DNA of 64,000 nt from Ferrovibrio terrae (GTDB taxonomy: Bacteria; Pseudomonadota; Alphaproteobacteria; Ferrovibrionales; Ferrovibrionaceae), in the NCBI RefSeq assembly GCF_007197755.1, contig NZ_CP041636.1:4128001-4192000 (forward strand), given 5' to 3'. Under the pieces are notes generated by a model, which had not been told where the DNA came from, did not search any database, and was given only the letters and a program-made list of their open reading frames with translations. This document shows, in pieces, positions 1 through 64,000 of this stretch. Position 1 is the first letter of the stretch. Every line of letters starts with the position of its first letter. The position numbers and the translations under genes were made by a program.

Positions 1-568
1 AGACATAATCATTGGTCAGCAACACCCATTTCTTGCCGAATTTCTCGATGGAGGCCTGCACGGCGGCCTTGGCGAAGTTGCTGCCGTTGGCGTCGAAGAC
101 GAACTTGACGCGATGGCAGTTCTGTCCCGCCTCCGAAGGCGCGCTCGAATTGGTGTTCAGATAGATGACGCCGTATTTCTGCGCCACCTGGCTGATCGCG
201 TTGGCAACGCCGGAATGGATCGCGCCGATCAGGAAGCCGCAATTCTCGCGCGTGATCATGCGCTCGGCCACGCGGCTGCCGGTGGCGGGCGTGGTCTCGG
301 TATCGAGATGGAAGGTTTCGATCTTGCGGCCCAGCACGCCGCCTTTGGCGTTTGCTTCGGCGATGGCCATCTGCATGCCGCGGCGATCTTCGGCGCCAGA
401 GTTGGCGTACTGACCGCTGGCATCCGACGTGATGCCGAGCCTGATCGGCTTGGCGGCACCCTGGGCATAAACACGGGTGTGCTTCCACGGTCCCATGAAA
501 GCCAGGCCGCTTGTGGCAGCGGCTGCCGTGGTCAGTAGACGACGACGGCTAATCTTGGACTGAGCCAT
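1..568 (-). CDS. ABC transporter substrate-binding protein, branched-chain amino-acid type (partial, 3' end outside window)
   Basis: The first 189 codons of a periplasmic binding protein lie in the window; the rest is cut off by the left edge. The ATG at 566-568 has a purine-rich GGAGG-type site upstream. The product opens with a Tat-like signal (Ser7-Arg-Arg-Arg-Leu-Leu, then an Ala-rich stretch ending near VYAQG). The mature start reads IRLGITSDASGQYANSG and continues with GGVLGRKIE, the usual opening of type-1 periplasmic binding folds of the LivJ/amide-binding group. The protein would capture a small solute for an ABC importer whose other parts are not in the window. It is divergent from the RpiR regulator across a palindrome-rich region, which suggests that regulator controls it. 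Substrate unknown; the LivJ resemblance does not prove amino-acid binding. Confidence 0.85.
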   Translation of the reverse strand, partial: MAQSKISRRRLLTTAAAATSGLAFMGPWKHTRVYAQGAAKPIRLGITSDASGQYANSGAEDRRGMQMAIAEANAKGGVLGRKIETFHLDTETTPATGSRVAERMITRENCGFLIGAIHSGVANAISQVAQKYGVIYLNTNSSAPSEAGQNCHRVKFVFDANGSNFAKAAVQASIEKFGKKWVLLTNDYV

Positions 569-646
569 GCTGTTTCCTCCCTGTTTGGCACTCTTTACGG
601 GCCTGTTCGGCGTTCCGGCGGTGCGCCGAACGTCCTTTCAAGGAGA

Positions 647-702
647 TTGAATATAAATTCAATTTCCGTCAATGAATATTTATTCGATTGAATTGAATAT
701 TC
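647..702. promoter_or_regulatory. Cluster of three inverted repeats, likely operator of the divergent RpiR regulator
   Basis: Within an AT-rich patch lie three perfect dyads: TTGAAT-ATAA-ATTCAA at 647-662, GAATA-TT-TATTC at 674-685, and GAATATTC at 695-702. All share the GAAT/ATTC half-site. They sit between the binding-protein start (568, minus) and the RpiR-family start (748, plus). A possible -10 for the regulator, TAAAAT, is at 726-731. That these are binding sites for the regulator is inferred from position and symmetry. Confidence 0.55.
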
Positions 703-747
703 TGTTCCGTGATGGAATCAGCTGCTAAAATGCTGTAAAGGCTAGAT

Positions 748-1623
748 ATGAGTGACACGCCCTCCCAGAAATCTGGCCAGATTTCGACCGAAATCACCCG
801 GCCGCCGGTCGACGCCGAGACCTTTGATGGCCTCCGGCAGCGAATCCGGGACCGCTTTTCGACCCTCAGCCCGCATCTCCAGCGGATCGCGAGGTCCTCG
901 CTGGAGGAACCAAACAGTTTTGCCCTGAACACCACGGCCAAGATTGCCGCCGACCTCGATATCCAGCCGTCCACGCTGATCAGGTTTGCCAAGGAATTCG
1001 GCTATTCAGGCTTTTCCGACTTGCAGCGGGTCTTCCGGCAGCGCCTGATCGAAGGCGAACCGACCGTGCGCGAGCGCGTCTATTCGGAAGAAACCGCGCG
1101 GCCGGAGCCGCCGAATGTGCGGGAACTGCTCCAGACCTGCGTCGCGGCGCATGTGGCGGCGCTGAACGACCTGGTGAAGACCTGCGATACCGACAGCCTC
1201 GCCAGGGCGGTCGAAATGCTGCGCGGTGCGCGGCATGTCTATATCGCCGGTCTGCGCCGCTCCCGCCCGATCGCAGCTTACCTTGCTTATGCCCTGACGC
1301 GCTCGGAGCGTGCCAGCAGCCTGCTCGACTTTGCCGGCGGCATGGCCGGCCCGCAGATAGCCACGATCGGTCCGGACGACGTTCTGGTCGCAATCGCCTT
1401 CCCGCCGTATTCGCGACCTGTCGTCGATATCGTGCTCGATGCCTATGTCAGCGGCCGCAAGGTGCTGGCCATCACCGATGGCCCGGGCAGCCCGCTGGCC
1501 AGCAACTCGCAGCTACAGCTTTACGTCGATGCTGGCGCGGCGTCGGCCTTCCAGCCCATCTCGGGCGCCATCGGTCTGGTGCAGACGGTCATTACGGCGT
1601 TGAACTGGAGCAAGGCGGGTTAG
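748..1623 (+). CDS. MurR/RpiR family transcriptional regulator
   Basis: 291 residues with the two-part RpiR layout. The N-terminal winged HTH occupies about residues 25-100, with LNTTAKIAADLDIQPSTLIRF as the recognition region followed by KEFGYSGFSDLQ. The C-terminal SIS sugar-phosphate-binding domain occupies about 125-285 and contains GARHVYIAGLRRSRPIA and DDVLVAIAFPPYSR. In this family SIS-domain ligands are usually phosphosugars, and the protein activates or represses neighbouring transport or catabolic genes. It stands divergent to a solute-binding protein gene with palindromes between. It is followed by a bidirectional terminator, so it is probably monocistronic. The ligand cannot be told from sequence. 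Confidence 0.9.
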   Translation: MSDTPSQKSGQISTEITRPPVDAETFDGLRQRIRDRFSTLSPHLQRIARSSLEEPNSFALNTTAKIAADLDIQPSTLIRFAKEFGYSGFSDLQRVFRQRLIEGEPTVRERVYSEETARPEPPNVRELLQTCVAAHVAALNDLVKTCDTDSLARAVEMLRGARHVYIAGLRRSRPIAAYLAYALTRSERASSLLDFAGGMAGPQIATIGPDDVLVAIAFPPYSRPVVDIVLDAYVSGRKVLAITDGPGSPLASNSQLQLYVDAGAASAFQPISGAIGLVQTVITALNWSKAG

Positions 1624-1670
1624 GAAAGTCCCAGACAGGGACTGATGCACCGTTTGGTGCGGATGAAATG

Positions 1671-1709
1671 AAAAGGCCGGCCGCCACTTAAGTGACTGAC
1701 CGGCCTTTT
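1671..1709. terminator. Bidirectional rho-independent terminator
   Basis: AAAAGGCCGG (1671-1680) pairs perfectly with CCGGCCTTTT (1700-1709). The hairpin is A-flanked on one side and T-flanked on the other. It would end both the plus-strand regulator transcript (stop 1623) and the minus-strand tRNA-Arg transcript (3' end 1717). Confidence 0.85.
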
Positions 1710-1716
1710 AAAAGAA

Positions 1717-1793
1717 TGGTGCGCTCGAAGAGATTCGAACTCCTGACCCCCAGATTCGTAGTCTGGTGCTCTATCCAGCTGAGCTACGAGCGC
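1717..1793 (-). tRNA. tRNA-Arg (anticodon ACG)
   Basis: The minus strand folds as a 77-nt cloverleaf. The acceptor stem GCGCTCG pairs with CGAGCGC, the discriminator is A, and CCA is encoded. The anticodon stem CCAGA/TCTGG encloses the loop CTACGAA, giving anticodon ACG (inosine-modified in bacteria; reads CGN Arg codons). The T-arm carries GTTCGAATC. Its 3' end lies against the terminator at 1671-1709, and a promoter is visible upstream. Confidence 0.95.
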
Positions 1794-1797
1794 GCAC

Positions 1798-1813
1798 GTC
1801 GCGGTACCGCGAC
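1798..1813. repeat. Perfect 16-bp palindrome in the tRNA-Arg 5' leader
   Basis: GTCGCGGTACCGCGAC is self-complementary over all 16 bases. It ends 5 nt from the mature tRNA 5' end, between the predicted start of transcription and the RNase P cleavage site. It could form a leader hairpin or bind a protein; which is unknown. Confidence 0.6.
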
Positions 1814-1821
1814 GGGGGCGG

Positions 1822-1850
1822 AACCTACTCAATTCACCGGGACCGCGCAA
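1822..1850 (-). promoter_or_regulatory. Probable sigma-70 promoter of tRNA-Arg
   Basis: On the minus strand TTGCGC (complement of 1845-1850) is separated by 17 nt from TAGGTT (complement of 1822-1827). Transcription would begin near 1815, about 20 nt before the tRNA. The call rests on motif match and spacing only. Confidence 0.5.
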
Positions 1851-2051
1851 GGCCCAAGCCCGGAATACTGCCCTGCCGTGCAAGCCTCGGATTCTACAGG
1901 CAGATGACGCTTGCGGGCAGGTATGCCGACCCCTAGAATGTCACGGTCTGCAGAAGGTCCGCCACGGCAGTTCCCGTCAGGCTGACTCATGCAGCGGGGG
2001 GCCCCTACCAGGCCAGCAGACGTCAGAACAATTAACGCGAGACCGCGCGGC

Positions 2052-3257
2052 ATGGCACATCCAGTTCGTAATCCGGCGTACAAGCGCCGAATTCTGGCTT
2101 CGGCGAGCACCCTTACCCTCGCCCTGCTGCTGTCGGGCTGCTCTTACGTCAGCGATGAGCTGTGGCCTTCGCTCACTGCGGCGGACCCGGCAGGCACCCA
2201 GCCGATCGCGCGCCAGCAAATCCCGGCCTCGGCTGCGGAAGCCAATCCGAATCCGACGCTCAGCCCCGGCCCGCAAGCCCAGCCGAGCATGGGCAACACT
2301 AATTTTGTCGTTCCGGGCGTGACTCAGGCTCCCTCCACCGGCACTTTCGTCGGCCAGAAGGTGCAGCAGATGCGCGGTGAGCTGTCGCAGCTCCAGCAGC
2401 AGGTCACCCAGCGTAACCAGCAGCTGCAGGGCGTTCGCACCAGCGCGACGCAGAATTCGCAGCGCTATCACGGCACTGTCGCAGCGGTCTCGACCCGCCT
2501 GCAGATGGGCACCACGCCTGGCAATCCGATCCTGGTCAGCCAGTGGACCCAGGCACAGACCGATCTCGACCGCATGGCTGCCGATGTCGGCAACCTGAGC
2601 AACCTTGCCAACCAGGTCGCTGCCGATTCCGCGATGTCGACCTATCTGCTGCAGTCGATCAAATCGACCTACAGCCTGCAGGGCGCCATCGACGAAGACC
2701 ATCGCCAGCTCTCGGTGCTGGAAGACGAAACCTCGAAGACCGTGGTGCTGATCGACCGCCTGCTCGGCGAGCTGAGCACCGATGTCGCGCGCCAGAGCAA
2801 CTATATCGGTGCCGAGCGCGCCAATCTGACCACGCTGTCGGCTGCCATCAAGCAGGGTGAACTGCTCGGTCCGGGCCTCGGCAACCGTGCCAACTTCTAC
2901 GCCGGTTCGCAGCAGTTTGCCGCCGCCGACGCTGCCACGGCGCCCTTTACCGCCGGTGGCCGCACGCCGCTGGTGGTGATCCGCTTCGACCGCGCTGACG
3001 TGCCCTATCAGCAGGCGCTGTACAACGCTGTTTCGCAGGCGCTGGCCCGCAAGCCGAATGCCGTGTTCGACGTGGTGGCTGTCGCCGCCAGCGGCACGCA
3101 GGCGCAGACCGCCAGCAACCAGAACCAGGCCCGCCGCAACGCCGACCGCGTTCTGCGTTCGCTGGCCGATATGGGCCTGCCGGCCAGCCGGGTGAACGTC
3201 TCGGCCGGTGGCACAGGCCAGGCCGGCGCCAACGAGGTTCAGGTCTTCGTCCGCTAA
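2052..3257 (+). CDS. Outer-membrane lipoprotein with coiled-coil middle and OmpA-like C-terminal domain
   Basis: 401 residues from the ATG at 2052. The frame is open upstream to 1989, but the chosen start gives a clean lipoprotein signal: basic MAHPVRNPAYKRR, a hydrophobic run, then the lipobox LLSGC. The middle (about residues 90-250) is Gln-rich and heptad-like (GELSQLQQQVTQRNQQLQ), suggesting coiled coil. The last 95 residues (VVIRFDRADVPYQQ to the end) follow the OmpA/MotB C-terminal pattern that holds peptidoglycan, including an ARRNADRVLRSLADMGLP helix. It probably tethers envelope layers or supports an envelope complex. No gene partner is apparent; it ends at a strong terminator. Precise role unknown. 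Confidence 0.75.
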   Translation: MAHPVRNPAYKRRILASASTLTLALLLSGCSYVSDELWPSLTAADPAGTQPIARQQIPASAAEANPNPTLSPGPQAQPSMGNTNFVVPGVTQAPSTGTFVGQKVQQMRGELSQLQQQVTQRNQQLQGVRTSATQNSQRYHGTVAAVSTRLQMGTTPGNPILVSQWTQAQTDLDRMAADVGNLSNLANQVAADSAMSTYLLQSIKSTYSLQGAIDEDHRQLSVLEDETSKTVVLIDRLLGELSTDVARQSNYIGAERANLTTLSAAIKQGELLGPGLGNRANFYAGSQQFAAADAATAPFTAGGRTPLVVIRFDRADVPYQQALYNAVSQALARKPNAVFDVVAVAASGTQAQTASNQNQARRNADRVLRSLADMGLPASRVNVSAGGTGQAGANEVQVFVR

Positions 3258-3279
3258 GCCGCTCTCTTCGAGCGCAACA

Positions 3280-3309
3280 AAAAAGCCCGGCTTCTCAGCC
3301 GGGCTTTTT
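3280..3309. terminator. Bidirectional rho-independent terminator
   Basis: AAAAAGCCCGGC (3280-3291), loop TTCTCA, and GCCGGGCTTTTT (3298-3309) form a perfect stem with T tracts on both strands. It lies between the lipoprotein gene (plus, stop 3257) and the peptide-binding protein gene (minus, stop 3334), serving both. Confidence 0.9.
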
Positions 3310-3333
3310 CTTTGAGGCTGATGCCTCCTGACA

Positions 3334-4821
3334 CTACTGCCAGGAGACCGCCGTCAGATCGTTGACGAAGATCGGTGCATTCACCCAGAAGCCCGTCAGG
3401 CCCGGCTTGTACACGCCCAGACGCGGCAGGTTGTAGAGGTAGACGTTGACCGCATCGTCAGCCAGCAGGCGCTGCAGGTCCTGCAGCGCCTTGGTGCGCT
3501 CGGCCTTGTCCAGCGTCGAGTTGATCTTGGCGATCAGGTCTTTGGCCTTCTGGTTGTCATACTGATAGTAGTATTCCGGCTCCGCATACTTCACGAAGTC
3601 GTTCGGCTCGACATGACTGATCACCGTCAGGTCGAAATTCTTGTTCTTGAAGGTGCCGTCGAGCCACTGTGCCCATTCGACATTTTCGATCTTGGCATTG
3701 ATGCCGACCTGACTCAGCATGGCCTGCACCACCTCGCCGATCGGCCGCGCATAGGGCGGCGGCGGCAGACGCAGCGTGACTTCCAGGTTGTTGACGCCAG
3801 CTTCCTTCAGCAGTGCCTTCGCCTTGGCCGGGTCATAGGGATACTGCTTGGTGAGATCGACATAAGCCGGATCATGCGGTGGGAAATGGCTGCCGATCCG
3901 TTTGCCGTAACCGGCCGCGGCAGCCTCGATCACTGCATCGCGGTCGATCGCCAGGGTCAGTGCCCGACGCACGCGCACGTCGTCAAACGGCTTGCGCTTG
4001 TTGTTAATGACCAGCATCGTCTCGCCTTCGGTCGAACCCGCGGTCACCTTGAAACGCTTGTCCTTTTCGAACTCGCGTACGTTCTCGCCGGTGATGCCGA
4101 TCGGCACAGCATCGATGTCGCCGGCACGCATCGCGGCAACCAAAGCACCCTGATCGCTGATGAAGCGTATCTTCACCGACTTGATCTTCACGGCGCCTGC
4201 ATTGCGGTAGGTGTCGTTCGCCGTCAGCGTGACCGAATCGCCCTTCACCCAGTTTTCCAGCTTGTAGGGACCGGTGCCAACAGGCTTGGTCGCATTGCTG
4301 TCGCTCGATTCCGCCGCCGTGATCACGGCAGTATTCTCGCCGAGATTGAACAGGAAAATCGGATCGGGATTCTTCAGCGCAATCGTCACGGTCTGCGCAT
4401 CGGGAGTCGCGATCGAAGCGATGTTGGTGAACACCGCCTTGCGCTTGTTGGTGCTCTTCTCGCCGGCATATTTCTCGAACGAGAATTTCACGTCGGCGGA
4501 GTCAAAGGCCGTGCCGTCGTTGAACTTGACGCCCGGCTTCAGCTTGAAGGTGAAGCTCTTCATGTCGGGCGAGACGGTCCAGCTGTCGGCCAGGAGCGGC
4601 TGCACCTCGCCGTTTTCGGCGATCTTGGTCAGGCCCTCGAAGATATTGTAATGCACCACCTCGCCGATCGCGGCGGCCGGCGCAATGGTGGGATCAAGAC
4701 CAGGCGGCTCCAGCGTCATCGCCATCACCAGCGAAGTCTTGCCTTGTGCGACGGCCTGGCCGCCGACAAGCGATGCCGCCGTCACACCCAGTGCGGCCGC
4801 GAATAGTTTCCAACCCTGCAT
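3334..4821 (-). CDS. ABC transporter substrate-binding protein, peptide/Opp family (SBP_bac_5)
   Basis: 495 residues. The start at 4821 is fixed by a GAGGAGGG ribosome site (complement of 4826-4833) and by the signal peptide MQGWKLFAAALGVTAASLVGG...AVAQG; the frame is open further upstream without such signals. The body is a full-length family-5 solute-binding protein: MTLEPPGLDPTIAPAAAIGE at the N terminus, LKPGVKFNDGTAFDSADVKF, and DVRVRRALTLAIDRDAVI. It would bind di- or oligopeptides or a related solute in the periplasm. No permease or ATPase is adjacent, so it must use a transporter elsewhere, possibly the Opp-type system at 18.6-24.6 kb. It follows a P1 aminopeptidase gene by 10 nt, which fits peptide use. 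Confidence 0.9.
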   Translation of the reverse strand: MQGWKLFAAALGVTAASLVGGQAVAQGKTSLVMAMTLEPPGLDPTIAPAAAIGEVVHYNIFEGLTKIAENGEVQPLLADSWTVSPDMKSFTFKLKPGVKFNDGTAFDSADVKFSFEKYAGEKSTNKRKAVFTNIASIATPDAQTVTIALKNPDPIFLFNLGENTAVITAAESSDSNATKPVGTGPYKLENWVKGDSVTLTANDTYRNAGAVKIKSVKIRFISDQGALVAAMRAGDIDAVPIGITGENVREFEKDKRFKVTAGSTEGETMLVINNKRKPFDDVRVRRALTLAIDRDAVIEAAAAGYGKRIGSHFPPHDPAYVDLTKQYPYDPAKAKALLKEAGVNNLEVTLRLPPPPYARPIGEVVQAMLSQVGINAKIENVEWAQWLDGTFKNKNFDLTVISHVEPNDFVKYAEPEYYYQYDNQKAKDLIAKINSTLDKAERTKALQDLQRLLADDAVNVYLYNLPRLGVYKPGLTGFWVNAPIFVNDLTAVSWQ

Positions 4822-4831
4822 GAGTCCCTCC

Positions 4832-5860
4832 TCAGAATTTTCCCGCCGCCGCCAGTACGTCGCGGGCAGATTGCAGTTGCCCCAACGGCTCGGCGGCCCA
4901 GACGCCGCGCGCCACCGCACGGGCAACGCAATCGGCGGCTATGCTGCCAACCCTGGCAATCAGCCAGGACCGGTCAGCGGCACCTGGTCCATCCTGCCAC
5001 GTCGCTGTGGCCAGGGCAAAGAGCGTATCGCCATCAAACGGCGTATGGACCGGCCGCACGGCGCGCGCCAACCCGTCATGCGCCATGGCCAAAACGTGCC
5101 GCAAATTCGTTTTGTCGAGCGCGGCATTGGTCGCGATGACGCCGATACAGGTATGACTGCCCTCCGCGGGCCCGGCGATACGGGATTCGGTGGCCAGACC
5201 AAGATCGACGCCATCCGTAGCGAATGGCAATCCGCCAAACTCGCCATTCTGCTCAAAGGGCGCGGCCCAGAAACTGCGGTTGCCGGGCGTCAGCACACTG
5301 CCGACGGAATTCACTGCCACCATCGCAGCAACCACCAGGCCGTCCTGCTCTACCCAGGATGCGCTGCCCAGCCCGCCCTTGATCAGGCCAGCCATGGCGC
5401 CATAGCCAGCCCCGACATTGCCAAGCGGAAAGGCCGCGGCGGCGGCGTTGCAGGCCTGCAGCCCGAGCCGGCGATACGGCGGTTCGGCACCCCAGTTCTT
5501 GGCGCCGCCATTGTGCAGATCGAACAGGATGGCGGCCGGCACGATGGGCACAATATGGCCACGCACATCCACGCCGCGTTTGCGTTCGGCCAGCCACTGC
5601 ATCACGCCGGACGCCGCATCCAGGCCAAAGGCGGAGCCACCCGACAGGCAGATCGCATCCACCGCCTGCGCCGTGGCTTCCGGACGCAGCAGATCGGTTT
5701 CACGGGTCCCGGAGCCGCCGCCCCGCACATCGACCGAACAGGCCGCGCGCCGCTCCGGCAGCACGACCGTGACGCCGGAGCGCAGGCCTTGATCGGCGAC
5801 ATGACCGACCAGAAGGCCGGGCACGTCAGTCAGGAGATTGAGCGGCCCGGCTTTTCCCAT
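4832..5860 (-). CDS. P1 family peptidase (DmpA/NylC-like N-terminal-nucleophile hydrolase)
   Basis: 342 residues. The family marks are LTDVPGLLVGHV at the N terminus, VRGGGSGTRETDLL, AICLSGGSAFGLDAASGVM, NVGAGYGAMAG, VNSVGSVLTPGN and AMAHDGLARAV followed by PVHTPFDGDTLFAL. Family members are made as precursors and cut themselves to expose a Ser or Thr nucleophile; they act as aminopeptidases or amidases. The equivalent spot here reads SHTCIGVIATNA, so a Thr is available but the preceding residue is His rather than the Asn of NylC relatives. The gene lies 3 nt after the FAD oxidoreductase gene and 10 nt before a peptide-binding protein gene, so it is probably in one operon. No signal peptide; cytoplasmic. 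Confidence 0.85.
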   Translation of the reverse strand: MGKAGPLNLLTDVPGLLVGHVADQGLRSGVTVVLPERRAACSVDVRGGGSGTRETDLLRPEATAQAVDAICLSGGSAFGLDAASGVMQWLAERKRGVDVRGHIVPIVPAAILFDLHNGGAKNWGAEPPYRRLGLQACNAAAAAFPLGNVGAGYGAMAGLIKGGLGSASWVEQDGLVVAAMVAVNSVGSVLTPGNRSFWAAPFEQNGEFGGLPFATDGVDLGLATESRIAGPAEGSHTCIGVIATNAALDKTNLRHVLAMAHDGLARAVRPVHTPFDGDTLFALATATWQDGPGAADRSWLIARVGSIAADCVARAVARGVWAAEPLGQLQSARDVLAAAGKF

Positions 5861-5863
5861 GGA

Positions 5864-7999
5864 TTACAGATTCTCCGCTTTTGGCCCCTTGTTGAGCGGG
5901 TAGCCATAGACCTTGTCGAGCGGCATCGCGGCCGGATCGACTGCATGCACGGCCAGCTTGCCGCCCATGCAGGCGCCCTCGAAGCTGCCGACATTCAGCC
6001 CAGTGTAAATCCAGTCGCCAGCGATCACCAGATTGGCGAAACCTGAATCCCAGGCCTTGAGGCGATACTTGGTGCTGCCCGGCGGCGAGGTGACGTAGCG
6101 CTCGGTCGGATCGATATTCGGCTTCCAGAACTGCTGGCCCAGCCGCGCGACACCCAGCGTCTTGGCATCGTCATACGGGCATACCAACTGGCCGAAATCG
6201 AAACCGATCTGATCGCCTGGCGGGTTGACGGCATTGGTGGTTGATTTCGGCAGCAACGCCCCCATGCAGGCCTGCAGATACTGCTGCGCCTGCGCCTTCA
6301 CGCGGGCTTTTTCACGCACGGGGTAGTCGTGGTCGCTGAACGGCGGCTGCGCGTCGTATTGCGGCGCCGCGCCCGAGAAATACAGCAGCGACTTCGGCGT
6401 GTGGTCGTCTGGCCAGTCCTCCACCGGGATCAGGTCGGTGAAGTCGGCCACGCCGTCGATCGGATTGACGAAGGTGGCGCCGATCAGGCGGTCGTAATTC
6501 TTGTACTCGAAGGGCAGGCCCATATCCTTGAGCGTGCGGTTCATCCAGATCTGCAGCGTCTGGGTCTGCACCGTTTTGATCTTGTCGACCATCGGCGGCC
6601 AGTTCGGATTGGCGGCCATCAGTTGCGGCGCCAGGATCGGCAATGCGCCGATGGAAATGGCGCAGATCACAGTATCCGCCTCGCGGCCGACCTTGAGGCG
6701 CTTCTCGGCCACCGGCTTCCACGGCGTCCAGTAGCTTTCGATATCCACCTTGGCGGCCTTCATCGCCTCGCCTTGGACCAGCTGATCGTAGAGCGGGCGA
6801 TCCGGCCAGACCGGCAGCGTCTTGCCGCCATAGGCCTTGAGCGGCAGGTCGATCAGCGGTTCGTAACCTGCGGCCGGATCCTTCAGCGTGGCCTGGATGT
6901 CGAACACCACTTCATCCACGCCTTTGCCGTCCGGCGTGGCGGTGATCTCGCGTACCTTGTGGAACAGTTCGAATTTCACTCCAAGCCGCTTCAGCACCTG
7001 ATACAACGGCGCCACCACGGTATCGCCTGTGCCGGCAGCGAAAAGCCAGCCAAACGAGCCGAGATAGGCGAATTCGCGCAAGGTCCAGTGCAGGTAGGCA
7101 CCCGCCGCCATCGCCGGTGGCCGCGTCGTGTCGCCGTCGGGATACTGGTACGACAGGTTCGGGGTGTTGAGGCTGAGCGGCGACGAGATCATCAGCATCG
7201 AGCCGCCATGCCGGGCGAACCAGTCCGAGAAATTCTCGTCGTCGAGAAAATCGAAGCCCTTGTTGAGCACATCGTCGGCCAGGATGCCGCGCAGCATGGT
7301 CAGAAAATAGTCGATCGTGATGTAGAGATGGCGCAGCGGATCGTTGTTGACGACCAGGCCCTCTGCCGCCTTCTTGAAGACATCGAGGAACTGCTCGATG
7401 CCCTTTTGCAGCGGGCCTGCATCGCCGCGCGTCATCGCCTCCATATGGGCGCTCAAGCCCTTCAGCATGGCGCCGGCGGCCTTCAGCTGGATATTCTCCA
7501 TCAGCGTCGACCCGGCCGGATGCTGATCGGCGAAATGGTTGAGGAATTTGACGATCGCGGTGATCCAGTGCTGCAACGTCGGCATCGACGTCGGGTCCCA
7601 CGGCTCCAGCGAGTTGCGCGGCACGTTGATCGGCCAGTTCACCCAGCCATAGTTGCGGAATTCCCAGCACAGGATGCTATCGACCGGATAGAAAGCCTCC
7701 TGGAAGGTGGCCAGCGGCTGGCCGGCCGGGCGACCGAGCATGTCGTAGCATTCGGTCATCATCGACAGGGTGTTGTAGTACGAGCCGAGGAAGCCATGAA
7801 TGCCATGCTCCTCGATGCGCTGCCCGAAATCCGGATTGCGGCCGGTAGCGCATTTGCCGCCCAGCCGCCAGCCGATCGAATAGACGGTGATATCGTACAT
7901 ATCAGCGGCACCGGGCCGCGAGGCGAGATAGAAAGCACTGGTCAGTGCGGCGACGCCGCCGCCCAGAATGGCAATCTTCTTTTTCCTGGTCTCCGACAT
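5864..7999 (-). CDS. FAD/NAD(P)-binding oxidoreductase, carotenoid desaturase/isomerase-like
   Basis: 711 residues. A dinucleotide-binding motif KKIAILGGGVAALTSAFYLA opens the protein, followed by the GWRLGGKCATGRN region where amine-oxidase-type flavoproteins hold the FAD, then EEHGIHGFLG. The end carries the usual second FAD contact, FANLVIAGDWIYTGLNVGSF. This arrangement belongs to the phytoene desaturase / hydroxysqualene dehydroxylase-like group, but at 711 residues it is much longer than the usual 420-500, with a long inserted middle. The substrate is probably hydrophobic by family analogy; it is not identifiable. The ATG at 7999 follows a GGGGGA ribosome site. It starts 80 nt after the methyltransferase gene on the same strand. 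A short inverted repeat GCGTC-TATT-GACGC (8049-8062) lies in that gap. Confidence 0.75.
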   Translation of the reverse strand: MSETRKKKIAILGGGVAALTSAFYLASRPGAADMYDITVYSIGWRLGGKCATGRNPDFGQRIEEHGIHGFLGSYYNTLSMMTECYDMLGRPAGQPLATFQEAFYPVDSILCWEFRNYGWVNWPINVPRNSLEPWDPTSMPTLQHWITAIVKFLNHFADQHPAGSTLMENIQLKAAGAMLKGLSAHMEAMTRGDAGPLQKGIEQFLDVFKKAAEGLVVNNDPLRHLYITIDYFLTMLRGILADDVLNKGFDFLDDENFSDWFARHGGSMLMISSPLSLNTPNLSYQYPDGDTTRPPAMAAGAYLHWTLREFAYLGSFGWLFAAGTGDTVVAPLYQVLKRLGVKFELFHKVREITATPDGKGVDEVVFDIQATLKDPAAGYEPLIDLPLKAYGGKTLPVWPDRPLYDQLVQGEAMKAAKVDIESYWTPWKPVAEKRLKVGREADTVICAISIGALPILAPQLMAANPNWPPMVDKIKTVQTQTLQIWMNRTLKDMGLPFEYKNYDRLIGATFVNPIDGVADFTDLIPVEDWPDDHTPKSLLYFSGAAPQYDAQPPFSDHDYPVREKARVKAQAQQYLQACMGALLPKSTTNAVNPPGDQIGFDFGQLVCPYDDAKTLGVARLGQQFWKPNIDPTERYVTSPPGSTKYRLKAWDSGFANLVIAGDWIYTGLNVGSFEGACMGGKLAVHAVDPAAMPLDKVYGYPLNKGPKAENL

Positions 8000-8079
8000 C
8001 GCGCTGCAGTCCCCCTGTATATCGCTGCCCTCATACCGCGGCAGTCATGCGTCTATTGACGCGCACCAGAGGAGTTTGC

Positions 8080-8568
8080 TCAAGCCTTCAGGTAGATAAA
8101 ATAGCGCTCCGGGGGTATCGGCACGGGCACCGGCTGCAACATCAGGTCGGGATGGGTCAGCTTCTGGTCGCTGAGCAGTAGCGCGCCTGTCGCCATCAGC
8201 GGCGGTAACCAGCCGCTCATCTGCACGACCTGGCGCGCATTGGCCTCCGGATCTCCCAGCCCCACATCGCTATGCACCATGGCGGCGCCGCCCGGATGAC
8301 GCGCGGCGAATCCCGGCAGGCTGTCGCCGAATTCGCCAAGCATCAGGCGGTCGGCGGGCGGGATCGAAAGCGGATTGGCATTGACCGCGCGATCGAAGGC
8401 ATAGATGCGCTCCGCGCCCAGCCCGGCACGCAGGTGGTCATAGGTACGGCCATTGCCGAGACCGATCTCCAGCACCGGGCCCTCACGATACTTCACCCAG
8501 TCGATGGCCCAGTTCAGCAGTTCGCGCTGCGCGGACAGGCGCGCAATAAAGCTGTCCAGCCGACTCAT
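8080..8568 (-). CDS. Class I SAM-dependent methyltransferase (small)
   Basis: 162 residues, with motif I of Rossmann methyltransferases at about residues 32-41 (VLEIGLGNGRTYDHLR), an acidic post-I region (RIYAFDRAVNANP) and a strand GALLLSDQKL near the end. It is short and seems to be only the core fold without a separate substrate lid. Its ATG shares one base with the stop of the cyclic-nucleotide-binding gene (TGATG at 8566-8570), indicating translational coupling. Substrate unknown; the neighbours (exporter-like protein, flavoprotein, glycosyltransferases across the divergent promoter) suggest a lipid or glycan, but that is inference. Confidence 0.75.
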   Translation of the reverse strand: MSRLDSFIARLSAQRELLNWAIDWVKYREGPVLEIGLGNGRTYDHLRAGLGAERIYAFDRAVNANPLSIPPADRLMLGEFGDSLPGFAARHPGGAAMVHSDVGLGDPEANARQVVQMSGWLPPLMATGALLLSDQKLTHPDLMLQPVPVPIPPERYFIYLKA

Positions 8569-9023
8569 CAGTTCTTCAGCTTGGCGGAAAGTTCGCGCAG
8601 GTCGGCCGTGGTGCGGTCGAGGCGCTGGGCCAGCACGCGCATGATCTCAATGGCGATCTGCGGGAAGTCGGCGATCAGGCGGAAAAACAGATCTTTCTCG
8701 ATCCGCAGCACCGTGGTTTCCTGCGTCGCCGTCACCGTCGCGGTCCGCGGCACGTCGCAGAGGATGGCGATTTCACCGACGAAATCGTTTTGTCGCAGAT
8801 GCGCAACTTTCAGCGGCCCTGACGGCGTGTTGACCACCACATCGGCTTCGCCGCCGATGATGACGAAGGCTGCATCGCCCGGATCACCCTGATGAAACAG
8901 CACATCGCCCGGCTTGTAGGTGAGCCGCTGGCTGGTGAAGGCCAGCAGCTTCAATTTCGACGGCTCGATCTTGGCGAATAGGGGAATTCGCCGCAGCAAC
9001 TCGACTTCTTCGATCAGGCTCAT
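8568..9023 (-). CDS. Cyclic nucleotide-binding domain protein without an output domain
   Basis: 151 residues from the ATG at 9023, which has a GGAGAG site; the frame is open to 9104 but that would overlap the ABC gene. Almost the whole protein is one CAP-type cNMP-binding fold: LRRIPLFAKIEPSKLKLLA, YKPGDVLFHQGDPGDAAFVI, and the phosphate-binding cassette FVGEIAILCDVPRTATVTA with its conserved Gly-Glu and Arg. It ends in a helix and has no HTH, so it should act as a regulatory subunit of another protein, not as a transcription factor. Its place 25 nt after the exporter-like ABC gene, and coupled to the methyltransferase, suggests it senses a nucleotide and controls that complex. Confidence 0.85.
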   Translation of the reverse strand: MSLIEEVELLRRIPLFAKIEPSKLKLLAFTSQRLTYKPGDVLFHQGDPGDAAFVIIGGEADVVVNTPSGPLKVAHLRQNDFVGEIAILCDVPRTATVTATQETTVLRIEKDLFFRLIADFPQIAIEIMRVLAQRLDRTTADLRELSAKLKN

Positions 9024-9048
9024 GATCCGCTCTCCATCGGCCGCACGA

Positions 9049-11703
9049 TCAGGATGGGGCCAGCATTTTCTTGAAACGATCGCTCCGTTCACATAACTCC
9101 GCATAGGGGCCGGTATGAGTCACTCGTCCGTTCTCAACTACCACCACGATATCGAAGCTCTCGCAATCCGAGGCACGCTGTAGTGACCAGATCAGGCCAG
9201 CGCCCTTGCGCAATTCGGCAATCGACTTGACCACGGCGGCATGGCTGCGCGGGTCGAGCGCTGCCGTTGCCTCCGACAGCATGATCCAGTCGGGCCGCTT
9301 CACCAGCGCGCGTGCAATGGCGAGCTTCTGGCGCTGCGCTGCATTCAGCCGCGCGCCGGCGATGCCGACTTCGAACAGCAGGCCTACCGCGATGATCGGT
9401 TCGCGCAGCTTGAGTTGCTCGACCACATCGGCCATGACGCGGCCGATCTTTTCCTGCGCCTGCGCCTGACCATAGGCGACGCGGCCAAACAGGATATTGT
9501 CGACGACGCTGGAGGAAATGGTGAACTGCTCCGGATCGAAGAAGGCAATCGCGCCCTTGCGATCTTCAGGCAGGGTATCGGCAAAAATCTTGCGGGCCTT
9601 CAGCACGGCATCGCGTTCGGCATCAGTGAAATGCCCCAGGCGATGCCGCGCCAGCACCAGCTTGAAGGGCAGCGACATCAGGCGGACCCGATCCTCCTCG
9701 GGCAATTGCTCCAGCGTTTCCGGCTTGGTCCGCGTCAGCAGGTCTTTGTAATCCGGCAGGTCTTCCGAGGAGATGAAGCTGAACTGCTGGAAGAATTCAT
9801 GCTCGGGCGGCAGGTCCGCGAACAGTTCGACCATCGTGCCGGCGACTTCGTAACCGATCTCCAGGAAGCGGCGGCGCAGGCCAACTTCATCCAGCACGCG
9901 CAGCACATGCGGGTCGCGCGCCAGATTGTCTTCCTGATATACGCCATTGCGCGCCGTACCGAACATCAGGTTCTCGGCAACCGTCGCGTTGTTGTTGTAG
10001 CGGACCGGATCCCAGCCCTCGACCAGATCGGCCAGGGAGCCGTTGGTCAGCTTCTCGCGGAAAGCCCGACGTGCCGCCAGTACGCGCTCCGCCACATCGG
10101 GCTTCAGCTTCGGGTCGACCGTGCCTCGCATGCCGAGCTGATAGACATCCTCGTCGAAACTGGCCGCCTTCAGCGCCGGAATGGTAACCATGATGAGCTC
10201 GTCCGGCCCGCTGGCGCCAGCTGCTTCATAGTCAGTCCAGTCGGCATCGGCATCGTAGGGCGAGTTACCCGAGGCATGCGCCTCGAGGATTTCTTTTTCA
10301 AACCGCGCCTGCAGCTCATCCTGCCGTTCGCGCGCGATCAGCGGACGATGCCGCAATCCCATGAACAGATTGTCGCCCAGCGAAGTGTTGAAGATGTAGC
10401 TGGAGGCGCTGACATAGGCCAGCCGGCGACCGGTGACGGCTTCAGGCAGCTCCATCAGGTTCTTTTCATTGATCGCGATGCGACCGCGCGTGGGGTCTTG
10501 CAACCGCGCCAGCAACTGCAGCAGTTCGTCGCGGCCGTTGTCGCCGACGATGGCAACGCGGGCCGGCCACGGCAACGAAAGGTTGAGATTGTCCAGGATC
10601 GGCTGCCCCTGGTCGTCATTCATCACCAGGCTGGAAACCGAAATCGGCCCGGCCAGTGAAACGGGCTGCTCCGGCTCAGCCCACTGATCCGCCGGGTCGC
10701 GCATCCCCTCCTGTACGAACTGGGTCACCACCTGCTCGTATTTCTGTTTCACGTCCTCGCGCTGCTGGTAATGGTTCAGCAGCTCCTTCCACGGCGACGC
10801 CATCTCTTTATGCGCATTCACCGCGGCCACCACGGTACCTACGTCCATCTGGCCGCGGATCGTCAGATAGCCACCGATGGCGTAGAAGAAGAACGGACCA
10901 AGCTGCTGAATGAAGTTGTTCAGGAACTTGATCATGAACTTGCGCTGATAGATTTCGACGCGAATCCAGTAGCTGATGCTCAGACGGCCGGTGAATTCGG
11001 CCAGCATGCGGTTCGACACGTCATGCGTATGCAGTTCGGTCACACCGCTGATGCTCTCGCCGATGCGATCCGACAGCCGACGCTGGTTCTTGATGCGCTC
11101 GCGGCCCAGCGCCCGCACTTTGGCCTGCATTTTCGGCACGAAATAGAACTGGATCGGGTAGAGCGCCACGGCCGCAAAAGCCATCAGCGGATTCTGGAGC
11201 AGCAGGAAGCCGAAGATCACCAGCAACATGCCGCCCTGGAAGATCGGCAAGGCAAAGCTTTCACCGATGAAGCCGCCAACCGGCTCGACCTCGGCGATCA
11301 CCATCGGGATGATTTCGCCCTGGCTGGTCCGTCGGAAGGTGGGCAATGGGAAGCGCAGGATATGCGCATAAAGCTCATAGCGCATTCGGCGCAGCATCCG
11401 CTCGCCGGCGACGCCCTGGAAATAGTTGATTGCGTATTTGAAGCCCTGCTGCACCAGCACGAGGAACAGGAACACGCCGCAGAGCCAGAACAGATAGGTG
11501 GTTTGGTCCATCGGCCACAAGCCGAGGCCGTAAAGATCGACAGGGAAGGAAACATCCTTGCCCTGGATACCCTCGTTCACGATCGATTTTGGAATGCTGA
11601 GGTAGTAATAATACGGCACGAAAGACGCGACCGAGAGCAGGGTGATGATAACCTGCTGCCTCAGGCTGTATTTTATAATGAAGCCGTAGAGAGTCTTTTC
11701 CAC
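9049..11703 (-). CDS. ABC exporter-like membrane protein with degenerate nucleotide-binding domain
   Basis: 884 residues. The first 330 are an exporter-type transmembrane domain (hydrophobic segments near 18-36, 70-90, 150-170, 172-190 and 263-283; RRMRYELYAHILRFPLP as in ABC exporters). The nucleotide-binding part begins near 350 but lacks its catalytic residues. The Walker A site reads GDNGRDEL (387-394) with no Lys-Ser/Thr. The Q-loop position reads YVSASSYIF. The signature is LNAAQRQ (786-792) in place of LSGGQ. Walker B is WIMLSE (806-811), keeping Glu but losing Asp. The switch His is Gln (SLQRAS, 840-845). The D-loop TAALDP is kept. About 300 residues are inserted between Q-loop and signature. 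A pattern like FNTSLGDNLFMG recurs at 438-449, 569-582 and 728-740. Total length is about 300 above usual half-exporters. It is unlikely to hydrolyse ATP in the standard way. First gene of the CNB-methyltransferase-oxidoreductase run. Confidence 0.8.
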   Translation of the reverse strand: MEKTLYGFIIKYSLRQQVIITLLSVASFVPYYYYLSIPKSIVNEGIQGKDVSFPVDLYGLGLWPMDQTTYLFWLCGVFLFLVLVQQGFKYAINYFQGVAGERMLRRMRYELYAHILRFPLPTFRRTSQGEIIPMVIAEVEPVGGFIGESFALPIFQGGMLLVIFGFLLLQNPLMAFAAVALYPIQFYFVPKMQAKVRALGRERIKNQRRLSDRIGESISGVTELHTHDVSNRMLAEFTGRLSISYWIRVEIYQRKFMIKFLNNFIQQLGPFFFYAIGGYLTIRGQMDVGTVVAAVNAHKEMASPWKELLNHYQQREDVKQKYEQVVTQFVQEGMRDPADQWAEPEQPVSLAGPISVSSLVMNDDQGQPILDNLNLSLPWPARVAIVGDNGRDELLQLLARLQDPTRGRIAINEKNLMELPEAVTGRRLAYVSASSYIFNTSLGDNLFMGLRHRPLIARERQDELQARFEKEILEAHASGNSPYDADADWTDYEAAGASGPDELIMVTIPALKAASFDEDVYQLGMRGTVDPKLKPDVAERVLAARRAFREKLTNGSLADLVEGWDPVRYNNNATVAENLMFGTARNGVYQEDNLARDPHVLRVLDEVGLRRRFLEIGYEVAGTMVELFADLPPEHEFFQQFSFISSEDLPDYKDLLTRTKPETLEQLPEEDRVRLMSLPFKLVLARHRLGHFTDAERDAVLKARKIFADTLPEDRKGAIAFFDPEQFTISSSVVDNILFGRVAYGQAQAQEKIGRVMADVVEQLKLREPIIAVGLLFEVGIAGARLNAAQRQKLAIARALVKRPDWIMLSEATAALDPRSHAAVVKSIAELRKGAGLIWSLQRASDCESFDIVVVVENGRVTHTGPYAELCERSDRFKKMLAPS

Positions 11704-11909
11704 GCTGCGCCCCTGGTCCCCTGGTTAGACCTTAGCCGAAGGAAATCGGCCAGCCAATCGCCAGCCCGGCCCGACTGTGCCCGGGATCACTATTTAAGTC
11801 AGGGGCTTGCCGGAACCAGGGCTTGGCCTGAGCGGGGCCCATATGCCATAGTCCGCCACAGTTTGAGTTCAAGTTTGCCCCGATTGCTCCCGCCAGGGGG
11901 GAAGCCAGC

Positions 11910-13133
11910 ATGGTACCGCGTAGCGACGGCACTCGTGTGCTGATCTACAGCCACGACACATTCGGACTCGGCCATCTGCGCCGGTGCCGCACCATCGCGC
12001 ATGCCCTGGTCGAACGCCATCCCGATATGTCCGTGCTGATCATGTCGGGCTCGCCGATCATCGGCAGCTTTGATTTCCGCAGCCGCGTCGACTTCGTGCG
12101 CGTGCCGGGCGTGATCAAACTGCGCGACGGCCAGTACACCTCGCTGAACCTGCCGATGGACATCGAGGAAACCCTGAAGATCAGGGCTGAGATCATCCAG
12201 CATACCGCCCGCGTCTTCGACCCCGATATCTTCATCGTGGACAAGGAGCCGCTGGGGCTGCGCGGCGAAGTGCTCCCGACCATGAAGATGCTGAAGGAAC
12301 GCGGCACCCGTATTGTGCTCGGCCTGCGCGATGTGATGGACGAACCCAGCGCGCTGAAGCCGGAATGGGAACGCAAGAACGTCATGCCGGCGCTGAAGCA
12401 CCTGTACGACCAGATCTGGGTCTACGGCCTGCCGCAATTCTGTGACCCTCTGGCCGGCATTACCCTGCCCGAGAAAGTCCGCCGCAAGGTGGTCTATACC
12501 GGTTATCTGCCGCGCACCTCGGGCGAGGCCCAGCCGGAGCATCAGCTGCCGGAAATCACCCAGCGGCCCTTCTTGCTGGTCACGCCGGGCGGTGGTGGCG
12601 ATGGCGAAGGTCTGATCGACTGGGTGCTGCGCGCCTACGAGAGCAACGAAATCCTGCCCTATCCGGCGCTGATCGTGCTGGGCCCCTTCATGCAGAAGGA
12701 GCGGCGCGGCGAGTTCTTGGCCCGCGTCTCACGCCTGCCGCGCGTGGAAGCCATCACCTTCGATGCGCATATGGAGCATCTGGTGCAGAATGCGGTCGGC
12801 GTGCTCGCCATGGGCGGCTACAACACCTTCTGCGAAATCCTGTCGCTCGACAAACGCGCCATCATCGTGCCACGCAAGCGTCCGCGCATGGAGCAATTCA
12901 TCCGTGCCAGCCGCGCGCAGGAACTCGGCCTGATCCGCATGCTGGAAGATGACGGCCAGTATGATCCCACCGTGATGGCGAATGCCCTGCGCAATCTGCC
13001 ACGCCAGTCGCTGCCGTCGCAGATCGTCATTCCCGGCCTGCTTGAAGGCCTCGATAACGTCGATCGCCTGGTCCAGCCCTGGCTCCGCCCGCGCGCTGAA
13101 CGGCCGGGCAATGTGGTGGAATTGCGGGGCTGA
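11910..13133 (+). CDS. MurG-like glycosyltransferase family protein (paralogue 1)
   Basis: 407 residues. The N-terminal half opens VLIYSHDTFGLGHLRRCRTI, a strand and glycine-rich loop followed by a His, as in GT-B enzymes such as MurG and UGT-like proteins. The C-terminal half has LLVTPGGGGDGEGLIDWVL and VLAMGGYNTFCEILSLDKRA, where GT-B enzymes bind a nucleotide sugar. No signal peptide or membrane span; cytoplasmic, perhaps at the membrane face. It shares layout and the GYNT motif with the gene at 16131, so the two are probably related. First gene of the plus-strand glycan cluster, divergent from the degenerate ABC gene. Donor and acceptor unknown. Confidence 0.8.
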   Translation: MVPRSDGTRVLIYSHDTFGLGHLRRCRTIAHALVERHPDMSVLIMSGSPIIGSFDFRSRVDFVRVPGVIKLRDGQYTSLNLPMDIEETLKIRAEIIQHTARVFDPDIFIVDKEPLGLRGEVLPTMKMLKERGTRIVLGLRDVMDEPSALKPEWERKNVMPALKHLYDQIWVYGLPQFCDPLAGITLPEKVRRKVVYTGYLPRTSGEAQPEHQLPEITQRPFLLVTPGGGGDGEGLIDWVLRAYESNEILPYPALIVLGPFMQKERRGEFLARVSRLPRVEAITFDAHMEHLVQNAVGVLAMGGYNTFCEILSLDKRAIIVPRKRPRMEQFIRASRAQELGLIRMLEDDGQYDPTVMANALRNLPRQSLPSQIVIPGLLEGLDNVDRLVQPWLRPRAERPGNVVELRG

Positions 13134-13152
13134 CCCGCCGCCCCTTCCGCGT

Positions 13153-14403
13153 ATGTCAGAGTCAGCCCAGTCACCCACTCCGTCACCTGTCGCTTTTGTC
13201 CTGAAGGGGTATCCGCGGCTGTCGGAAACCTTCATCGCGCAGGAAATCGCCGCACTGGAGGCGCGCGGGCTGGACATCCTGATCGTCTCGCTGCGCCATC
13301 CGACCGACCGCAAGCGTCACGCCCTGCACGACCAGATCCGCGCGCGGATTCTGTATCTGCCGGAATACCTGTATCAGGAGCCGCTGCGCGTGCTGCGCGG
13401 CTGGTGGTTCGCCCGCCACCTGCCCGGCTATCGCCGCGCACTGCAGGTCTGGTGGCAGGATTTCAAACGCGACCGCAGCAGTAACCGTATCCGCCGCTTC
13501 GGCCAGGCCATGGTGCTGGCGGCAGAGTTGCCCGCAGGCTATCGCCACCTGCACGCCCATTTTATTCATACGCCCGGTTCGGTGGCGCGCTATGCCGCAC
13601 AGATCCTGCAATGCCCGTGGACGGCATCGGCGCATGCACGCGACATCTGGATCACGCCGGACTGGGAAAAGCGCGAGAAACTCGCCGACTGCCAGTGGGT
13701 CGTGACCTGCACCGCGCATAACCGCACGCATCTTGCCGCCCTGAGTGATTCCGAGCGGGTATCGCTGGTTTATCACGGCATCGATTTCTCGCGCTTCCCC
13801 GAGCCGCCGGTCTGGCGCGCCCGTCGCGATGGCCGCGACGCGCAGGACCCGGTGCGGCTGCTGTCTGTCGGCCGCGCCGTCGACAAGAAGGGCTACGACA
13901 TCCTGCTGCGGGCGCTGGCGCGTCTGCCGGTCGACCTGCACTGGCATTTCACGCATATCGGCGGCGGGCCACTGCTCGCCAAGCTGAAGGCCCAGGCCGT
14001 CAGCCTCGGCATCGCGGATCGCATCTCCTGGCAGGGCTCGGCCACGCAGGAGGCCGTGATCGAGGCTTACCGCACGGCCGATGTGTTTGCTTTGGCCAGC
14101 CGCCGCGACCAGGATGGCGACATGGACGGCCTGCCGAATGTACTCATGGAGGCGCAAAGCCAGGCCCTGCCCTGCGTCGCCACCACGATCTCCGCCATTC
14201 CCGAACTGATCGTCGATGGCGAAACCGGCCTGCTGGTGCCGAGCGAGGATGTGGGCGAACTGGTCGTGGCGCTCAACCACGTGATCGTCGATCCGGCGCT
14301 GCGCGAGCGATTGGGCAAGGCTGCGTCGGCAAGAGTGCGGCAGGCATTCGAAATGACGAGCGGCATCGCGGAACTGGCGCGGCGCTTCGGCCTGGCGGCC
14401 TGA
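13153..14403 (+). CDS. Glycosyltransferase family 4
   Basis: 416 residues from the ATG at 13153, 19 nt after the previous stop; the frame is open to 12982 but that part only shadows the upstream gene. The N-terminal lobe has FVLKGYPRLSETFIAQEIAAL, typical of exopolysaccharide GT4 enzymes. The C-terminal lobe has LLSVGRAVDKKGYDILLRAL, HIGGGPLL and MDGLPNVLMEAQSQALPCVA, the nucleotide-sugar site with its acidic residue, then ELIVDGETGLLVPSED. It should transfer a sugar from a nucleotide donor with retention of configuration to a glycan under construction. Specificity cannot be told. Confidence 0.9.
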   Translation: MSESAQSPTPSPVAFVLKGYPRLSETFIAQEIAALEARGLDILIVSLRHPTDRKRHALHDQIRARILYLPEYLYQEPLRVLRGWWFARHLPGYRRALQVWWQDFKRDRSSNRIRRFGQAMVLAAELPAGYRHLHAHFIHTPGSVARYAAQILQCPWTASAHARDIWITPDWEKREKLADCQWVVTCTAHNRTHLAALSDSERVSLVYHGIDFSRFPEPPVWRARRDGRDAQDPVRLLSVGRAVDKKGYDILLRALARLPVDLHWHFTHIGGGPLLAKLKAQAVSLGIADRISWQGSATQEAVIEAYRTADVFALASRRDQDGDMDGLPNVLMEAQSQALPCVATTISAIPELIVDGETGLLVPSEDVGELVVALNHVIVDPALRERLGKAASARVRQAFEMTSGIAELARRFGLAA

Positions 14404-14413
14404 ACGGAGCGCG

Positions 14414-15556
14414 GTGATGCGGATTGGCTTCTATGCACCGCTCAAGCCGCCCGATCATCCGGCCCCGTCCGGCGACCGCCGTGTCGCCCGCCTGTTCATG
14501 GCCGCCCTGCGCGGCCTCGGCCATGACGTGACGCTGCTGTCCGACCTGCGCAGCTACAACCGCGACGGCGATCCGGCACGCGAGGCTGCCACGGCAGATG
14601 CGGCTGCCGCCGAAGTCGAAATGCTGGCCGCCGCGTGGAAAAATGACCCGGTAGAAAAACCCGATCTTCTGTTCACCTATCACGTCTATCACAAGGCCGC
14701 TGACTATCTCGGTCCGGCGCTGAAGCAGCGTTTCGCCCTGCCCTACGTGATTGCCGAAGCCTCGGACTCACCACGCCGGTGCGATGGTACATGGGCGACT
14801 GGATATGCACAGGCCAAACGCGCGCTGATCGCCGCCGACCGGTTGCTGGCCATCACGCGGCACGACGTTCCGGGATTGGTTGGCTGCGTCGGCGCGGCGC
14901 GCGTGCAGTATTTTGCGCCCTTCATCGATCCCGTACCCTTCGCGTCGGCTGCGGCACAGCGAACACAGCACCGCGTCGATCTGGCCGCACGTTTCAGGCT
15001 GCCGATGGATCGCCCCTGGCTGCTCGCAGTGGGCATGATGCGCGACGGCGACAAGCTGGCCTCCTTCCGCCGACTGGCCGAAACCCTGCCGCTGCTGCGC
15101 GACAACAACTGGCATTGCAGTCTGGTTGGCGACGGCCCGGCGCGCGAAGCAGTGGCAAATGCTTTTGCCGCGTTGGGAGATTGCGTGACGTTGACCGGAC
15201 AGATGGAGCCGGATCAGCTCGCCGCGCTGTATGCCGCGAGCGACCTCTATGTCTGGCCCGCCGTCAATGAGGCCTATGGCATGGCGTTGCTGGAGGCACA
15301 GGCCGCCGGATTGCCGGTGCTGTCGGTTCGCACACGCGGCGTTCCAGATATCGTCGAGCATGGTGTCACCGGCTGGCTGACACCGGATGACACACCCGCT
15401 GCCATGGCGAATGCCATCGGGCATTTGCTTGCTGATCAGGATCAAAGACTGCGCATGGCTACCGCAGCGCCATTGCGGGTGCAGAGAGAGCTTTCGATGG
15501 ATGCCGCGCAAGCGAGGCTGACGACGCTGTTCGCCGAACTGGGGCTGCCGGCATGA
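14414..15556 (+). CDS. Glycosyltransferase family 4
   Basis: 380 residues. The frame starts with GTG at 14414 immediately followed by ATG at 14417; the ATG is the likelier start with GGAG upstream. GT-B fold: IGFYAPLKPPDHPAPSGDRR with the glycine/serine loop near the N terminus, then LLAVGMMRDGDKLASFRRLA, LVGDGPAREAV, and the EX7E donor motif NEAYGMALLEAQAAGLPV, then DIVEHGVTGWLTPDDTPAAM. It lies 10 nt after the previous GT4 gene and overlaps the phosphatase gene by ATGA. The two GT4s resemble each other only in the general fold, so they probably add different sugars. Confidence 0.9.
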   Translation: MMRIGFYAPLKPPDHPAPSGDRRVARLFMAALRGLGHDVTLLSDLRSYNRDGDPAREAATADAAAAEVEMLAAAWKNDPVEKPDLLFTYHVYHKAADYLGPALKQRFALPYVIAEASDSPRRCDGTWATGYAQAKRALIAADRLLAITRHDVPGLVGCVGAARVQYFAPFIDPVPFASAAAQRTQHRVDLAARFRLPMDRPWLLAVGMMRDGDKLASFRRLAETLPLLRDNNWHCSLVGDGPAREAVANAFAALGDCVTLTGQMEPDQLAALYAASDLYVWPAVNEAYGMALLEAQAAGLPVLSVRTRGVPDIVEHGVTGWLTPDDTPAAMANAIGHLLADQDQRLRMATAAPLRVQRELSMDAAQARLTTLFAELGLPA

Positions 15557-16131
15557 CCCGCAATCTGGTTCTGCTGCGCCATGGCGCCACCGACTGGAAT
15601 GCCGCCGGGCGGCTGCAGGGCCGCGCCGACATCACGCTGTCCGACGCCGGCCGTGCCGCATTTGCAGGCTATTCTGTGCCATCCACCTATCTTGCCAGAC
15701 AGTGGTATGTCAGCCCGCTGCGCCGGGCACAGGAGACCGCCGCGCTGCTGGGCCTGAAGCCCCGGATCGAACCGGCATTGATCGAAATGGATTGGGGGCA
15801 ATACGAAGGCCGCACATTGCCAGAGCTACGCGACGCCTACGGCAATGCCTTCACGGCCAATGAAGACCGCGGCCTCGACCTGCAGCCGCCCGGTGGTGAA
15901 AGCCCGCGTCAGGTGCAGCAGCGGCTGCTGCCCTGGCTGCGCAGCCTGCCGGCGGATGCCGGCGCCGTTGCCCATAAAGGCGTCATTCGCGCCATCCTGG
16001 CCCTGGCTTTCGATTGGCCGATGCTGGGCCGTGCGCCGGTCAAGCTCGACTGGCATTGCCTGCAGGAATTTAGCATAACGGAAGACGGTCGCCCCACCCT
16101 GGTGGCGGCAAATATTCCGCTGGAGCGATAA
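15553..16131 (+). CDS. Histidine phosphatase family protein (phosphoglycerate-mutase-like)
   Basis: 192 residues. The catalytic motif LVLLRHGATDWN at the N terminus carries the phospho-accepting His; the downstream arginine (SPLRRAQETAALL), the acid (MDWGQYEGRTLPEL) and the second His (VAHKGVIRAIL) are all present, so it should be active. Relatives remove phosphate from sugar phosphates, nucleotides or cobalamin precursors. Here it lies inside a glycosyltransferase operon, overlapping the upstream gene by ATGA and the downstream gene by TAATG, so a sugar-phosphate or lipid-phosphate intermediate is a reasonable substrate (inference). Confidence 0.88.
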   Translation: MTRNLVLLRHGATDWNAAGRLQGRADITLSDAGRAAFAGYSVPSTYLARQWYVSPLRRAQETAALLGLKPRIEPALIEMDWGQYEGRTLPELRDAYGNAFTANEDRGLDLQPPGGESPRQVQQRLLPWLRSLPADAGAVAHKGVIRAILALAFDWPMLGRAPVKLDWHCLQEFSITEDGRPTLVAANIPLER

Positions 16132-17288
16132 TGGGCGGCCCGCGCGTCCTGATCTGGGTACAGCATCTGCTTGGCGTCGGCCATCTGCATCGTGCCGCGT
16201 CGATCTGCCGTGCGCTGCTGCGCCAGGGCGCCACGCCACTGCTGGTCTCCGGCGGCCTGCCTGACCCGACCCTGCATGGCATCGACGGCATCGGCTTCGT
16301 CCAGCTGGCACCTGCGCGTGCGCGCGACGCCACCTTCAAGATCCTGCTCGATATCAATGGCGAGGTAGTGACCGAAGAGTGGAAATCGACCCGCAGCGCC
16401 ATGCTGCGGGATGTGGTGCGCAACTTCGCCCCCGACATGGTGATCACCGAACTGTTTCCGTTCGGCCGCCGGCAGATGCGGTTCGAGATGATGCCGCTGC
16501 TGCAGATGCTGCGCGGCATGCCGAACCGTCCGCTGATCTTCTGCTCGGTGCGCGACATTCTGGTCGATCGCGGCAAGCCGCAGCACGATATCGACTCCAT
16601 CACCTGGCTGCAGGAATATTTCGATGCGGCGCTGGTACATGGCGACCCCTCGGTAATCGCTTTCGAAAACACCTTCCCGATGGCGGAGAAAATCCGCCAT
16701 ATGCTGATTTATACCGGCTATATCGCCGAGCAACATGTCATCCCCTATACCGAAGCCGGCGTCGACGAAGTGTTGGTCTCTGCCGGCGGTGGCGCCGTAG
16801 GCATGAAGCTGTTCCAGGCCGCCATCGACGCCCGACCTATGACGGTGGCGCGCGACGCGACATGGCGCATCCTGGTGAGTCCGCTGGAAAATCCTCACAA
16901 CATCACCACACTGCGCGAGATGGCGCCGCCGGGTGTGATCATCGAGCCGGTTCGTCCCGATTTTCCCGGTATGCTGCATCATTGCCTGCTGTCGATCAGC
17001 AAGGCTGGCTACAACACCATGATGGAGACACTAGGCGGCGGTTCACGCGCGGTCGTGGTACCGTTCGTCGGCGGCAATGAAACCGAACAGGCCTTGCGTG
17101 CTGCCCTGCTGTCCAGGCGGGGGCTGATGCACATGCTGCCAGAACCGGACATGACACCGCAGACGCTGGCCGCTGTCGTCGATCACGCACTGGCTTCGCC
17201 GAAGCCGGATCCCACTGCCATCCGCCTCGATGGCGCCGAGGAAACCGCGCGCCGCATTAGGGCCGAAATCGAAAAGCACCGCAGATGA
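16131..17288 (+). CDS. MurG-like glycosyltransferase family protein (paralogue 2)
   Basis: 385 residues with the same plan as the 11910 gene: VLIWVQHLLGVGHLHRAASI at the N terminus (compare YSHDTFGLGHLRRCRTI), VLVSAGGGAVGMKLFQAA in mid-protein, and SKAGYNTMMETLGGGSRAVV plus VGGNETEQALRAALL at the nucleotide-sugar end. The EQ...RA segment resembles the MurG UDP-sugar contact. No signal or membrane span. Its start overlaps the phosphatase stop by one base and its stop overlaps the deacetylase start by ATGA, so the whole set is translated together. Confidence 0.8.
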   Translation: MGGPRVLIWVQHLLGVGHLHRAASICRALLRQGATPLLVSGGLPDPTLHGIDGIGFVQLAPARARDATFKILLDINGEVVTEEWKSTRSAMLRDVVRNFAPDMVITELFPFGRRQMRFEMMPLLQMLRGMPNRPLIFCSVRDILVDRGKPQHDIDSITWLQEYFDAALVHGDPSVIAFENTFPMAEKIRHMLIYTGYIAEQHVIPYTEAGVDEVLVSAGGGAVGMKLFQAAIDARPMTVARDATWRILVSPLENPHNITTLREMAPPGVIIEPVRPDFPGMLHHCLLSISKAGYNTMMETLGGGSRAVVVPFVGGNETEQALRAALLSRRGLMHMLPEPDMTPQTLAAVVDHALASPKPDPTAIRLDGAEETARRIRAEIEKHRR

Positions 17289-18094
17289 CGGTGGGTTGGC
17301 AGGCGCTGGAGGACGAACTCGACCGCTGGGCGTCCGAAGGACGCACCGCCTGCTTCTGGTGGCGCGATGACGATGCTGTCGCGGCGACACCGGCTCTGGA
17401 TCGGCTGCTTGGTCTGCACCGATCGAGCGGCGCGCCCTTGGCGCTGGCCATCATCCCGGCGCAGGCCGAGTCCAGCCTGGCCGGGCGGCTCAAATCCGAG
17501 CCCGGAATTGCTGCGCTGCAGCATGGATATGCGCACCACAATCATGCCGGCCCACCGGAGAAAAAATCCGAGTTCCCGCACAAACGTTCGCTAAGCGAAC
17601 GGCTGGCTGACCTGCGCACCGGCCATGATCGCCTTCGCAGCCTGTTTGCCCCGGGGCAGCTGCTGCCGGTCTTCGTCCCGCCCTGGAACCGCATGGCGCC
17701 GGATTGCCTGCCGGTCATGCCGGGCCTGGGCTATGCCGCGGTCTCGGCCTTCCAGCCCCGCGTCAGTTACTGGGCAGCCCCGGGCCTTGTGGCACTGAAC
17801 ACCCATATCGACCCGATCGACTGGCACGGCCACGACAATGCGGCAGCCGCCGAACGCAGTCTGGCCGTCAGCTGCGCGCATTTGCGCGCCATGCGCGCAG
17901 GCGAACAGCATCTGCAGCCGCTTGGATTGCTGACCCATCATCTTCGGCATGACGAGACGGTCTGGGCCTTTGCCGCCGCGTTTTTATCCCGCACCGCCGC
18001 GCATGCCGCAGTGCACTGGCTCGATGTGGGCGCGGCGCTGAAAATCGGTGCGCCCGGCGGTTCTGTGGCCCCCTCTGTCACGCCCGCGTCATGA
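17285..18094 (+). CDS. Polysaccharide deacetylase family protein
   Basis: 269 residues. The NodB-homology marks are visible: the metal and catalytic acids in CFWWRDDDAVAATPALDRLL, the metal histidines in LQHGYAHHNHAGPPEK, then PVFVPPWNRMAPD where these enzymes have the conserved Arg/Pro segment, and LGLLTHHLRHDE near the end. It should remove N- or O-acetyl groups from a saccharide, using a divalent metal. No signal peptide is apparent, so it may act on a cytoplasmic glycolipid intermediate, as expected for an enzyme embedded in a glycosyltransferase operon. Acceptor unknown. Confidence 0.85.
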   Translation: MTVGWQALEDELDRWASEGRTACFWWRDDDAVAATPALDRLLGLHRSSGAPLALAIIPAQAESSLAGRLKSEPGIAALQHGYAHHNHAGPPEKKSEFPHKRSLSERLADLRTGHDRLRSLFAPGQLLPVFVPPWNRMAPDCLPVMPGLGYAAVSAFQPRVSYWAAPGLVALNTHIDPIDWHGHDNAAAAERSLAVSCAHLRAMRAGEQHLQPLGLLTHHLRHDETVWAFAAAFLSRTAAHAAVHWLDVGAALKIGAPGGSVAPSVTPAS

Positions 18095-18582
18095 CCCGCC
18101 TGTATTACCCCCTCTCCCGGCTGTGGCCGGACTATCTGCGTGCCGGGATCGGGCTCGCCATCTGTCTGGGACTGGTGTTGTTCGTAGCCCCTCAATCTGT
18201 CATTTTTGCCCTGCTGGTCGGACTGAGCCTGCTCTTTGCTTGGCTTGGTGCGGTCACGATCTGGCGACAGCAGATCGAGATTGAACTCGACGCGTCCGGC
18301 GTCGTCCGGCGGGGATGGGGAAGAATGGTGGCGTTGTCATGGCCGACAGTTAAGGCCGTGACCCTGCGCTACTATTCGACACGTCGCGATCGCAGCGAAG
18401 GTTGGCTTCAGCTGGTGATCGAGGCGGAAGGGGGAACTTTGCGGGTCGACAGTAATTTGATTGGTTTTCCGTCCATCGTCGAACGGGCGTTTGCCGCGGC
18501 CGAGCAGAACGGCGTCGCCATCAGTGAAGTCTCTCGCCTGAACGCCAGCCGCATACACAGCGTTGAAGGAAACCAGCCGTGA
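18091..18582 (+). CDS. Small membrane protein with two N-terminal spans and a PH-like C-terminal domain
   Basis: 163 residues. Two adjacent hydrophobic segments (about 18-34 and 36-56, AGIGLAICLGLVLFV and ALLVGLSLLFAWLGAV) are followed by IELDASGVVRRGWGRMVALSW and a beta-rich tail (VKAVTLRYYS, GWLQLVIEAEGGTLRVDS). This pattern is like bacterial PH-domain membrane proteins, but the match is by eye only. It overlaps the deacetylase by ATGA and the ABC ATPase by GTGA. It may anchor or sense something at the inner membrane; no function is assigned. Confidence 0.6.
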   Translation: MTRLYYPLSRLWPDYLRAGIGLAICLGLVLFVAPQSVIFALLVGLSLLFAWLGAVTIWRQQIEIELDASGVVRRGWGRMVALSWPTVKAVTLRYYSTRRDRSEGWLQLVIEAEGGTLRVDSNLIGFPSIVERAFAAAEQNGVAISEVSRLNASRIHSVEGNQP

Positions 18583-20471
18583 GCGTTTCGGAGCTGAATC
18601 GCAACGTGCTCGAGGTCAGGGACCTGCAGGTGCATTTCGACCTGCCGGAGGGCCTGATCCGTGCCGTGAACGGCATCAGCTTCAGCATCCCGCAAGGCGG
18701 CACAGTCGCGCTGGTAGGTGAATCCGGCTCGGGCAAGTCGGTGGTCAGTCAGGCGATCATGGGCATACTGCCGCGTCCGGCGCGTATCGCCAGCGGCCAG
18801 ATACTGTTCCATGATCCGCTGAAGCCCGGCGATGCGATCGATATCGCGACGCTCCCTCGAGGCGGCAGCGCCATGCGACAGCTTCAGGGCGGCCGCATCT
18901 CGATCATCTTCCAGGAGCCGATGACGTCGCTTAGCCCGCTGCACACTATCGGCGACCAGATTTCCGAGGCGCTGAAGCTGCATCGCAAGGCCGACGACAA
19001 CCAGGCCCGCGAACTGACAGCCGAAATGCTGCGACTGGTCGGCTTCCCCGATCCGAAGCGCGCGTTGCGCACCTATGCTTTTGAGCTGTCCGGCGGCCTG
19101 CGCCAGCGCGCCATGATCGCCATGGCGCTGGTCTGCCGCCCTGCCCTGCTGATCGCCGACGAGCCGACTACCGCGCTCGATGTCACCATCCAGGCGCAGA
19201 TCCTGAAGCTGCTGAAAGACCTGCAGTCCGAACTCGGCATGGCGATCCTGATGATCACGCATGATCTGGGCGTCGTGGCCAACATGGCCGACGAGATCGT
19301 GGTGATGTATCACGGCCAAGCCATGGAGCGTGGCGGCCTGCACGACATCTTCGGTAACCCGCAGCATCCTTATCTGAAAGCGCTGCTGCATGCCGTGCCG
19401 CGCTTCAATATGAAGCCGGGTGAAAGACTGGTGCCGCTGCGCGAGATCAAGGGTGAAGTGGGCAAGCTGCTGCGCAGCAACGCGCCCACTAAAGATCGAT
19501 CTGGCGAAACACTGCTTGAAGTCGAGCATGTCAGCAAGAGCTTCTCCCTGCGCAAAGGCGGCATGTTCAGCCCGGCCAAAGGGCCCTCATCGGTGATTGC
19601 CGTCGACGATGTCAGCTTCACCGTGAAGCGTGGCGAATGCCTGGGGCTGGTCGGCGAGTCCGGCTGCGGCAAGACGACGGCCAGCAAGCTGATCCTGCGC
19701 GCCATCACGCCCGATAGCGGCAACATCCGCTTCAAGGGTGCCGACGTTCTGAAGCTGGAAGGTGACGACCTGTTCCGCTATCGCCGGCAGGTGCAGTTCA
19801 TCTTCCAGGACCCGTTCTCGTCGCTCAATCCGCGCATGACGGTCTTTGATATCCTGTCCGAGCCGCTGGTGATCCATAAGATCGGCGACGCAGACGAACG
19901 TTTCGAGCGGGTCAAGGAGTTGATGACGCTGGTCGGACTTGATCCGCGCTTCCTGCGCCGCTACCCGCACTCTTTCTCGGGCGGGCAGCGTCAGCGCATC
20001 GGCATCGCCCGCGCACTTGCCCTGCAACCCGAACTGCTGATCTGCGATGAGCCGGTCTCCGCGCTGGATGTCTCGATCCAGGCGCAGATCCTCAATCTGC
20101 TGAAGGATCTGAAAGCCGAACTGGGCCTGACTTACATTTTCGTCTCGCACAACCTGGCCGTTGTGGATTATGTGGCCGACCGCATCGCGGTCATGTGCGC
20201 CGGCCGCCTGGTCGAACTGGCGCCGCGTGAGCAGCTGTTCAACAACCCGATCCACCCCTACACCAAGGCGCTGCTGTCCGCGGTCCCCAAGCCCGATCCG
20301 GACAGTCGCCTCGACCTGCGCCTGCTGATGGAGGACAAGGCCTCCAAACCGGCAGCCTGGCCGCGCCCCTTCACCATTGACGGCACCGCACGACCGCGCA
20401 TGATCGACCTTGGCCAAGGCCATCTCGTGCGTGCCGATGCCAATGCCGATTTCCGGGACCTCGTCGCATGA
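18579..20471 (+). CDS. ABC transporter ATP-binding protein, fused double ATPase (Opp/Dpp/Yej type)
   Basis: 630 residues holding two complete ATPase domains. Domain 1 has Walker A GESGSGKS near residue 47, signature LSGGLRQR and Walker [13 protein letters not shown]. Domain 2 has Walker A GESGCGKT near 360, signature FSGGQRQR and Walker [13 protein letters not shown]. Each ends in the oligopeptide-transporter C-terminal element ([16 protein letters not shown] and [16 protein letters not shown]). This is the YejF-like form in which OppD and OppF are fused. It powers the adjacent permeases. It starts with GTG at 18579 (GAAGGA upstream), overlapping the preceding stop, and its end overlaps the binding-protein start by ATGA. 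Confidence 0.95.
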
Positions 20472-22375
20472 TGCCCTCGCTTCGCCCTGCCCTCGCGCTT
20501 CTTGCCGCGCTCGCCGCCTTCACCGCCATGGATGTGGCGGCGCAGACGCAATTGCCCGACCTGCAGGAAACACCGATGCTGTCGGCCGAAGTGAATGCGG
20601 GCAAGCTGCCGCCGGTGGCACAGCGTCTGCCGCAGCCGCCGCTGATCGTCACGCCACGCGAACCGGGCCGACATGGCGGCGATCTGCGCAGCCTGATCAG
20701 CCGGGCGCGCGAGACCCGCCTGCTCAACGTGATCGCCTATGCGCGCCTGATCATCTACGACGAGAAATACGAGTTCGTGCCCGACATCCTGGAGAAGTTC
20801 GAGGTCGAGGACGACCGGGTCTTCACCTTCCATCTCCGCAAGGGTCATCGCTGGTCCGACGGCGCGCCCTTCACGACTGAAGATTTCCGTTATTACTGGG
20901 AAGACGTCGCCAACAATAAAGACCTCAGCCCTGCCGGCCCGACGCAGGACCTTCTGGTCGATGGCGAGAAGCCGAAGGTGGAGATCATCAACGAAACCAC
21001 CGTCCGCTACAGCTGGTCGAAGCGCAACCCATCCTTCCTGCCGCGCATCGCCGGCACGTCGGCCTTCAATCTCTATCGCCCCGCGCATTACCTGAAGCAG
21101 TTCCACGCGCGCTATGCCGACCCGCAGAAGCTGGCCGCTATGGTGACGGCCGAGAAGCGTGCCAACTGGGCCGCGCTGCACGGCCGCGTCGACAACATGG
21201 TCGAAGGTGACAATCCTGACTTGCCGCTGCTGGATGCCTGGACGATCACGACCAAGCCGCCAGCCGTGCGTTTCGTCGCCGTACGCAATCCCTACTATCA
21301 CCGGATCGACAACAACGGCCGCCAGCTGCCGTATCTCGACCGCATCATCTTTACCCAGGCCGATGGCAAGCTGATCCCGGCCAAGGCGGGCGCCGGCGAG
21401 GCCGACCTGCAATTCCGCAGCGTGAATTTCAGCAACTTCACCTTCCTGAAGGAAAACGAGAAGCGCGCCGGCTACAAAACGCTGCTGTGGCGCACCGCCA
21501 AGGGCTCGCATATCGCGCTCTTCCCCAACCTGAACGCCAATGACCAGGTCTGGCGCAAGCTGATGCGTGATGCGCGCTTCCGGCATGCCCTGTCGCTGGG
21601 CATCGACCGCCAGGCGATCAATGAGTCGCTGTTCTTCGGTCTGGCAATTGAATCGAACAACACGGTGATGCCGGACAGCCCGCTGTTCAAACCGGAATAC
21701 CAGACGACCAATGCGACATTCGATGCCGCCACCGCAAACAGGCTGCTTGACCAGATCGGCCTGACCAAGCGCGATGGCAACGGCGTTCGCCTGCTGCCGG
21801 ATGGCCGGCCGGCCGAAATCATCGTCGAAACCGCCGGCGAAGACACCGAGCAGACCGACGTGCTGGAACTGATCGGCGAGAACTGGGCCAAGATCGGCAT
21901 CAAGCTGTTCTCCAAGCCGAGCCAGCGCGACGTGGTGCGCAACCGCATTTTCTCCGGCGAAGCAGTCATGTCGGTGTGGTCCGGACTGGAAAACGGCCTG
22001 GTCACCGCCGACATGAAGCCGAACGAACTGGCGCCCACCTCGCAATTCGGCCTGCAATGGCCGAAATGGGGCCAGTGGCACGAGACCGGCCACCAGTCCG
22101 GCGAGCCGATCGACATGCCGGTGGTGCAGGAGCTGTTCGACCTCTATCACACCTGGCTCGAAACCGGCGACAAGGCGGAGCGCGCCCGCATCTGGCACCG
22201 CATGCTCGGCATCCACGCCGAGCAGACGCTGACCATCGGCATCGTGACCGGCGTGTTCCAGCCGATCGTGGCCAGCAAGAAACTCAACAACATTCCGAAG
22301 GAAGGCGTATTCAACTGGGATCCCGGCGCCTTCGTCGGGCTGTATCGCCCGGAAACCTTCTGGTTTGGCCAATAG
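20468..22375 (+). CDS. ABC transporter substrate-binding protein, large SBP_bac_5 family
   Basis: 635 residues, longer than the usual 500-540 of family 5 and closer to YejA or the alpha-galactoside protein AgpA. The signal peptide ([25 protein letters not shown]) is followed by a proline-rich lead (VAQRLPQPPLIVTPREPG), then the binding-protein core: FTFHLRKGHRWSDGAPFTTE, RDARFRHALSLGIDRQAINE and a C-terminal AFVGLYRPETFWFG. It should deliver a solute to the two permeases that follow. Substrate could be a peptide, a sugar or an oligosaccharide; the upstream glycan operon makes a saccharide possible, but nothing in the sequence decides it. Confidence 0.9.
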   Translation: MMPSLRPALALLAALAAFTAMDVAAQTQLPDLQETPMLSAEVNAGKLPPVAQRLPQPPLIVTPREPGRHGGDLRSLISRARETRLLNVIAYARLIIYDEKYEFVPDILEKFEVEDDRVFTFHLRKGHRWSDGAPFTTEDFRYYWEDVANNKDLSPAGPTQDLLVDGEKPKVEIINETTVRYSWSKRNPSFLPRIAGTSAFNLYRPAHYLKQFHARYADPQKLAAMVTAEKRANWAALHGRVDNMVEGDNPDLPLLDAWTITTKPPAVRFVAVRNPYYHRIDNNGRQLPYLDRIIFTQADGKLIPAKAGAGEADLQFRSVNFSNFTFLKENEKRAGYKTLLWRTAKGSHIALFPNLNANDQVWRKLMRDARFRHALSLGIDRQAINESLFFGLAIESNNTVMPDSPLFKPEYQTTNATFDAATANRLLDQIGLTKRDGNGVRLLPDGRPAEIIVETAGEDTEQTDVLELIGENWAKIGIKLFSKPSQRDVVRNRIFSGEAVMSVWSGLENGLVTADMKPNELAPTSQFGLQWPKWGQWHETGHQSGEPIDMPVVQELFDLYHTWLETGDKAERARIWHRMLGIHAEQTLTIGIVTGVFQPIVASKKLNNIPKEGVFNWDPGAFVGLYRPETFWFGQ

Positions 22376-22390
22376 GCAGAAGCATCTGAC

Positions 22391-23416
22391 ATGCTGACGT
22401 ATCTTGCGCGCCGAACGCTGCTGATGATCCCGACATTGCTGATCATCAGCGTGTTGATCTTCCTGATCATCAAGCTGCCACCTGGCGATTACCTGTCGAA
22501 CCAGATCGCCGAACTGCGCTCCCAGGGGGAAACCAGCGCCATGGAGCGCGCCGAATTCCTGCGCTCGCAATATGCGCTGGATCGCTCGATCATGGAACAG
22601 TACGGCATCTGGATGGGCTTCATTCCCGGCCCGAACGGCTTCTCAGGTATCCTGCAGGGCGACTGGGGCTGGTCGTTCGAATATAACCGCCCGGTCGGCG
22701 AACTGATCGGCGACCGCCTGCTGATGACGGCGTTCATCAACTTCTTCACCATCCTGTTCATCTATGCCGTGGCCTTCCCGATCGGCGTCTACTCTGCCAC
22801 GCGGCAGTATTCCTGGGGTGACTACGGCTTCACGCTGTTTGGCTATATCGGCCTGGCAACGCCGAATTTCCTGCTCGCCCTGGTGATGCTCTACTACGCC
22901 AATATCTGGTTCGGCATCAGCATCGGCGGCCTGGTTGATCCCGAACTGATCGACGCGCCCTGGAACTGGGAAAAGATCAAGTCGATGATGGTGCATATGA
23001 TCGTGCCGGTGGTCGTGATCGGCACCTCGGGCACGGCGGCGATGATCCGCCGGCTGCGCGCCAATCTGCTGGACGAATTGCAGAAGCAGTATGTCACCAC
23101 GGCGCGCGCCAAGGGCCTGCCGCCGCTGCGCCTGCTGGTGAAATACCCGATCCGCATGGCGCTCAACCCCTTCATCTCGGATCTCGGCAACCTGCTGCCC
23201 TCCGTGGTCTCCGGTTCGGTGATCGTGTCGGTGGTGATGAGCCTGCCGACCGCCGGCCCGATGCTGCTGGGCGCGTTGCAATCGCTCGACCAGTATCTTG
23301 CCGGCTCGTTCCTGATGTTCCTGGCGCTGCTGACCGTGGTCGGCATGCTGGTCTCCGACATCCTGCTGGCGCTGCTCGATCCGCGCATCCGGCTCACCGG
23401 CGGACAGGCCAAGTAG
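22391..23416 (+). CDS. ABC transporter permease, Opp/Yej B type
   Basis: 341 residues. The N terminus YLARRTLLMIPTLLIISVLI is the standard first span of OppB/DppB/YejB-type permeases. Further spans lie near 115-135, 150-170, 205-225, 265-290 and 305-325. The coupling loop that contacts the ATPase reads RRLRANLLDELQKQYVTTARAKGLP, with the EAA-like ARAKGL core. It ends DILLALLDPRIRL. It lies 15 nt after the binding-protein gene and 1 nt before the second permease, forming the membrane channel with it. Confidence 0.95.
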   Translation: MLTYLARRTLLMIPTLLIISVLIFLIIKLPPGDYLSNQIAELRSQGETSAMERAEFLRSQYALDRSIMEQYGIWMGFIPGPNGFSGILQGDWGWSFEYNRPVGELIGDRLLMTAFINFFTILFIYAVAFPIGVYSATRQYSWGDYGFTLFGYIGLATPNFLLALVMLYYANIWFGISIGGLVDPELIDAPWNWEKIKSMMVHMIVPVVVIGTSGTAAMIRRLRANLLDELQKQYVTTARAKGLPPLRLLVKYPIRMALNPFISDLGNLLPSVVSGSVIVSVVMSLPTAGPMLLGALQSLDQYLAGSFLMFLALLTVVGMLVSDILLALLDPRIRLTGGQAK

Positions 23417-23417
23417 C

Positions 23418-24593
23418 ATGAGTGATACTCCCGTCCCCAAGCCGACCCGCCCGGAACACTGGGTCAATCCCACGCCGTTCGATCCCTATTCGATCGAAAA
23501 GATGACCGCCGGCCAGGAGAAGTATTACCGCGCCTCGCAGTGGCAGATGATGTGGTGGAAGTTCAAGCGCCACCGGCTCGGCCTGTGGAGCGGCATCATC
23601 CTGCTGCTGATCTATGCCTCCACGCTGTTTTCGGAATTCATCGCGCCCTACAACCTGCAGACCCGTAATCCGCGCGGCATCTATGCGCCGCCGCATGCGA
23701 TTCACCTGTTCCACGAAGGTGAATTCGTCGGGCCATTCGTCTACGGCATGCGTTTCCGCATGAATACCGAAACGCTGAAGCGTGAATATGCCCCGGACCT
23801 GAGCAAGGTGCACAAGCTGCGCTACTTCTGCCAGGGCGACCAGTACGACTATATGGGCCTGGTGACGATGCGCTTTCACCTGGTCTGTCCGGCCGAAGGC
23901 GGCGATTTCTATCTGCTCGGCACCGACCGGCTGGGACGCGATATCTTTTCCCGTGTCGTCTACGGTACACGCATCTCGCTGACCGTCGGCCTGTTCGGCA
24001 TCGCCATCAGCTTCATCATTGGCATCGTGCTGGGCGGCATCTCCGGATACTACGGCGGCTGGATCGACAATGTGATCCAGCGCCTGATCGAACTGATCCG
24101 AAGTCTGCCCGAACTGCCGCTCTGGATGGCGCTGTCAGCCGCACTGCCGGTCACCTGGTCGCCGATCCTGGTCTATTTCGGCATCACGATCATTCTCGGC
24201 CTGCTCGACTGGCCGGGCCTTGCCCGCGCGGTGCGATCAAAGCTGCTGGCATTGCGCGAAGAGGATTTCGCCACCGCCGCGCAGCTGATGGGCGCTTCGC
24301 CCAGCCGCATTATCGGCCGTCACCTGCTGCCAAGCTTCATGAGCCACCTGATCGCCTCGGCCACGCTGTCAATCCCGTCGATGATCCTGGGTGAAACTGC
24401 GCTGTCGTTCCTGGGCCTGGGCCTGCGGCCGCCGATCACCTCCTGGGGCGTGCTGCTCAACGAAGCGCAGAACATCAACGTGGTCGCGCTGTATCCCTGG
24501 CTGATGGCGCCGGCCATCCCGGTGATCGTGGTGGTGCTGGCCTTCAACTTCTTCGGCGACGGCCTGCGCGACGCGGCCGATCCCTATCGCTGA
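23418..24593 (+). CDS. ABC transporter permease, Opp/Yej C type with long periplasmic loop
   Basis: 391 residues. The cytoplasmic tail (QWQMMWWKFKRHRLGLWSG) leads into span 1 (about 55-72), then an unusually long stretch of about 100 residues with no span (APPHAIHLFHEGEFVG to VCPAEGGDFYLLG) before the conserved GTDRLGRDIFSRVVYGTRIS and the remaining spans. The coupling loop reads REEDFATAAQLMGASPSRII. The end FNFFGDGLRDAADP is standard. Most OppC/DppC proteins have a loop about half this length; the extra piece probably docks the large binding protein. Last gene of the transporter operon. Confidence 0.93.
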   Translation: MSDTPVPKPTRPEHWVNPTPFDPYSIEKMTAGQEKYYRASQWQMMWWKFKRHRLGLWSGIILLLIYASTLFSEFIAPYNLQTRNPRGIYAPPHAIHLFHEGEFVGPFVYGMRFRMNTETLKREYAPDLSKVHKLRYFCQGDQYDYMGLVTMRFHLVCPAEGGDFYLLGTDRLGRDIFSRVVYGTRISLTVGLFGIAISFIIGIVLGGISGYYGGWIDNVIQRLIELIRSLPELPLWMALSAALPVTWSPILVYFGITIILGLLDWPGLARAVRSKLLALREEDFATAAQLMGASPSRIIGRHLLPSFMSHLIASATLSIPSMILGETALSFLGLGLRPPITSWGVLLNEAQNINVVALYPWLMAPAIPVIVVVLAFNFFGDGLRDAADPYR

Positions 24594-24640
24594 GCGCCCC
24601 GGGCGGACACGGCGCAAGCTGGTTACGGCGCCTTCGAGGC

Positions 24641-24750
24641 CTGTCCCATCCTATTCGGGGCCAGTTCCGTCCTGTTTGAGCCAGTTCCGTCCTGTTTGAG
24701 CCAGTTCCGTCCTGTTCGAGCCAGTTAAAGCCAGTTCTGTCCTGTTGGAT
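24641..24750. repeat. 20-bp tandem repeat array
   Basis: CCAGTTCCGTCCTGTTTGAG occurs at 24661-24680 and 24681-24700 identically and at 24701-24720 with one change. A truncated copy (CCAGTTAAAG) is at 24721-24730, a diverged copy (CCAGTTCTGTCCTGTTGGAT) at 24731-24750, and a further degenerate copy is seen at about 24641-24660. The array is thus roughly five units. 20 bp is not a multiple of 3, so it is unlikely to be coding. Function unknown. Confidence 0.85.
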
Positions 24751-24783
24751 CCCGGCTAAAGCCTTGGCGTTGTGTGCCAAGCT

Positions 24784-24897
24784 GTTGATTTTCTTATCAA
24801 CGATGTCCAACAGCAGCGTGCGTTGGTCGCACAAGCATATCCGGCACAAGAACATATGTTCTTATAATAGGAATATTAGCATAACTTCGTGAGTTAT
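24784..24897. repeat. Palindrome cluster in AT-rich DNA
   Basis: Three perfect dyads occur in 114 bp: GTTGAT-TTTCTT-ATCAAC (24784-24801), the uninterrupted 16-mer AAGAACATATGTTCTT (24848-24863), and ATAACT-TCGTG-AGTTAT (24881-24897). They lie beside the tandem repeats and between convergent genes, where a promoter operator is not expected. They could mark an sRNA, a protein-binding site or the remains of an inserted element. Confidence 0.6.
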
Positions 24898-24916
24898 CAA
24901 GGCCAAGGCCGAGCCC

Positions 24917-25765
24917 CTAAGCCGGCCGGACCAGCCACAGGCTGGCGGGCCAGGCACCGGCGGCCTGTGGCAGGTGACCGACGATGCCGCCCTGTACGGC
25001 AGCCGTCAGCCGCGTCCACGCATAATGGCTGGAGAAGACCGGCTGGAAACCGCCGGCGAGGAGGGGCCCGATCGCCTGCTGTTCGTTGTAGCCGCGCCAG
25101 GCCCAGTCGGCCGGATAATCGTCGGGCAGGAAGATATCGTGGATATGCACCAGCACGCCCTGCGGCAGCGCCGGCAGCACGCGATTGAACAGCCAGTCGA
25201 CATCAGTGCCCGGCATCAGGATATGGCTGGAGTCGATGAACAGGATGTCGCCGGGTTCCAGCGCCGCGAAAATCGACGGATCGGCCGTCTGCAGGATCGC
25301 ATTGTGAAAGCGTACGGCTAAGCCAGTGAGCGCCGCACGCGGCTGTGGATCGATGGCGGTGATCTCGGTGGCCAGCCCGGCGTCCTGCACGGCGCGAGCC
25401 AGGAAGCGCGTCGAATGGCCTGAACCGACCTCTACGATGCGCTTCGGCCCGTATCTCCGCACCAGCGTATAGGCCGCCACGGCATCCAGCGTCGGGAACC
25501 AGTCCTGATCGAATTGGGGCACCGGAGTCACGCCGCGCTGCCTGGCGATAGCCAGCAGGGCCTCGGCGTAATCTTCTGCACCGCGCAGCAGATCGAGGAA
25601 GACCGGCTCGGCAGTGGCAAAACGCTCAGCCAGCGCCGCATAGACCGGCTGCGCTGGCGCCACCCCATCGGCATAGCGATAAGGAATGAAAAAGCCTTGC
25701 CGACGCAGGCCGAACAACGTCTGCAGCCCCATGCGGAGCCGGCGCCAGTGTTTTGCGCCAGACAT
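24917..25765 (-). CDS. Class I SAM-dependent methyltransferase (Methyltransf_24-like)
   Basis: 282 residues. The SAM motif is RIVEVGSGHSTRFLARAV (about residues 109-126), followed by EITAIDPQPRAAL as the acidic post-I strand, then GDILFIDSSHILMPGTD and LVHIHDIFLPDDYP. The His/Asp residues in the last two segments are typical of this family, which often acts on sugars or small hydroxylated substrates. Its ATG shares one base with the MBL hydrolase stop (TGATG at 25763-25767), so both are translated together. Natural substrate unknown. Confidence 0.85.
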   Translation of the reverse strand: MSGAKHWRRLRMGLQTLFGLRRQGFFIPYRYADGVAPAQPVYAALAERFATAEPVFLDLLRGAEDYAEALLAIARQRGVTPVPQFDQDWFPTLDAVAAYTLVRRYGPKRIVEVGSGHSTRFLARAVQDAGLATEITAIDPQPRAALTGLAVRFHNAILQTADPSIFAALEPGDILFIDSSHILMPGTDVDWLFNRVLPALPQGVLVHIHDIFLPDDYPADWAWRGYNEQQAIGPLLAGGFQPVFSSHYAWTRLTAAVQGGIVGHLPQAAGAWPASLWLVRPA

Positions 25766-26598
25766 CAGGGCCGCAGCACGAGGCCTTCGCGGGCCACAAC
25801 GGAGCCCGGACGCGCCTTCTCGACGTCGGCGGCGACCTTGTCCATGAAGGCGTCGTCGTGTTCCGGATCATGGTGGAAGACCACGAAGGTCTTCACGCCG
25901 GCCGCATCGCAGAGTTTCGCACCGGCCTGCCAGGTGGAATGGCCCCAGCCTTTACGACAGGCATATTCCTCGTCGGTATACATCGAGTCATAGATCACGA
26001 TATCCGCGCCCTTGATGAGCTTGAGGATATTCTCGTCATGCCCTTCGGCCGGATGCTCGGTATCGGTCAGGTAGCAGATCGACTTGCCCTGGAATTCGAC
26101 GCGATAGCCGGTGGCGAGATCGGGATGACTCAGCGGCCCGGTGTGCACCTCGATGCCCGGATGCGGCTCCAGCACGGCGCCCTGGTCGAAATCATGGAAG
26201 CTGAGATTGGCCTGGAAGATTTCGAGTGGCACCGGAAACAGCGGCGAGCACATCATTTGCTTCAGCACGCCCTTGATACCGCCGTTATCGGTAACATGGC
26301 CGGCATGGATGCGGAATGTGTTGCGCGGATCGAAGGCCGGGCAGAAATGCGGCAAGCCGCAGACATGGTCGTAATGGGTGTGGGTGAAGAAAACGTCGGC
26401 ATCGACCGGCTGCTGCTGGTCAGCCAGCGCCACGCCGAGCGCGCGCACGCCGGTGCCGGTGTCGAAGATAAGCAGATGCGAGCCGCATCGTACCTCGATG
26501 GCCGAGGTGTTGCCGCCATAGCGCATCACTTCCGGCGAACCGACGGCAATGCTGCCGCGAACGCCCCAGAAGCGCACGTAAAAATCCTCAACCCCCAC
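25765..26598 (-). CDS. MBL-fold metallo-hydrolase
   Basis: 277 residues from the GTG at 26598, chosen because AAGGAGG (complement of 26604-26610) stands 5 nt before it and the product then begins directly with the family pattern VEDFYVRFWGVRGSI. The frame stays open to 26733, but that start has no ribosome site and would add a poorly conserved 45-residue lead. Metal ligands are complete: THTHYDHVCGLPHF (HxHxDH), the later His in GPLSHPDL, Asp in YLTDTEH and a C-terminal His pair (VVFHHDPEHDD). YGGNTSAIEV resembles phosphodiesterase-type members. Substrate unknown. Coupled to the downstream methyltransferase; divergent from the crotonase gene. Confidence 0.85.
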   Translation of the reverse strand: MGVEDFYVRFWGVRGSIAVGSPEVMRYGGNTSAIEVRCGSHLLIFDTGTGVRALGVALADQQQPVDADVFFTHTHYDHVCGLPHFCPAFDPRNTFRIHAGHVTDNGGIKGVLKQMMCSPLFPVPLEIFQANLSFHDFDQGAVLEPHPGIEVHTGPLSHPDLATGYRVEFQGKSICYLTDTEHPAEGHDENILKLIKGADIVIYDSMYTDEEYACRKGWGHSTWQAGAKLCDAAGVKTFVVFHHDPEHDDAFMDKVAADVEKARPGSVVAREGLVLRP

Positions 26599-26720
26599 CG
26601 TGGCCTCCTTTTTCCCGTCAGCGTCGAGGGATGGAGCACCTTGTATGCCGACTGATCCTTGCCGGCTGGCTAGGTCTGTGCGGAAATCTTTCATGAAATA
26701 GATTAAGGGCGGACAGTCGG

Positions 26721-27476
26721 ATGTCTCAAGCATTTCTTGCCGAAATCCAAGGTTCTTTGGCGGCCATCACATTTTGCCGGCCGGAAAAGCACAATGCCTT
26801 GGAAATCGGCGATCTGGAGGCCCTTGATTCCACCCTGATCGGCCTCGCGGGACGGTCCGATATCCGCACACTCGTCTTATCCGCGCAGGGCAAAAGCTTT
26901 TGCGCCGGTGTCGATTTCGGCGCCGTTGCCGGCCATGACTGGCGCGACAATCCGCTGGAGCGCGTCAGCGACCGGTTGGAGACTATGCCCTTCCCCACGC
27001 TCTGCGTCTTACAGGGCGGCGTCTATGGCGGCGGCACCGATCTGGCGCTGGCCTGCGATTTCCGCCTCGGAGCGCGCGGCATCCGCAGCTTCATTCCGCC
27101 AGCGAAACTGGGCATTCAATATCATCCGCATGGCCTGAAACGCGCTGTCACCAGGCTCGGACTCGGTCCGGCCAAACGCCTATTCCTCGCCACCGAAACC
27201 TTCGACGACGCGGAGATGCTGCGGACGGGCTTCCTCGACTGGCTGGTCGAGGCGGAGGCGCTGACCGAGCGTGCGCAGGCGCTGGCGGCAACGCTCAGCG
27301 CCCTGGCGCCGCAGGCGGTGCGCGGCATGAAGCAGAGCCTGAACGAGATTGCAGACAGTCTGTTCGACGAGCGCGCCGCCCGTGATCGTGCCGCGGCCAG
27401 TTTCCGCACCGAGGATTTTCTGGAAGGCCGCGCGGCGATGACGGAAAAACGGCCGCCGCAGTTCAAAGGAAACTGA
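26721..27476 (+). CDS. Enoyl-CoA hydratase/isomerase (crotonase) family protein
   Basis: 251 residues with the crotonase fold throughout: AAITFCRPEKHNALEIGDLE, VLSAQGKSFCAGVDFG (oxyanion hole), VYGGGTDLALACDFRLGA and RLGLGPAKRLFLATETFDDA. The two Glu residues that hydratases use are not kept: the GGGxELA position reads GGGTDLA (Asp) and the pPE position reads IPPAKLG (Ala). Isomerases, dehalogenases and decarboxylases in this superfamily use other residues, so the reaction cannot be assumed to be enoyl-CoA hydration. It probably still binds a CoA thioester. Monocistronic, divergent from the MBL hydrolase and convergent with the response regulator. Confidence 0.85.
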   Translation: MSQAFLAEIQGSLAAITFCRPEKHNALEIGDLEALDSTLIGLAGRSDIRTLVLSAQGKSFCAGVDFGAVAGHDWRDNPLERVSDRLETMPFPTLCVLQGGVYGGGTDLALACDFRLGARGIRSFIPPAKLGIQYHPHGLKRAVTRLGLGPAKRLFLATETFDDAEMLRTGFLDWLVEAEALTERAQALAATLSALAPQAVRGMKQSLNEIADSLFDERAARDRAAASFRTEDFLEGRAAMTEKRPPQFKGN

Positions 27477-27522
27477 TTGGCGGCCCTTAGTTACCCTGTC
27501 GATATCAGCTATATCGTCGTAA

Positions 27523-28206
27523 TCAGGGCTGCAGGCGGTAGCCACCCGGATCGGTGATCAGCAGCCGGGCAGCGCCGGGATCGCGCTCGATCTTCTGGCG
27601 CAAGCGATAGATATGCGTCTCCAGCGTATGGGTGGAAACGCCGGCATTGTAGCCCCACACCTCCGCCAGCAGGGTTTCGCGCGGCACCGGCTTGGTACCG
27701 GCGCGCAGCAGGTATTTCAGGATCGCGGTTTCCTTTTCGGTCAGCCGCACCTTCTTGCCCGCCTTCTCGTTGTCGAGCAGCACCTTGTTGGCCGGCCGGA
27801 AACTGTAGGGCCCGATGGTGAAGACGGCATCCTCGCTCTGCTCGAACTGACGCAGCTGGGCACGGATGCGCGCCATCAGCACGCCAAGCTTGAACGGCTT
27901 GGTGACATAGTCGTTGGCGCCGGCTTCCAGCCCCATGATGGTGTCGGCTTCGCCATCGGCGGCCGTCAGCATGATCACCGGGGCGCGCAGGCCCTGATTG
28001 CGCAATTCACGGCAGAGATCCCGGCCATCCATGTCAGGCAGGCCGACATCGAGCAGCACCAGATCGAAATGCTCGCCCGGCGCCGCCTGCAACGCCGCGG
28101 CGGCATCATTGACGCAAAGGGTGGAGAATTCGCGTGTGGTTTCCAGCTGTTCGGCCAGCAGCCCCTGCAGGGTCTTGTCGTCGTCAACCAGAAGAACGCG
28201 CTTCAT
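27523..28206 (-). CDS. OmpR-type response regulator (orphan)
   Basis: About 227 residues; three successive ATGs (28212, 28209, 28206) follow an AAGGGGG site and the third gives MKRVLLVDDDK. The receiver domain has the acidic pair VDDDK, the phospho-acceptor Asp in LVLLDVGLPDMDG, Thr/Ala in MLTAADG and the Lys in YVTKPFKLG. The C-terminal winged helix (about 135-227) carries LTEKETAILKYLLRAG and STHTLETHIYRLRQKI. It is therefore a DNA-binding regulator able to take phosphate. No histidine kinase is beside it. Its start overlaps the hydrolase stop and it is the last gene of the carA-carB-greA run, so its basal level may follow that operon. Confidence 0.92.
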   Translation of the reverse strand: MKRVLLVDDDKTLQGLLAEQLETTREFSTLCVNDAAAALQAAPGEHFDLVLLDVGLPDMDGRDLCRELRNQGLRAPVIMLTAADGEADTIMGLEAGANDYVTKPFKLGVLMARIRAQLRQFEQSEDAVFTIGPYSFRPANKVLLDNEKAGKKVRLTEKETAILKYLLRAGTKPVPRETLLAEVWGYNAGVSTHTLETHIYRLRQKIERDPGAARLLITDPGGYRLQP

Positions 28207-28208
28207 CA

Positions 28209-29069
28209 TCATCCCCCTTGGCGCAGCATATCGGTCATCACGGTTTGCAGGACCGCGCCAGACTGCGCCATCTGGTCAACAATATCGAAATGATGCCGCT
28301 CCGGTACCGTGATGGCGGTCACGTGTCCGCCATGCGATGCCCATTTGGTCACGAAATCGTGTTGCTGCTGCAGGAAAGCCGGCGTCTCGGCGCCGCCCAC
28401 CGCGCAGACCAGCGGCGGCAGACCTGCGGTGCTGGCAGGCAGCAGCGCGATCGGCGAGTTGCGCGCCGCCTCGGCCTCATCCATGCCCAGCTTGTCGTTG
28501 AGATAGCATTGCCGGATCGGCTGCAGGTCATAGAGGCCCGAGATCGACAGCGCGCCCTTGATCAGGTCGGCCGGAGCAGCAGCATCCAGCGCCGGCCAAT
28601 CGGTCAGCAGCGCCATGACCGACAGATGACCGCCCGCCGAATGCCCGCTGACATAGATGCGGTCGCGGTCGAAGCCATAGTCGGCGGCGTGCTGCCACAG
28701 CCACAGGATGCCGCGGCGGATCGAGGCCACGATCTGGTCCATGCGGGCATCGGGCCCGATCGGATAGTTCAGCAGCGCCACATTGGCCAGGCCGTCGCAG
28801 ACAAAGCCATTGGCGATCTGCGACGCCTCGCCCTTGCTCATCGCCTGCCAGTAGCCGCCATGGATGAAAACCAGCAGCGGCCGGCCCGGTGCGGCCAATG
28901 CAAAGAGATCGAGGATCTCGCGCGGATGCGGGCCATAGGCCAGGTCGGCATGATGCGGCAACTCGGCGCGCGCGCGCGCGCTTTCAGTCGCCCAGCGCGC
29001 GATATCCTGCGGATGCGTCGGAACGGCAGCGCGGTTGTTATAGAGCTTGTCGAGAGTCGCGCGATCCAT
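28209..29069 (-). CDS. Alpha/beta hydrolase, kynurenine-formamidase/esterase-like
   Basis: 286 residues from the ATG at 29069, where GAGGGAG stands 4 nt upstream; the frame reaches 29084. The oxyanion motif is FIHGGYWQAMSKGE, the nucleophile elbow is VSGHSAGGHLSVMAL, and the C-terminal His is in ERHHFDIVDQ; an Asp in this region would complete the triad. HGGYW followed by GHSAGGH is shared by arylformamidase-like and hormone-sensitive-lipase-like esterases. Substrate not identifiable. It sits between greA (23 nt upstream) and the response regulator (overlapping). Confidence 0.85.
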   Translation of the reverse strand: MDRATLDKLYNNRAAVPTHPQDIARWATESARARAELPHHADLAYGPHPREILDLFALAAPGRPLLVFIHGGYWQAMSKGEASQIANGFVCDGLANVALLNYPIGPDARMDQIVASIRRGILWLWQHAADYGFDRDRIYVSGHSAGGHLSVMALLTDWPALDAAAPADLIKGALSISGLYDLQPIRQCYLNDKLGMDEAEAARNSPIALLPASTAGLPPLVCAVGGAETPAFLQQQHDFVTKWASHGGHVTAITVPERHHFDIVDQMAQSGAVLQTVMTDMLRQGG

Positions 29070-29092
29070 CGGACTCCCTCGCAACAGATGCC

Positions 29093-29566
29093 TTACTTGA
29101 AGGCGACCGAGACGATCTCGTAGCCTTTGGAGCCGCCTGGCGTGGAGACTTCGACATTTTCCCCGGCCGACTTGCCGACCAGCGCCCGCGCGAGCGGCGC
29201 AGTGATCGACAGCAGGCCGGCCTTGATGTCGGCCTCGTCCGCGCCAACGATCTGGTAGGTGCTCTCTTCGTCGGTGTCCTCGTCAGCCAGCACAACGGTG
29301 GCGCCGAACTTCACCTTGTCTCCCGACAGCTTGGAAACATCGATCACTTCGGCGCGGCTGAGCTTGTCCTCAACCTCAAGGATGCGCGTCTCGATCCAGC
29401 CCTGGCGTTCCTTGGCGGCGTGATATTCGGCATTCTCGGACAGGTCGCCGTGCTCGCGTGCTTCCGAGATCGCACGGATCACCGACGGTCGTTCGACCGA
29501 CTTTAAATTCTTCAGCTCGGCCTCCAGACGCTGGTAGCCGGTCGCGGTCATCGGAATCTTCTGCAT
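29093..29566 (-). CDS. greA: Transcription elongation factor GreA
   Basis: 157 residues from the second of two adjacent ATGs; AGGAAGG is 5 nt from it, and the sequence then begins [18 protein letters not shown] as in known GreA. The N-terminal coiled coil (about 8-75) ends in the acidic tip [20 protein letters not shown], with the Asp/Glu pair that reaches into the RNA polymerase channel to stimulate cleavage of stalled transcripts. The C-terminal FKBP-like domain has [19 protein letters not shown]. It follows carB by 18 nt on the same strand, an arrangement common in proteobacteria. Confidence 0.97.
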
Positions 29567-29587
29567 CATCGCCTTCCTGTCAGACCG

Positions 29588-32500
29588 TTAAAAGTAAGCC
29601 TGCAGGGGGGTGACCGCAAGGCTCCCTGCCCGCAGCGCCTCGATCGCCCGCACGGCCGCCCTGGCACCTGCCATGGTGGTGAAGTACGGGATTTTATTCA
29701 TCAAAGCGGTGCGACGAAGGTCGAAACTGTCGCGGATCGATGCAGAACCTTCCGAGGTATTGAACACCAGCTGGATATCGCCGTTCTTCATGGCATCGAC
29801 GATATGAGGCCGGCCTTCCATCACCTTGTTCACACGCCTGACGGCGATGCCGTGCTCCTCGAAAAAGCGCGCGGTGCCCGTCGTGGCGACGATCTCGAAG
29901 CCCATGGCCACCAGCCGGCGGGCTGAATCCACCAGTCCCGGCTTGTCGCCGTCGCGGACCGAGATGAAGACGCTGCCCGTGGCCGGCAGTATCGTGCCGG
30001 CGGCGAGCTGCGCTTTGGCAAAGGCGGTGCCAAAATCGTGGTCGATACCCATCACCTCGCCGGTCGACTTCATCTCGGGGCCGAGGATGATGTCGACGCC
30101 GGGGAAGCGGGCAAACGGGAAGACCGCTTCCTTGACGGCGATATGGTCGACTTCGTTTTCATGCAGGTTGAAGCTGGCGAGTTTCTCGCCGGCCATCACG
30201 CGCGAGGCGATCTTGGCCAGCGGCTGGCCGATCGCCTTGGCAACGAAAGGCACCGTGCGCGAGGCGCGCGGATTGACCTCAAGGATATAGACCACGCCAT
30301 CCTTGACCGCATATTGCACGTTCATCAGGCCGACAACCTTCAGGGCACGCGCCAGCGCCTCGGTCTGCTGCTTGATGTCGGCGATGATTTCCGGCGCCAG
30401 GCTGTAGGGCGGCAAGGTGCAGGCGCTGTCGCCCGAGTGAATGCCGGCCTCTTCGATATGCTCCATCACGCCGGCGACGAACTGCGTCTCGGCATCGGCC
30501 AGGCAGTCAACATCGACTTCGATGGCATCCGACAGGTAGCTGTCGATCAGCACCGGCGACGAGCCCGAAACCTTCACGGCTTCGGTCATGTAGCGTTCCA
30601 GCTGCGCATTGCTGCGCACGATTTCCATGGCGCGGCCGCCCAGCACATAGGACGGCCGGATCACGACCGGATAGCCGATACGGGCCACCACCTTGCGCGC
30701 CTCGTCTTCCGACCGCGCGATGCCGTTTTCCGGCTGCTTCAGCTTGAGCTGCTGCAGCAACTGCTGGAACCGCTCGCGATCTTCGGCCAGGTCGATGGCA
30801 TCCGGCGAGGTGCCGAGGATCGGCACCCTGGCGGCCTCGAGGCCGGCGGCGAGCTTCAGCGGTGTCTGGCCGCCGAACTGCACGATCACACCGAGCAGCG
30901 TGCCCTTCGACATTTCGACGCGCACGATTTCCAGCACGTCTTCCACGGTCAGCGGCTCGAAATACAGGCGATCCGAAGTGTCGTAATCGGTCGATACCGT
31001 CTCCGGATTGCAGTTGACCATGATGGTCTCGAAGCCGGCTTCCTTCAGCGCATAGGCCGCATGGACGCAGCAATAGTCGAATTCGATGCCTTGGCCGATC
31101 CGGTTCGGGCCGCCGCCGAGGATCATCACCTTGGTGCGGTCCTGCGGCTGGGCCTCGCATTCGGCTTCGGGGCCGAATTCATAGGTCGAATAGAAATACG
31201 GCGTGGTGCTGTCGAATTCGGCGGCGCAGGTATCGACGCGCTTGAACACCGGCACGACGCCGAGCTTGCGGCGCGCCGCCGACACGTCGGCTTCCGTGGC
31301 CCTGGTCAGTTCGGCCAGACGCGCATCCGAGAAGCCCATGCGCTTCAGCGCCTGCAGCTTGTCGGCATCCTTGGGCAGGCCGTCCTTGCGGACCTGCTCC
31401 TCGGTCTGCACGATTTCCTCGATCTGCTCGAGGAACCAGGGATCGTATTTGCAGGCGGCATGGATTTCCGCGCTGGTAAGGCCATGGCGGAAAGCCTGCG
31501 CGATCACCAGCAGGCGGTCCGGCGTCGGCCGCGCCAGCGCGGCAACGATGGCTTCCTTGCCGTCCGAATCCTCGGCATTGGCGATCTGCACTTCATTGAA
31601 ACCGTTCAGGCCGGTTTCCATCGAGCGCAGCACCTTCTGGATGCTCTCCTGGAAGCTGCGGCCCATCGACATCGCCTCGCCGACCGACTTCATCGAGGTG
31701 TTCAGCAGGCGGTCGGTGCCGGGGAACTTCTCGAAGGTGAAGCGCGGCATCTTGGTGACGATATAGTCGATGGTCGGCTCGAACGACGCCGGCGTCACGC
31801 CGGTGATGTCGTTCATCAGCTCGTCGAGCGTGTAGCCGATCGCCAGCTTGGCGGCGACCTTGGCGATCGGGAAGCCGGTGGCCTTGGAGGCCAGCGCCGA
31901 CGACCGCGACACGCGCGGATTCATCTCGATCACCACCATGCGGCCATCGGACGGATCGACGGCGAACTGCACGTTCGAACCGCCGGTCTCGACACCGATC
32001 TCGCGCAGCACCGCCATCGAGGCGTCGCGCATGATCTGGTATTCCTTGTCGGTCAGCGTCAGCGCCGGCGCGACGGTCACGCTGTCGCCGGTATGCACGC
32101 CCATCGGATCGATATTCTCGATCGAGCAGATGATGATGCAGTTGTCCTTGCGGTCGCGGACAACCTCCATCTCGTATTCTTTCCAGCCCAGCACCGATTC
32201 ATCAATCAGCACTTCGGTGGTGGGCGAGGCATCGAGGCCGCGGGTCACGATCTCGTCGAATTCCTCGCGCGTATAGGCAATGCCGCCGCCGGTGCCGGCC
32301 AGCGTGAACGAGGGCCGGATGACGGCGGGCAGGCCGACGGTGGGGAGCAGCGCGCGCGCTTCGTCCAGCGTATGCGCGGTGCCCGAACGCGGCATGTCCA
32401 GCTTCAGGCGGTTCATCGCCTGGCGGAACTGCTCGCGGTCTTCCGCCATCTCGATGGCTTCGCGGGTGGCGCCGATCATCTTGACGCCAAATTTCTTCAG

Positions 32501-32821
32501 GACGCCCATCTCGTCCAGCTTCATCGCGGTGTTCAGCGCGGTCTGGCCGCCCATGGTGGGCAGCAGCGCGTCGGGGCGCTCCTTCTCGATCACCTTGGCG
32601 ACGATCTCGGGCGTGATCGGCTCGATGTAGGTCGCATCCGCCAGGCCCGGATCGGTCATGATCGTGGCCGGGTTGGAGTTGATCAGGATGACGCGGTAGC
32701 CCTCTTCCTTCAGCGCCTTGCAGGCCTGCGTGCCCGAATAGTCGAATTCGCAGGCCTGGCCGATCACGATAGGACCGGCGCCGATGATCAGAATGCTCTT
32801 GATGTCAGTACGTTTGGGCAT
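29588..32821 (-). CDS. carB: Carbamoyl-phosphate synthase large subunit
   Basis: 1077 residues, the normal length. Two homologous halves each start with an ATP-grasp unit: [20 protein letters not shown] near the N terminus and [20 protein letters not shown] in the second half (about residue 565). A C-terminal MGS-like domain ([20 protein letters not shown], about 955-975) carries the usual allosteric site for UMP/ornithine. With CarA it makes carbamoyl phosphate for arginine and pyrimidine synthesis. It starts 32 nt after the carA stop. No defects seen. Confidence 0.98.
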
Positions 32822-32853
32822 GGTTCACCTGGGAGCGAAGCGCAAGCAACGGA

Positions 32854-34029
32854 TCAACCGCGCTTCTGCTCCATCAATTCTGCAAAGCGTTTGAACAGAT
32901 AGTGGCTGTCCTGCGGGCCGGGCGAGGCCTCAGGATGGTGCTGCACCGAGAAGACCGGCTTGTCGGTCAGCTTGAGGCCTTCATTCGAGCCGTCGAACAG
33001 CGAGACATGCGTGCGCACCACATTCTTCGGCAGGCTTTCCTCGATCACGCAGAAACCGTGGTTCTGGCTGGTGATCTCGACCTTGCTGGTCTCGAGGTCC
33101 TTCACCGGATGATTGGCGCCGCGATGACCGCGCTCCATCTTGCCGGTCTTGCCGCCGAGCGCGAGCGCCAGCATCTGGTGGCCGAGGCAGATGCCGAAGA
33201 CCGGCCTGCCGCTGTCGACCAGCGCCTTGATCGTCGGCACGGCATATGCGCCGGTCGCGGCCGGATCGCCGGGACCGTTGGACAGGAACACGCCATCGGG
33301 ATTGTGGCGCATCACGTCGTCCGCCGTGGCATTGCCGGGCACGACGGTGACCTTCGCGCCGATATCGGCCAGGCAGCGCAGGATGTTGCGCTTGATGCCG
33401 TAGTCGATGGCGACGACGTGGAATTTCGGATTGGTCAGCTTGCCGTAGCCCTTGCCGAGCTGCCAGCGCGTCTCGTCCCAGGTGTAGGTCTGGCGGCAGG
33501 TCACCTCGGCGGCGAGGTCCATGCCTTCCAGGCCCGGCCAGGTCTTGGCCTTGGCATGCAGTGCCGCCAGATCGAACTTGCCGTCCCGGCGATGGGCGAT
33601 CACGCCGTTCGGCGCGCCCCTGTCGCGGATGCGCCGCGTCAGCGCGCGGGTGTCGATGCCCGATATGCCGATCAGGCCGCGCAGCTTCAGCCAGTCGTTG
33701 AGGTGGCTGTTGCTGCGGAAATTCGACGGGCTGGTGATCGGCGCGCGCAGGATCAGGCCGCGGGCGGCGATGCCCTGGGTCTCGATATCTTCCGCGTTGG
33801 TGCCGACATTGCCGATATGGGGGAAGGTGAAGGTGATGATCTGGCCGGCATAGGAGGGATCGGTGAGGATTTCCTGGTAGCCGGTCATCGAGGTGTTGAA
33901 GCAGACCTCGCCGACCGTGTCACCCTCGGCGCCCACGCCATGACCCCAGAACACGCTGCCATCGGCCAGCACCACCACGCCGGTGTAGCCCGGTCCGGGC
34001 GGTGCGGCGTATTCGGGGGTGTCGGCCAT
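32854..34029 (-). CDS. carA: Carbamoyl-phosphate synthase small subunit (glutamine amidotransferase)
   Basis: 391 residues. The N-terminal CarA domain begins GVVVLADGSVFWGHGVGAEG and contains TSMTGYQEILTDPSYAGQII. The class I glutaminase domain has the nucleophile in VFGICLGHQMLALALGG and the His/Glu pair in VQHHPEASPGPQDS, so it is complete. It releases ammonia from glutamine and passes it to CarB. The first 10 or so residues (MADTPEYAAP) look like a non-conserved lead. Transcribed from the promoter at 34181-34208 through the leader hairpin at 34088-34119. Confidence 0.98.
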   Translation of the reverse strand: MADTPEYAAPPGPGYTGVVVLADGSVFWGHGVGAEGDTVGEVCFNTSMTGYQEILTDPSYAGQIITFTFPHIGNVGTNAEDIETQGIAARGLILRAPITSPSNFRSNSHLNDWLKLRGLIGISGIDTRALTRRIRDRGAPNGVIAHRRDGKFDLAALHAKAKTWPGLEGMDLAAEVTCRQTYTWDETRWQLGKGYGKLTNPKFHVVAIDYGIKRNILRCLADIGAKVTVVPGNATADDVMRHNPDGVFLSNGPGDPAATGAYAVPTIKALVDSGRPVFGICLGHQMLALALGGKTGKMERGHRGANHPVKDLETSKVEITSQNHGFCVIEESLPKNVVRTHVSLFDGSNEGLKLTDKPVFSVQHHPEASPGPQDSHYLFKRFAELMEQKRG

Positions 34030-34087
34030 GGGGGAACTCCATCACGCAGGCGGAAACAGGTCGGCAGGCAGGCAGGCAGCAGGCCGC

Positions 34088-34119
34088 AAAAAACCACCGG
34101 AGGCGGGCGCATCCGGCGG
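34088..34119 (-). terminator. Terminator hairpin in the carAB leader (probable attenuator)
   Basis: On the minus strand CCGCCGGA pairs with TCCGGTGG (8 bp, one G-U), with a 10-nt loop, and is followed directly by six Ts (A run 34088-34093). It stands about 60 nt upstream of the carA ATG and about 55 nt downstream of the predicted transcription start. Such placement before an operon for arginine/pyrimidine precursors suggests premature termination control. No alternative antiterminator fold is obvious. Confidence 0.65.
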
Positions 34120-34180
34120 TACGACACAGCTATTCATCGATGATTGCGGCGGCGGCGAACGCCGCTTCAACCGAGGCCGG

Positions 34181-34208
34181 ACCATATCAAAACGCCCGCC
34201 CCAGTCAA
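34181..34208 (-). promoter_or_regulatory. Probable sigma-70 promoter of carA-carB-greA
   Basis: On the minus strand TTGACT (complement of 34203-34208) and TATGGT (complement of 34181-34186) are 16 nt apart. This is the best -35/-10 pair in the gap and gives a leader of roughly 145 nt before the carA ATG. Judged from motif and spacing alone. Confidence 0.55.
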
Positions 34209-34256
34209 CCCCGGCACAAAGGTTAAAAGCTCAATTAAATCAATAATTTATTCCTT

Positions 34257-34285
34257 TTGCACCTGCGAGGCGTCTGGGCTATGCT
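34257..34285 (+). promoter_or_regulatory. Probable promoter of yqeY-dnaG
   Basis: TTGCAC (34257-34262) and TATGCT (34280-34285) are separated by exactly 17 nt, next to an AT-rich upstream strip that could act as an UP element. Transcription would begin near 34292, about 45 nt before the yqeY start. Confidence 0.5.
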
Positions 34286-34335
34286 GCGCCCCTTTCAAAA
34301 ACGACTCCGATTCCGTTACCGCTGGGGGACATGCG

Positions 34336-34794
34336 ATGCTGCGCGAGACGCTCAATCAGGCGCTCAAGGATGCCATGAAGGCCAAGGATGCGCGCCGTCT
34401 GGCGACGCTGCGGCTGATCCTGGCTGCCCTGAAAGACCGCGACATTGCCGCGCGGACCTCGGGCGACGACCGCACCGGCATCCCCGACGAGGCCATCCTG
34501 GGCCTGCTGCAAACCATGGTGAAGCAGCGCCGCGAGTCGATCACGCTCTACGAACAGGGCAACCGCCCGGAGCTGGCGGCCCAGGAAAAGGAAGAAATCG
34601 CGGTGATTGAGAGCTATCTGCCCAAGCAGATGTCGGAGGCCGAGATCGAGGCCGCCGCCAGGGCCGCCATCGCCGAGGTGGGCGCCCAGGGCATCAAGGA
34701 CATGGGCAAGGCCATGGCGATCCTCAAGGCCAAGTATACCGGCCAGATGGACTCCGCCAAGACGGCCGCTATCCTGAAGGGCCTGCTGAGCTGA
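34336..34794 (+). CDS. GatB/YqeY domain-containing protein
   Basis: 152 residues from the ATG at 34336, preceded by GGGGGA; the frame is open to 34144 but the earlier part contains the promoter and is not coding. The protein is the helical YqeY unit: MLRETLNQALKDAMKAKDAR, LLQTMVKQRRESITLYEQGN, EEIAVIESYLPKQMSEAEIE and MGKAMAILKAKYTGQMD. The same fold forms the tail of GatB, where it contacts tRNA; the free protein's role is not settled. Its position just before dnaG-rpoD is conserved in alphaproteobacteria. Confidence 0.92.
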   Translation: MLRETLNQALKDAMKAKDARRLATLRLILAALKDRDIAARTSGDDRTGIPDEAILGLLQTMVKQRRESITLYEQGNRPELAAQEKEEIAVIESYLPKQMSEAEIEAAARAAIAEVGAQGIKDMGKAMAILKAKYTGQMDSAKTAAILKGLLS

Positions 34795-34845
34795 GGACGG
34801 CCGAGTCGGCCCGAGTCGTCAGCTTTTCCGGGGTCAGGGAGTCCG

Positions 34846-36693
34846 ATGGCGTTTCCCGATTCCTTTCTGGAAGAAATCCGCAACCGGGTACCGCTGTCCG
34901 GCGTGGTCGGCCGCTCCGTGCGGCTGATCAAGCGCGGTCGCGAATATACCGGCCTGTGCCCGTTCCATAACGAGAAGTCGCCATCGTTCACCGTTAACGA
35001 CGACAAGGGTTTCTTCCACTGCTTTGGCTGCGGCGCCCATGGTGACGTGATCGGCTTTGCCATGCGCAATGGCGGCCTCGCCTTCCCCGAGGCCGTCGAG
35101 CAGCTGGCGGGTGAAGCAGGCCTGGAGGTGCCGCGCGTGCGGCCCGAGGATCGCGAGAAAGCCGATCAGGTCGCCACGCTGGGCAAGGCGATGGAAGAAG
35201 CCGCCAAGTGGTTTCAGGCACAGTTCCATGGCGATGTCGGCCGCGAGGGCCGCGCCTATATCCAGAAGCGCGGCCTGAAGCCCGACACCATCGAGCGTTT
35301 CCGCTTAGGCTATGCGCCGCAAAGCCGCACGGCATTGAAGGAAGCACTGCTGGCGCGGGGTCTGCCTGAGCCTCTGCTGATTGAATCCGGCCTGCTGATC
35401 AAGCCGGAAGATGGCGGACCGAGTTACGACCGCTTCCGTCATCGCGTGATGTTTCCCATCGGCGACCGCCGTGGCCGCATCATCGCTTTCGGTGGCCGTG
35501 CGCTCGATCCCGATGCGAAAGCGAAATACCTGAACTCGCCGGAGACGCCGCTCTTCCACAAGGGCCACAATCTCTACAATCACGCGATTGCCCGCGAAGC
35601 CGCCCGCGAGAGCGGCACCGTGATCGTGGTGGAAGGCTATATGGACGTGATCGCGCTGGCGCAGGCCGGCATCGACCATGCCGTGGCCCCGCTGGGTACT
35701 GCGCTGACCGAAGAGCAGATCGCGCTGCTTTGGCGGCTCTCGGCCGAGCCGATCCTGTGTTTCGACGGTGACAATGCCGGCATCCGGGCCGCCATGCGCG
35801 CCGCCGACCGCGCCCTGCCCCTGCTGGAGCCGGGAAAATCTTTCCGCTTCGCCCTCCTGCCCGGCGGCCAGGACCCGGACGACCTGGTGAAGGCCCAGGG
35901 CCGCCGCGGCATGGACGAGGTGCTGGCGGCTGCCCTGCCCATGGTCGACATCCTGTGGCGCAAGGAGACCGAAGGGCGGCAGCTGGATACCCCGGAGCGC
36001 CGGGCTGCCCTGGAGGCGGCCCTGATGGGGGGCGTGGCCAGCCAGATCAGGAATCCGGCCGTCCAGAGCCATTATCGGGACCATTTCCGCAGTCGCCTGC
36101 GCACGCTGTTTGCACCCCCGGCGCGGACCTGGACCCCGAACCGGCCCGGCTTCGCCGGCCGCCCGGCCTATACGGGACCGGGAGCCCGCCCGCCCGAAGG
36201 ATATAAAGGCCCGGTGCCGAACGAACGCCTGGAAAGGACCGAAAAGGCACTTTTGGCCGCCGTAGTGGCCCATCCGTGGCTGCTGGAGGAGCATGGTGAG
36301 GCCTTTGCAGCGCTGGCCTACCCGCCGGGGCCGCTTGACAGCCTCAAGAGCCGGATTCTAGAAGAAGCCTCCCGCCATCCGGGTCTTGACGGCGAGGCCT
36401 TTGGTGCCCATTTGAGGCAGCGAGGACTCGGACCCGCGCTGGACCTCGTAAGTGGCGAGGCCGGAAGGATTTTGGAACCGTTTGCGCGCCCGGATACGGA
36501 ACCGGACAAGGTCGAGCGAGGGTGGTGGCAGGCCGTGCAACGGTACCGGTTGGCGGAACTGGAACAGGAACTGGCGGCGGCTGAAGCCGATCTTGCCAGT
36601 AATACCAACCCCGAGGCATGGCAGCGTTTCGTCGCCCTCAAGGCAGAGGTCGGCTCGGCACGCAGTCTGGTTTCGGTATCAGATACGGATTGA
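34846..36693 (+). CDS. dnaG: DNA primase
   Basis: 615 residues. The zinc site has Cys38, His41, Cys59 and Cys62 (LCPFHNEKSP, FHCFGCGAHGD). The RNA polymerase core follows (DRFRHRVMFPIGDRRGRIIA, FGGRALDP) with the TOPRIM metal acids in VIVVEGYMDVIAL and ILCFDGDNAGIRAAM. The last 150 residues form the helical DnaB-interaction part, preceded by a proline/glycine-rich linker (RTWTPNRPGFAGRPAYTGPG). It makes primers at the replication fork. It starts 51 nt after yqeY; a small dyad GGCCGA-G-TCGGCC lies at 34799-34811 in the gap. Confidence 0.98.
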   Translation: MAFPDSFLEEIRNRVPLSGVVGRSVRLIKRGREYTGLCPFHNEKSPSFTVNDDKGFFHCFGCGAHGDVIGFAMRNGGLAFPEAVEQLAGEAGLEVPRVRPEDREKADQVATLGKAMEEAAKWFQAQFHGDVGREGRAYIQKRGLKPDTIERFRLGYAPQSRTALKEALLARGLPEPLLIESGLLIKPEDGGPSYDRFRHRVMFPIGDRRGRIIAFGGRALDPDAKAKYLNSPETPLFHKGHNLYNHAIAREAARESGTVIVVEGYMDVIALAQAGIDHAVAPLGTALTEEQIALLWRLSAEPILCFDGDNAGIRAAMRAADRALPLLEPGKSFRFALLPGGQDPDDLVKAQGRRGMDEVLAAALPMVDILWRKETEGRQLDTPERRAALEAALMGGVASQIRNPAVQSHYRDHFRSRLRTLFAPPARTWTPNRPGFAGRPAYTGPGARPPEGYKGPVPNERLERTEKALLAAVVAHPWLLEEHGEAFAALAYPPGPLDSLKSRILEEASRHPGLDGEAFGAHLRQRGLGPALDLVSGEAGRILEPFARPDTEPDKVERGWWQAVQRYRLAELEQELAAAEADLASNTNPEAWQRFVALKAEVGSARSLVSVSDTD

Positions 36694-36694
36694 G

Positions 36695-36729
36695 GCCGTC
36701 CTCTCAATAGGGCGGCTTCGCGTTTTTTT
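36695..36729 (+). terminator. Terminator-like hairpin between dnaG and rpoD
   Basis: GCCGTCC (36695-36701) pairs with GGGCGGC (36710-36716), 7 bp with one G-U. It is followed after six bases by seven Ts (36723-36729). It begins one base after the dnaG stop and ends 24 nt before the rpoD ATG. The separation between stem and T tract makes it weaker than a classical terminator; partial termination or transcript processing is possible. Confidence 0.5.
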
Positions 36730-36753
36730 AGACAGGAAGAGTTAGGAACCGGC

Positions 36754-38853
36754 ATGGCGAAACAGGCAGCGGCCCCTGACACGACGGAAGCCCCCGAAAA
36801 GGAGGAAGCCGTCGATACCCCCTTGATCGATGCATCGATGGCGGCCATCAAGCGCATGTTGGCGAAAGCCAAGGAGCGCGGCTACGTCACCTATGACGAG
36901 ATCAACGCCGTCCTGCCGCCCGAGCATGTCTCGTCGGAGCAGATCGAAGACACCATGGCGATGCTCTCCGAGATGGGCATCACCATCGTGGAGTCTGAAG
37001 ATCAGGACGATGCCGCGGCTGCGCCCGGCGAAAAGGAAGACGGCGAGGCCGAAGCCGAGTCTGATGGCGAAGGCAGCGTAGCCACTGCCCCCGCCAAGGC
37101 CGAGGTTGATCGCACCGACGATCCGGTGCGCATGTATCTGCGCGAAATGGGTTCGGTCGAGTTGCTGTCGCGCGAGGGCGAGATCGCCATCGCCAAGCGC
37201 ATCGAAGCCGGTCGCGAGAAGATGATCGGCGCGATCTGCGAAAGCCCGCTGACCATCCAGGCCATCGTGAAATGGCGCGACGACCTGGTCGACGGCAAGA
37301 TCCTGCTGCGCGATGTGGTCGATCTGGAAGCCACGCTGGGCGGTGGCGCCGAAGAAGCCGCCGGCCTGGCCGAGGGCGAGGAAGGTGAAGACGGCGAACC
37401 GAAGATTCCCGAGCCGAAGCTGCCGGTGAAGCTGGACCTCAAGCTCGACGCCAAGTCGGCCAAGGTTCTGGCCGAGGCGACTGGCGCGATCCCCAAGCTG
37501 GAAAAGAAGAAGCTTGACGCGCCCGGCGGCGAAGGTGAAATGGTCACCACGCCCGAAGAACTCGACGAGGAAGACGAAGCCAATCTGTCGCTCGCCGCGA
37601 TGGAAGCCCAGCTCAAGCCGCAGGTGCTTGAGGCCTTCGACGCCATCGCCAAGCATTACAAGAAGCTGCAGAAGACTCAGGAAGAGCGGCTGCAGGCGGC
37701 CCTTGTGCATGCCGATATGGATGCCAAGAAGGACAAGACCTACGCCAAGCTGAAGCAGGAGATGGTGCACCTGATGGAATCAGTGCACCTGAACAACACC
37801 CGCATCGAGATGCTGGTGGAAAACATGTACGGCCTCAACAAGCGTCTGATGATGCTGGAAGGCCGTCTGCTGCGCTGCGCCGAGAGCTACAAGATTCCGC
37901 GCGACGAGTTCCTCAAGAACTACGACGGCCAGGAACTCGATCCGAAGTGGCTGGCCAAGGTCGGCAAACTGAAGTCGCACAAGGGCTGGGTCAAGTTCGG
38001 TGAGCTTGGCGCCCGCGAAGTGACTCCGATCCGCGAGCAGGTTGCCGCAATCGCCACCGAATTCGGCCTGCCGATTTCGGAATTCAAGCGCATCTACAAG
38101 CAGGTGCGTGAAGGCGAGCGCGAAGCCAGCGTGGCGAAGAAGGAAATGGTGGAGGCCAACCTGCGTCTCGTCATTTCCATTGCCAAGAAATACACCAACC
38201 GCGGCCTGCAGTTCCTCGATCTCATTCAGGAAGGCAATATCGGCCTGATGAAAGCGGTCGATAAGTTCGAATACCGCCGCGGTTACAAGTTCTCGACCTA
38301 TGCCACCTGGTGGATCCGGCAGGCGATCACCCGTTCGATCGCCGACCAGGCCCGCACCATCCGTATTCCTGTGCATATGATCGAGACGATCAACAAGCTG
38401 GTGCGCACCAGCCGCCAGATGCTGCACGAGATCGGCCGCGAGCCGACCCCGGAAGAGCTGGCCGCCAAGCTGGGCATGCCGCTGGAGAAAGTGCGCAAGG
38501 TCCTGAAGATCGCCAAGGAGCCGATCAGCCTCGAGACGCCCATCGGCGACGAGGAAGACAGCCACCTGGGCGATTTCATCGAGGACAAGAACGCCGTCCT
38601 GCCGGTGGATGCCGCGATCAACTCCAACCTGCGCGAGACCACGACGCGTGTACTGGCCACGCTGACGCCGCGTGAAGAGCGCGTGCTGCGCATGCGCTTC
38701 GGCATCGGCATGAACACCGATCACACGCTGGAAGAAGTCGGCCAGCAGTTCTCGGTCACGCGCGAACGCATACGTCAGATCGAGGCAAAGGCTCTGCGCA
38801 AGTTGAAGCATCCGAGCCGGTCGCGTAAATTGCGCTCGTTCCTGGATACCTGA
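36754..38853 (+). CDS. rpoD: RNA polymerase primary sigma factor RpoD
   Basis: 699 residues, normal for alphaproteobacterial sigma-70. Region 1.1 is at the N terminus ([20 protein letters not shown]), region 1.2 at [20 protein letters not shown], then a long acidic non-conserved region. Region 2 contains [20 protein letters not shown] and [20 protein letters not shown], the -10 recognition and melting helix. Region 3 has [14 protein letters not shown], and region 4 ends in [20 protein letters not shown] with [19 protein letters not shown] site precedes the ATG. It directs most housekeeping transcription. Ends at a strong terminator. Confidence 0.98.
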
Positions 38854-38880
38854 GCCGGATCCGGAACCACGGAACCAAAA

Positions 38881-38908
38881 GCCCCGGCCTCATCGCCGGG
38901 GCTTTTTC
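38881..38908 (+). terminator. Rho-independent terminator of rpoD
   Basis: GCCCCGGC (38881-38888), loop CTCATC, GCCGGGGC (38895-38902), then TTTTTCTT. Perfect 8-bp stem, 28 nt after the rpoD stop and 30 nt before the tRNA. Confidence 0.92.
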
Positions 38909-38937
38909 TTAAGCCGGGGGTTTTGTTGGGGGTTAGT

Positions 38938-39014
38938 GGGCCTGTAGCTCAACTGGTTAGAGCCGGCCGCTCATAACGGTCTGGTTGCAGGTTCAAGTCC
39001 TGCCGGGCCCACCA
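38938..39014 (+). tRNA. tRNA with CAT anticodon, probably tRNA-Ile2 (lysidine type)
   Basis: The 77-nt cloverleaf has acceptor GGGCCTG/CGGGCCC (one T-G), discriminator A and encoded CCA. The anticodon stem GGCCG/CGGTC surrounds loop CTCATAA, giving CAT. The T-arm is GCAGG-TTCAAGT-CCTGC. CAT occurs in initiator Met, elongator Met and Ile2. A Watson-Crick first acceptor pair argues against initiator. The GC-rich GGGCC acceptor end resembles Ile2 more than elongator Met, but this choice is by eye. It has the last plus-strand position before a strand switch. Confidence 0.9.
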
Positions 39015-39122
39015 AACCACCAATCTCTGGCGAGTTGTCGGCGCAGCTTCGAGCACACGACATTTACCGCGCGGGGAGCCAGGGGCGGATTTTACATCCG
39101 TCAGCAGATTGTCGGACGAATA

Positions 39123-39974
39123 TCAGATCGGCACTTCAAGCTTGTAAAAGCTGATGGCATTCGCTGCACAGACCTGCTGCCTTTCGGCCTGCGTCAAACC
39201 TGTCAGCGCGCGATCGCTTAACCTTGCCCAATCAGAATAGTCCCCTGCCAAGGTCATGACAGGCCAATCACTCCCCCAGATCAGCCGCGACGGCCCAAAC
39301 AGATCCAGCAAAGCATCCATCGCTGGCAACAGATTTTGATCTTGCCAGCCCACGCCCGCCTCGGTCAGAAGACCGGACAGCTTGCAGTAAACCCGGCCAT
39401 GCTGCGCGAGCTTGCGCATGTCATCGCGCCAGGCATTGAATGCAGCCGCATTGCCGCGCCATGCCTTCAGCTTCGGTTTGGCGCCATGATCGATCACGAC
39501 CGGCAAATCCGGGTGGCGTCGCACCAGAGTCTCAAGCGCTGGCAGATGTTGCGGATGGACCAGCGCATCGAAGGTCAGCCCGTGCTGCACCATGGCGCGC
39601 AGCACCGGTTTAAAATCAGATCGCAGGATCCATTCCGGATCGGGGATGAATTCCAGCATCGGCCGCAGGCCACGCAGCTTGCCCTGCCCTGCCCGATATT
39701 CGACCTGTGCAACGGCATCAGCGGCGGTGAAGTCGATCCAGCCGACCACGCCGAGCACATTGGGTGTGCCGGCGGCAATCTCCAGCATGAAATCGGTTTC
39801 GCGCGCCGTGGCATCGGCCTGCACCAGCACGGTGCCGTCGACGCCGGCCGCTTTCAGCAGCGGCGCCAGATCAGCGGGCAGGAAATCGCGCCTGATCGCC
39901 GCATGCGGCGTCTGCATCCAGGCATAGTCGCTGCGGTCGAGCTGCCAGTAATGCTGATGCGCATCGATCCGCAT
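39123..39974 (-). CDS. Amidohydrolase family lactonase, probably L-fuconolactonase-like
   Basis: 283 residues of the amidohydrolase-2 TIM barrel. The metal motif is MRIDAHQHYWQLDRSDYAWM at the start, then VQADATARETDFMLEIA, LRGLRPMLEFIPDPEWI, VVIDHGAKPKLKAW and LIWGSDWPVMTL with the catalytic Asp. DAHQHYW and GSDWP are typical of L-fuconolactone and related sugar-lactone hydrolases. It follows the aldose dehydrogenase gene by 2 nt and shares its operon with a fucose mutarotase, so opening of L-fucono-1,5-lactone (or a similar lactone) to the acid is the expected reaction. Last gene of the operon. Confidence 0.85.
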   Translation of the reverse strand: MRIDAHQHYWQLDRSDYAWMQTPHAAIRRDFLPADLAPLLKAAGVDGTVLVQADATARETDFMLEIAAGTPNVLGVVGWIDFTAADAVAQVEYRAGQGKLRGLRPMLEFIPDPEWILRSDFKPVLRAMVQHGLTFDALVHPQHLPALETLVRRHPDLPVVIDHGAKPKLKAWRGNAAAFNAWRDDMRKLAQHGRVYCKLSGLLTEAGVGWQDQNLLPAMDALLDLFGPSRLIWGSDWPVMTLAGDYSDWARLSDRALTGLTQAERQQVCAANAISFYKLEVPI

Positions 39975-39976
39975 GA

Positions 39977-41026
39977 TTACGCCCTGCCGGTCGGCACCGG
40001 TGCCTCGGCCGGAAGCAGGCCTTCCTCATGCAGCTCCTGCCACAATGCCGGCGGAATGGTGCGGCTGAACAGATCGAGGTTGGCGGCCATCTCGGCTGCG
40101 GTGCGCGCGCCAGGTATCACCGACACCACTGCGGGATGGAAGGAGGGAAACTGCAGCGCGGCTGCTGCGAGCGGCACACCATGCCGGCGACAGACCGCAT
40201 CCAACCGCGCAGCACGCGTCATGATCTCAGAGGATGCCGGCTGATAGTCGTAACGTGCGCCGGATACTGGGCCGGTGGCGAGAATACCGGAATTGAAGGC
40301 ACCGCCGATCACCACGCCGACACCGCGCTTCGCACAGGATGGCAGGAAACTGACGAGTGCTGATTGATCAAGCAGCGAATAACGGCCGGCCAGAAGGAAG
40401 CAGTCCGGATCGGCATCGGCCAGCAGGCGACCACAGACCTGCCACTCGTTGACGCCCAGGCCAATGGCGCCGACCACGCCGTCGTCGCGCAGTCTGGCCA
40501 GCGCGCGATAGGCGCCGTTCATTGCCTCCGTGTAGCGTGCGCCCAACGCCTCGCCATGGCCGGCAGTATCCAGATCGTGGATGTAGACGATATCGATATG
40601 ATCGAGACCCAGCCGCAGCAGGCTGGCCTCCAGTGAACGCAGCGTGCCGTCGTAGCTGTAGTCGCACTGGCGCGGGCCGCTTTCGAGCCCCACATAGGGT
40701 CCGTCGCGGCGCACGCCATCGCCCGGTCCGATCAGCCAGCCCACCTTGCTCGACAGCACAAATTCGTCACGCGGCCGGCGCGCCAGCGCGCGGCCCATGC
40801 GGCGTTCGCTCAATCCGCTGCCATACAGCGGCGCGGTGTCAAAATAGCGGATACCACCCTGCCAGGCCGCATCGACCACGTGGTCCGCCTCGGCTTCGTC
40901 TACGGCCTGATACAGGTTGCCGAGCGGCGCGCCGCCCAGGCCAAGTCCGGTCAGGGTGAGGTTGCCTCGGCCGAGAATCCGGCGTCGTGCGGCGCGGTTG
41001 ATGGTATCGAGCATCTCAGGCGACAT
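39977..41026 (-). CDS. Aldo/keto reductase, probable L-fucose/aldose 1-dehydrogenase
   Basis: About 349 residues. Starts at 41026 (MSPEMLDT) and 41014 (MLDT) are both possible; neither has a strong ribosome site. The AKR tetrad can be read: Asp in FDTAPLYG, Tyr in the same motif, Lys in VLSSKVGWLIG and His in IVYIHDLDTAG. NAD(P) contacts lie toward the C terminus (VVSVIPGARTAAEMAANLD). The overall style fits D-threo-aldose 1-dehydrogenases, which oxidise L-fucose to the lactone. It lies between fucU (overlapping) and the lactonase, consistent with a non-phosphorylating L-fucose pathway. Confidence 0.85.
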   Translation of the reverse strand: MSPEMLDTINRAARRRILGRGNLTLTGLGLGGAPLGNLYQAVDEAEADHVVDAAWQGGIRYFDTAPLYGSGLSERRMGRALARRPRDEFVLSSKVGWLIGPGDGVRRDGPYVGLESGPRQCDYSYDGTLRSLEASLLRLGLDHIDIVYIHDLDTAGHGEALGARYTEAMNGAYRALARLRDDGVVGAIGLGVNEWQVCGRLLADADPDCFLLAGRYSLLDQSALVSFLPSCAKRGVGVVIGGAFNSGILATGPVSGARYDYQPASSEIMTRAARLDAVCRRHGVPLAAAALQFPSFHPAVVSVIPGARTAAEMAANLDLFSRTIPPALWQELHEEGLLPAEAPVPTGRA

Positions 41027-41456
41027 AACCAGGCGCATTCAGTGCGATCACGCCCTTGCGCAGGATCACATTGGCATACGGCCGGGCATCGGCGGTGGCC
41101 ACAATCGCGAAAGCCTGAGTCGCCCGTTCGTAAAATGCATTGCGCTCGACCTGCTCGATCTTGCCATACGACGCCAGTGCCGCCGAAAGCTCAGCCAGCG
41201 CCAGTGCATCTTTATCCTGGGGGCGCGCCGCAGCCATCAGGCCCAGCGGTGCAGCCACGAATTCATCCAGTGGCAGCAGCGTAAGTACAGCTTTGGCCAG
41301 CCGCGTGGTGCTGTCGGCGGTCGTCTGCACCAGCCGGCGCGCCAGTTTCGCGGCAGGGAAATTCGCGTCGGCGATCACCAGTTCGTCGCCATGACCCATG
41401 CTGGCCAGCACATGCAGCAGATCCGGTGACAGCTGGGCAGAAATTCCGGTCAACAT
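41016..41456 (-). CDS. fucU: RbsD/FucU family sugar mutarotase (L-fucose mutarotase)
   Basis: 146 residues, the normal size. The family signature is LASMGHGDELVIADANFPA with the catalytic His; the C-terminal segment FAIVATADARPYANVILRKG carries the conserved Tyr and Lys that bind the sugar. The GHGDE..IADANFP wording matches FucU more than RbsD. It interconverts alpha and beta forms of the sugar, feeding the dehydrogenase that follows. It starts 66 nt after the binding-protein stop; a strong hairpin lies in that gap. Confidence 0.9.
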   Translation of the reverse strand: MLTGISAQLSPDLLHVLASMGHGDELVIADANFPAAKLARRLVQTTADSTTRLAKAVLTLLPLDEFVAAPLGLMAAARPQDKDALALAELSAALASYGKIEQVERNAFYERATQAFAIVATADARPYANVILRKGVIALNAPGYVA

Positions 41457-41484
41457 CTGTTGTCTGCTTTCATCATGGGAAAAG

Positions 41485-41511
41485 TCCCGGGCCGCCGGGA
41501 GCGGCCCGGGA
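41485..41511 (-). promoter_or_regulatory. Intercistronic hairpin between binding-protein gene and fucU
   Basis: TCCCGGGCCGC (41485-41495) and GCGGCCCGGGA (41501-41511) form a perfect 11-bp stem with a 5-nt loop. On the transcribed minus strand it is followed by CTTTTCCC, too poor in T for full termination. It starts 12 nt after the binding-protein stop. Such structures often protect the upstream message or reduce readthrough, giving more binding protein than enzymes. Confidence 0.65.
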
Positions 41512-41522
41512 TGGAAGACAAC

Positions 41523-43100
41523 TCAGTTCGCCTTCTTGATATTCCAGTAGACCGGGATCGCGGCCCTCGGGATATCGGTCAGGCTGGTCGAGACGCCGCG
41601 CACCAGATGCAGCTGACCCAGCGGCACATAGGGTACGACTTCGTTGGCGCGGAGCTGCAGCGCCTTGGCGATGTCCTGCCGTTTGGCCAGATCCGGCGTT
41701 ACCGCGAATTCGCTGCGCATCTTTTCGATCTGCTCGTCGCAGGGCCAGCCGAACCACGAGGAATCGCAGTTCGAACGCAGGCCGAGATGGCCAAGCGGAT
41801 CCATCATGTCGGCGCCGGTCGGCGCCGAAATGAACAGCGACCAGCCGCCCTCGCTTGTCGGCTTCTTGCTGGTGCGGCGCGCGGTCAGCGTGCCCCAATC
41901 CATCGCCTGCGGATCGACCTTGAGGCCGATGTCGCGCATCAGCTGTTCGGCCACCGAGGAGAAGGTATTGGTGATGCCGGCTTCGGTGCCATGCAGCACG
42001 ACAACCGGCGTGCCGTCATAGCCCGACTCCTTCACCAGCTGGCGCGCCTTGGCCAGATCCTGCTTCACCCACCCCGCATCCGTGTAATACGGCGACGAGC
42101 ACATGTAGAAGGACGGGCAGTCTTTGTAGAGCGCCGGGATGTCGACATAGGCACGCATGAAGACATTCTGGTCCACCATGTAACGAATGGCTTCGCGGAT
42201 CTTCGGATTGTTGAACGGCGGCTGGATGCTGTTCATGCGGAATACCACCTGCACGCCGAGCGAATCCTGCGGCGCCACCTTCACCTTCCGGTTCTTCGAC
42301 AGGAGGGTGAGCATATCCGGCGGCACTTCCTCGAAGATGTCGATCTCGCCGGCCTGCAACGCGTTCAGCGCAGTCTGCGCATCCGGCATGTAGAGCCATT
42401 CGACGCGATCGACATTGGCCTGCTTGGCGCCGGCCATGCCCGAAGGCGCATCGCTGCGCGGCTTGTAATCCGGGTTCTTCACATAAACTACCTTCGAACC
42501 CGGCACCCATTCATCCTTTTTCATGATGAAGGGACCGGAACCGACCGGATCGGTCAGCGATTCCGTTGCCGGAAGTTTGGCAATGCGTTCCGGCATGATG
42601 AAGGGCACGCCCGAGCTGGGCTTGCCCAGCGCGTCCAGCACCAGGCCCCATTTCTGCTTCAGCACCAGCTTGGTGGTCTTGGCATCCACCGCTTCCAGGC
42701 TGGCGGTGTTGGCGAACAGCTGCTGGCCCAGGCCATCGCGCTGGCCCCAGCGCTTCAGTGAAGCGACCACGTCGGCTGAGGTCACCGGCTGCTTGTCGTG
42801 GAAAACCAGGCCGTCACGCAGGGTGAAGGTCCAGGTCAGGCCATCGGCGCTGGTGTCGTACTTTTCCAGCATCTGCGGCTTGATCTGCAGCTTGTCGTCC
42901 ATGGCGAACAGCGTGTCGTAAATCATGTAGCCATGATTACGTGCCATGTAATCCGAATTGGTGACCGGATCGATGCCCTTCAGATCGCCGAAGGGACGAA
43001 TTCGCAGTACATTGCTCTGCGCAGCGGCAATACCAGTCTGCAGCAGCAGCGCTGCGATGGCAGTAACCGCCAGAAGTTTCAAGCTCTTTGTCCTACGCAT
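41523..43100 (-). CDS. ABC transporter substrate-binding protein, Opp family, of the fucose operon
   Basis: 525 residues. The signal peptide is MRRTKSLKLLAVTAIAALLL...GIAAAQ. The family-5 core reads SNVLRIRPFGDLKGIDPVTN, WTFTLRDGLVFHDKQPVTSA, RMNSIQPPFNNPKIREAIRY and AIPVYWNIKKA at the end. It should supply the permease pair encoded upstream in the same operon. Family-5 proteins mostly bind peptides, but several carry oligosaccharides; the fucose enzymes encoded next suggest a fucose-containing saccharide or glycoconjugate. Located after the two ATPase genes (30 nt gap). Confidence 0.92.
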   Translation of the reverse strand: MRRTKSLKLLAVTAIAALLLQTGIAAAQSNVLRIRPFGDLKGIDPVTNSDYMARNHGYMIYDTLFAMDDKLQIKPQMLEKYDTSADGLTWTFTLRDGLVFHDKQPVTSADVVASLKRWGQRDGLGQQLFANTASLEAVDAKTTKLVLKQKWGLVLDALGKPSSGVPFIMPERIAKLPATESLTDPVGSGPFIMKKDEWVPGSKVVYVKNPDYKPRSDAPSGMAGAKQANVDRVEWLYMPDAQTALNALQAGEIDIFEEVPPDMLTLLSKNRKVKVAPQDSLGVQVVFRMNSIQPPFNNPKIREAIRYMVDQNVFMRAYVDIPALYKDCPSFYMCSSPYYTDAGWVKQDLAKARQLVKESGYDGTPVVVLHGTEAGITNTFSSVAEQLMRDIGLKVDPQAMDWGTLTARRTSKKPTSEGGWSLFISAPTGADMMDPLGHLGLRSNCDSSWFGWPCDEQIEKMRSEFAVTPDLAKRQDIAKALQLRANEVVPYVPLGQLHLVRGVSTSLTDIPRAAIPVYWNIKKAN

Positions 43101-43130
43101 GGTTTCCTCCGTTGTTTTTTTGATGACTCG

Positions 43131-44107
43131 TTACGCAGTCTCGATGTGGTGACAGGCGACAAAATGCTGTGGAACGATCTCGCGCGCGGCTGGCGCCACT
43201 TCGGCGCAGAGATCGGTGGCTTTCGGGCAACGCGTGCGGAAACGGCAGCCACTGGGCAGGGCACTGGCGCTGGGCACTTCGCCCTGCAGCAGGCTGCGGC
43301 GTTTGCGGCGGGCCGGATCGGGCGACGGCACGGCATCCAACAGAGCGCGCGAATAAGGATGTGCGGCGGCACTGAAAAAACGCTGGCGTGGCGCAACTTC
43401 GACAATGGCGCCGAGATACATCACCGCCACTGTAGTGCTGACATACTCGACGACGCCAAGATCGTGGCTGATGAAGAGATAGGAGAGACCTAGATCACGC
43501 TGCAGGTCGGCCAGCAGGTTGAGAATCTGCGCCTGCACCGAGACATCGAGTGCCGAGACCGGTTCGTCGGCAACCACCACGGAGGGATTGAGCGCAAGGG
43601 CGCGGGCAATGCCGAGTCGCTGGCGCTGGCCGCCGGAGAACTGGTGCGGATAACGGTCGCGCTGGTGATGCGCCAGGCCGACACGGTCGAACAGTGCATC
43701 GACTTTCGCACTGCGGGCCATGGCAGTGCCATGATCGTAATTGACCAGCGGTTCGCCGACGATATCGGCGGCACTGAGCCGGGGATTGAGCGAGGCGAAC
43801 GGGTCCTGGAACACCATCTGGATTCGCTGGCGTGCCTGACGCAACGTCTCGCCCTGCATGCCGGCCAGATCCTGGCCATCCAGCAGCACGGTGCCGGCCG
43901 TCGGCTCGATCAGACGCAGGATCAGCTTGGCGATAGTGGATTTGCCGCAGCCACTTTCGCCAACCAGCGCCAGCGTTTCTCCGCGTGGCACGGCGAAAGA
44001 CACGCCATCCACGGCGTGCACGGCGCCCTGCCCGCCCCGACCGAACAGGCCACGGCGGAAGGGGTAATGTTTCACCAGATCACGGACTTCAAGCGCCGGT
44101 GCCACCA

Positions 44108-44111
<4 letters not shown>
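43131..44111 (-). CDS. ABC transporter ATP-binding protein, DppF/OppF type
   Basis: 326 residues, one ATPase domain: Walker [18 protein letters not shown] (about residue 50), Q-loop QMVFQDPFASLNP, signature [15 protein letters not shown], Walker [13 protein letters not shown] and switch FISHDLGVV. The C-terminal element has AAHPYSRALLDAVPSPDP, then Cys residues in CRFRTRCPKATDLC, typical of the oligopeptide group. It pairs with the DppD-type ATPase (overlap of ATGA) to drive the permeases. All catalytic residues are present. Confidence 0.95.
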
Positions 44112-45126
<1,015 letters not shown>

Positions 45127-45130
<4 letters not shown>

Positions 45131-46023
45131 TTCTGCCTCCCCGCCAGGCGCGGATCTATGGCATCGCGCAGGGCATCGCCAACCACATTCACCGTCAGCA
45201 CCAGAACGGCGAGCAATATCCCCGGAAATGCCGCCATCCAGGGCGCGCGCTGCAGATACTGGCGGCCCTCGGCCATCATGTTGCCCCAGCTGGCCACTTC
45301 GGGCGGCGTGCCGGCACCGAGGAAGGACAGCACGGCTTCGAGGATCATGGCCGAGGCAAAGACATAGGTGGCCTGTACCAGCACCGGCGCCATCGTGTTG
45401 GGCAATACATGCCGCTCCAGCAGACGCGGCAGTTTCGTGCCATTGGTGATGGCGGCATCGATATAGGGCTGCTCGCGGATGCTGAGCACGGCGCTCCGCA
45501 CCAGGCGCGCCATGCGCGGGATTTCCGGAATGCTGATGGCGATCACCACATTCTGCAGGCTGGAGCCGAACAGCGACATCAGCGCGATGGCCAGCAACAC
45601 GCCGGGAATTGCCATGATGCCGTCCATCACGCGCATCACGATGCTGTCCAGCTTGCGCAGGAAACCCGAGATCAGCCCGATGGTGACGCCGGCGAAAGTC
45701 ACCACCGTTGCCACCAGGATACCGACCGCGAGCGAGACCCGCGTACCGTTCAGGCTGCGCGACAGGATCGAGCGGCCGAGGTGATCGGTGCCGAACCAGA
45801 ATTCCTCGCCCGGTGGACGCAGGCGGTAGATCGGGTTGATCGCCTTGGGATTCGGCAACAGATACGGCGCCAGCAGGGCAACCGAGATGGCGACCAGCAC
45901 CACAACCAGCCCGAACAGGATGGTCGGGTGGCGTCGCAGGAAGCCGGCGAAGGCTGCGCCACGCCGAAGCGCAAGCGCTAGCCAGCCGGGAGACAACTCA
46001 ACAGTCTGATCCGACAGGGCCAT
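45127..46023 (-). CDS. ABC transporter permease, DppC/OppC type
   Basis: 298 residues from the ATG at 46023, 4 nt after the first permease's stop; the frame is open to 46092 but that part overlaps the neighbour and lacks conservation. Span 1 (about 37-57, ILFGLVVVLVAISVALLAPYLL) is followed by FWFGTDHLGRSILSRSLNGT, four more spans, and the coupling loop REQPYIDAAITNGTKLPRLL. The end VNVVGDALRDAIDPRL is standard for the family. Confidence 0.94.
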
Positions 46024-46027
46024 GGTG

Positions 46028-47020
46028 CTACAGCCGGATGCGCGGGTCGAACAGCATGTAGCTGAGATCGACCAGAAGGTTAACGACAACATAGACCGCT
46101 GCGAACAGCAGGATCAGTCCCTGCACCACCGGATAGTCGCGCCGCATGATGGCATCGGCGGTCAGGCGTCCGAGGCCCGGGATGTTGAACACCGTTTCGG
46201 TCACCACCACGCCACCGAGCAGGGCGGCAATGCCGACACCGACGACGGTGACGATGGGGACTGCGGCATTTTTCAGCGCATGGCCAACCAGCACCGGCTG
46301 CGGCGCCAGCCCCTTGGCATGGGCGGTACGGACATAATCCTCGGCCAGCACTTCCAGCATGCTGGCGCGGGTGACGCGGGCGAGCAGCGCGGCATAAAGC
46401 AGCGCCAGGGTGATCGCCGGCAGGGTCAGGCTGCGCAGGCTGTCGAACAGGCCCTGCGCCAGCGGCACGTATCCTTGCGTCGGGAACCACTCCAGCCCGA
46501 GTGCGAAGACATAGACCAGCAGGAAGCCGATGACGAAGACTGGCGTGGAGAAGCCCAGCACGGCAAAGCCCATGACCGCCCGGTCGATCCAGCTGCCGGC
46601 GCGATAGGCCGCCAGCACGCCAAGCGGCAGGGCAAAGGCGATGGAGAGCACGACGGTATAAAGGGTCAGCACCAAGGTCGGCTCGATGCGCTGGGCGATC
46701 AGGCTGGTGACCGGCAGTCGCGAGAAAATCGAGGTGCCGAGGTCGCCCTGGGCGAGGCGGCCGAACCAGGAGAAGAGCTGCTCCAGCATCGGCCGGTTGA
46801 GGCCAAGCTGCTGCCGGATCGCCTCCACCTGCTGGGTGGTCGCATAATCACCGGCGATCACCACGGCGGGGTCGCCGGGCGTCAGCTGAAGCAGGAAGAA
46901 GACGAAAACCGCGACCAGCCCAAGCACCGGGATGGTGGCCAGAATCCGCCGCGCGACATACCCGACCAAAAAATTGCCCTCTGCGTCCCGGAGGTGCCGC
47001 CCCTCGGCCAGCCACTCCAT
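46028..47020 (-). CDS. ABC transporter permease, DppB/OppB type
   Basis: 330 residues if translation begins at the ATG at 47020, where the GGGAG upstream is too close. A TTG at 46969 has AGAGGG at better spacing and would begin directly with VGYVARRILATIPVLGLVAV, the family's usual N terminus, so the shorter 313-residue form may be the real one. The rest is a normal OppB-type permease: LQLTPGDPAVV, LNRPMLEQLFSWFGRLAQGD, coupling loop EDYVRTAHAKGLAPQPV, and the end LSYMLFDPRIRL. First gene of the fucose operon; an AAACGTTT palindrome lies 12 nt upstream of 47020. Confidence 0.92.
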   Translation of the reverse strand: MEWLAEGRHLRDAEGNFLVGYVARRILATIPVLGLVAVFVFFLLQLTPGDPAVVIAGDYATTQQVEAIRQQLGLNRPMLEQLFSWFGRLAQGDLGTSIFSRLPVTSLIAQRIEPTLVLTLYTVVLSIAFALPLGVLAAYRAGSWIDRAVMGFAVLGFSTPVFVIGFLLVYVFALGLEWFPTQGYVPLAQGLFDSLRSLTLPAITLALLYAALLARVTRASMLEVLAEDYVRTAHAKGLAPQPVLVGHALKNAAVPIVTVVGVGIAALLGGVVVTETVFNIPGLGRLTADAIMRRDYPVVQGLILLFAAVYVVVNLLVDLSYMLFDPRIRL

Positions 47021-47031
47021 TCTCCCATGTA

Positions 47032-47039
47032 AAACGTTT
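47032..47039. promoter_or_regulatory. LacI-type operator candidate before the fucose operon
   Basis: AAACGTTT is a perfect dyad with a central CG, within TGTAAAACGTTTCAAA, whose outer halves match at 6 of 8 positions. It lies just upstream of the permease start, where bound repressor would block the operon. The same core occurs before the regulator gene (47196-47203). Confidence 0.55.
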
Positions 47040-47195
47040 CAAAGATCAATGCCAGAAGAATGCCTGGCTCGCAAGATATCAAAAAGCATCAAATTACATT
47101 CCATGTCCCGCACCTGCGAAGGGTTTACGCGCTTGCAGCAATGCAGCTGTCCTTGATTGGAACGGCGCTCTCTGGCATATCTGGATGAGATTTTT

Positions 47196-47203
47196 AAACG
47201 TTT
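47196..47203. promoter_or_regulatory. LacI-type operator candidate before the regulator gene
   Basis: A second AAACGTTT dyad, in TTTTTAAACGTTTTAAG, is 14 nt upstream of the regulator ATG at 47218. Matching cores on both sides of the divergent region suggest one protein controls both directions, the usual arrangement for LacI-family repressors. Confidence 0.55.
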
Positions 47204-47217
47204 TAAGTACAGGACAG

Positions 47218-48261
47218 ATGGTCACTATCCGCGATGTCGCCCAACTTGCCGGGGTATCCGTTGCCACGGTGTCGAATACCGTCAACGACCCAAATCGGGT
47301 GAGCGATGCGCTACGCGAACGCGTGCTCAAGGCTATTGAAACGCTGAACTACGCCCCCCGGGCCGCCGCCCGCAGCCTGCGTAAACAGTCAAGCGGACTG
47401 CTCGGGCTGATCGTCGCCGATATCACCAATCCCTTCTTCACAGAACTGGTACAGGCCGTGGAAGCCATCGCCAGCCAGCACGGTTATTCGGTGCTGCTGT
47501 GCAACAGCGACGAAGACGCTGTCCGCGAGGAAAAACATCTGCAGGTGCTGCGGTCGCAGTGGGTCGACGGCATCATCCTCGCTACCACCGGCGAGGCCTC
47601 GCTCAGCCGCACCAGCCTGCTGTCGCAAAGCCGCGTCCCCGTGGTGCTGGTCGACCGCGCCTTCGATGGTCTCGGCCTGGACGCCGTGGTGCTGAACAAC
47701 CGTCTTGCCGCCCATCAGGCCACGCAGCATCTCATCCATCGCGGTCATACCCGCATAGGCCTTCTGTCCGGCCCGACCAGCGTCACCACCGGCGCGGACC
47801 GTCTGGCCGGCTATCGCGAAGCGCTGCTGGCCAGCCAGCTGCATTTCGAACCGGGCCTCGTGCGTGAAGCCGGCTTCCGCGAGCAGCAGGCGTATGACGC
47901 GACCGTCGAGTTGATGCGTCTGCCGCAGCCGCCGACCGCGGTCTTTGCCGCCAACAACCTGATGGCCATCGGCATGATGCGGGCCCTCAGCGACCTCGGC
48001 CTGCGTTGTCCCGACGATGTCTCGGTGATCAGCATCGACGACTTTGCCTGGGCCAACGTGTTTCGCCCCAGACTGACCACCATCGCCCAGCCGGTGCGCG
48101 AGATGGGTGAAATGGCAGTAAAACTGCTGACGGACCGGATCGGTGGCAAGCGGACCGGCACCGGCAAGACTCATTTCCTGGAATCGCGGCTGGTGGTGCG
48201 CGAATCCTGCGCCGCACCCATGGATGCTCCACTGCCCATCCCCGCCACTTCCTCGCCGTAA
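47218..48261 (+). CDS. LacI family transcriptional regulator
   Basis: 347 residues from the ATG at 47218, with AGGA close upstream. An ATG at 47185 in the same frame is rejected because it would put the operator palindrome inside the gene. The HTH reads TIRDVAQLAGVSVATVSNTV followed by the hinge helix ARSLRKQSSGLLGL. The periplasmic-binding-like sensor domain follows (LIVADITNPFFTELVQAVEA, VPVVLVDRAFDGLGL, IGLLSGPTSVTTGADRLAGY, AVFAANNLMAIGMMRALSDL). It probably represses the divergent transport/fucose operon until a sugar is bound. Ligand inferred from neighbours only. The amidase gene follows by 4 nt. Confidence 0.93.
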   Translation: MVTIRDVAQLAGVSVATVSNTVNDPNRVSDALRERVLKAIETLNYAPRAAARSLRKQSSGLLGLIVADITNPFFTELVQAVEAIASQHGYSVLLCNSDEDAVREEKHLQVLRSQWVDGIILATTGEASLSRTSLLSQSRVPVVLVDRAFDGLGLDAVVLNNRLAAHQATQHLIHRGHTRIGLLSGPTSVTTGADRLAGYREALLASQLHFEPGLVREAGFREQQAYDATVELMRLPQPPTAVFAANNLMAIGMMRALSDLGLRCPDDVSVISIDDFAWANVFRPRLTTIAQPVREMGEMAVKLLTDRIGGKRTGTGKTHFLESRLVVRESCAAPMDAPLPIPATSSP

Positions 48262-48265
48262 CAGC

Positions 48266-49669
48266 ATGACTGATCTGATCAGACAGTCTGCCCGGCAGGT
48301 GCATGACCTGCTGACCCGCCGCGAGATCACGCCGGCCGATCTGGTCGAGGTTGCGATTTCGCGTATCACCGAGGTCGATGGCGCCGTGAATGCCGTGCCG
48401 ATCCGCTGCTTCGACCGCGCCCGCCAACAGGCGAAGAATCCTCAGCTGCCGGCGTCGAAGCTCGGCGGTATCCCGTTCGTCATCAAGGACAACGCCGCAG
48501 TGGGCGATGTGCGCTGGACTGGCGGCACGCCGATCTTTGCCGACCGCATGGCGACCGAGTCTGATCGCACCATCGCGCTGATCGAGCGCAACGGCGGGAT
48601 TCCACTTGGCAAAGCGAACCTGTCCGAACTTGGTGGCGCCAATACCACCAATGCCGTGCTGGGTACCACGTGCAATCCCTGGAATACCGCGCTGACCTGC
48701 GGCGGCTCCTCGGGCGGTTCGGCCGTGGCGCTCGCCACCGGGCAAGTCTGGCTCGCGCATGGCAACGATGTCGCCGGCAGTCTGCGCATTCCGGCCAGCT
48801 TCTGTGGCGTGGCTGGCTTGCGCCCCACGCCCGGTCGTGTGCCCCGCCGCAGCATCCTCAATCCTTTCGACACGATCTTTGTCGACGGGCCGATGGCACG
48901 CGATATCGGTGATCTCGCCTTCTTCTTCGATGCCATGACCGGCTTCGATTCCGCCGATCCACTCTCCGCACCCTCCCCTGATGCGCCTTTCCTGCCGATG
49001 GCGCTGACGCCGGACCGGCCGCTGCGCGCGGCCTGGTCAGCCGATCTCGGCTGCCTGCCGGTCGATGACGAGGTACGTGCTCTGGGCGAGGCTTTTGTCA
49101 CGGCACTGCAGAAAGACGGCACGCGGATCGAAGCGGCCTGCCCGGATTTCGCCGGCGCGCTGCCGGCATTGCTGACTCTCCGTGGCGTCAACTACGTGAC
49201 AAACTGGGAGCCCGTCCTGGAACAGCATCGTCACCGGTTCACGCCCGAAGTCATGGGCGATATCGAGCATGGCTTACGCCAGACACCGTCCAGCATCGGG
49301 GCAGCTGAACGCTATCGCGCCGAGATGTATCGTCGCGTGATCGGCTTCCTGAACGAATATGAGGTGCTGATCACACCGTCGACGCCGATCCTGCCCTTCC
49401 CGGTCGAAACCATGTGGCCGCAAGAGATCGCCGGCGTGCGGCAGGAGACCTACATCGACTGGATCGCCATCACAGCGATCACCTCGCTCCTGGCCTGTCC
49501 GGTCATGGCCATGCCGGTCGGTTTTTCGCGCGGCGGCCTGCCCTTTGGCGTGCAGATCATCGGACGACCGCGTTCGGAGGCCAGGCTGTTTCAGATTGGC
49601 GCTGCCATTGAACGCCTGTTTGGCTTGAAGCCGACGATAATTTCGCCAAAACAGGCGGAGATCGGCTGA
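48266..49669 (+). CDS. Amidase (amidase signature family)
   Basis: 467 residues from the ATG at 48266, 4 nt after the regulator stop; the frame runs back to 48143 over the regulator's end. The Ser-cisSer-Lys triad can be read: Lys in GGIPFVIKDNAAVGD, the first Ser in TCGGSSGGSAVALATG and the nucleophile in NDVAGSLRIPASFCGVAG. The end FGVQIIGRPRSEARLFQIGA is also typical. It hydrolyses a C-N amide bond in an unknown substrate. As it is cotranscribed with the LacI regulator, its substrate may derive from the imported compound, for example an N-acetylated or amide-linked saccharide (inference). Confidence 0.92.
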   Translation: MTDLIRQSARQVHDLLTRREITPADLVEVAISRITEVDGAVNAVPIRCFDRARQQAKNPQLPASKLGGIPFVIKDNAAVGDVRWTGGTPIFADRMATESDRTIALIERNGGIPLGKANLSELGGANTTNAVLGTTCNPWNTALTCGGSSGGSAVALATGQVWLAHGNDVAGSLRIPASFCGVAGLRPTPGRVPRRSILNPFDTIFVDGPMARDIGDLAFFFDAMTGFDSADPLSAPSPDAPFLPMALTPDRPLRAAWSADLGCLPVDDEVRALGEAFVTALQKDGTRIEAACPDFAGALPALLTLRGVNYVTNWEPVLEQHRHRFTPEVMGDIEHGLRQTPSSIGAAERYRAEMYRRVIGFLNEYEVLITPSTPILPFPVETMWPQEIAGVRQETYIDWIAITAITSLLACPVMAMPVGFSRGGLPFGVQIIGRPRSEARLFQIGAAIERLFGLKPTIISPKQAEIG

Positions 49670-49704
49670 ACTGGGCCGTCTGCTGCCGTTCCTGATCGCG
49701 ACGA

Positions 49705-50985
49705 TCAGAGACCGAGCGAGTCGTAAGGATAGAAGCGCGCCGTCTCGCCCGGTTCCAGCCGCAGCAGGTCTTCCGGCAGTTCGATCAGTCCGTCGGTGCG
49801 CGTCAGCGACGTGAGCACGCCGGCGCCATCAACAGCGTATTTCTCTGCGCGCCAGCCGCCCTTCCCATCCTCCTGCAGCGAAACCCGCACCCATTCGCGA
49901 CGGTCGGCTTTCTTTTTGTAGGAAAAACCCGCCGTCACCGGGAAGCTGCGCGGCTGTCTGGGCGATGCCCCATTCAGAAGCTGAAGCAGCGGACGGGCGA
50001 AGAAGCAGAAGGTGAGCATCGCCGCCACCGGATTGCCCGGCAGGCCGAAGAAGGGCACGCCACCGATCAGGCCCAGCGCGACCGGTCGTCCCGGCTTGAT
50101 CGCCAGACGCCAGAAATCCAGCCGGCCCTGCATCTCGATGGCAGCTTTTACATGGTCCTCGTCGCCGGTGGAGACACCGCCCGAGGTGATCACCGCATCA
50201 TGGTCGCGCGCCGCATCGGCAAAGACTTTGGCAAGATGATCGCGGCGATCCGGCTGGATACCAAGATCGCTGACCCTGCAGCCCGCAGAGGCAAGCAAGG
50301 CAGCGAGCAGCGGCCGGTTGGCATCGTAAATGCCGCCATCGGGCAGTGTGCTGCCCGGCTCGTGGACTTCGTCGCCGGTGGAGATCAGCGCCACGCGCAG
50401 CGGCCGGCGAATGCTGAGCATGGCATGGCCGCCGGCAGCCGCCAGTGCGAGATCCGGTGCCGCCAGGATACACCCAGCCGATAGCACGGTCTCGCCGGCC
50501 TGAAGGTCTTCCCCGGCCAGCCTGCGATTGGCGCCGCGCTTGATGCCCGGTTTGACGATCACGGCATCGCCGTCGCGCGTGCAGTCTTCCTGCATCATCA
50601 CGGTGTCGGGATCGCCGTTTTCACCACGCGGCATAACGGCACCGGTGAGTACGCGCACGGCGGTGCCACGTGGCTGCAATGATGGATAAGGATGCCCGGC
50701 GGCAGCGCGGCCGATCACCGGCAGCCGCGTGTCGCCATCCTTAGACAGCTCATCATGATAGACGGCGTAGCCATCGACAGCGGAATTGTCGCTCGGTGGC
50801 ACGGCCACCTTCGCCACCAGCGGCTCGGCCAGGATGCGGCCATGACACAGCGCCAGCGGCAGGGTTTCAACAGGTGCAATCGGGATCAGGCGTTTCGAAA
50901 GCTCTGCCAGCGCGGCATCCAGCCGCAGCAACGCGCCGCCATGCGCGAAACAGTCGTCACTCAGCTGCGCCACGGCGCGCCTCAT
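49705..50985 (-). CDS. moeA: Molybdopterin molybdenumtransferase MoeA
   Basis: 426 residues from the ATG at 50985; the frame is open to 51045 inside mobB. The four-domain plan is visible: SKRLIPIAPVETLPLALCHG and DNSAVDGYAVYHDE in domain I, a domain II segment with GTAVRVLTGAVMPRGENGD, the MPT-binding domain III with ALISTGDEVHEPG and AVITSGGVSTGDEDHVKAAI, and the C-terminal beta domain. It inserts molybdate into molybdopterin. It overlaps mobB by 29 nt and supports the formate dehydrogenase encoded nearby. Confidence 0.96.
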   Translation of the reverse strand: MRRAVAQLSDDCFAHGGALLRLDAALAELSKRLIPIAPVETLPLALCHGRILAEPLVAKVAVPPSDNSAVDGYAVYHDELSKDGDTRLPVIGRAAAGHPYPSLQPRGTAVRVLTGAVMPRGENGDPDTVMMQEDCTRDGDAVIVKPGIKRGANRRLAGEDLQAGETVLSAGCILAAPDLALAAAGGHAMLSIRRPLRVALISTGDEVHEPGSTLPDGGIYDANRPLLAALLASAGCRVSDLGIQPDRRDHLAKVFADAARDHDAVITSGGVSTGDEDHVKAAIEMQGRLDFWRLAIKPGRPVALGLIGGVPFFGLPGNPVAAMLTFCFFARPLLQLLNGASPRQPRSFPVTAGFSYKKKADRREWVRVSLQEDGKGGWRAEKYAVDGAGVLTSLTRTDGLIELPEDLLRLEPGETARFYPYDSLGL

Positions 50986-51484
50986 CCTTGTCGTCTGCCA
51001 GCCAGGCCATGATGAAATCAGCCACCTGCTGTGGCCGGTTGGCATCCAGCATCGGAACCTTCAGTCCGGGCACAGAAGTATCGCTGGCCACGGCAATCAC
51101 GCTCGGATCGTCCGGCTGCAGCATCGGCTTGCCGACCGACGCGCGCCAGACCTCGATCTTGGCATGAGCGGATTTTTTGAATCCTTCCACCAGCACCAGA
51201 TCGACCGGGCTGAGACGGGTCAGCAGTTCTTCCAGCGTCGGCTCGGCGGCGCCGCGATGCTCGTGCATGATCGCATAACGTTTCACCGAGCTGATCAGCA
51301 CTTCCGCCGCACCGGCCTCGCGATGGCGATAAGAATCCTTGCCGGGCTTGTCGACATCGAACTCGTGATGCGCGTGTTTTATGGTCGAGACCTTCACCCC
51401 GCGCGCCACCAGCAGCGGGATCAGCTCAGCCAGCAGGGTGGTCTTGCCTGCCCCGCTCCAGCCGGAAATGCCCAGGACTTTCAT
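50957..51484 (-). CDS. mobB: Molybdopterin-guanine dinucleotide biosynthesis protein B
   Basis: 175 residues. The P-loop is LGISGWSGAGKTTLLAELI, followed by VKVSTIKHAHHEFDVDKPGK, the family mark, SYRHREAGAAEVLISSVKR and VDLVLVEGFKKSAHAKIEVW. It binds GTP and assists MobA in making the guanine dinucleotide form of the cofactor that DMSO-reductase-type enzymes such as formate dehydrogenase require. No mobA is in the window. It overlaps the polyferredoxin gene by ATGA, so it is in one operon with it and moeA. Confidence 0.95.
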   Translation of the reverse strand: MKVLGISGWSGAGKTTLLAELIPLLVARGVKVSTIKHAHHEFDVDKPGKDSYRHREAGAAEVLISSVKRYAIMHEHRGAAEPTLEELLTRLSPVDLVLVEGFKKSAHAKIEVWRASVGKPMLQPDDPSVIAVASDTSVPGLKVPMLDANRPQQVADFIMAWLADDKDEARRGAAE

Positions 51485-53529
51485 GACGGCTTTTTACCAG
51501 CGGCCTTCAGTTCCGCCATTGCCCGCTCCGCTAGATAATCGTCGGTGGTACGCACCTCGGGGCGCGGCGCACCGGCATAGGGGTCGATCTTGTTTTCGCT
51601 CTGCGCAATCACGCGGCAATCGGCGCACATGCGCATACGGTCGGCAATGCCGCCGCTCTCGCCATACATCCAATGCTTGCCTTCGAGTTTGGCGATCACC
51701 TTTTCGATGGAAGACTTGGTGCCGAACGGCTTGGCGCAGCGAATGCAGTGGAAGGGTTCTTCCTCTTTCACCACACGCTGCTGCGCCGATGCGGCGGTGA
51801 AATTCACCCGCGGCTCCAGCGCGATCACCTTCTCCGGACAGGTATTTTTGCACAACCCGCACTGCACGCAGGCGTCCTCGGTGAACATGAGACGCGGCCG
51901 CTCAGGATCATCACTCAACGCGCCGGTCGGGCAGGACGAAACGCAGGCCAGGCAGAGGGTGCAGTTCTCAGCATCCACCAGCAGATTTCCGAATGGCGCA
52001 CCCGGCGCCAGCGCCACGGTATCGACCGGCTGTGGCGCCATGGCATGCAGATGACGGAACGCCAGCCGCGACAAGTCGCGGTTGCGCCCCATCGGCAGAT
52101 GGCTTGACCCGCTCGGCCCCTCGCGTCGCGGCAGATTGCTGAGCGCTGCGCCAAGCTGATCCGGGTCATCAGTCTCGATCAGCCCGACCCGGCCGCCTTC
52201 GTAGCCGAGGCCAACCAGCACGCTTTCGGCCAGCGCCATCTGCTGACCCACCCCCGCGATATCGTCACTGCGTTTGGCCGGCACCAGCATCCGCAGATCA
52301 GCGGCGCCGTAAGCGAAAGCCGAAGCGAAGAACGCCACGTTGCATTCGCCGAGCGCATTCACGGCAAAGGGCAGCACGCGGGCCGGCAGACCATCGCCAA
52401 AGCGCGCCAGCGCATCGATCAGCGGCGCGCCGTGTTTGGCATCATGCAGCAGAACCACGGCCTGGCGGCCACCGGCCTCGCGATAGGCCAGCAGCAGGGC
52501 GCGCAGCTGCTCGGTCAGGCTGGCCGGCGGCGGCAGGCGATATTCCGCCGCGCCAGTGGGGCAGACCGCACCGCAATTGCCGCAACCGCCGCAGATAAAG
52601 GGATCGAAGGCAACCTTGTCGCCCGCTGGCGTGATCGCACCGGTGGGGCAGACATCCAGGCAGCGCGTGCAGCCGGTCTTTTTCGACCGCGAATGCGCGC
52701 AGATCTCAGCATGATAGGCCACGTAGATCGGCTTCTCGAAACTGCCGGTCAGGTCGCTGGCCTCGAACAGGGCTCTCTGCACGGCGGCCGGATCTTTCGG
52801 ATCGGGCCGGAAATAGCCATCGCGCTTTTCATGCGCCGGGAACAGCGGGGTGCCGCCGGTCAGGTCGATGATGATGTCGCAGGTGGAACTTGCGCCGTTG
52901 CGCGGTGCGCCGAACGCCAGATGCCGGCGCGAGGACGGCAGCGGCAGCGCGTAATTGTCGACCACCAGCTCAAAGGCACCGAGATGCCCGCGTGCCCCAG
53001 CAATGTGCCCCTGCACGATCGGCAGATCCATGATCGCCGGCGCAGCCACATCCTTTGGCCGGTCGAGCATAATGGTGACATCAAGCCGGTCACTGAGCTG
53101 GCGCGCGGCGGCGATCGCCACCTCGTCGCGGCCGTAGATCAACGCGACGCCTTCGGATTTCATCGTCACGGTCGGCAGCGCCGGCACCGGCACGGCCGCG
53201 GCAGCAATCAGCGCGGCGATTTTCGGTGTGGCGCTTGCTGCCTCCGACGACCAACCGGCGGTTTCCCGGATGTTGACATAGGTCACCGGCGTGGCGCTCT
53301 GCAGGGCTTCGCGCTGTTCATCGAAGAGCGGGCTCTCTTGCGTACAAGCGACGGTCAGCGGCTCGCCAGCCTTCAGCGCCGTGTGGAATCGCCCGATCTC
53401 GGCGCGGCAGAGCTGATTGGAAATCTCAGCGGCGTCGCCCGTGCCACAGACCTTGGCCAGCGCCTTGCCATCCAGCGGCATGGTGCCTTCGCAGTTGCAC
53501 ACCAGCAGGCGTTTTCCGTCGAACCGCAT
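51481..53529 (-). CDS. Large 4Fe-4S polyferredoxin associated with formate dehydrogenase
   Basis: 682 residues from the ATG at 53529 (a TTG at 53550 also opens the frame). Four ferredoxin-type clusters can be read: CTRCLDVCPTGAI (about 290), CGGCGNCGAVCPTGA (about 320), CTLCLACVSSCPTGAL (about 525) and CVQCGLCKNTCPEKVI (about 555). Further Cys sets are CIRC and CADC near the end, and CNC at the start (LLVCNCEGTMPL). A Rossmann-like stretch follows the N terminus (VALIYGRDEVAIAAARQLSD). It is soluble, with no signal peptide. It should shuttle electrons in the cytoplasm, perhaps for cofactor insertion or as an alternative electron partner. Heads the operon with mobB and moeA. Similar genes often accompany formate dehydrogenases; the function is not established. 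Confidence 0.8.
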   Translation of the reverse strand: MRFDGKRLLVCNCEGTMPLDGKALAKVCGTGDAAEISNQLCRAEIGRFHTALKAGEPLTVACTQESPLFDEQREALQSATPVTYVNIRETAGWSSEAASATPKIAALIAAAAVPVPALPTVTMKSEGVALIYGRDEVAIAAARQLSDRLDVTIMLDRPKDVAAPAIMDLPIVQGHIAGARGHLGAFELVVDNYALPLPSSRRHLAFGAPRNGASSTCDIIIDLTGGTPLFPAHEKRDGYFRPDPKDPAAVQRALFEASDLTGSFEKPIYVAYHAEICAHSRSKKTGCTRCLDVCPTGAITPAGDKVAFDPFICGGCGNCGAVCPTGAAEYRLPPPASLTEQLRALLLAYREAGGRQAVVLLHDAKHGAPLIDALARFGDGLPARVLPFAVNALGECNVAFFASAFAYGAADLRMLVPAKRSDDIAGVGQQMALAESVLVGLGYEGGRVGLIETDDPDQLGAALSNLPRREGPSGSSHLPMGRNRDLSRLAFRHLHAMAPQPVDTVALAPGAPFGNLLVDAENCTLCLACVSSCPTGALSDDPERPRLMFTEDACVQCGLCKNTCPEKVIALEPRVNFTAASAQQRVVKEEEPFHCIRCAKPFGTKSSIEKVIAKLEGKHWMYGESGGIADRMRMCADCRVIAQSENKIDPYAGAPRPEVRTTDDYLAERAMAELKAAGKKPS

Positions 53530-53614
53530 AACCCGTTTTCCACCCGACAATCTGGTATTCTACGCTTCTCAACTATAGTGTTGAGGAGACAGGAAAACCA
53601 GCCGGAGGTCCGGG

Positions 53615-54028
53615 TTGCGCATCGTGATTTGGCTGCTGATTCCGGCCGTTTTCGCACTCTTCATGTTCATGACCGATACGGCGCTGGCGCAAGCTGCGAA
53701 TGCCGGGCAACTGGAACCACCGAGCCTGGAGCGCGGCAAGGAGCTCTGGGGCAAATGCCGCGCCTGCCACACGCTGGAAGCCCAGGGCCGCAATCTCGTC
53801 GGCCCGCGTCTGCATGGCGTGTTCGGCAAGAAGGCCGGCAGCGTACCCGACTATCGCTATTCCGAGGTGATGAAAAACTCGAAGGTGGTCTGGACCGATC
53901 AGACCATGGACGCCTATCTGGCCGCCACGCAGGACTTCATGCCGGGCAACAAGATGTATGGCGGACTGGCCATCGCGCAGGACCGGGTCGACCTGATCGC
54001 CTGGCTGAAGCAGGCCGCCGCCAAATAG
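53615..54028 (+). CDS. c-type cytochrome, class I
   Basis: 137 residues. The start is TTG at 53615, supported by GGAGG (53604-53608) at 6 nt. An N-terminal signal (IVIWLLIPAVFALFMFMTDTALAQA) is followed by one haem site, Cys48-Arg-Ala-Cys51-His52 in LWGKCRACHTLEAQGRNLVG, and the axial Met region FMPGNKM (about 108-114). VGPRLHGVFGKKAGS is typical of mitochondrial-type cytochrome c. It is periplasmic and may carry electrons for the nearby formate dehydrogenase or for respiration. Divergent from the polyferredoxin gene. Confidence 0.93.
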   Translation: MRIVIWLLIPAVFALFMFMTDTALAQAANAGQLEPPSLERGKELWGKCRACHTLEAQGRNLVGPRLHGVFGKKAGSVPDYRYSEVMKNSKVVWTDQTMDAYLAATQDFMPGNKMYGGLAIAQDRVDLIAWLKQAAAK

Positions 54029-54098
54029 CCACGCCGCTTCCATTTTGCTTGGAAAATCCTGTATAATTCAGGTCTATCAAGACCTTGGAGATGCCCCC

Positions 54099-54239
54099 AT
54101 GAAAGCCTTCGTCGCCGGCCTGGTTGCCGCTCTCATCATTGCCATCGGTGCGGCCTTTATCCTGCAGACCGTCAACAAGCCGGCTGACGTCGCCTTCAGC
54201 ACGGGCGGCGCGCGCGTTACGCACGAGCATCAAAACTAA
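54099..54239 (+). CDS. 46-residue single-span membrane protein
   Basis: The start at 54099 has GGAG upstream. One hydrophobic helix (AFVAGLVAALIIAIGAAFIL, residues 3-22) is followed by a short polar tail QTVNKPADVAFSTGGARVTH and a His/Asn end. This is either a tiny membrane subunit or an uncleaved signal-anchor. It follows the cytochrome gene by 70 nt and is ended by a hairpin terminator, so the two may be cotranscribed. It resembles the small membrane peptides of respiratory complexes only in general form. Function unknown. Confidence 0.6.
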   Translation: MKAFVAGLVAALIIAIGAAFILQTVNKPADVAFSTGGARVTHEHQN

Positions 54240-54259
54240 GTTTCGGAGTCTGTCAGAAC

Positions 54260-54290
54260 CGGCGCAGCTTTGCTGCGCCGTTCAACTTTT
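54260..54290 (+). terminator. Rho-independent terminator
   Basis: CGGCGCAGC (54260-54268), TTT loop, GCTGCGCCG (54272-54280), then TTCAACTTTT. A perfect 9-bp stem following the small membrane protein gene and facing the convergent WD40 gene. Confidence 0.75.
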
Positions 54291-55253
54291 GGGGGCCGGA
54301 ATTTGTGCGCCGGTTTCCAGCGACCAGACTTTGATCACCATGTCGTAGCCGCCCGAGACGGCACGTTTGCCGTCGGGCGTGAAGGCCACTGACCAGACCG
54401 GCTTTTCATGGCCGGCAAACTGTTTCAGCTGGCGACCATCCTTCAGGTCCCACAATCGCATCAGCCGGTCGCCGCCGCCCGAAAGCGCAAAGCGGCCGTC
54501 CTTCGAGATGGCAATCGAGGTGATGAACGCAGCGTGCCCCGGCAGACTGCCGATCTCGCGCTGCTCAAGCAAATCCCAGCGTTTGATCTGGCCATCCGTG
54601 CTGCCAGTCAACGCCGTCTTGCCGTCTGGCGTCACGGCTACTGCATTCACACTGGCGCGATGCCCCGTGAGCGAGAACAGCTCCTTGCCACTCGCCACCG
54701 ACCACAGCCGCACGGTCTGGTCATAGCCGACTGAGACCAGCTGCGTGTCCTCCAGGGCGAAGGCAACCTGCATCACATTCGCTTGGTGACCTTCGAATGT
54801 ATGCTCGACGGCGTTGGTCGAGAGATTCCAGAGTTTGATCGTGCGGTCCCAGCTGGCGGTGGCAAGTTTGCGACCATCACGACTGAGCGCCATGCCGGCG
54901 ATGTTGTTGACGTGACCGGTGAGGCGCGCGGTTTCCTTGCCGCTGTTCAGATCCCAGCGAATCACGGTGTGATCCCAGCTGGCCGACAGCGCGGATTTTC
55001 CATCGGGCAGGAAGGCAACCGCATTGACGCTGGCGGTATGGCCGTCGAAGACCTTCAGTTCGCTCTGCTTCGCCAGGTCCCACAGCCGCACGGTATAATC
55101 CCAGCTGGCGGAGAGCAGGCGCCTGCCATCGGCAGAGACCGCGACGGCGTTGACCATGGCGCCATGGCCAAGCATCTCGGCACGCACCGGCACGGCATGG
55201 CCGGCCAGCCCCAGGATCAAAGCCGTCACGGCTGCCAATCGCTGCATGTTCAT
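54282..55253 (-). CDS. Periplasmic seven-bladed WD40 propeller protein
   Basis: 323 residues from the ATG at 55253 (a second at 55247), where a signal peptide appears: MQRLAAVTALILGLAGHAVPVRA. Seven consecutive WD40 units follow, each with a GH opening and a WD-type end, for example GHGAMVNAVAVSADGRRLL...VRLWDL, GHTASVNAVAFLPDGKSAL...IRWDL, GHVNNIAGMALSRDGRKLA...IKLWNL and GHEKPVWSVAFTPDGKRAV...IKVWSL. So it is a complete propeller and nothing else. Such folds are scaffolds; an exported one could hold a periplasmic redox or envelope complex. Convergent with the cytochrome c/small membrane peptide genes and after the formate dehydrogenase operon on the same strand. Confidence 0.88.
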   Translation of the reverse strand: MNMQRLAAVTALILGLAGHAVPVRAEMLGHGAMVNAVAVSADGRRLLSASWDYTVRLWDLAKQSELKVFDGHTASVNAVAFLPDGKSALSASWDHTVIRWDLNSGKETARLTGHVNNIAGMALSRDGRKLATASWDRTIKLWNLSTNAVEHTFEGHQANVMQVAFALEDTQLVSVGYDQTVRLWSVASGKELFSLTGHRASVNAVAVTPDGKTALTGSTDGQIKRWDLLEQREIGSLPGHAAFITSIAISKDGRFALSGGGDRLMRLWDLKDGRQLKQFAGHEKPVWSVAFTPDGKRAVSGGYDMVIKVWSLETGAQIPAPKS

Positions 55254-55297
55254 CCGTCTATCATGCCGGCGGGCGGCTGCATTGCAAGCAACCAACG

Positions 55298-55327
55298 AAA
55301 AAAGGGCGGGGGAAATCCCCGCCCTTT
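55298..55327 (-). terminator. Terminator of the formate dehydrogenase operon
   Basis: On the minus strand AAAGGGCGGGG pairs with CCCCGCCCTTT (55301-55311 with 55317-55327) and runs into six Ts (A run 55298-55303). It stands 24 nt after the gamma-subunit stop. Confidence 0.88.
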
Positions 55328-55350
55328 CGCTTTACCCAGACTTGGCAGGC

Positions 55351-56322
55351 CTAGTCGTCGCCCGCGCCGCGCGTCGTCACATCTCTGGCCCACAGGCTGT
55401 GATGTTCCTTGGCCCAATTGGTATCGACCTGACCGGTGCCCATCGCATCGAAGGCGCCTTCCATGCCGATGGTGCCGATATAGATATGCCCCAGGATCAC
55501 CGCCACCATCACGATGCCGGCAATCGCATGCACCAGCTGCGCCAGCTGCATGCCGGCGATGTCGGTGACATAGAAGGGGAACATCAGGATATAGCCGCTG
55601 ACCGCCAGTGCGAGCGAACCGATCACCACCGACCAAAAGATCAGCTTCTGACCTGCGTTGAACTTGCCGGCCGGCGGATGCACGCCCTTCTTGAAGATGC
55701 CGCCACCCTGCTTGATCCATTCCACATCGATGGCATTCGGGATGTTGTGGGCAATCCACATCACCGCCATCAGGAAGACACCGAGCACGAACGGGAAGCT
55801 GAGAAAATTATGCGACAGCTTGCCGAAGGCGCTGAAGGCCGTGAAGGCTTCGGGGCCGATCACGGGCAGCAGCAGGGTCTTGCCGAAGGAAATGTTGAGA
55901 CCGCTGATACCGAGGATGACGAAGCAGATCGCCGTCAGCCAGTGCGCGAAGCGCTCGACACCCTTGAAACGCTCGATGGTGCGGCCCGACATGCCATGCT
56001 CGACCTTGATGCGGCCGCGGATCGCCAGGAAAGCGGCGAGCGCCACCACCGTCAGGACCAGCAGCCAGCCGCCGACGGACTTGACCGGGCCTTCCAGCGT
56101 CTGGCGCCATTCACGGCCCTGCGGCTGGATCAGCACACCGGACTTGGCATCGGGGATCGAGACGCGGCCGGCGACCGGCGCGCCCTTGAGCTGCTGCAGC
56201 AAAGCGGCTTCGTCAGCCTGCTGCGTTGCCTGCTGGGCAGCAGCCGGCGCGATGCTGCCGACACTGAGCAGGACACCGAGAGCCAGCGCGGCCCAGATGT
56301 TACGCATGTTGAAAAGATTCAT
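55351..56322 (-). CDS. Formate dehydrogenase gamma subunit (cytochrome b)
   Basis: 323 residues from the ATG at 56322, where a signal-like lead MRNIWAALALGVLLSVGSIA...AAAQQ begins. After a proline/glycine region comes the di-haem cytochrome b561-like membrane part: a span near 110-130, the haem His in VERFAHWLTAICFVILGISG, further spans FLSFPFVLGVFLMAVMWIAH and LIFWSVVIGSLALAVSGYIL, and haem ligands in LVHAIAGIVMVAVILGHIYI. It takes electrons from the beta subunit at the periplasmic face and passes them to quinone. The leading sequence and amino-terminal domain are longer than in E. coli FdnI (217). Confidence 0.93.
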   Translation of the reverse strand: MNLFNMRNIWAALALGVLLSVGSIAPAAAQQATQQADEAALLQQLKGAPVAGRVSIPDAKSGVLIQPQGREWRQTLEGPVKSVGGWLLVLTVVALAAFLAIRGRIKVEHGMSGRTIERFKGVERFAHWLTAICFVILGISGLNISFGKTLLLPVIGPEAFTAFSAFGKLSHNFLSFPFVLGVFLMAVMWIAHNIPNAIDVEWIKQGGGIFKKGVHPPAGKFNAGQKLIFWSVVIGSLALAVSGYILMFPFYVTDIAGMQLAQLVHAIAGIVMVAVILGHIYIGTIGMEGAFDAMGTGQVDTNWAKEHHSLWARDVTTRGAGDD

Positions 56323-56345
56323 GGTGTTTCTCCTTCCAACCGCGA

Positions 56346-56939
56346 TCAGGCCGCAGAGCCCTTGTAGGCTGTTGCCCAGCCCCAGGCACCCGAACCATAA
56401 CCACGACGGCTGACGCGCTCCTTGTAGATCTGCGCGATCACGTCGCCATCGCCGGCCAGCAGCGCCTTGGTCGAGCACATCTCGGCACAGAGCGGCAGCT
56501 TGCCTTCGGCCAGACGGTTGGCACCGTACTTGGCGTATTCTTCCTTGCTGTTATCGGCTTCCGGGCCGCCAGCGCAGAAGGTGCACTTGTCCATCTTGCC
56601 GCGGCTGCCGAAGTTGCCGACCTGCGGATACTGCGGCGCGCCGAACGGGCAGGCATAGAAGCAGTAACCGCAGCCGATGCACAGGTCCTTGGAGTGCAGG
56701 ACCACGCCTTCATCGGTCTTGTAGAAGCAGTCGACCGGGCAGACGGCCATGCAGGGCGCATCCTCGCAATGCATGCAGGCCATCGAGATCGACCGTTCAC
56801 CCTTCTGGCCGTCATTCAGCGTGACGACGCGGCGGCGGTTGATGCCCCAGGGCACTTCGTTTTCGTTCTTGCAGGCCGTGACGCAGGCGTTGCATTCGAT
56901 GCAGCGCTCGGAGTCGCAGAGGAATTTCATGCGAGCCAT
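56346..56939 (-). CDS. fdh3B: Formate dehydrogenase beta subunit (FDH3 type, four 4Fe-4S clusters)
   Basis: 197 residues. Four cysteine groups match the beta subunits of formate dehydrogenases: CIECNACVTACKNEN at the start, CMHCEDAPCMAVCP, CIGCGYCFYACPFGAP and KCTFC...CAEMCSTKALL. There is no export signal; in this family it is carried out with the Tat-signalled alpha subunit. It wires electrons from the Mo site to the cytochrome b. It follows the alpha gene by 12 nt and lies 23 nt before the gamma gene. Shorter than E. coli FdnH (294) because the membrane anchor is missing, as in the FDH3 group. Confidence 0.94.
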   Translation of the reverse strand: MARMKFLCDSERCIECNACVTACKNENEVPWGINRRRVVTLNDGQKGERSISMACMHCEDAPCMAVCPVDCFYKTDEGVVLHSKDLCIGCGYCFYACPFGAPQYPQVGNFGSRGKMDKCTFCAGGPEADNSKEEYAKYGANRLAEGKLPLCAEMCSTKALLAGDGDVIAQIYKERVSRRGYGSGAWGWATAYKGSAA

Positions 56940-56951
56940 GATGATATCTCC

Positions 56952-59864
56952 TTACGCGCTCGGCCCGGCCGCTTCGATGCGGCAAAGCGTGGCCTTGTTC
57001 TCATGCATGTGGGTGACCGGGTCGTAGCCGTAGGTGGTCACGCCGTTTACGGACTCGCCCAGCACGATCGGATCGGCGCCCGGCGGATAGTTCTTGCGCT
57101 GGTCCACACCCTGCCAGAAGCCGGAGAAGTGGAAGGGCATGAAGGCCACGCCCTTGCCGACGCGCGGCGTCACCATCGCCTTGACCTTCGCCTTGGCGTT
57201 GTTCTCGGGACCGTAGACCCAGACGTTCTGGCCTTCCTTGATGCCAAGTCGGGCCGCGTCTTCCGGATTGATCTCGACGAACATGTCCTGCTGCAACTCG
57301 GCCAGCCACTTGTTCGAGCGGGTTTCTTCGCCGCCGCCCTCGTATTCGACCAGTCGGCCGGAGGTGAGGATGATCGGGAAGTCCTTGCTGACATCCTTGT
57401 CCTGGATGCTCTTGCCCAGATGCGGCAGACGATAGTCGCGCCGGTCGGCCATGGCCGGATACTTGGCAACCAGATCGCGCCGCGAGCTGTAGATCGGCTC
57501 ACGATGCACCGGGATCGGATCGGGCAGGCCGAAGGCATTGGCGCGCGCCTTGGCGTTGCCCATGGCCTGCACACCATGCGCCATCGTCACGCGGATGATG
57601 CCGCAGCTGTAGTCGATCGCCCAGCCAACTGCATCCGGATTGTTGCCGCCGATCTTCTCGATCGTGGCGCGTTCCGTGTCGGTCAGTTCCTTGTCCCAGC
57701 CCATCTTCTTGAGCAGGCCGTAGGTGAATTCGGGATGACCGTCCTGGATCTCCGAGTCCTTCGGATAGGAACCGTCAGCCAGCAGCGACACACCGTTGCG
57801 CTCGACGCCGAAGCGGGCACGGAAGGCGCCGCCGCCGTCCTTCACCGGCAGGTTGGTGTTGTAGAGCACATGGGTGCCCGGATGCTTCATCTCAGGCGTG
57901 CCCCAGCACGGCCAGGGCAGGCCGTAGAACTCGCCCTTGAGCGGGCCCTTGGTGGCGCGCAACGTGACGACATCGAAGTCGTCCTGATGTGCCATATGCT
58001 CCTTCAGGCGCTCGGGCGACTGGCCCGAATAGCCGATGGAGACGGTGCCGAGGTTGAACTCGCGGGTGATGTCCTCGACATTCGGCTCGTCGCCTTCGTC
58101 GATCTTGATCTTCTTGAACATCTCCTGCTCGAAGCCGAGCTTCTTGGCCAACTTGTACAGGATCCAGTGGTCGGGCTTCGATTCGAAGACCGGCTTGACG
58201 ATCTGCTCGCCCCACTGCAGCGACCGGTTCGACGCCGTGCGCGAACCGCGGGTCTCGAGCTGGGTGCAGGCCGGCAGCAGATAGGTGCCGTTCTTGCGGT
58301 CAGGCAGCGCGGCGGCCGTGGTCGGGTGCGGATCGACCACCACCATCAGCTCGACCTTTTCCATGCCGGTGCGCATCTCTGGCATGCGCGGCACGGTGTT
58401 GCCGCCATGGCCCCAGAAGAACATCGCCTTCACGTTGTCCTGCTGCTCCAGGTCCTTCTTGTCGACCAGGACGGCATCGAACCAGCGGGTCGACGGAATA
58501 CCCTTGGTCTCCATCATTTTCTTGTCCTGGAAGCGACCGAGCATCCAGTTGTAGTCGACATCCCAGACGCGGCACCAATGCTTCCAGGCGCCCTCGACCA
58601 GGCCGTAATAGGCTGGCAGGGTGGTGACGTCGAGGCCAAGGTCGGTGCAGCCCTGCACGTTACAGTGGCCGCGGAAGATGTTGGCGCCGCCGCCTTCGAT
58701 GCCGATGTTGCCGAGCGCAAGCTGCAGGATCGACAGCGCACGCACGTTGGCGGTACCGACGGTGTGCTGGGTGACGCCCATGCACCAGATCAGCGTGCCG
58801 GGACGGTTCTTGGCGAAGGTCTCGGCAACGCGCTTCATCTGCGCACCGGGCACGCCGGTGACGCGCTCGACCTCTTCCGGATTCCACTTGGCAACTTCGG
58901 CGCGGATGTCGTCCATGCCGTAAACGCGCTGACGGATATATTCCTTGTCTTCCCAGCCATTCTCGAAGATGTGCCAGAGCAGGCCGTAGATGGTGGGAAT
59001 ATCGGTGCCCGGGCGGATGCGCACATATTCGGTGGCATGCGCGGCCGTGCGGGTGAAGCGCGGATCGATCACGATCAGCGGCGCCTTGTTCTGCTCCTTG
59101 CCGCGCAGCACGTGCTGCAGCGACACCGGATGCGCCTCGGCGGGATTGCCGCCCATGATGATCATCGACTTCGAATTATGGATGTCGTTGTACGAATTCG
59201 TCATCGCGCCGTAGCCCCAGGTGTTGGCTACACCGGCAACGGTGGTCGAGTGGCAGATACGCGCCTGGTGGTCGATGTTGTTGGTGCCCCAGAAAGCCGC
59301 GAACTTGCGGAACAGGTAACCGCCTTCGTTGGAGAACTTGGCCGAACCGAGCCAGTAGACCGATTCCGGACCAGACTTCTGGCGGATATCGATCAGCTTG
59401 TCGCCGATCTCGTTGATCGCGGTATCCCAGCTGATGCGGGTCCATTTCCCGTCGACCAGCTTCATCGGGTATTTCAGGCGGCGGTCGCCATGGGTCAGTT
59501 CACGGATCGAGGCGCCCTTGGCGCAGTGGGTGCCGAGATTGATCGGGCTTTCCCAGCTCGGCTCCTGGCCGACCCAGACACCATTCTCGACTTCGGCGGT
59601 GACGGTGCAGCCGACCGAGCAATGCGTGCAGATATTCTTCTTCTTGACGAGATTGGCGCTGGCGGAGGGCATCGCCTTGGCCTGCTTCACCATCGCGGGG
59701 GTCAGCGCGGATATCGCAGCCAGACCGCCGGCCGCCAGGCCAGACGCTTTCAGGAAACCACGGCGATCCATGGTCTGCAGCGTGGCGCCGGCGAGGATGC
59801 CGGACAGTTTCCCGCCGGCCTTCTGGGGCGCGGCACCGGTGGTGGAACTCTTCTTGATCAACAT
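56952..59864 (-). CDS. fdhA: Formate dehydrogenase alpha subunit (Mo/W-bisMGD, Cys type)
   Basis: 970 residues. The N-terminal lead MLIKKSSTTG to residue 32 precedes the Tat motif DRRGFLKASGLAAGGLAA, so the mature protein is exported folded. One 4Fe-4S cluster uses Cys79, Cys82, Cys86 and Cys114 (NICTHCSVGC and GTHCAKGAS). The metal ligand is Cys204 in ARICHSTTVAGVANTWGYGA, so it is a cysteine and not a selenocysteine enzyme. MGD contacts include MGGNPAEAHPVSLQHVLRG and the C-terminal GVAFMPFHFSGFWQG. It oxidises formate to CO2 in the periplasm. Translation of the in-frame M at 32 is possible but the lead is typical of relatives. Confidence 0.97.
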   Translation of the reverse strand: MLIKKSSTTGAAPQKAGGKLSGILAGATLQTMDRRGFLKASGLAAGGLAAISALTPAMVKQAKAMPSASANLVKKKNICTHCSVGCTVTAEVENGVWVGQEPSWESPINLGTHCAKGASIRELTHGDRRLKYPMKLVDGKWTRISWDTAINEIGDKLIDIRQKSGPESVYWLGSAKFSNEGGYLFRKFAAFWGTNNIDHQARICHSTTVAGVANTWGYGAMTNSYNDIHNSKSMIIMGGNPAEAHPVSLQHVLRGKEQNKAPLIVIDPRFTRTAAHATEYVRIRPGTDIPTIYGLLWHIFENGWEDKEYIRQRVYGMDDIRAEVAKWNPEEVERVTGVPGAQMKRVAETFAKNRPGTLIWCMGVTQHTVGTANVRALSILQLALGNIGIEGGGANIFRGHCNVQGCTDLGLDVTTLPAYYGLVEGAWKHWCRVWDVDYNWMLGRFQDKKMMETKGIPSTRWFDAVLVDKKDLEQQDNVKAMFFWGHGGNTVPRMPEMRTGMEKVELMVVVDPHPTTAAALPDRKNGTYLLPACTQLETRGSRTASNRSLQWGEQIVKPVFESKPDHWILYKLAKKLGFEQEMFKKIKIDEGDEPNVEDITREFNLGTVSIGYSGQSPERLKEHMAHQDDFDVVTLRATKGPLKGEFYGLPWPCWGTPEMKHPGTHVLYNTNLPVKDGGGAFRARFGVERNGVSLLADGSYPKDSEIQDGHPEFTYGLLKKMGWDKELTDTERATIEKIGGNNPDAVGWAIDYSCGIIRVTMAHGVQAMGNAKARANAFGLPDPIPVHREPIYSSRRDLVAKYPAMADRRDYRLPHLGKSIQDKDVSKDFPIILTSGRLVEYEGGGEETRSNKWLAELQQDMFVEINPEDAARLGIKEGQNVWVYGPENNAKAKVKAMVTPRVGKGVAFMPFHFSGFWQGVDQRKNYPPGADPIVLGESVNGVTTYGYDPVTHMHENKATLCRIEAAGPSA

Positions 59865-59923
59865 GGGGCTCTCCGTAATGGAGTTTAGTTCTTAAGGGCT
59901 GATCGCTCTGGGACGAGGCGGGC

Positions 59924-60151
59924 TCAGCGCCGGTTGCTGTCGTAGTAGCGCTTCACGTGCTCGGTTTCCTTGTAGCGCTGCTTCTTGCGGGTCTCGGCAT
60001 TCTCGGGCGCGGCAGCAGCCTGCTCCGGCACGATTGCGACGGCTGCCACGGCAGCAGCGGCAGCGCCGGTGCCGGCGGCGCGCAGGAAGCCGCGACGGTC
60101 GAGCGTCTCTTTCTTCTCGGCTGTCTTCTCTGGGGTCTTGTCCTTGCTCAT
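59924..60151 (-). CDS. Small Tat-signal protein of the formate dehydrogenase region
   Basis: 75 residues from the ATG at 60151, where GGAGG precedes it. Tat motif LDRRGFLRAAGTGAAAAAVA, then a basic/polar tail (TRKKQRYKETEHVKRYYDSN). Small proteins of this design are routinely encoded next to formate dehydrogenase subunits (formate dehydrogenase region TAT target); their function is not established. It may be cleaved and serve as a periplasmic partner of the alpha subunit, or act in assembly. Located between the TorD-type gene and the alpha gene. Confidence 0.8.
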   Translation of the reverse strand: MSKDKTPEKTAEKKETLDRRGFLRAAGTGAAAAAVAAVAIVPEQAAAAPENAETRKKQRYKETEHVKRYYDSNRR

Positions 60152-60185
60152 GGCAGGTCCTCCATTCCAATTCGGTGCAGGCCGC

Positions 60186-60995
60186 TCACGCGGCCATGGC
60201 AAATGCCTGGTTTTCGACAGTCATGAACAGCCGGCCGGCGACGCCGAGCGGCCGATAGAGTTTGGCGCCGGACGCCTGTTCGAGATCGGCAAAGAAACGC
60301 TCGGCCCAGGGCGCGAGATGCTGGCGGAACAGACGCTCCTGCGTCTTCAGTTCGGCCGGACCACGTCCCTCGCCGCCACGGATCAGCAGCGCCATCAATT
60401 CGCACAGCGCGCCCATATGATCCTCGGGTTCGCTGACATGATCGGCGCGGGCATAACCCAGCCGCTCCATATCGACGCGCAGCTTGGCCAGCGGGCGCTC
60501 GTAAAGGAAGCCTGTGCGGTAGAAGGAAGCATAGGGCACCAACTCGCCACGCGGCAGGCCGATGAACAGCATGTCGTATTCGTCCTGCGCACGCTCGAGC
60601 GACGTGTTGCGCGCGCCGTCTGCCAGCTCGGCCAGCGCGGCACCAATCGGCGTCGTATCACCTTTCAGCTGGGCCAGCGCAGTCAGCAGCGCGGTATCGG
60701 GGCGGCGCGCGAGGCTGCGGCCCAGCAAGGCATAGATCTGGGCGCGCCAGATTTCTTCCTCGGCGATTTCGGGCAGGGCATCGGGTGCCTGGGCATCGGG
60801 ATAGAGGTCAGGGCGCAGATCGTGGCGCGTCACCTGGCTGCCGGTGGCGGTCTCGATGGCCAGGACATATTCGCCGGGCACGCGGTCAGCCTTCTTGAGC
60901 CAGTGCCAGACATTGGCCTGTTTGACGCCAAGCAGCCGGGCGAGCTGAGTCTGCCCGCCCACGACGTCTATTGCTCTTTCGAGTGCACTGCCCAC
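60186..60995 (-). CDS. TorD-type chaperone fused to an N-terminal YdaS/Cro-like HTH
   Basis: 269 residues, started by GTG at 60995 with GGAGGG 5 nt upstream. Residues 1-66 form a YdaS/Cro-like helix-turn-helix: GGQTQLARLLGVKQANVWHW followed by VPGEYVLAIETATG and RPDLYP. From about 80 to the end is the all-helical TorD/DmsD fold, with EYDMLFIGLPRGELVPYASF and the conserved EPEDHMGALCEL segment (189-200). The chaperone part should bind the Tat signal or the apo alpha subunit while cofactor is inserted. The DNA-binding part lets the same protein act on transcription. A perfect inverted repeat is 27 nt upstream. First gene of the formate dehydrogenase operon. Confidence 0.88.
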   Translation of the reverse strand: MGSALERAIDVVGGQTQLARLLGVKQANVWHWLKKADRVPGEYVLAIETATGSQVTRHDLRPDLYPDAQAPDALPEIAEEEIWRAQIYALLGRSLARRPDTALLTALAQLKGDTTPIGAALAELADGARNTSLERAQDEYDMLFIGLPRGELVPYASFYRTGFLYERPLAKLRVDMERLGYARADHVSEPEDHMGALCELMALLIRGGEGRGPAELKTQERLFRQHLAPWAERFFADLEQASGAKLYRPLGVAGRLFMTVENQAFAMAA

Positions 60996-61291
60996 GAATC
61001 CCTCCCACCGGCTGTTAACTTACAAACTTGTTTGTTGGCCGCCAACCGAAATCCGCGTAACTCGCTGATTTTTCAGGGATTTTGCTGCAGCTGCGAAATT
61101 TTGCGAGCGACTCTCAGTCGCAGAATTTTATCAGGATTTTATGCCGCAAAATGAGCACCGCGATTGCACTGCAACCACATGTATTGCTTCGATGGTTCGG
61201 GCAGGTGCGTATGGTTCCGCCGCTATACCGGCATTCCGCCCGCTGCCCGCAGACATGCCGCGACTCTTCACAGTCGAGAGTGAAGGCTGCC
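60996..61291. other. Control region before the formate dehydrogenase operon
   Basis: No gene is supported in these 296 bp. Besides the operator-like repeat at 61022-61035, there is a 6-bp hairpin GCGACT-CTC-AGTCGC (61107-61121), a nearby related stem CGACT...AGTCG (61261-61276), and AT-rich words AATTTT and ATTTTAT. None of the hairpins has a T tail, so no clear terminator exists after DUF3306. Readthrough from the upstream cluster into the dehydrogenase operon is possible. Confidence 0.5.
61022..61035. promoter_or_regulatory. Inverted repeat upstream of the HTH-TorD gene, probable operator
   Basis: ACAAAC-TT-GTTTGT is a perfect dyad with 6-bp arms, 27 nt upstream of the GTG start at 60995. 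It is the clearest palindrome near the start and is placed where a repressor could cover promoter elements. Since the gene product carries an HTH, autoregulation is likely but is inference. Confidence 0.55.
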
Positions 61292-61915
61292 TTAGCTCGG
61301 CAGTGCGCCGCCATGACGGCGGCGTGGCGCGGGCGCCGCCGGCGCATCCGCAACAGGTTCAGCTCTGGCTGGTTCGCCCTGAATCTCGGCGACCGGCTGC
61401 TCTTCAGGTGCAGGCAAAGCCTGCTGCGGGTCCTGCGGTTGCTGACCCGGGTCTATCTCGGACTGCTGCGGAGCATCTTCCGGTTTCGGCTCTTGGCTGA
61501 AGCCGGAGAAGATGTGCTTCGCCATCTTCGCGACATCGTCGGTCGGCAGCAATTCGCCGTAGCCCGGTGCGGTGAAGTCCCAGTTGTATTCGACCAGCGC
61601 CTTGTAATTCACCACGCTGGGCTCGGTCACCCACAACTTGCGCAGCGCCGCGGTACGCAACGCGGTCGGCACGCCTTTTTTCAGGAAGACGCTGAAATCG
61701 CTCTCGGCAGTCAGGCTGTCGATGGGGGGCAGCGTGGCGGGATCGAACTCGGCTTCGGCTTCCGGTGCAACAGCAGGCTCAGCCGAGTCTGATGCTGGCG
61801 GCTGGACGCGTTCCTGCTCGCGCACTTCCGCCTTGCGGCGCGACCAGCGCGACAGGAAACCGCTGCCCTCGCCTTCGGTCGCCAGATCGTCAGGCTTGTC
61901 GCGACCGGCGGTCAT
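61292..61915 (-). CDS. DUF3306 domain-containing protein
   Basis: 207 residues. The N terminus FLSRWSRRKAEVREQERVQP is a characteristic start of DUF3306; the middle has FDPATLPPIDSLTAESDFSV, LRKLWVTEPSVVNYKALVEY and NWDFTAPGYGELLPTDDVAK; the end is proline/alanine/glutamine-rich and looks disordered. No signal or membrane span. Proteins of this family accompany DUF3305 proteins and formate dehydrogenases, and are thought to help assemble the enzyme; the molecular role is not established. Overlaps the DUF3305 gene by ATGA. Confidence 0.85.
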   Translation of the reverse strand: MTAGRDKPDDLATEGEGSGFLSRWSRRKAEVREQERVQPPASDSAEPAVAPEAEAEFDPATLPPIDSLTAESDFSVFLKKGVPTALRTAALRKLWVTEPSVVNYKALVEYNWDFTAPGYGELLPTDDVAKMAKHIFSGFSQEPKPEDAPQQSEIDPGQQPQDPQQALPAPEEQPVAEIQGEPARAEPVADAPAAPAPRRRHGGALPS

Positions 61916-62457
61916 TCATCCTCCGGCATCTGGCGCAGCGGATCGGATTCATACAGCCGCGTGCGACGTGCCAGTGCTTCCGGATTGGCGCGATCGCGCT
62001 TGCGCTTGTAATGCTCCTTGGTCGGCGGATGACGCCGGACATAATCCTGCATCCAGTCCAGGATTTGACCCGGCATCGGCACGAAATCGACGATGTCGTC
62101 GCCGGTGTCGTTATGGGCATGCGCCTCACCCGGATCGACGGAAGCGCCATGTAGGGCAATGCCCTGCTCGGTATCGCTGTTGCGCAGGAAGACCCAGACG
62201 GCCGGCTGCGCGCTTTCGATATTATAGGCGTAGGTCTCGCTTTCATGGCGATACAGAGCCAACTCGGCCGGGCCGGCATAGAACTGCACCCAGCCCTCAC
62301 CCTCGCCCAGCTTGGTCCATGGCGGCACTTCGGGCGCGCCGGGCAGCACCTGCACCGGACGCCAGCTGAACTCCTTCCAGGGATTGTCCAGCTTGCGGCG
62401 TTCGAGGATGACCCCGACGGTACGGATTTCTGTTTCTGGCGGCAGGGTATCGGCCAT
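61912..62457 (-). CDS. DUF3305 domain-containing protein
   Basis: 181 residues. The sequence IRTVGVILERRKLDNPWKEF and FSWRPVQVLPGAP, then WVQFYAGPAELALYRHESET and PAVWVFLRNSDTEQGIALHG match the DUF3305 pattern as I know it. It is soluble. It is encoded immediately before DUF3306 in an unbroken same-strand row that runs from the end of the window to the formate dehydrogenase operon. Function unknown, probably maturation of the dehydrogenase. Confidence 0.85.
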   Translation of the reverse strand: MADTLPPETEIRTVGVILERRKLDNPWKEFSWRPVQVLPGAPEVPPWTKLGEGEGWVQFYAGPAELALYRHESETYAYNIESAQPAVWVFLRNSDTEQGIALHGASVDPGEAHAHNDTGDDIVDFVPMPGQILDWMQDYVRRHPPTKEHYKRKRDRANPEALARRTRLYESDPLRQMPEDE

Positions 62458-62472
62458 CAGCGGTGTTCCGGT

Positions 62473-63489
62473 TCAGCTTCCAGCATTCAGCGGCAGATTG
62501 ACGATCAGGTTCTGCGGCTTCAGCCGCAGCTTACCATGATGATCCATGGCGACGCCGAGATAAACCGGCCGGCCGGCCACACGCGGCAACATCAGTGATG
62601 GATCGCGGAATTCCAGGCGAAACAGCGCCAGCACCTGCCGCATGTGATCCTCATCGACCGATTTGCCCTCGTACAGCGCATTCATGATCGCCGTGGAGGT
62701 CGTATCCAGCCCGATATGCCAGACCCAGCGTTCGTCGCGGATGGTCTGCACCGGCGACACCTGCACGGCCGCACCGGTCAGCCGTTCGACCCAGGCCTCG
62801 ATCACGCGGGCGAAGGCATCCTGGCCGGGTCGCGTGAAACCGAAATCCAGCACGAAATCGTGCTTGTCGCTGCGTGCCCAGTAGTCCGGCGCGTTTTCCT
62901 TGGTGAGGATATCCATATCGACGTTGCGCAACGCCGTGCCGGACTCGGCGACCAGCGCACCCAGCGAGCCGAATCCCTTGCCGGCCGACAGCATCTCGAC
63001 GGTTTCGTCGTCGGCCAGCAGCATGCGGCTGTCCTGGATCGTTACTTTCTGCACGCGAAAGAACAGTTCGGCCGCACGCGCCTGGAAGGCATTGTCGCGT
63101 CCATCCAGCAAATCGCGCAGTATCGCGGCTGCCAGATGGTCAAGGAACATGGCCGGCACGGCCGGCGCACCGTGCCTGAGCAGGCCAACATAGGCAGTTT
63201 CAAGGCTGCCGCTTTTCACCAGGTGATCACGGAAGCGCAGGAAGATCGCATAGTTCTCCTGCGCATCGGCATCGGCCAGTGCAGCCAGTTCGCCCGCCCC
63301 GACCGTGCGCAGCGGATCGCCCAGAAGGCCCGCATGCAGCGCGCGTTCGGCAGCGCAGGCCTCATCGGGCGGCGACATTTCGGGACGGCTGAGATAGGCG
63401 CGGATGAAATCGCCGCTGACACCAAGCCTGCCGTCAGGGCCGCGATCCAGCAGGTCGTAGCCGCTGCTGATCCAGAAGGCTTCAGGCAT
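62473..63489 (-). CDS. Formate-dehydrogenase-associated protein (DUF6352-like)
   Basis: 338 residues from the ATG at 63489; the frame is open to 63567 within the next gene. The sequence begins MPEAFWISSGYDLLDRGPDG and includes ERALHAGLLGDPLRTVGAGE, LADADAQENYAIFLRFRDHL and FVLDFGFTRPGQDAFARVIE. There are no cofactor motifs, no signal peptide and no spans. I recognise it as the type of conserved protein seen beside DUF3305/3306 genes in alphaproteobacteria, but the family number is from memory. It overlaps the upstream gene by 8 nt. Confidence 0.65.
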   Translation of the reverse strand: MPEAFWISSGYDLLDRGPDGRLGVSGDFIRAYLSRPEMSPPDEACAAERALHAGLLGDPLRTVGAGELAALADADAQENYAIFLRFRDHLVKSGSLETAYVGLLRHGAPAVPAMFLDHLAAAILRDLLDGRDNAFQARAAELFFRVQKVTIQDSRMLLADDETVEMLSAGKGFGSLGALVAESGTALRNVDMDILTKENAPDYWARSDKHDFVLDFGFTRPGQDAFARVIEAWVERLTGAAVQVSPVQTIRDERWVWHIGLDTTSTAIMNALYEGKSVDEDHMRQVLALFRLEFRDPSLMLPRVAGRPVYLGVAMDHHGKLRLKPQNLIVNLPLNAGS

Positions 63490-63958
63490 CGGGGGTGATC
63501 TCCCAAATCTTGGCATGCGGCTTTTCGCCGGGTGGCGACACGATGCGGAACTGCTCGCGGATCGCATCGCCTTCGATGAAGCGGCTTAAGCTGAGCAGCG
63601 TGTTGATGGGATGCTCGCAGAGCGACGCGGCATAGTCGATCTCTTCCTTGGCAGCCGCCTTGGCAGTAGCGAAATCCGGCGCGCCGAATTCCTGCTGCAG
63701 GTGGCGTGCGAGAGCTTCGATCACGACCTCGTAGTCTTCACGTTCGATGGAGGCAACCGTCACCAGTGTCGACCAGCCAAAACTGTCCAGCCCGAGGAAG
63801 CCGTTGGCGAAGGCCTGGCGTTCCTGCCGGTTCAGCTGTTCCGGATCGGCATCGGCGAACACAAACGTGCCCGGCACGGCCCATTCGCCCGGATCGGCCG
63901 CTTCGGCGAAGACGCGGGTGTCGGATTCGTCAAAGCGTATGGTGCGCAGCAGTTTCAT
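63482..63958 (-). CDS. Formate-dehydrogenase-associated protein (DUF6505-like)
   Basis: 158 residues. It opens LLRTIRFDESDTRVFAEAAD and continues WAVPGTFVFADADPEQLNRQ, FANGFLGLDSFGWSTLVTVA and a helical region DYEVVIEALARHLQQEFGAP, ending KPHAKIWEITPDA. It is soluble with no obvious catalytic motif. Family assignment is by resemblance and context and is uncertain. Its stop overlaps the next gene by 8 nt and its ATG shares a base with the preceding stop (TGATG at 63956-63960). Confidence 0.6.
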   Translation of the reverse strand: MKLLRTIRFDESDTRVFAEAADPGEWAVPGTFVFADADPEQLNRQERQAFANGFLGLDSFGWSTLVTVASIEREDYEVVIEALARHLQQEFGAPDFATAKAAAKEEIDYAASLCEHPINTLLSLSRFIEGDAIREQFRIVSPPGEKPHAKIWEITPDA

Positions 63959-64000
63959 CAGACAACTCTCGTCACTTCCGGCAGGCTCCAGGTCGGTCGC
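63958..64000 (-). CDS. C-terminal end of an upstream gene (partial, 5' part outside window)
   Basis: The stop TGA (complement of 63958-63960) closes a minus-strand frame entering from the right edge; only 13 residues (RPTWSLPEVTRVV) are visible. Its stop shares a base with the next ATG, the same TGATG coupling seen elsewhere in the window, so it is the upstream member of this operon. Too short to identify. Confidence 0.55.
   Translation of the reverse strand, partial: RPTWSLPEVTRVV

Follow-up and report, generated by a model that had tools for sequence, protein, structure and literature searches.

ABC exporters are defined by their coupling to ATP, and in canonical exporters coupling between the NBD and the transmembrane domain (TMD) runs through the Q-loop/helical subdomain. 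From this architecture CFTR became a channel and SUR a regulator. The known heterodimeric exporter pairs are usually encoded by adjacent genes. Both CFTR (ABCC7) and SUR1/SUR2 (ABCC8/9) have degenerate site(s) (PMC7756269). Catalytic residues have also been lost from an exporter NBD in TM287/288, TmrAB, BmrCD and Pdr5, the last of which lost several motifs of one site, and the known degenerate exporters retain one working site (PMC7756269). A cyclic-nucleotide-binding (CNB)-type domain belongs to the ABC exporter in the HetC-type CNB-containing peptidase ABC exporters, and the TIGR03896 'bacteriocin-type transport-associated' CNB proteins likewise pair such a domain with an ABC exporter. The CNB-type domain of HetC binds ppGpp in vitro and is required for function, and HetC also requires a canonical NBD catalytic residue (PMC10986499).

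Here we describe a protein family, represented in the window (the whole stretch of 64,000 nucleotides of Ferrovibrio terrae DNA that was analysed), that shares the TMD family and NBD core fold of the type IV exporters (MsbA/Sav1866/P-glycoprotein-like). It departs from them in its lost ATP-site residues, a duplicated segment of ∼ 270 residues, a CNB partner, and a TMD that is better conserved than the NBD. The likeness to CFTR and SUR, in which an exporter architecture with degenerate site(s) has also been repurposed, is one of kind only: unlike the family, those proteins bind ATP, keep at least one near-canonical site, are eukaryotic and lack a CNB domain, and they are regulated by phosphorylation or a channel partner rather than by a CNB switch of the type proposed below. 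HetC differs from the family in its C39 peptidase domain, its N-terminal CNB domain and its need for an NBD catalytic residue. Moreover, whereas TM287/288, TmrAB, BmrCD and Pdr5 have one canonical composite site, the family has no linked canonical partner gene. A literature search by concept and by guessed Rhizobium and Sinorhizobium locus tags, covering few subscription papers, returned no study of the family and no description of an exporter family with both ATP sites gone. This widespread alphaproteobacterial family is apparently previously undescribed.

Results

An exporter-like protein with a degenerate ATP site

The gene occupies positions 9049..11703 of the window on the minus strand, with a GTG start at 11703, and encodes a protein of 884 amino acids. 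A reading made earlier from the sequence alone had reported a clean frame of 884 codons without giving its strand; the frame is indeed open throughout and free of frameshifts. The best curated sequence match is MsbA. Residues 1–345 (10669..11703, minus strand) form the TMD, as delimited by Pfam ABC_membrane, entropy and pairwise identity; the PF00664 match (83 bits, residues 70–294) identifies it as the ABC_membrane domain of a type IV exporter. The NBD is split by a long insert. Its N-terminal half comprises residues 346–454 (10342..10668, minus strand), and Pfam ABC_tran matches this N-terminal part only (42 bits, residues 370–469). The insert itself (residues 455–720; 9544..10341, minus strand) lies between the Q-loop and the signature and is conserved in 53/53 members of the family. 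The C-terminal half of the NBD follows as residues 721–884 (9052..9543, minus strand). The modelled NBD core, N-terminal half included, superposes on solved canonical exporter NBDs (Z about 26, rmsd 2.0–2.7 Å over ∼ 231 residues) and so has the NBD fold of a type IV exporter, although the structure models are monomers built from a shallow 11-row alignment and the TMD is poorly modelled in the full-length AF2 model. A fold search returned ordinary ABC proteins only, as expected, with SUR NBDs and ordinary exporters both among the matches. A phage origin of the gene was rejected, the PHROGs matches being general ABC transporters only.

Each of the degenerate motifs quoted in the sequence-only reading was found at its reported place, and all lie on the minus strand. 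Walker A reads GDNGRDEL (residues 387–394; 10522..10545). The Q-loop region reads YVSASSYIF (residues 430–438) and falls within a unit (unit 1, residues 425–450; 10354..10431) in which the Gln is lost and Asn445 is invariant. The signature is LNAAQRQ (residues 786–792; 9328–9348), Walker B is WIMLSE (residues 806–811; 9271–9288), and Gln842 (9178–9180) stands in place of the switch His. The loss is therefore deep; the phrase 'nearly every catalytic residue', as it had been put, is slightly strong because E811, after Walker B, and Q790 of the signature remain.

The degeneration is a property of the family. Of 389 sampled alphaproteobacterial genomes, 154 gave matches. Among 61 relatives 30 genomes were positive, most of them with full-length homologues, and in all aligned members this long segment separates the Q-loop from the signature. 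One phylum sample, of undisclosed make-up, gave no match outside the Alphaproteobacteria, and the family may be restricted to the class. Ten canonical ATP-site residues were scored in 53 diverse members, mostly from different families. The best member keeps seven of the ten, four members keep none, and a complete ATP-hydrolysis motif set (Walker A/B, signature, Q and H) occurs in 0/53. The Walker-B Asp is kept in four members and the Walker-A Ser/Thr in about three, and most members lack the A-loop aromatic residue and the glycines of the signature. The Walker-A Lys persists in 24/53 and the equivalent of Glu811 in 29/53, while the Walker-A Gly pattern is largely retained. Overall, conservation of the ATP-site columns does not exceed the NBD average, except in part at the Lys/Arg position. 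The NBD residues that the family does retain, namely the TIxxN Asn, the RQ(K) that follows the signature and the Asp of the D-loop, are structural.

Hidden canonical motifs were also sought across the 53 members: there was no LSGGQ and no canonical Walker B, and the one P-loop pattern, in a single member (L109), sits at the normal Walker-A place. The insert, which the sequence-only reading had singled out as the place where canonical motifs would count against it, contained none in any of the 53. Alignment with homologues and with ABC exporters was a check proposed in the same reading. MsbA-like orthologues were aligned from 30 of the same genomes, and none of them deviates at the Walker-A Lys, the Q-loop Gln, either signature Gly, the Walker-B Asp, the catalytic Glu or the switch His; the other exporters of the Ferrovibrio genome have canonical motifs. 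One element of the earlier account did not survive, namely the joint loss of the motifs. The tree shows stepwise losses: the Walker-B Asp was lost on the family stem (4 changes), and the positions of the Lys, Gln, Glu and His underwent repeated change (11–14 changes vs 4 for the Asp). The Walker-A Ser/Thr, judged by its near-absence, was also lost on the stem. Taken as a whole, these comparisons give good support to the view that ATP catalysis has been lost in the family. Weak nucleotide binding may persist, because the Walker-A Lys and the Glu that follows Walker B are each kept in about half of the members.

Selection acts on the protein, and the TMD is its most conserved part

Mean pairwise identity within the family is 0.515 for the TMD, 0.390 for the NBD core and 0.393 for the insert, whereas in the MsbA-like control it is 0.645 for the NBD and 0.405 for the TMD. 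The constraint on the two domains is thus inverted relative to the control, and the TMD, with many invariant residues, is the most conserved part of the family. Within Ferrovibrio dN/dS is 0.06–0.27 over the gene and low in all regions, the insert included. The protein is under selection, though not for ATP hydrolysis. Selection for a non-standard function, as proposed earlier, is borne out by the family-wide degeneration, the low dN/dS and the inverted constraint. A pseudogene or sequencing error is ruled out by open frames in > 150 genomes together with the dN/dS values. In Sinorhizobium meliloti 1021 (L131; pSymB, about 841723–844426) the match spans 2704 bases, compared with 2703 in other S. 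meliloti strains, and this record may therefore carry a one-base indel in the gene.

The insert is a tandem duplication of the Q-loop/helical segment

The ∼ 270-residue insert is not foreign: it arose when the Q-loop/helical segment of the NBD itself was duplicated in tandem. Segment 455–720 and the stretch after it contain two more copies of the post-Q-loop motif, so that the order along the protein is SSYIFNTSLGDNLFMG, DPVRYNNNATVAENLMFG, DPEQFTISSSVVDNILFG. Unit 2 (residues 536–620; 9844..10098, minus strand) carries the second of these, and unit 3 (residues 694–777; 9373..9624, minus strand), which aligns to it with hhalign, carries the third and runs into the signature. Profile–profile comparison of residues 500–689 with 690–800 gave a score of 92 (E 1.8e-15) for units 2 and 3, whereas 60 column shuffles reached no more than 18; the match of unit 1 to unit 2 is weaker (score 40) and still above chance. 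The profile of the region matches the equivalent stretch of canonical exporters twice, once via unit 1 and once via unit 3, and in the latter case profile positions 296–381 match the canonical segment ahead of the signature. The strand-helix-strand order is the same in units 2 and 3 of the NBD model. The NBD thus grew through multiplication of its Q-loop/helical subdomain. No Pfam family matches the insert above its cut-off, and a foreign domain was rejected on that ground and because internal duplication explains the insert.

A CNB protein is the constant partner

Downstream lies a CNB domain protein (8568..9023, minus strand; PF00027, 76 bits), which probably begins 26 bases past the stop of the ABC-like gene, at a likely ATG at 9023 with GGAGAG upstream. 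Its phosphate-binding cassette GEIAILCDVPRTA (8739..8777, minus strand) has the pattern GE...PR[TS]A. The protein scores 40 bits against TIGR03896, below that model's cut-off. Neighbourhoods were counted at 48 loci from > 30 families, mostly with one locus per family, and at 47 of these a CNB domain is encoded directly downstream (in a few cases with one gene between) or is fused at the C-terminus. The cassette is intact: Gly, Glu/Asp and Arg in 47/47 each, and Thr/Ser in 40/47. The exceptional locus (L097) belongs to a 2.0-Mb genome (G110) in which the ABC-like gene has no CNB neighbour and any PF00211 cyclase is also lacking, a single case.

Fused ABC-CNB proteins form a single clade in the tree (SH-aLRT 98), with a less canonical cassette. 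The fused forms of family group f23, which includes genome G145, and of a Ruegeria plasmid (L104, L105 and L116) lie away from glycan genes and have the cassette GDLAII...PRQL; G145 has several copies.

Adenylate/guanylate cyclase genes (PF00211) are present in 38 of 39 genomes with the ABC-like gene vs 12 of 20 larger genomes without it (Fisher p 4e-4), an association for which the E-value limits differed and phylogeny and genome content are uncontrolled. The cluster itself includes a cyclase gene in Sinorhizobium and on pRL11 of Rhizobium johnstonii; the ABC-like/CNB pair of R. johnstonii 3841 is RL_RS29995/RL_RS29990. The ligand of a CNB domain can be something other than cAMP or cGMP, as is clear from the binding of ppGpp by that of HetC (PMC10986499).

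Glycan genes and other neighbours

A divergent glycan operon (11910..18582, plus strand) was recognized from Pfam matches and conserved linkage. It encodes a COG4671-like GT28-type protein, two GT4 proteins, a His phosphatase and a second GT28-type protein (four glycosyltransferases), together with a polysaccharide-deacetylase-like protein and a small membrane protein, the last two of which have no Pfam match and bear provisional names. It is followed by an SBP_bac_5-type ABC importer (18579..24593, plus strand) comprising fused ATPases, a binding protein and two permeases. The same gene set, importer included, is found in Rhizobium, Sinorhizobium and Azospirillum, and the operon and importer (11910–24593) accompany the ABC-like/CNB pair across many alphaproteobacterial families. 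Linked glycosyltransferases occur at 34 of the 48 loci (about 70%) and a linked importer ATPase at 12. The glycan genes are common rather than obligatory, since the fused-CNB clade mostly lacks the cluster.

In Rhizobium leguminosarum 3841, pRL110056 is described as an enzyme of O-antigen biosynthesis that root colonisation requires (PMC11103875). This gene might be located in the glycan/ABC-like cluster. The tags SMb2122x and SMb20813 appear to denote other genes.

On the other side of the CNB gene is a Methyltransf_17 SAM methyltransferase (8080..8568, minus strand; PF12692, 163 bits). Such a gene neighbours the ABC-like gene at 20/48 loci, and this linkage gives the uncharacterised Methyltransf_17 family a context. 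Downstream of the cluster, 5864–7999 encodes a 711-amino-acid FAD-dependent oxidoreductase, weakly HpnE/phytoene desaturase-like, that among the 48 loci was seen only at the 3 of Ferrovibrio. Another exporter gene is nearby at 3 of the 48 loci only. The neighbourhoods thus lend no support to the earlier suggestion that the protein uses another ATPase, and a heterodimer partner next door was rejected. No conserved second membrane protein that the ABC-like protein might regulate was found adjoining the gene.

Discussion

The reading that we prefer, with a probability of roughly 0.45, is that the family comprises ATP-independent proteins built on an ABC-exporter scaffold, with a cyclic-nucleotide (cNMP)-binding partner as the conformational switch and a function tied to glycan or glycolipid production. 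The protein would no longer be an ATP-driven pump, and its TMD would carry the selected function, most likely passing across the inner membrane a glycan or glycolipid that the linked glycosyltransferases produce, or else organizing its synthesis. The substrate, guessed from those linked genes, is put forward as a glycan or glycolipid. The NBDs, their ATP site eroded and their Q-loop/helical coupling subdomain multiplied, may serve as a structural lever, and the adjacent or fused CNB domain as the switch, such that the lever would shift on cNMP binding and the complex would thereby be opened, closed or assembled. In unfused members also the two proteins would be in physical contact, and cNMP would gate the ABC-like protein. 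A more specific form of the proposal is tentative: that cyclic nucleotide has been swapped for ATP, giving a cNMP-gated, ATP-independent channel, flippase or scramblase that is an exporter homodimer with an NBD grown by multiplication of the coupling subdomain.

A possible alternative is a membrane scaffold or sensor in the manner of SUR: the protein would bind a glycan, a lipid or the glycosyltransferases, with the CNB domain either passing on its signal or fixing its position. Such a role would fit the lost ATP site, the highly conserved TMD with its many invariant residues, the constant CNB partner and the persistence of the gene in genomes without the glycosyltransferase cluster; however, the exporter-like TMD is complete, which exceeds a scaffold's needs, and a conserved second membrane protein was not found adjoining the gene. 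Transport may instead persist in slow cycling driven by weak binding of ATP rather than by its hydrolysis. The retained Lys (24/53; Lys or Arg in Walker A), Glu811 (29/53) and much of the Walker-A Gly pattern are in keeping with this, yet it is made unlikely by the scarcity of the Walker-B Asp (4/53) and Walker-A Ser/Thr (about 3/53), by the general loss of the A-loop aromatic residue and signature glycines, and by ATP-site columns that are only as conserved as average NBD columns.

More improbable still is that the protein is the degenerate half of a heterodimeric exporter whose canonical half is encoded elsewhere in the genome, as might be supposed by comparison with TM287/288, TmrAB and BmrCD. 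Linked exporter genes are exceptional (3/48 loci), and the decay is deeper than in known degenerate halves: with the Walker and signature sides both lost, neither composite site would be present in a heterodimer. These points stand against the presence of canonical half exporters in the same genome and the fact that degenerate sites are common in heterodimers (PMC7756269).

Overall, the sequence-only interpretation is partly supported. Annotated records name the family's proteins simply 'ABC transporter ATP-binding protein', which is misleading. A large, old and selected family that retained the membrane machinery, shed the ATP site and acquired a partner that binds a signal would amount to a natural experiment in the roles of NBDs beyond hydrolysis, and would provide counterparts of CFTR and SUR that are bacterial and easy to express. 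It would also connect signalling by cyclic nucleotides with the production of surface glycans in rhizobia, Azospirillum and their relatives.
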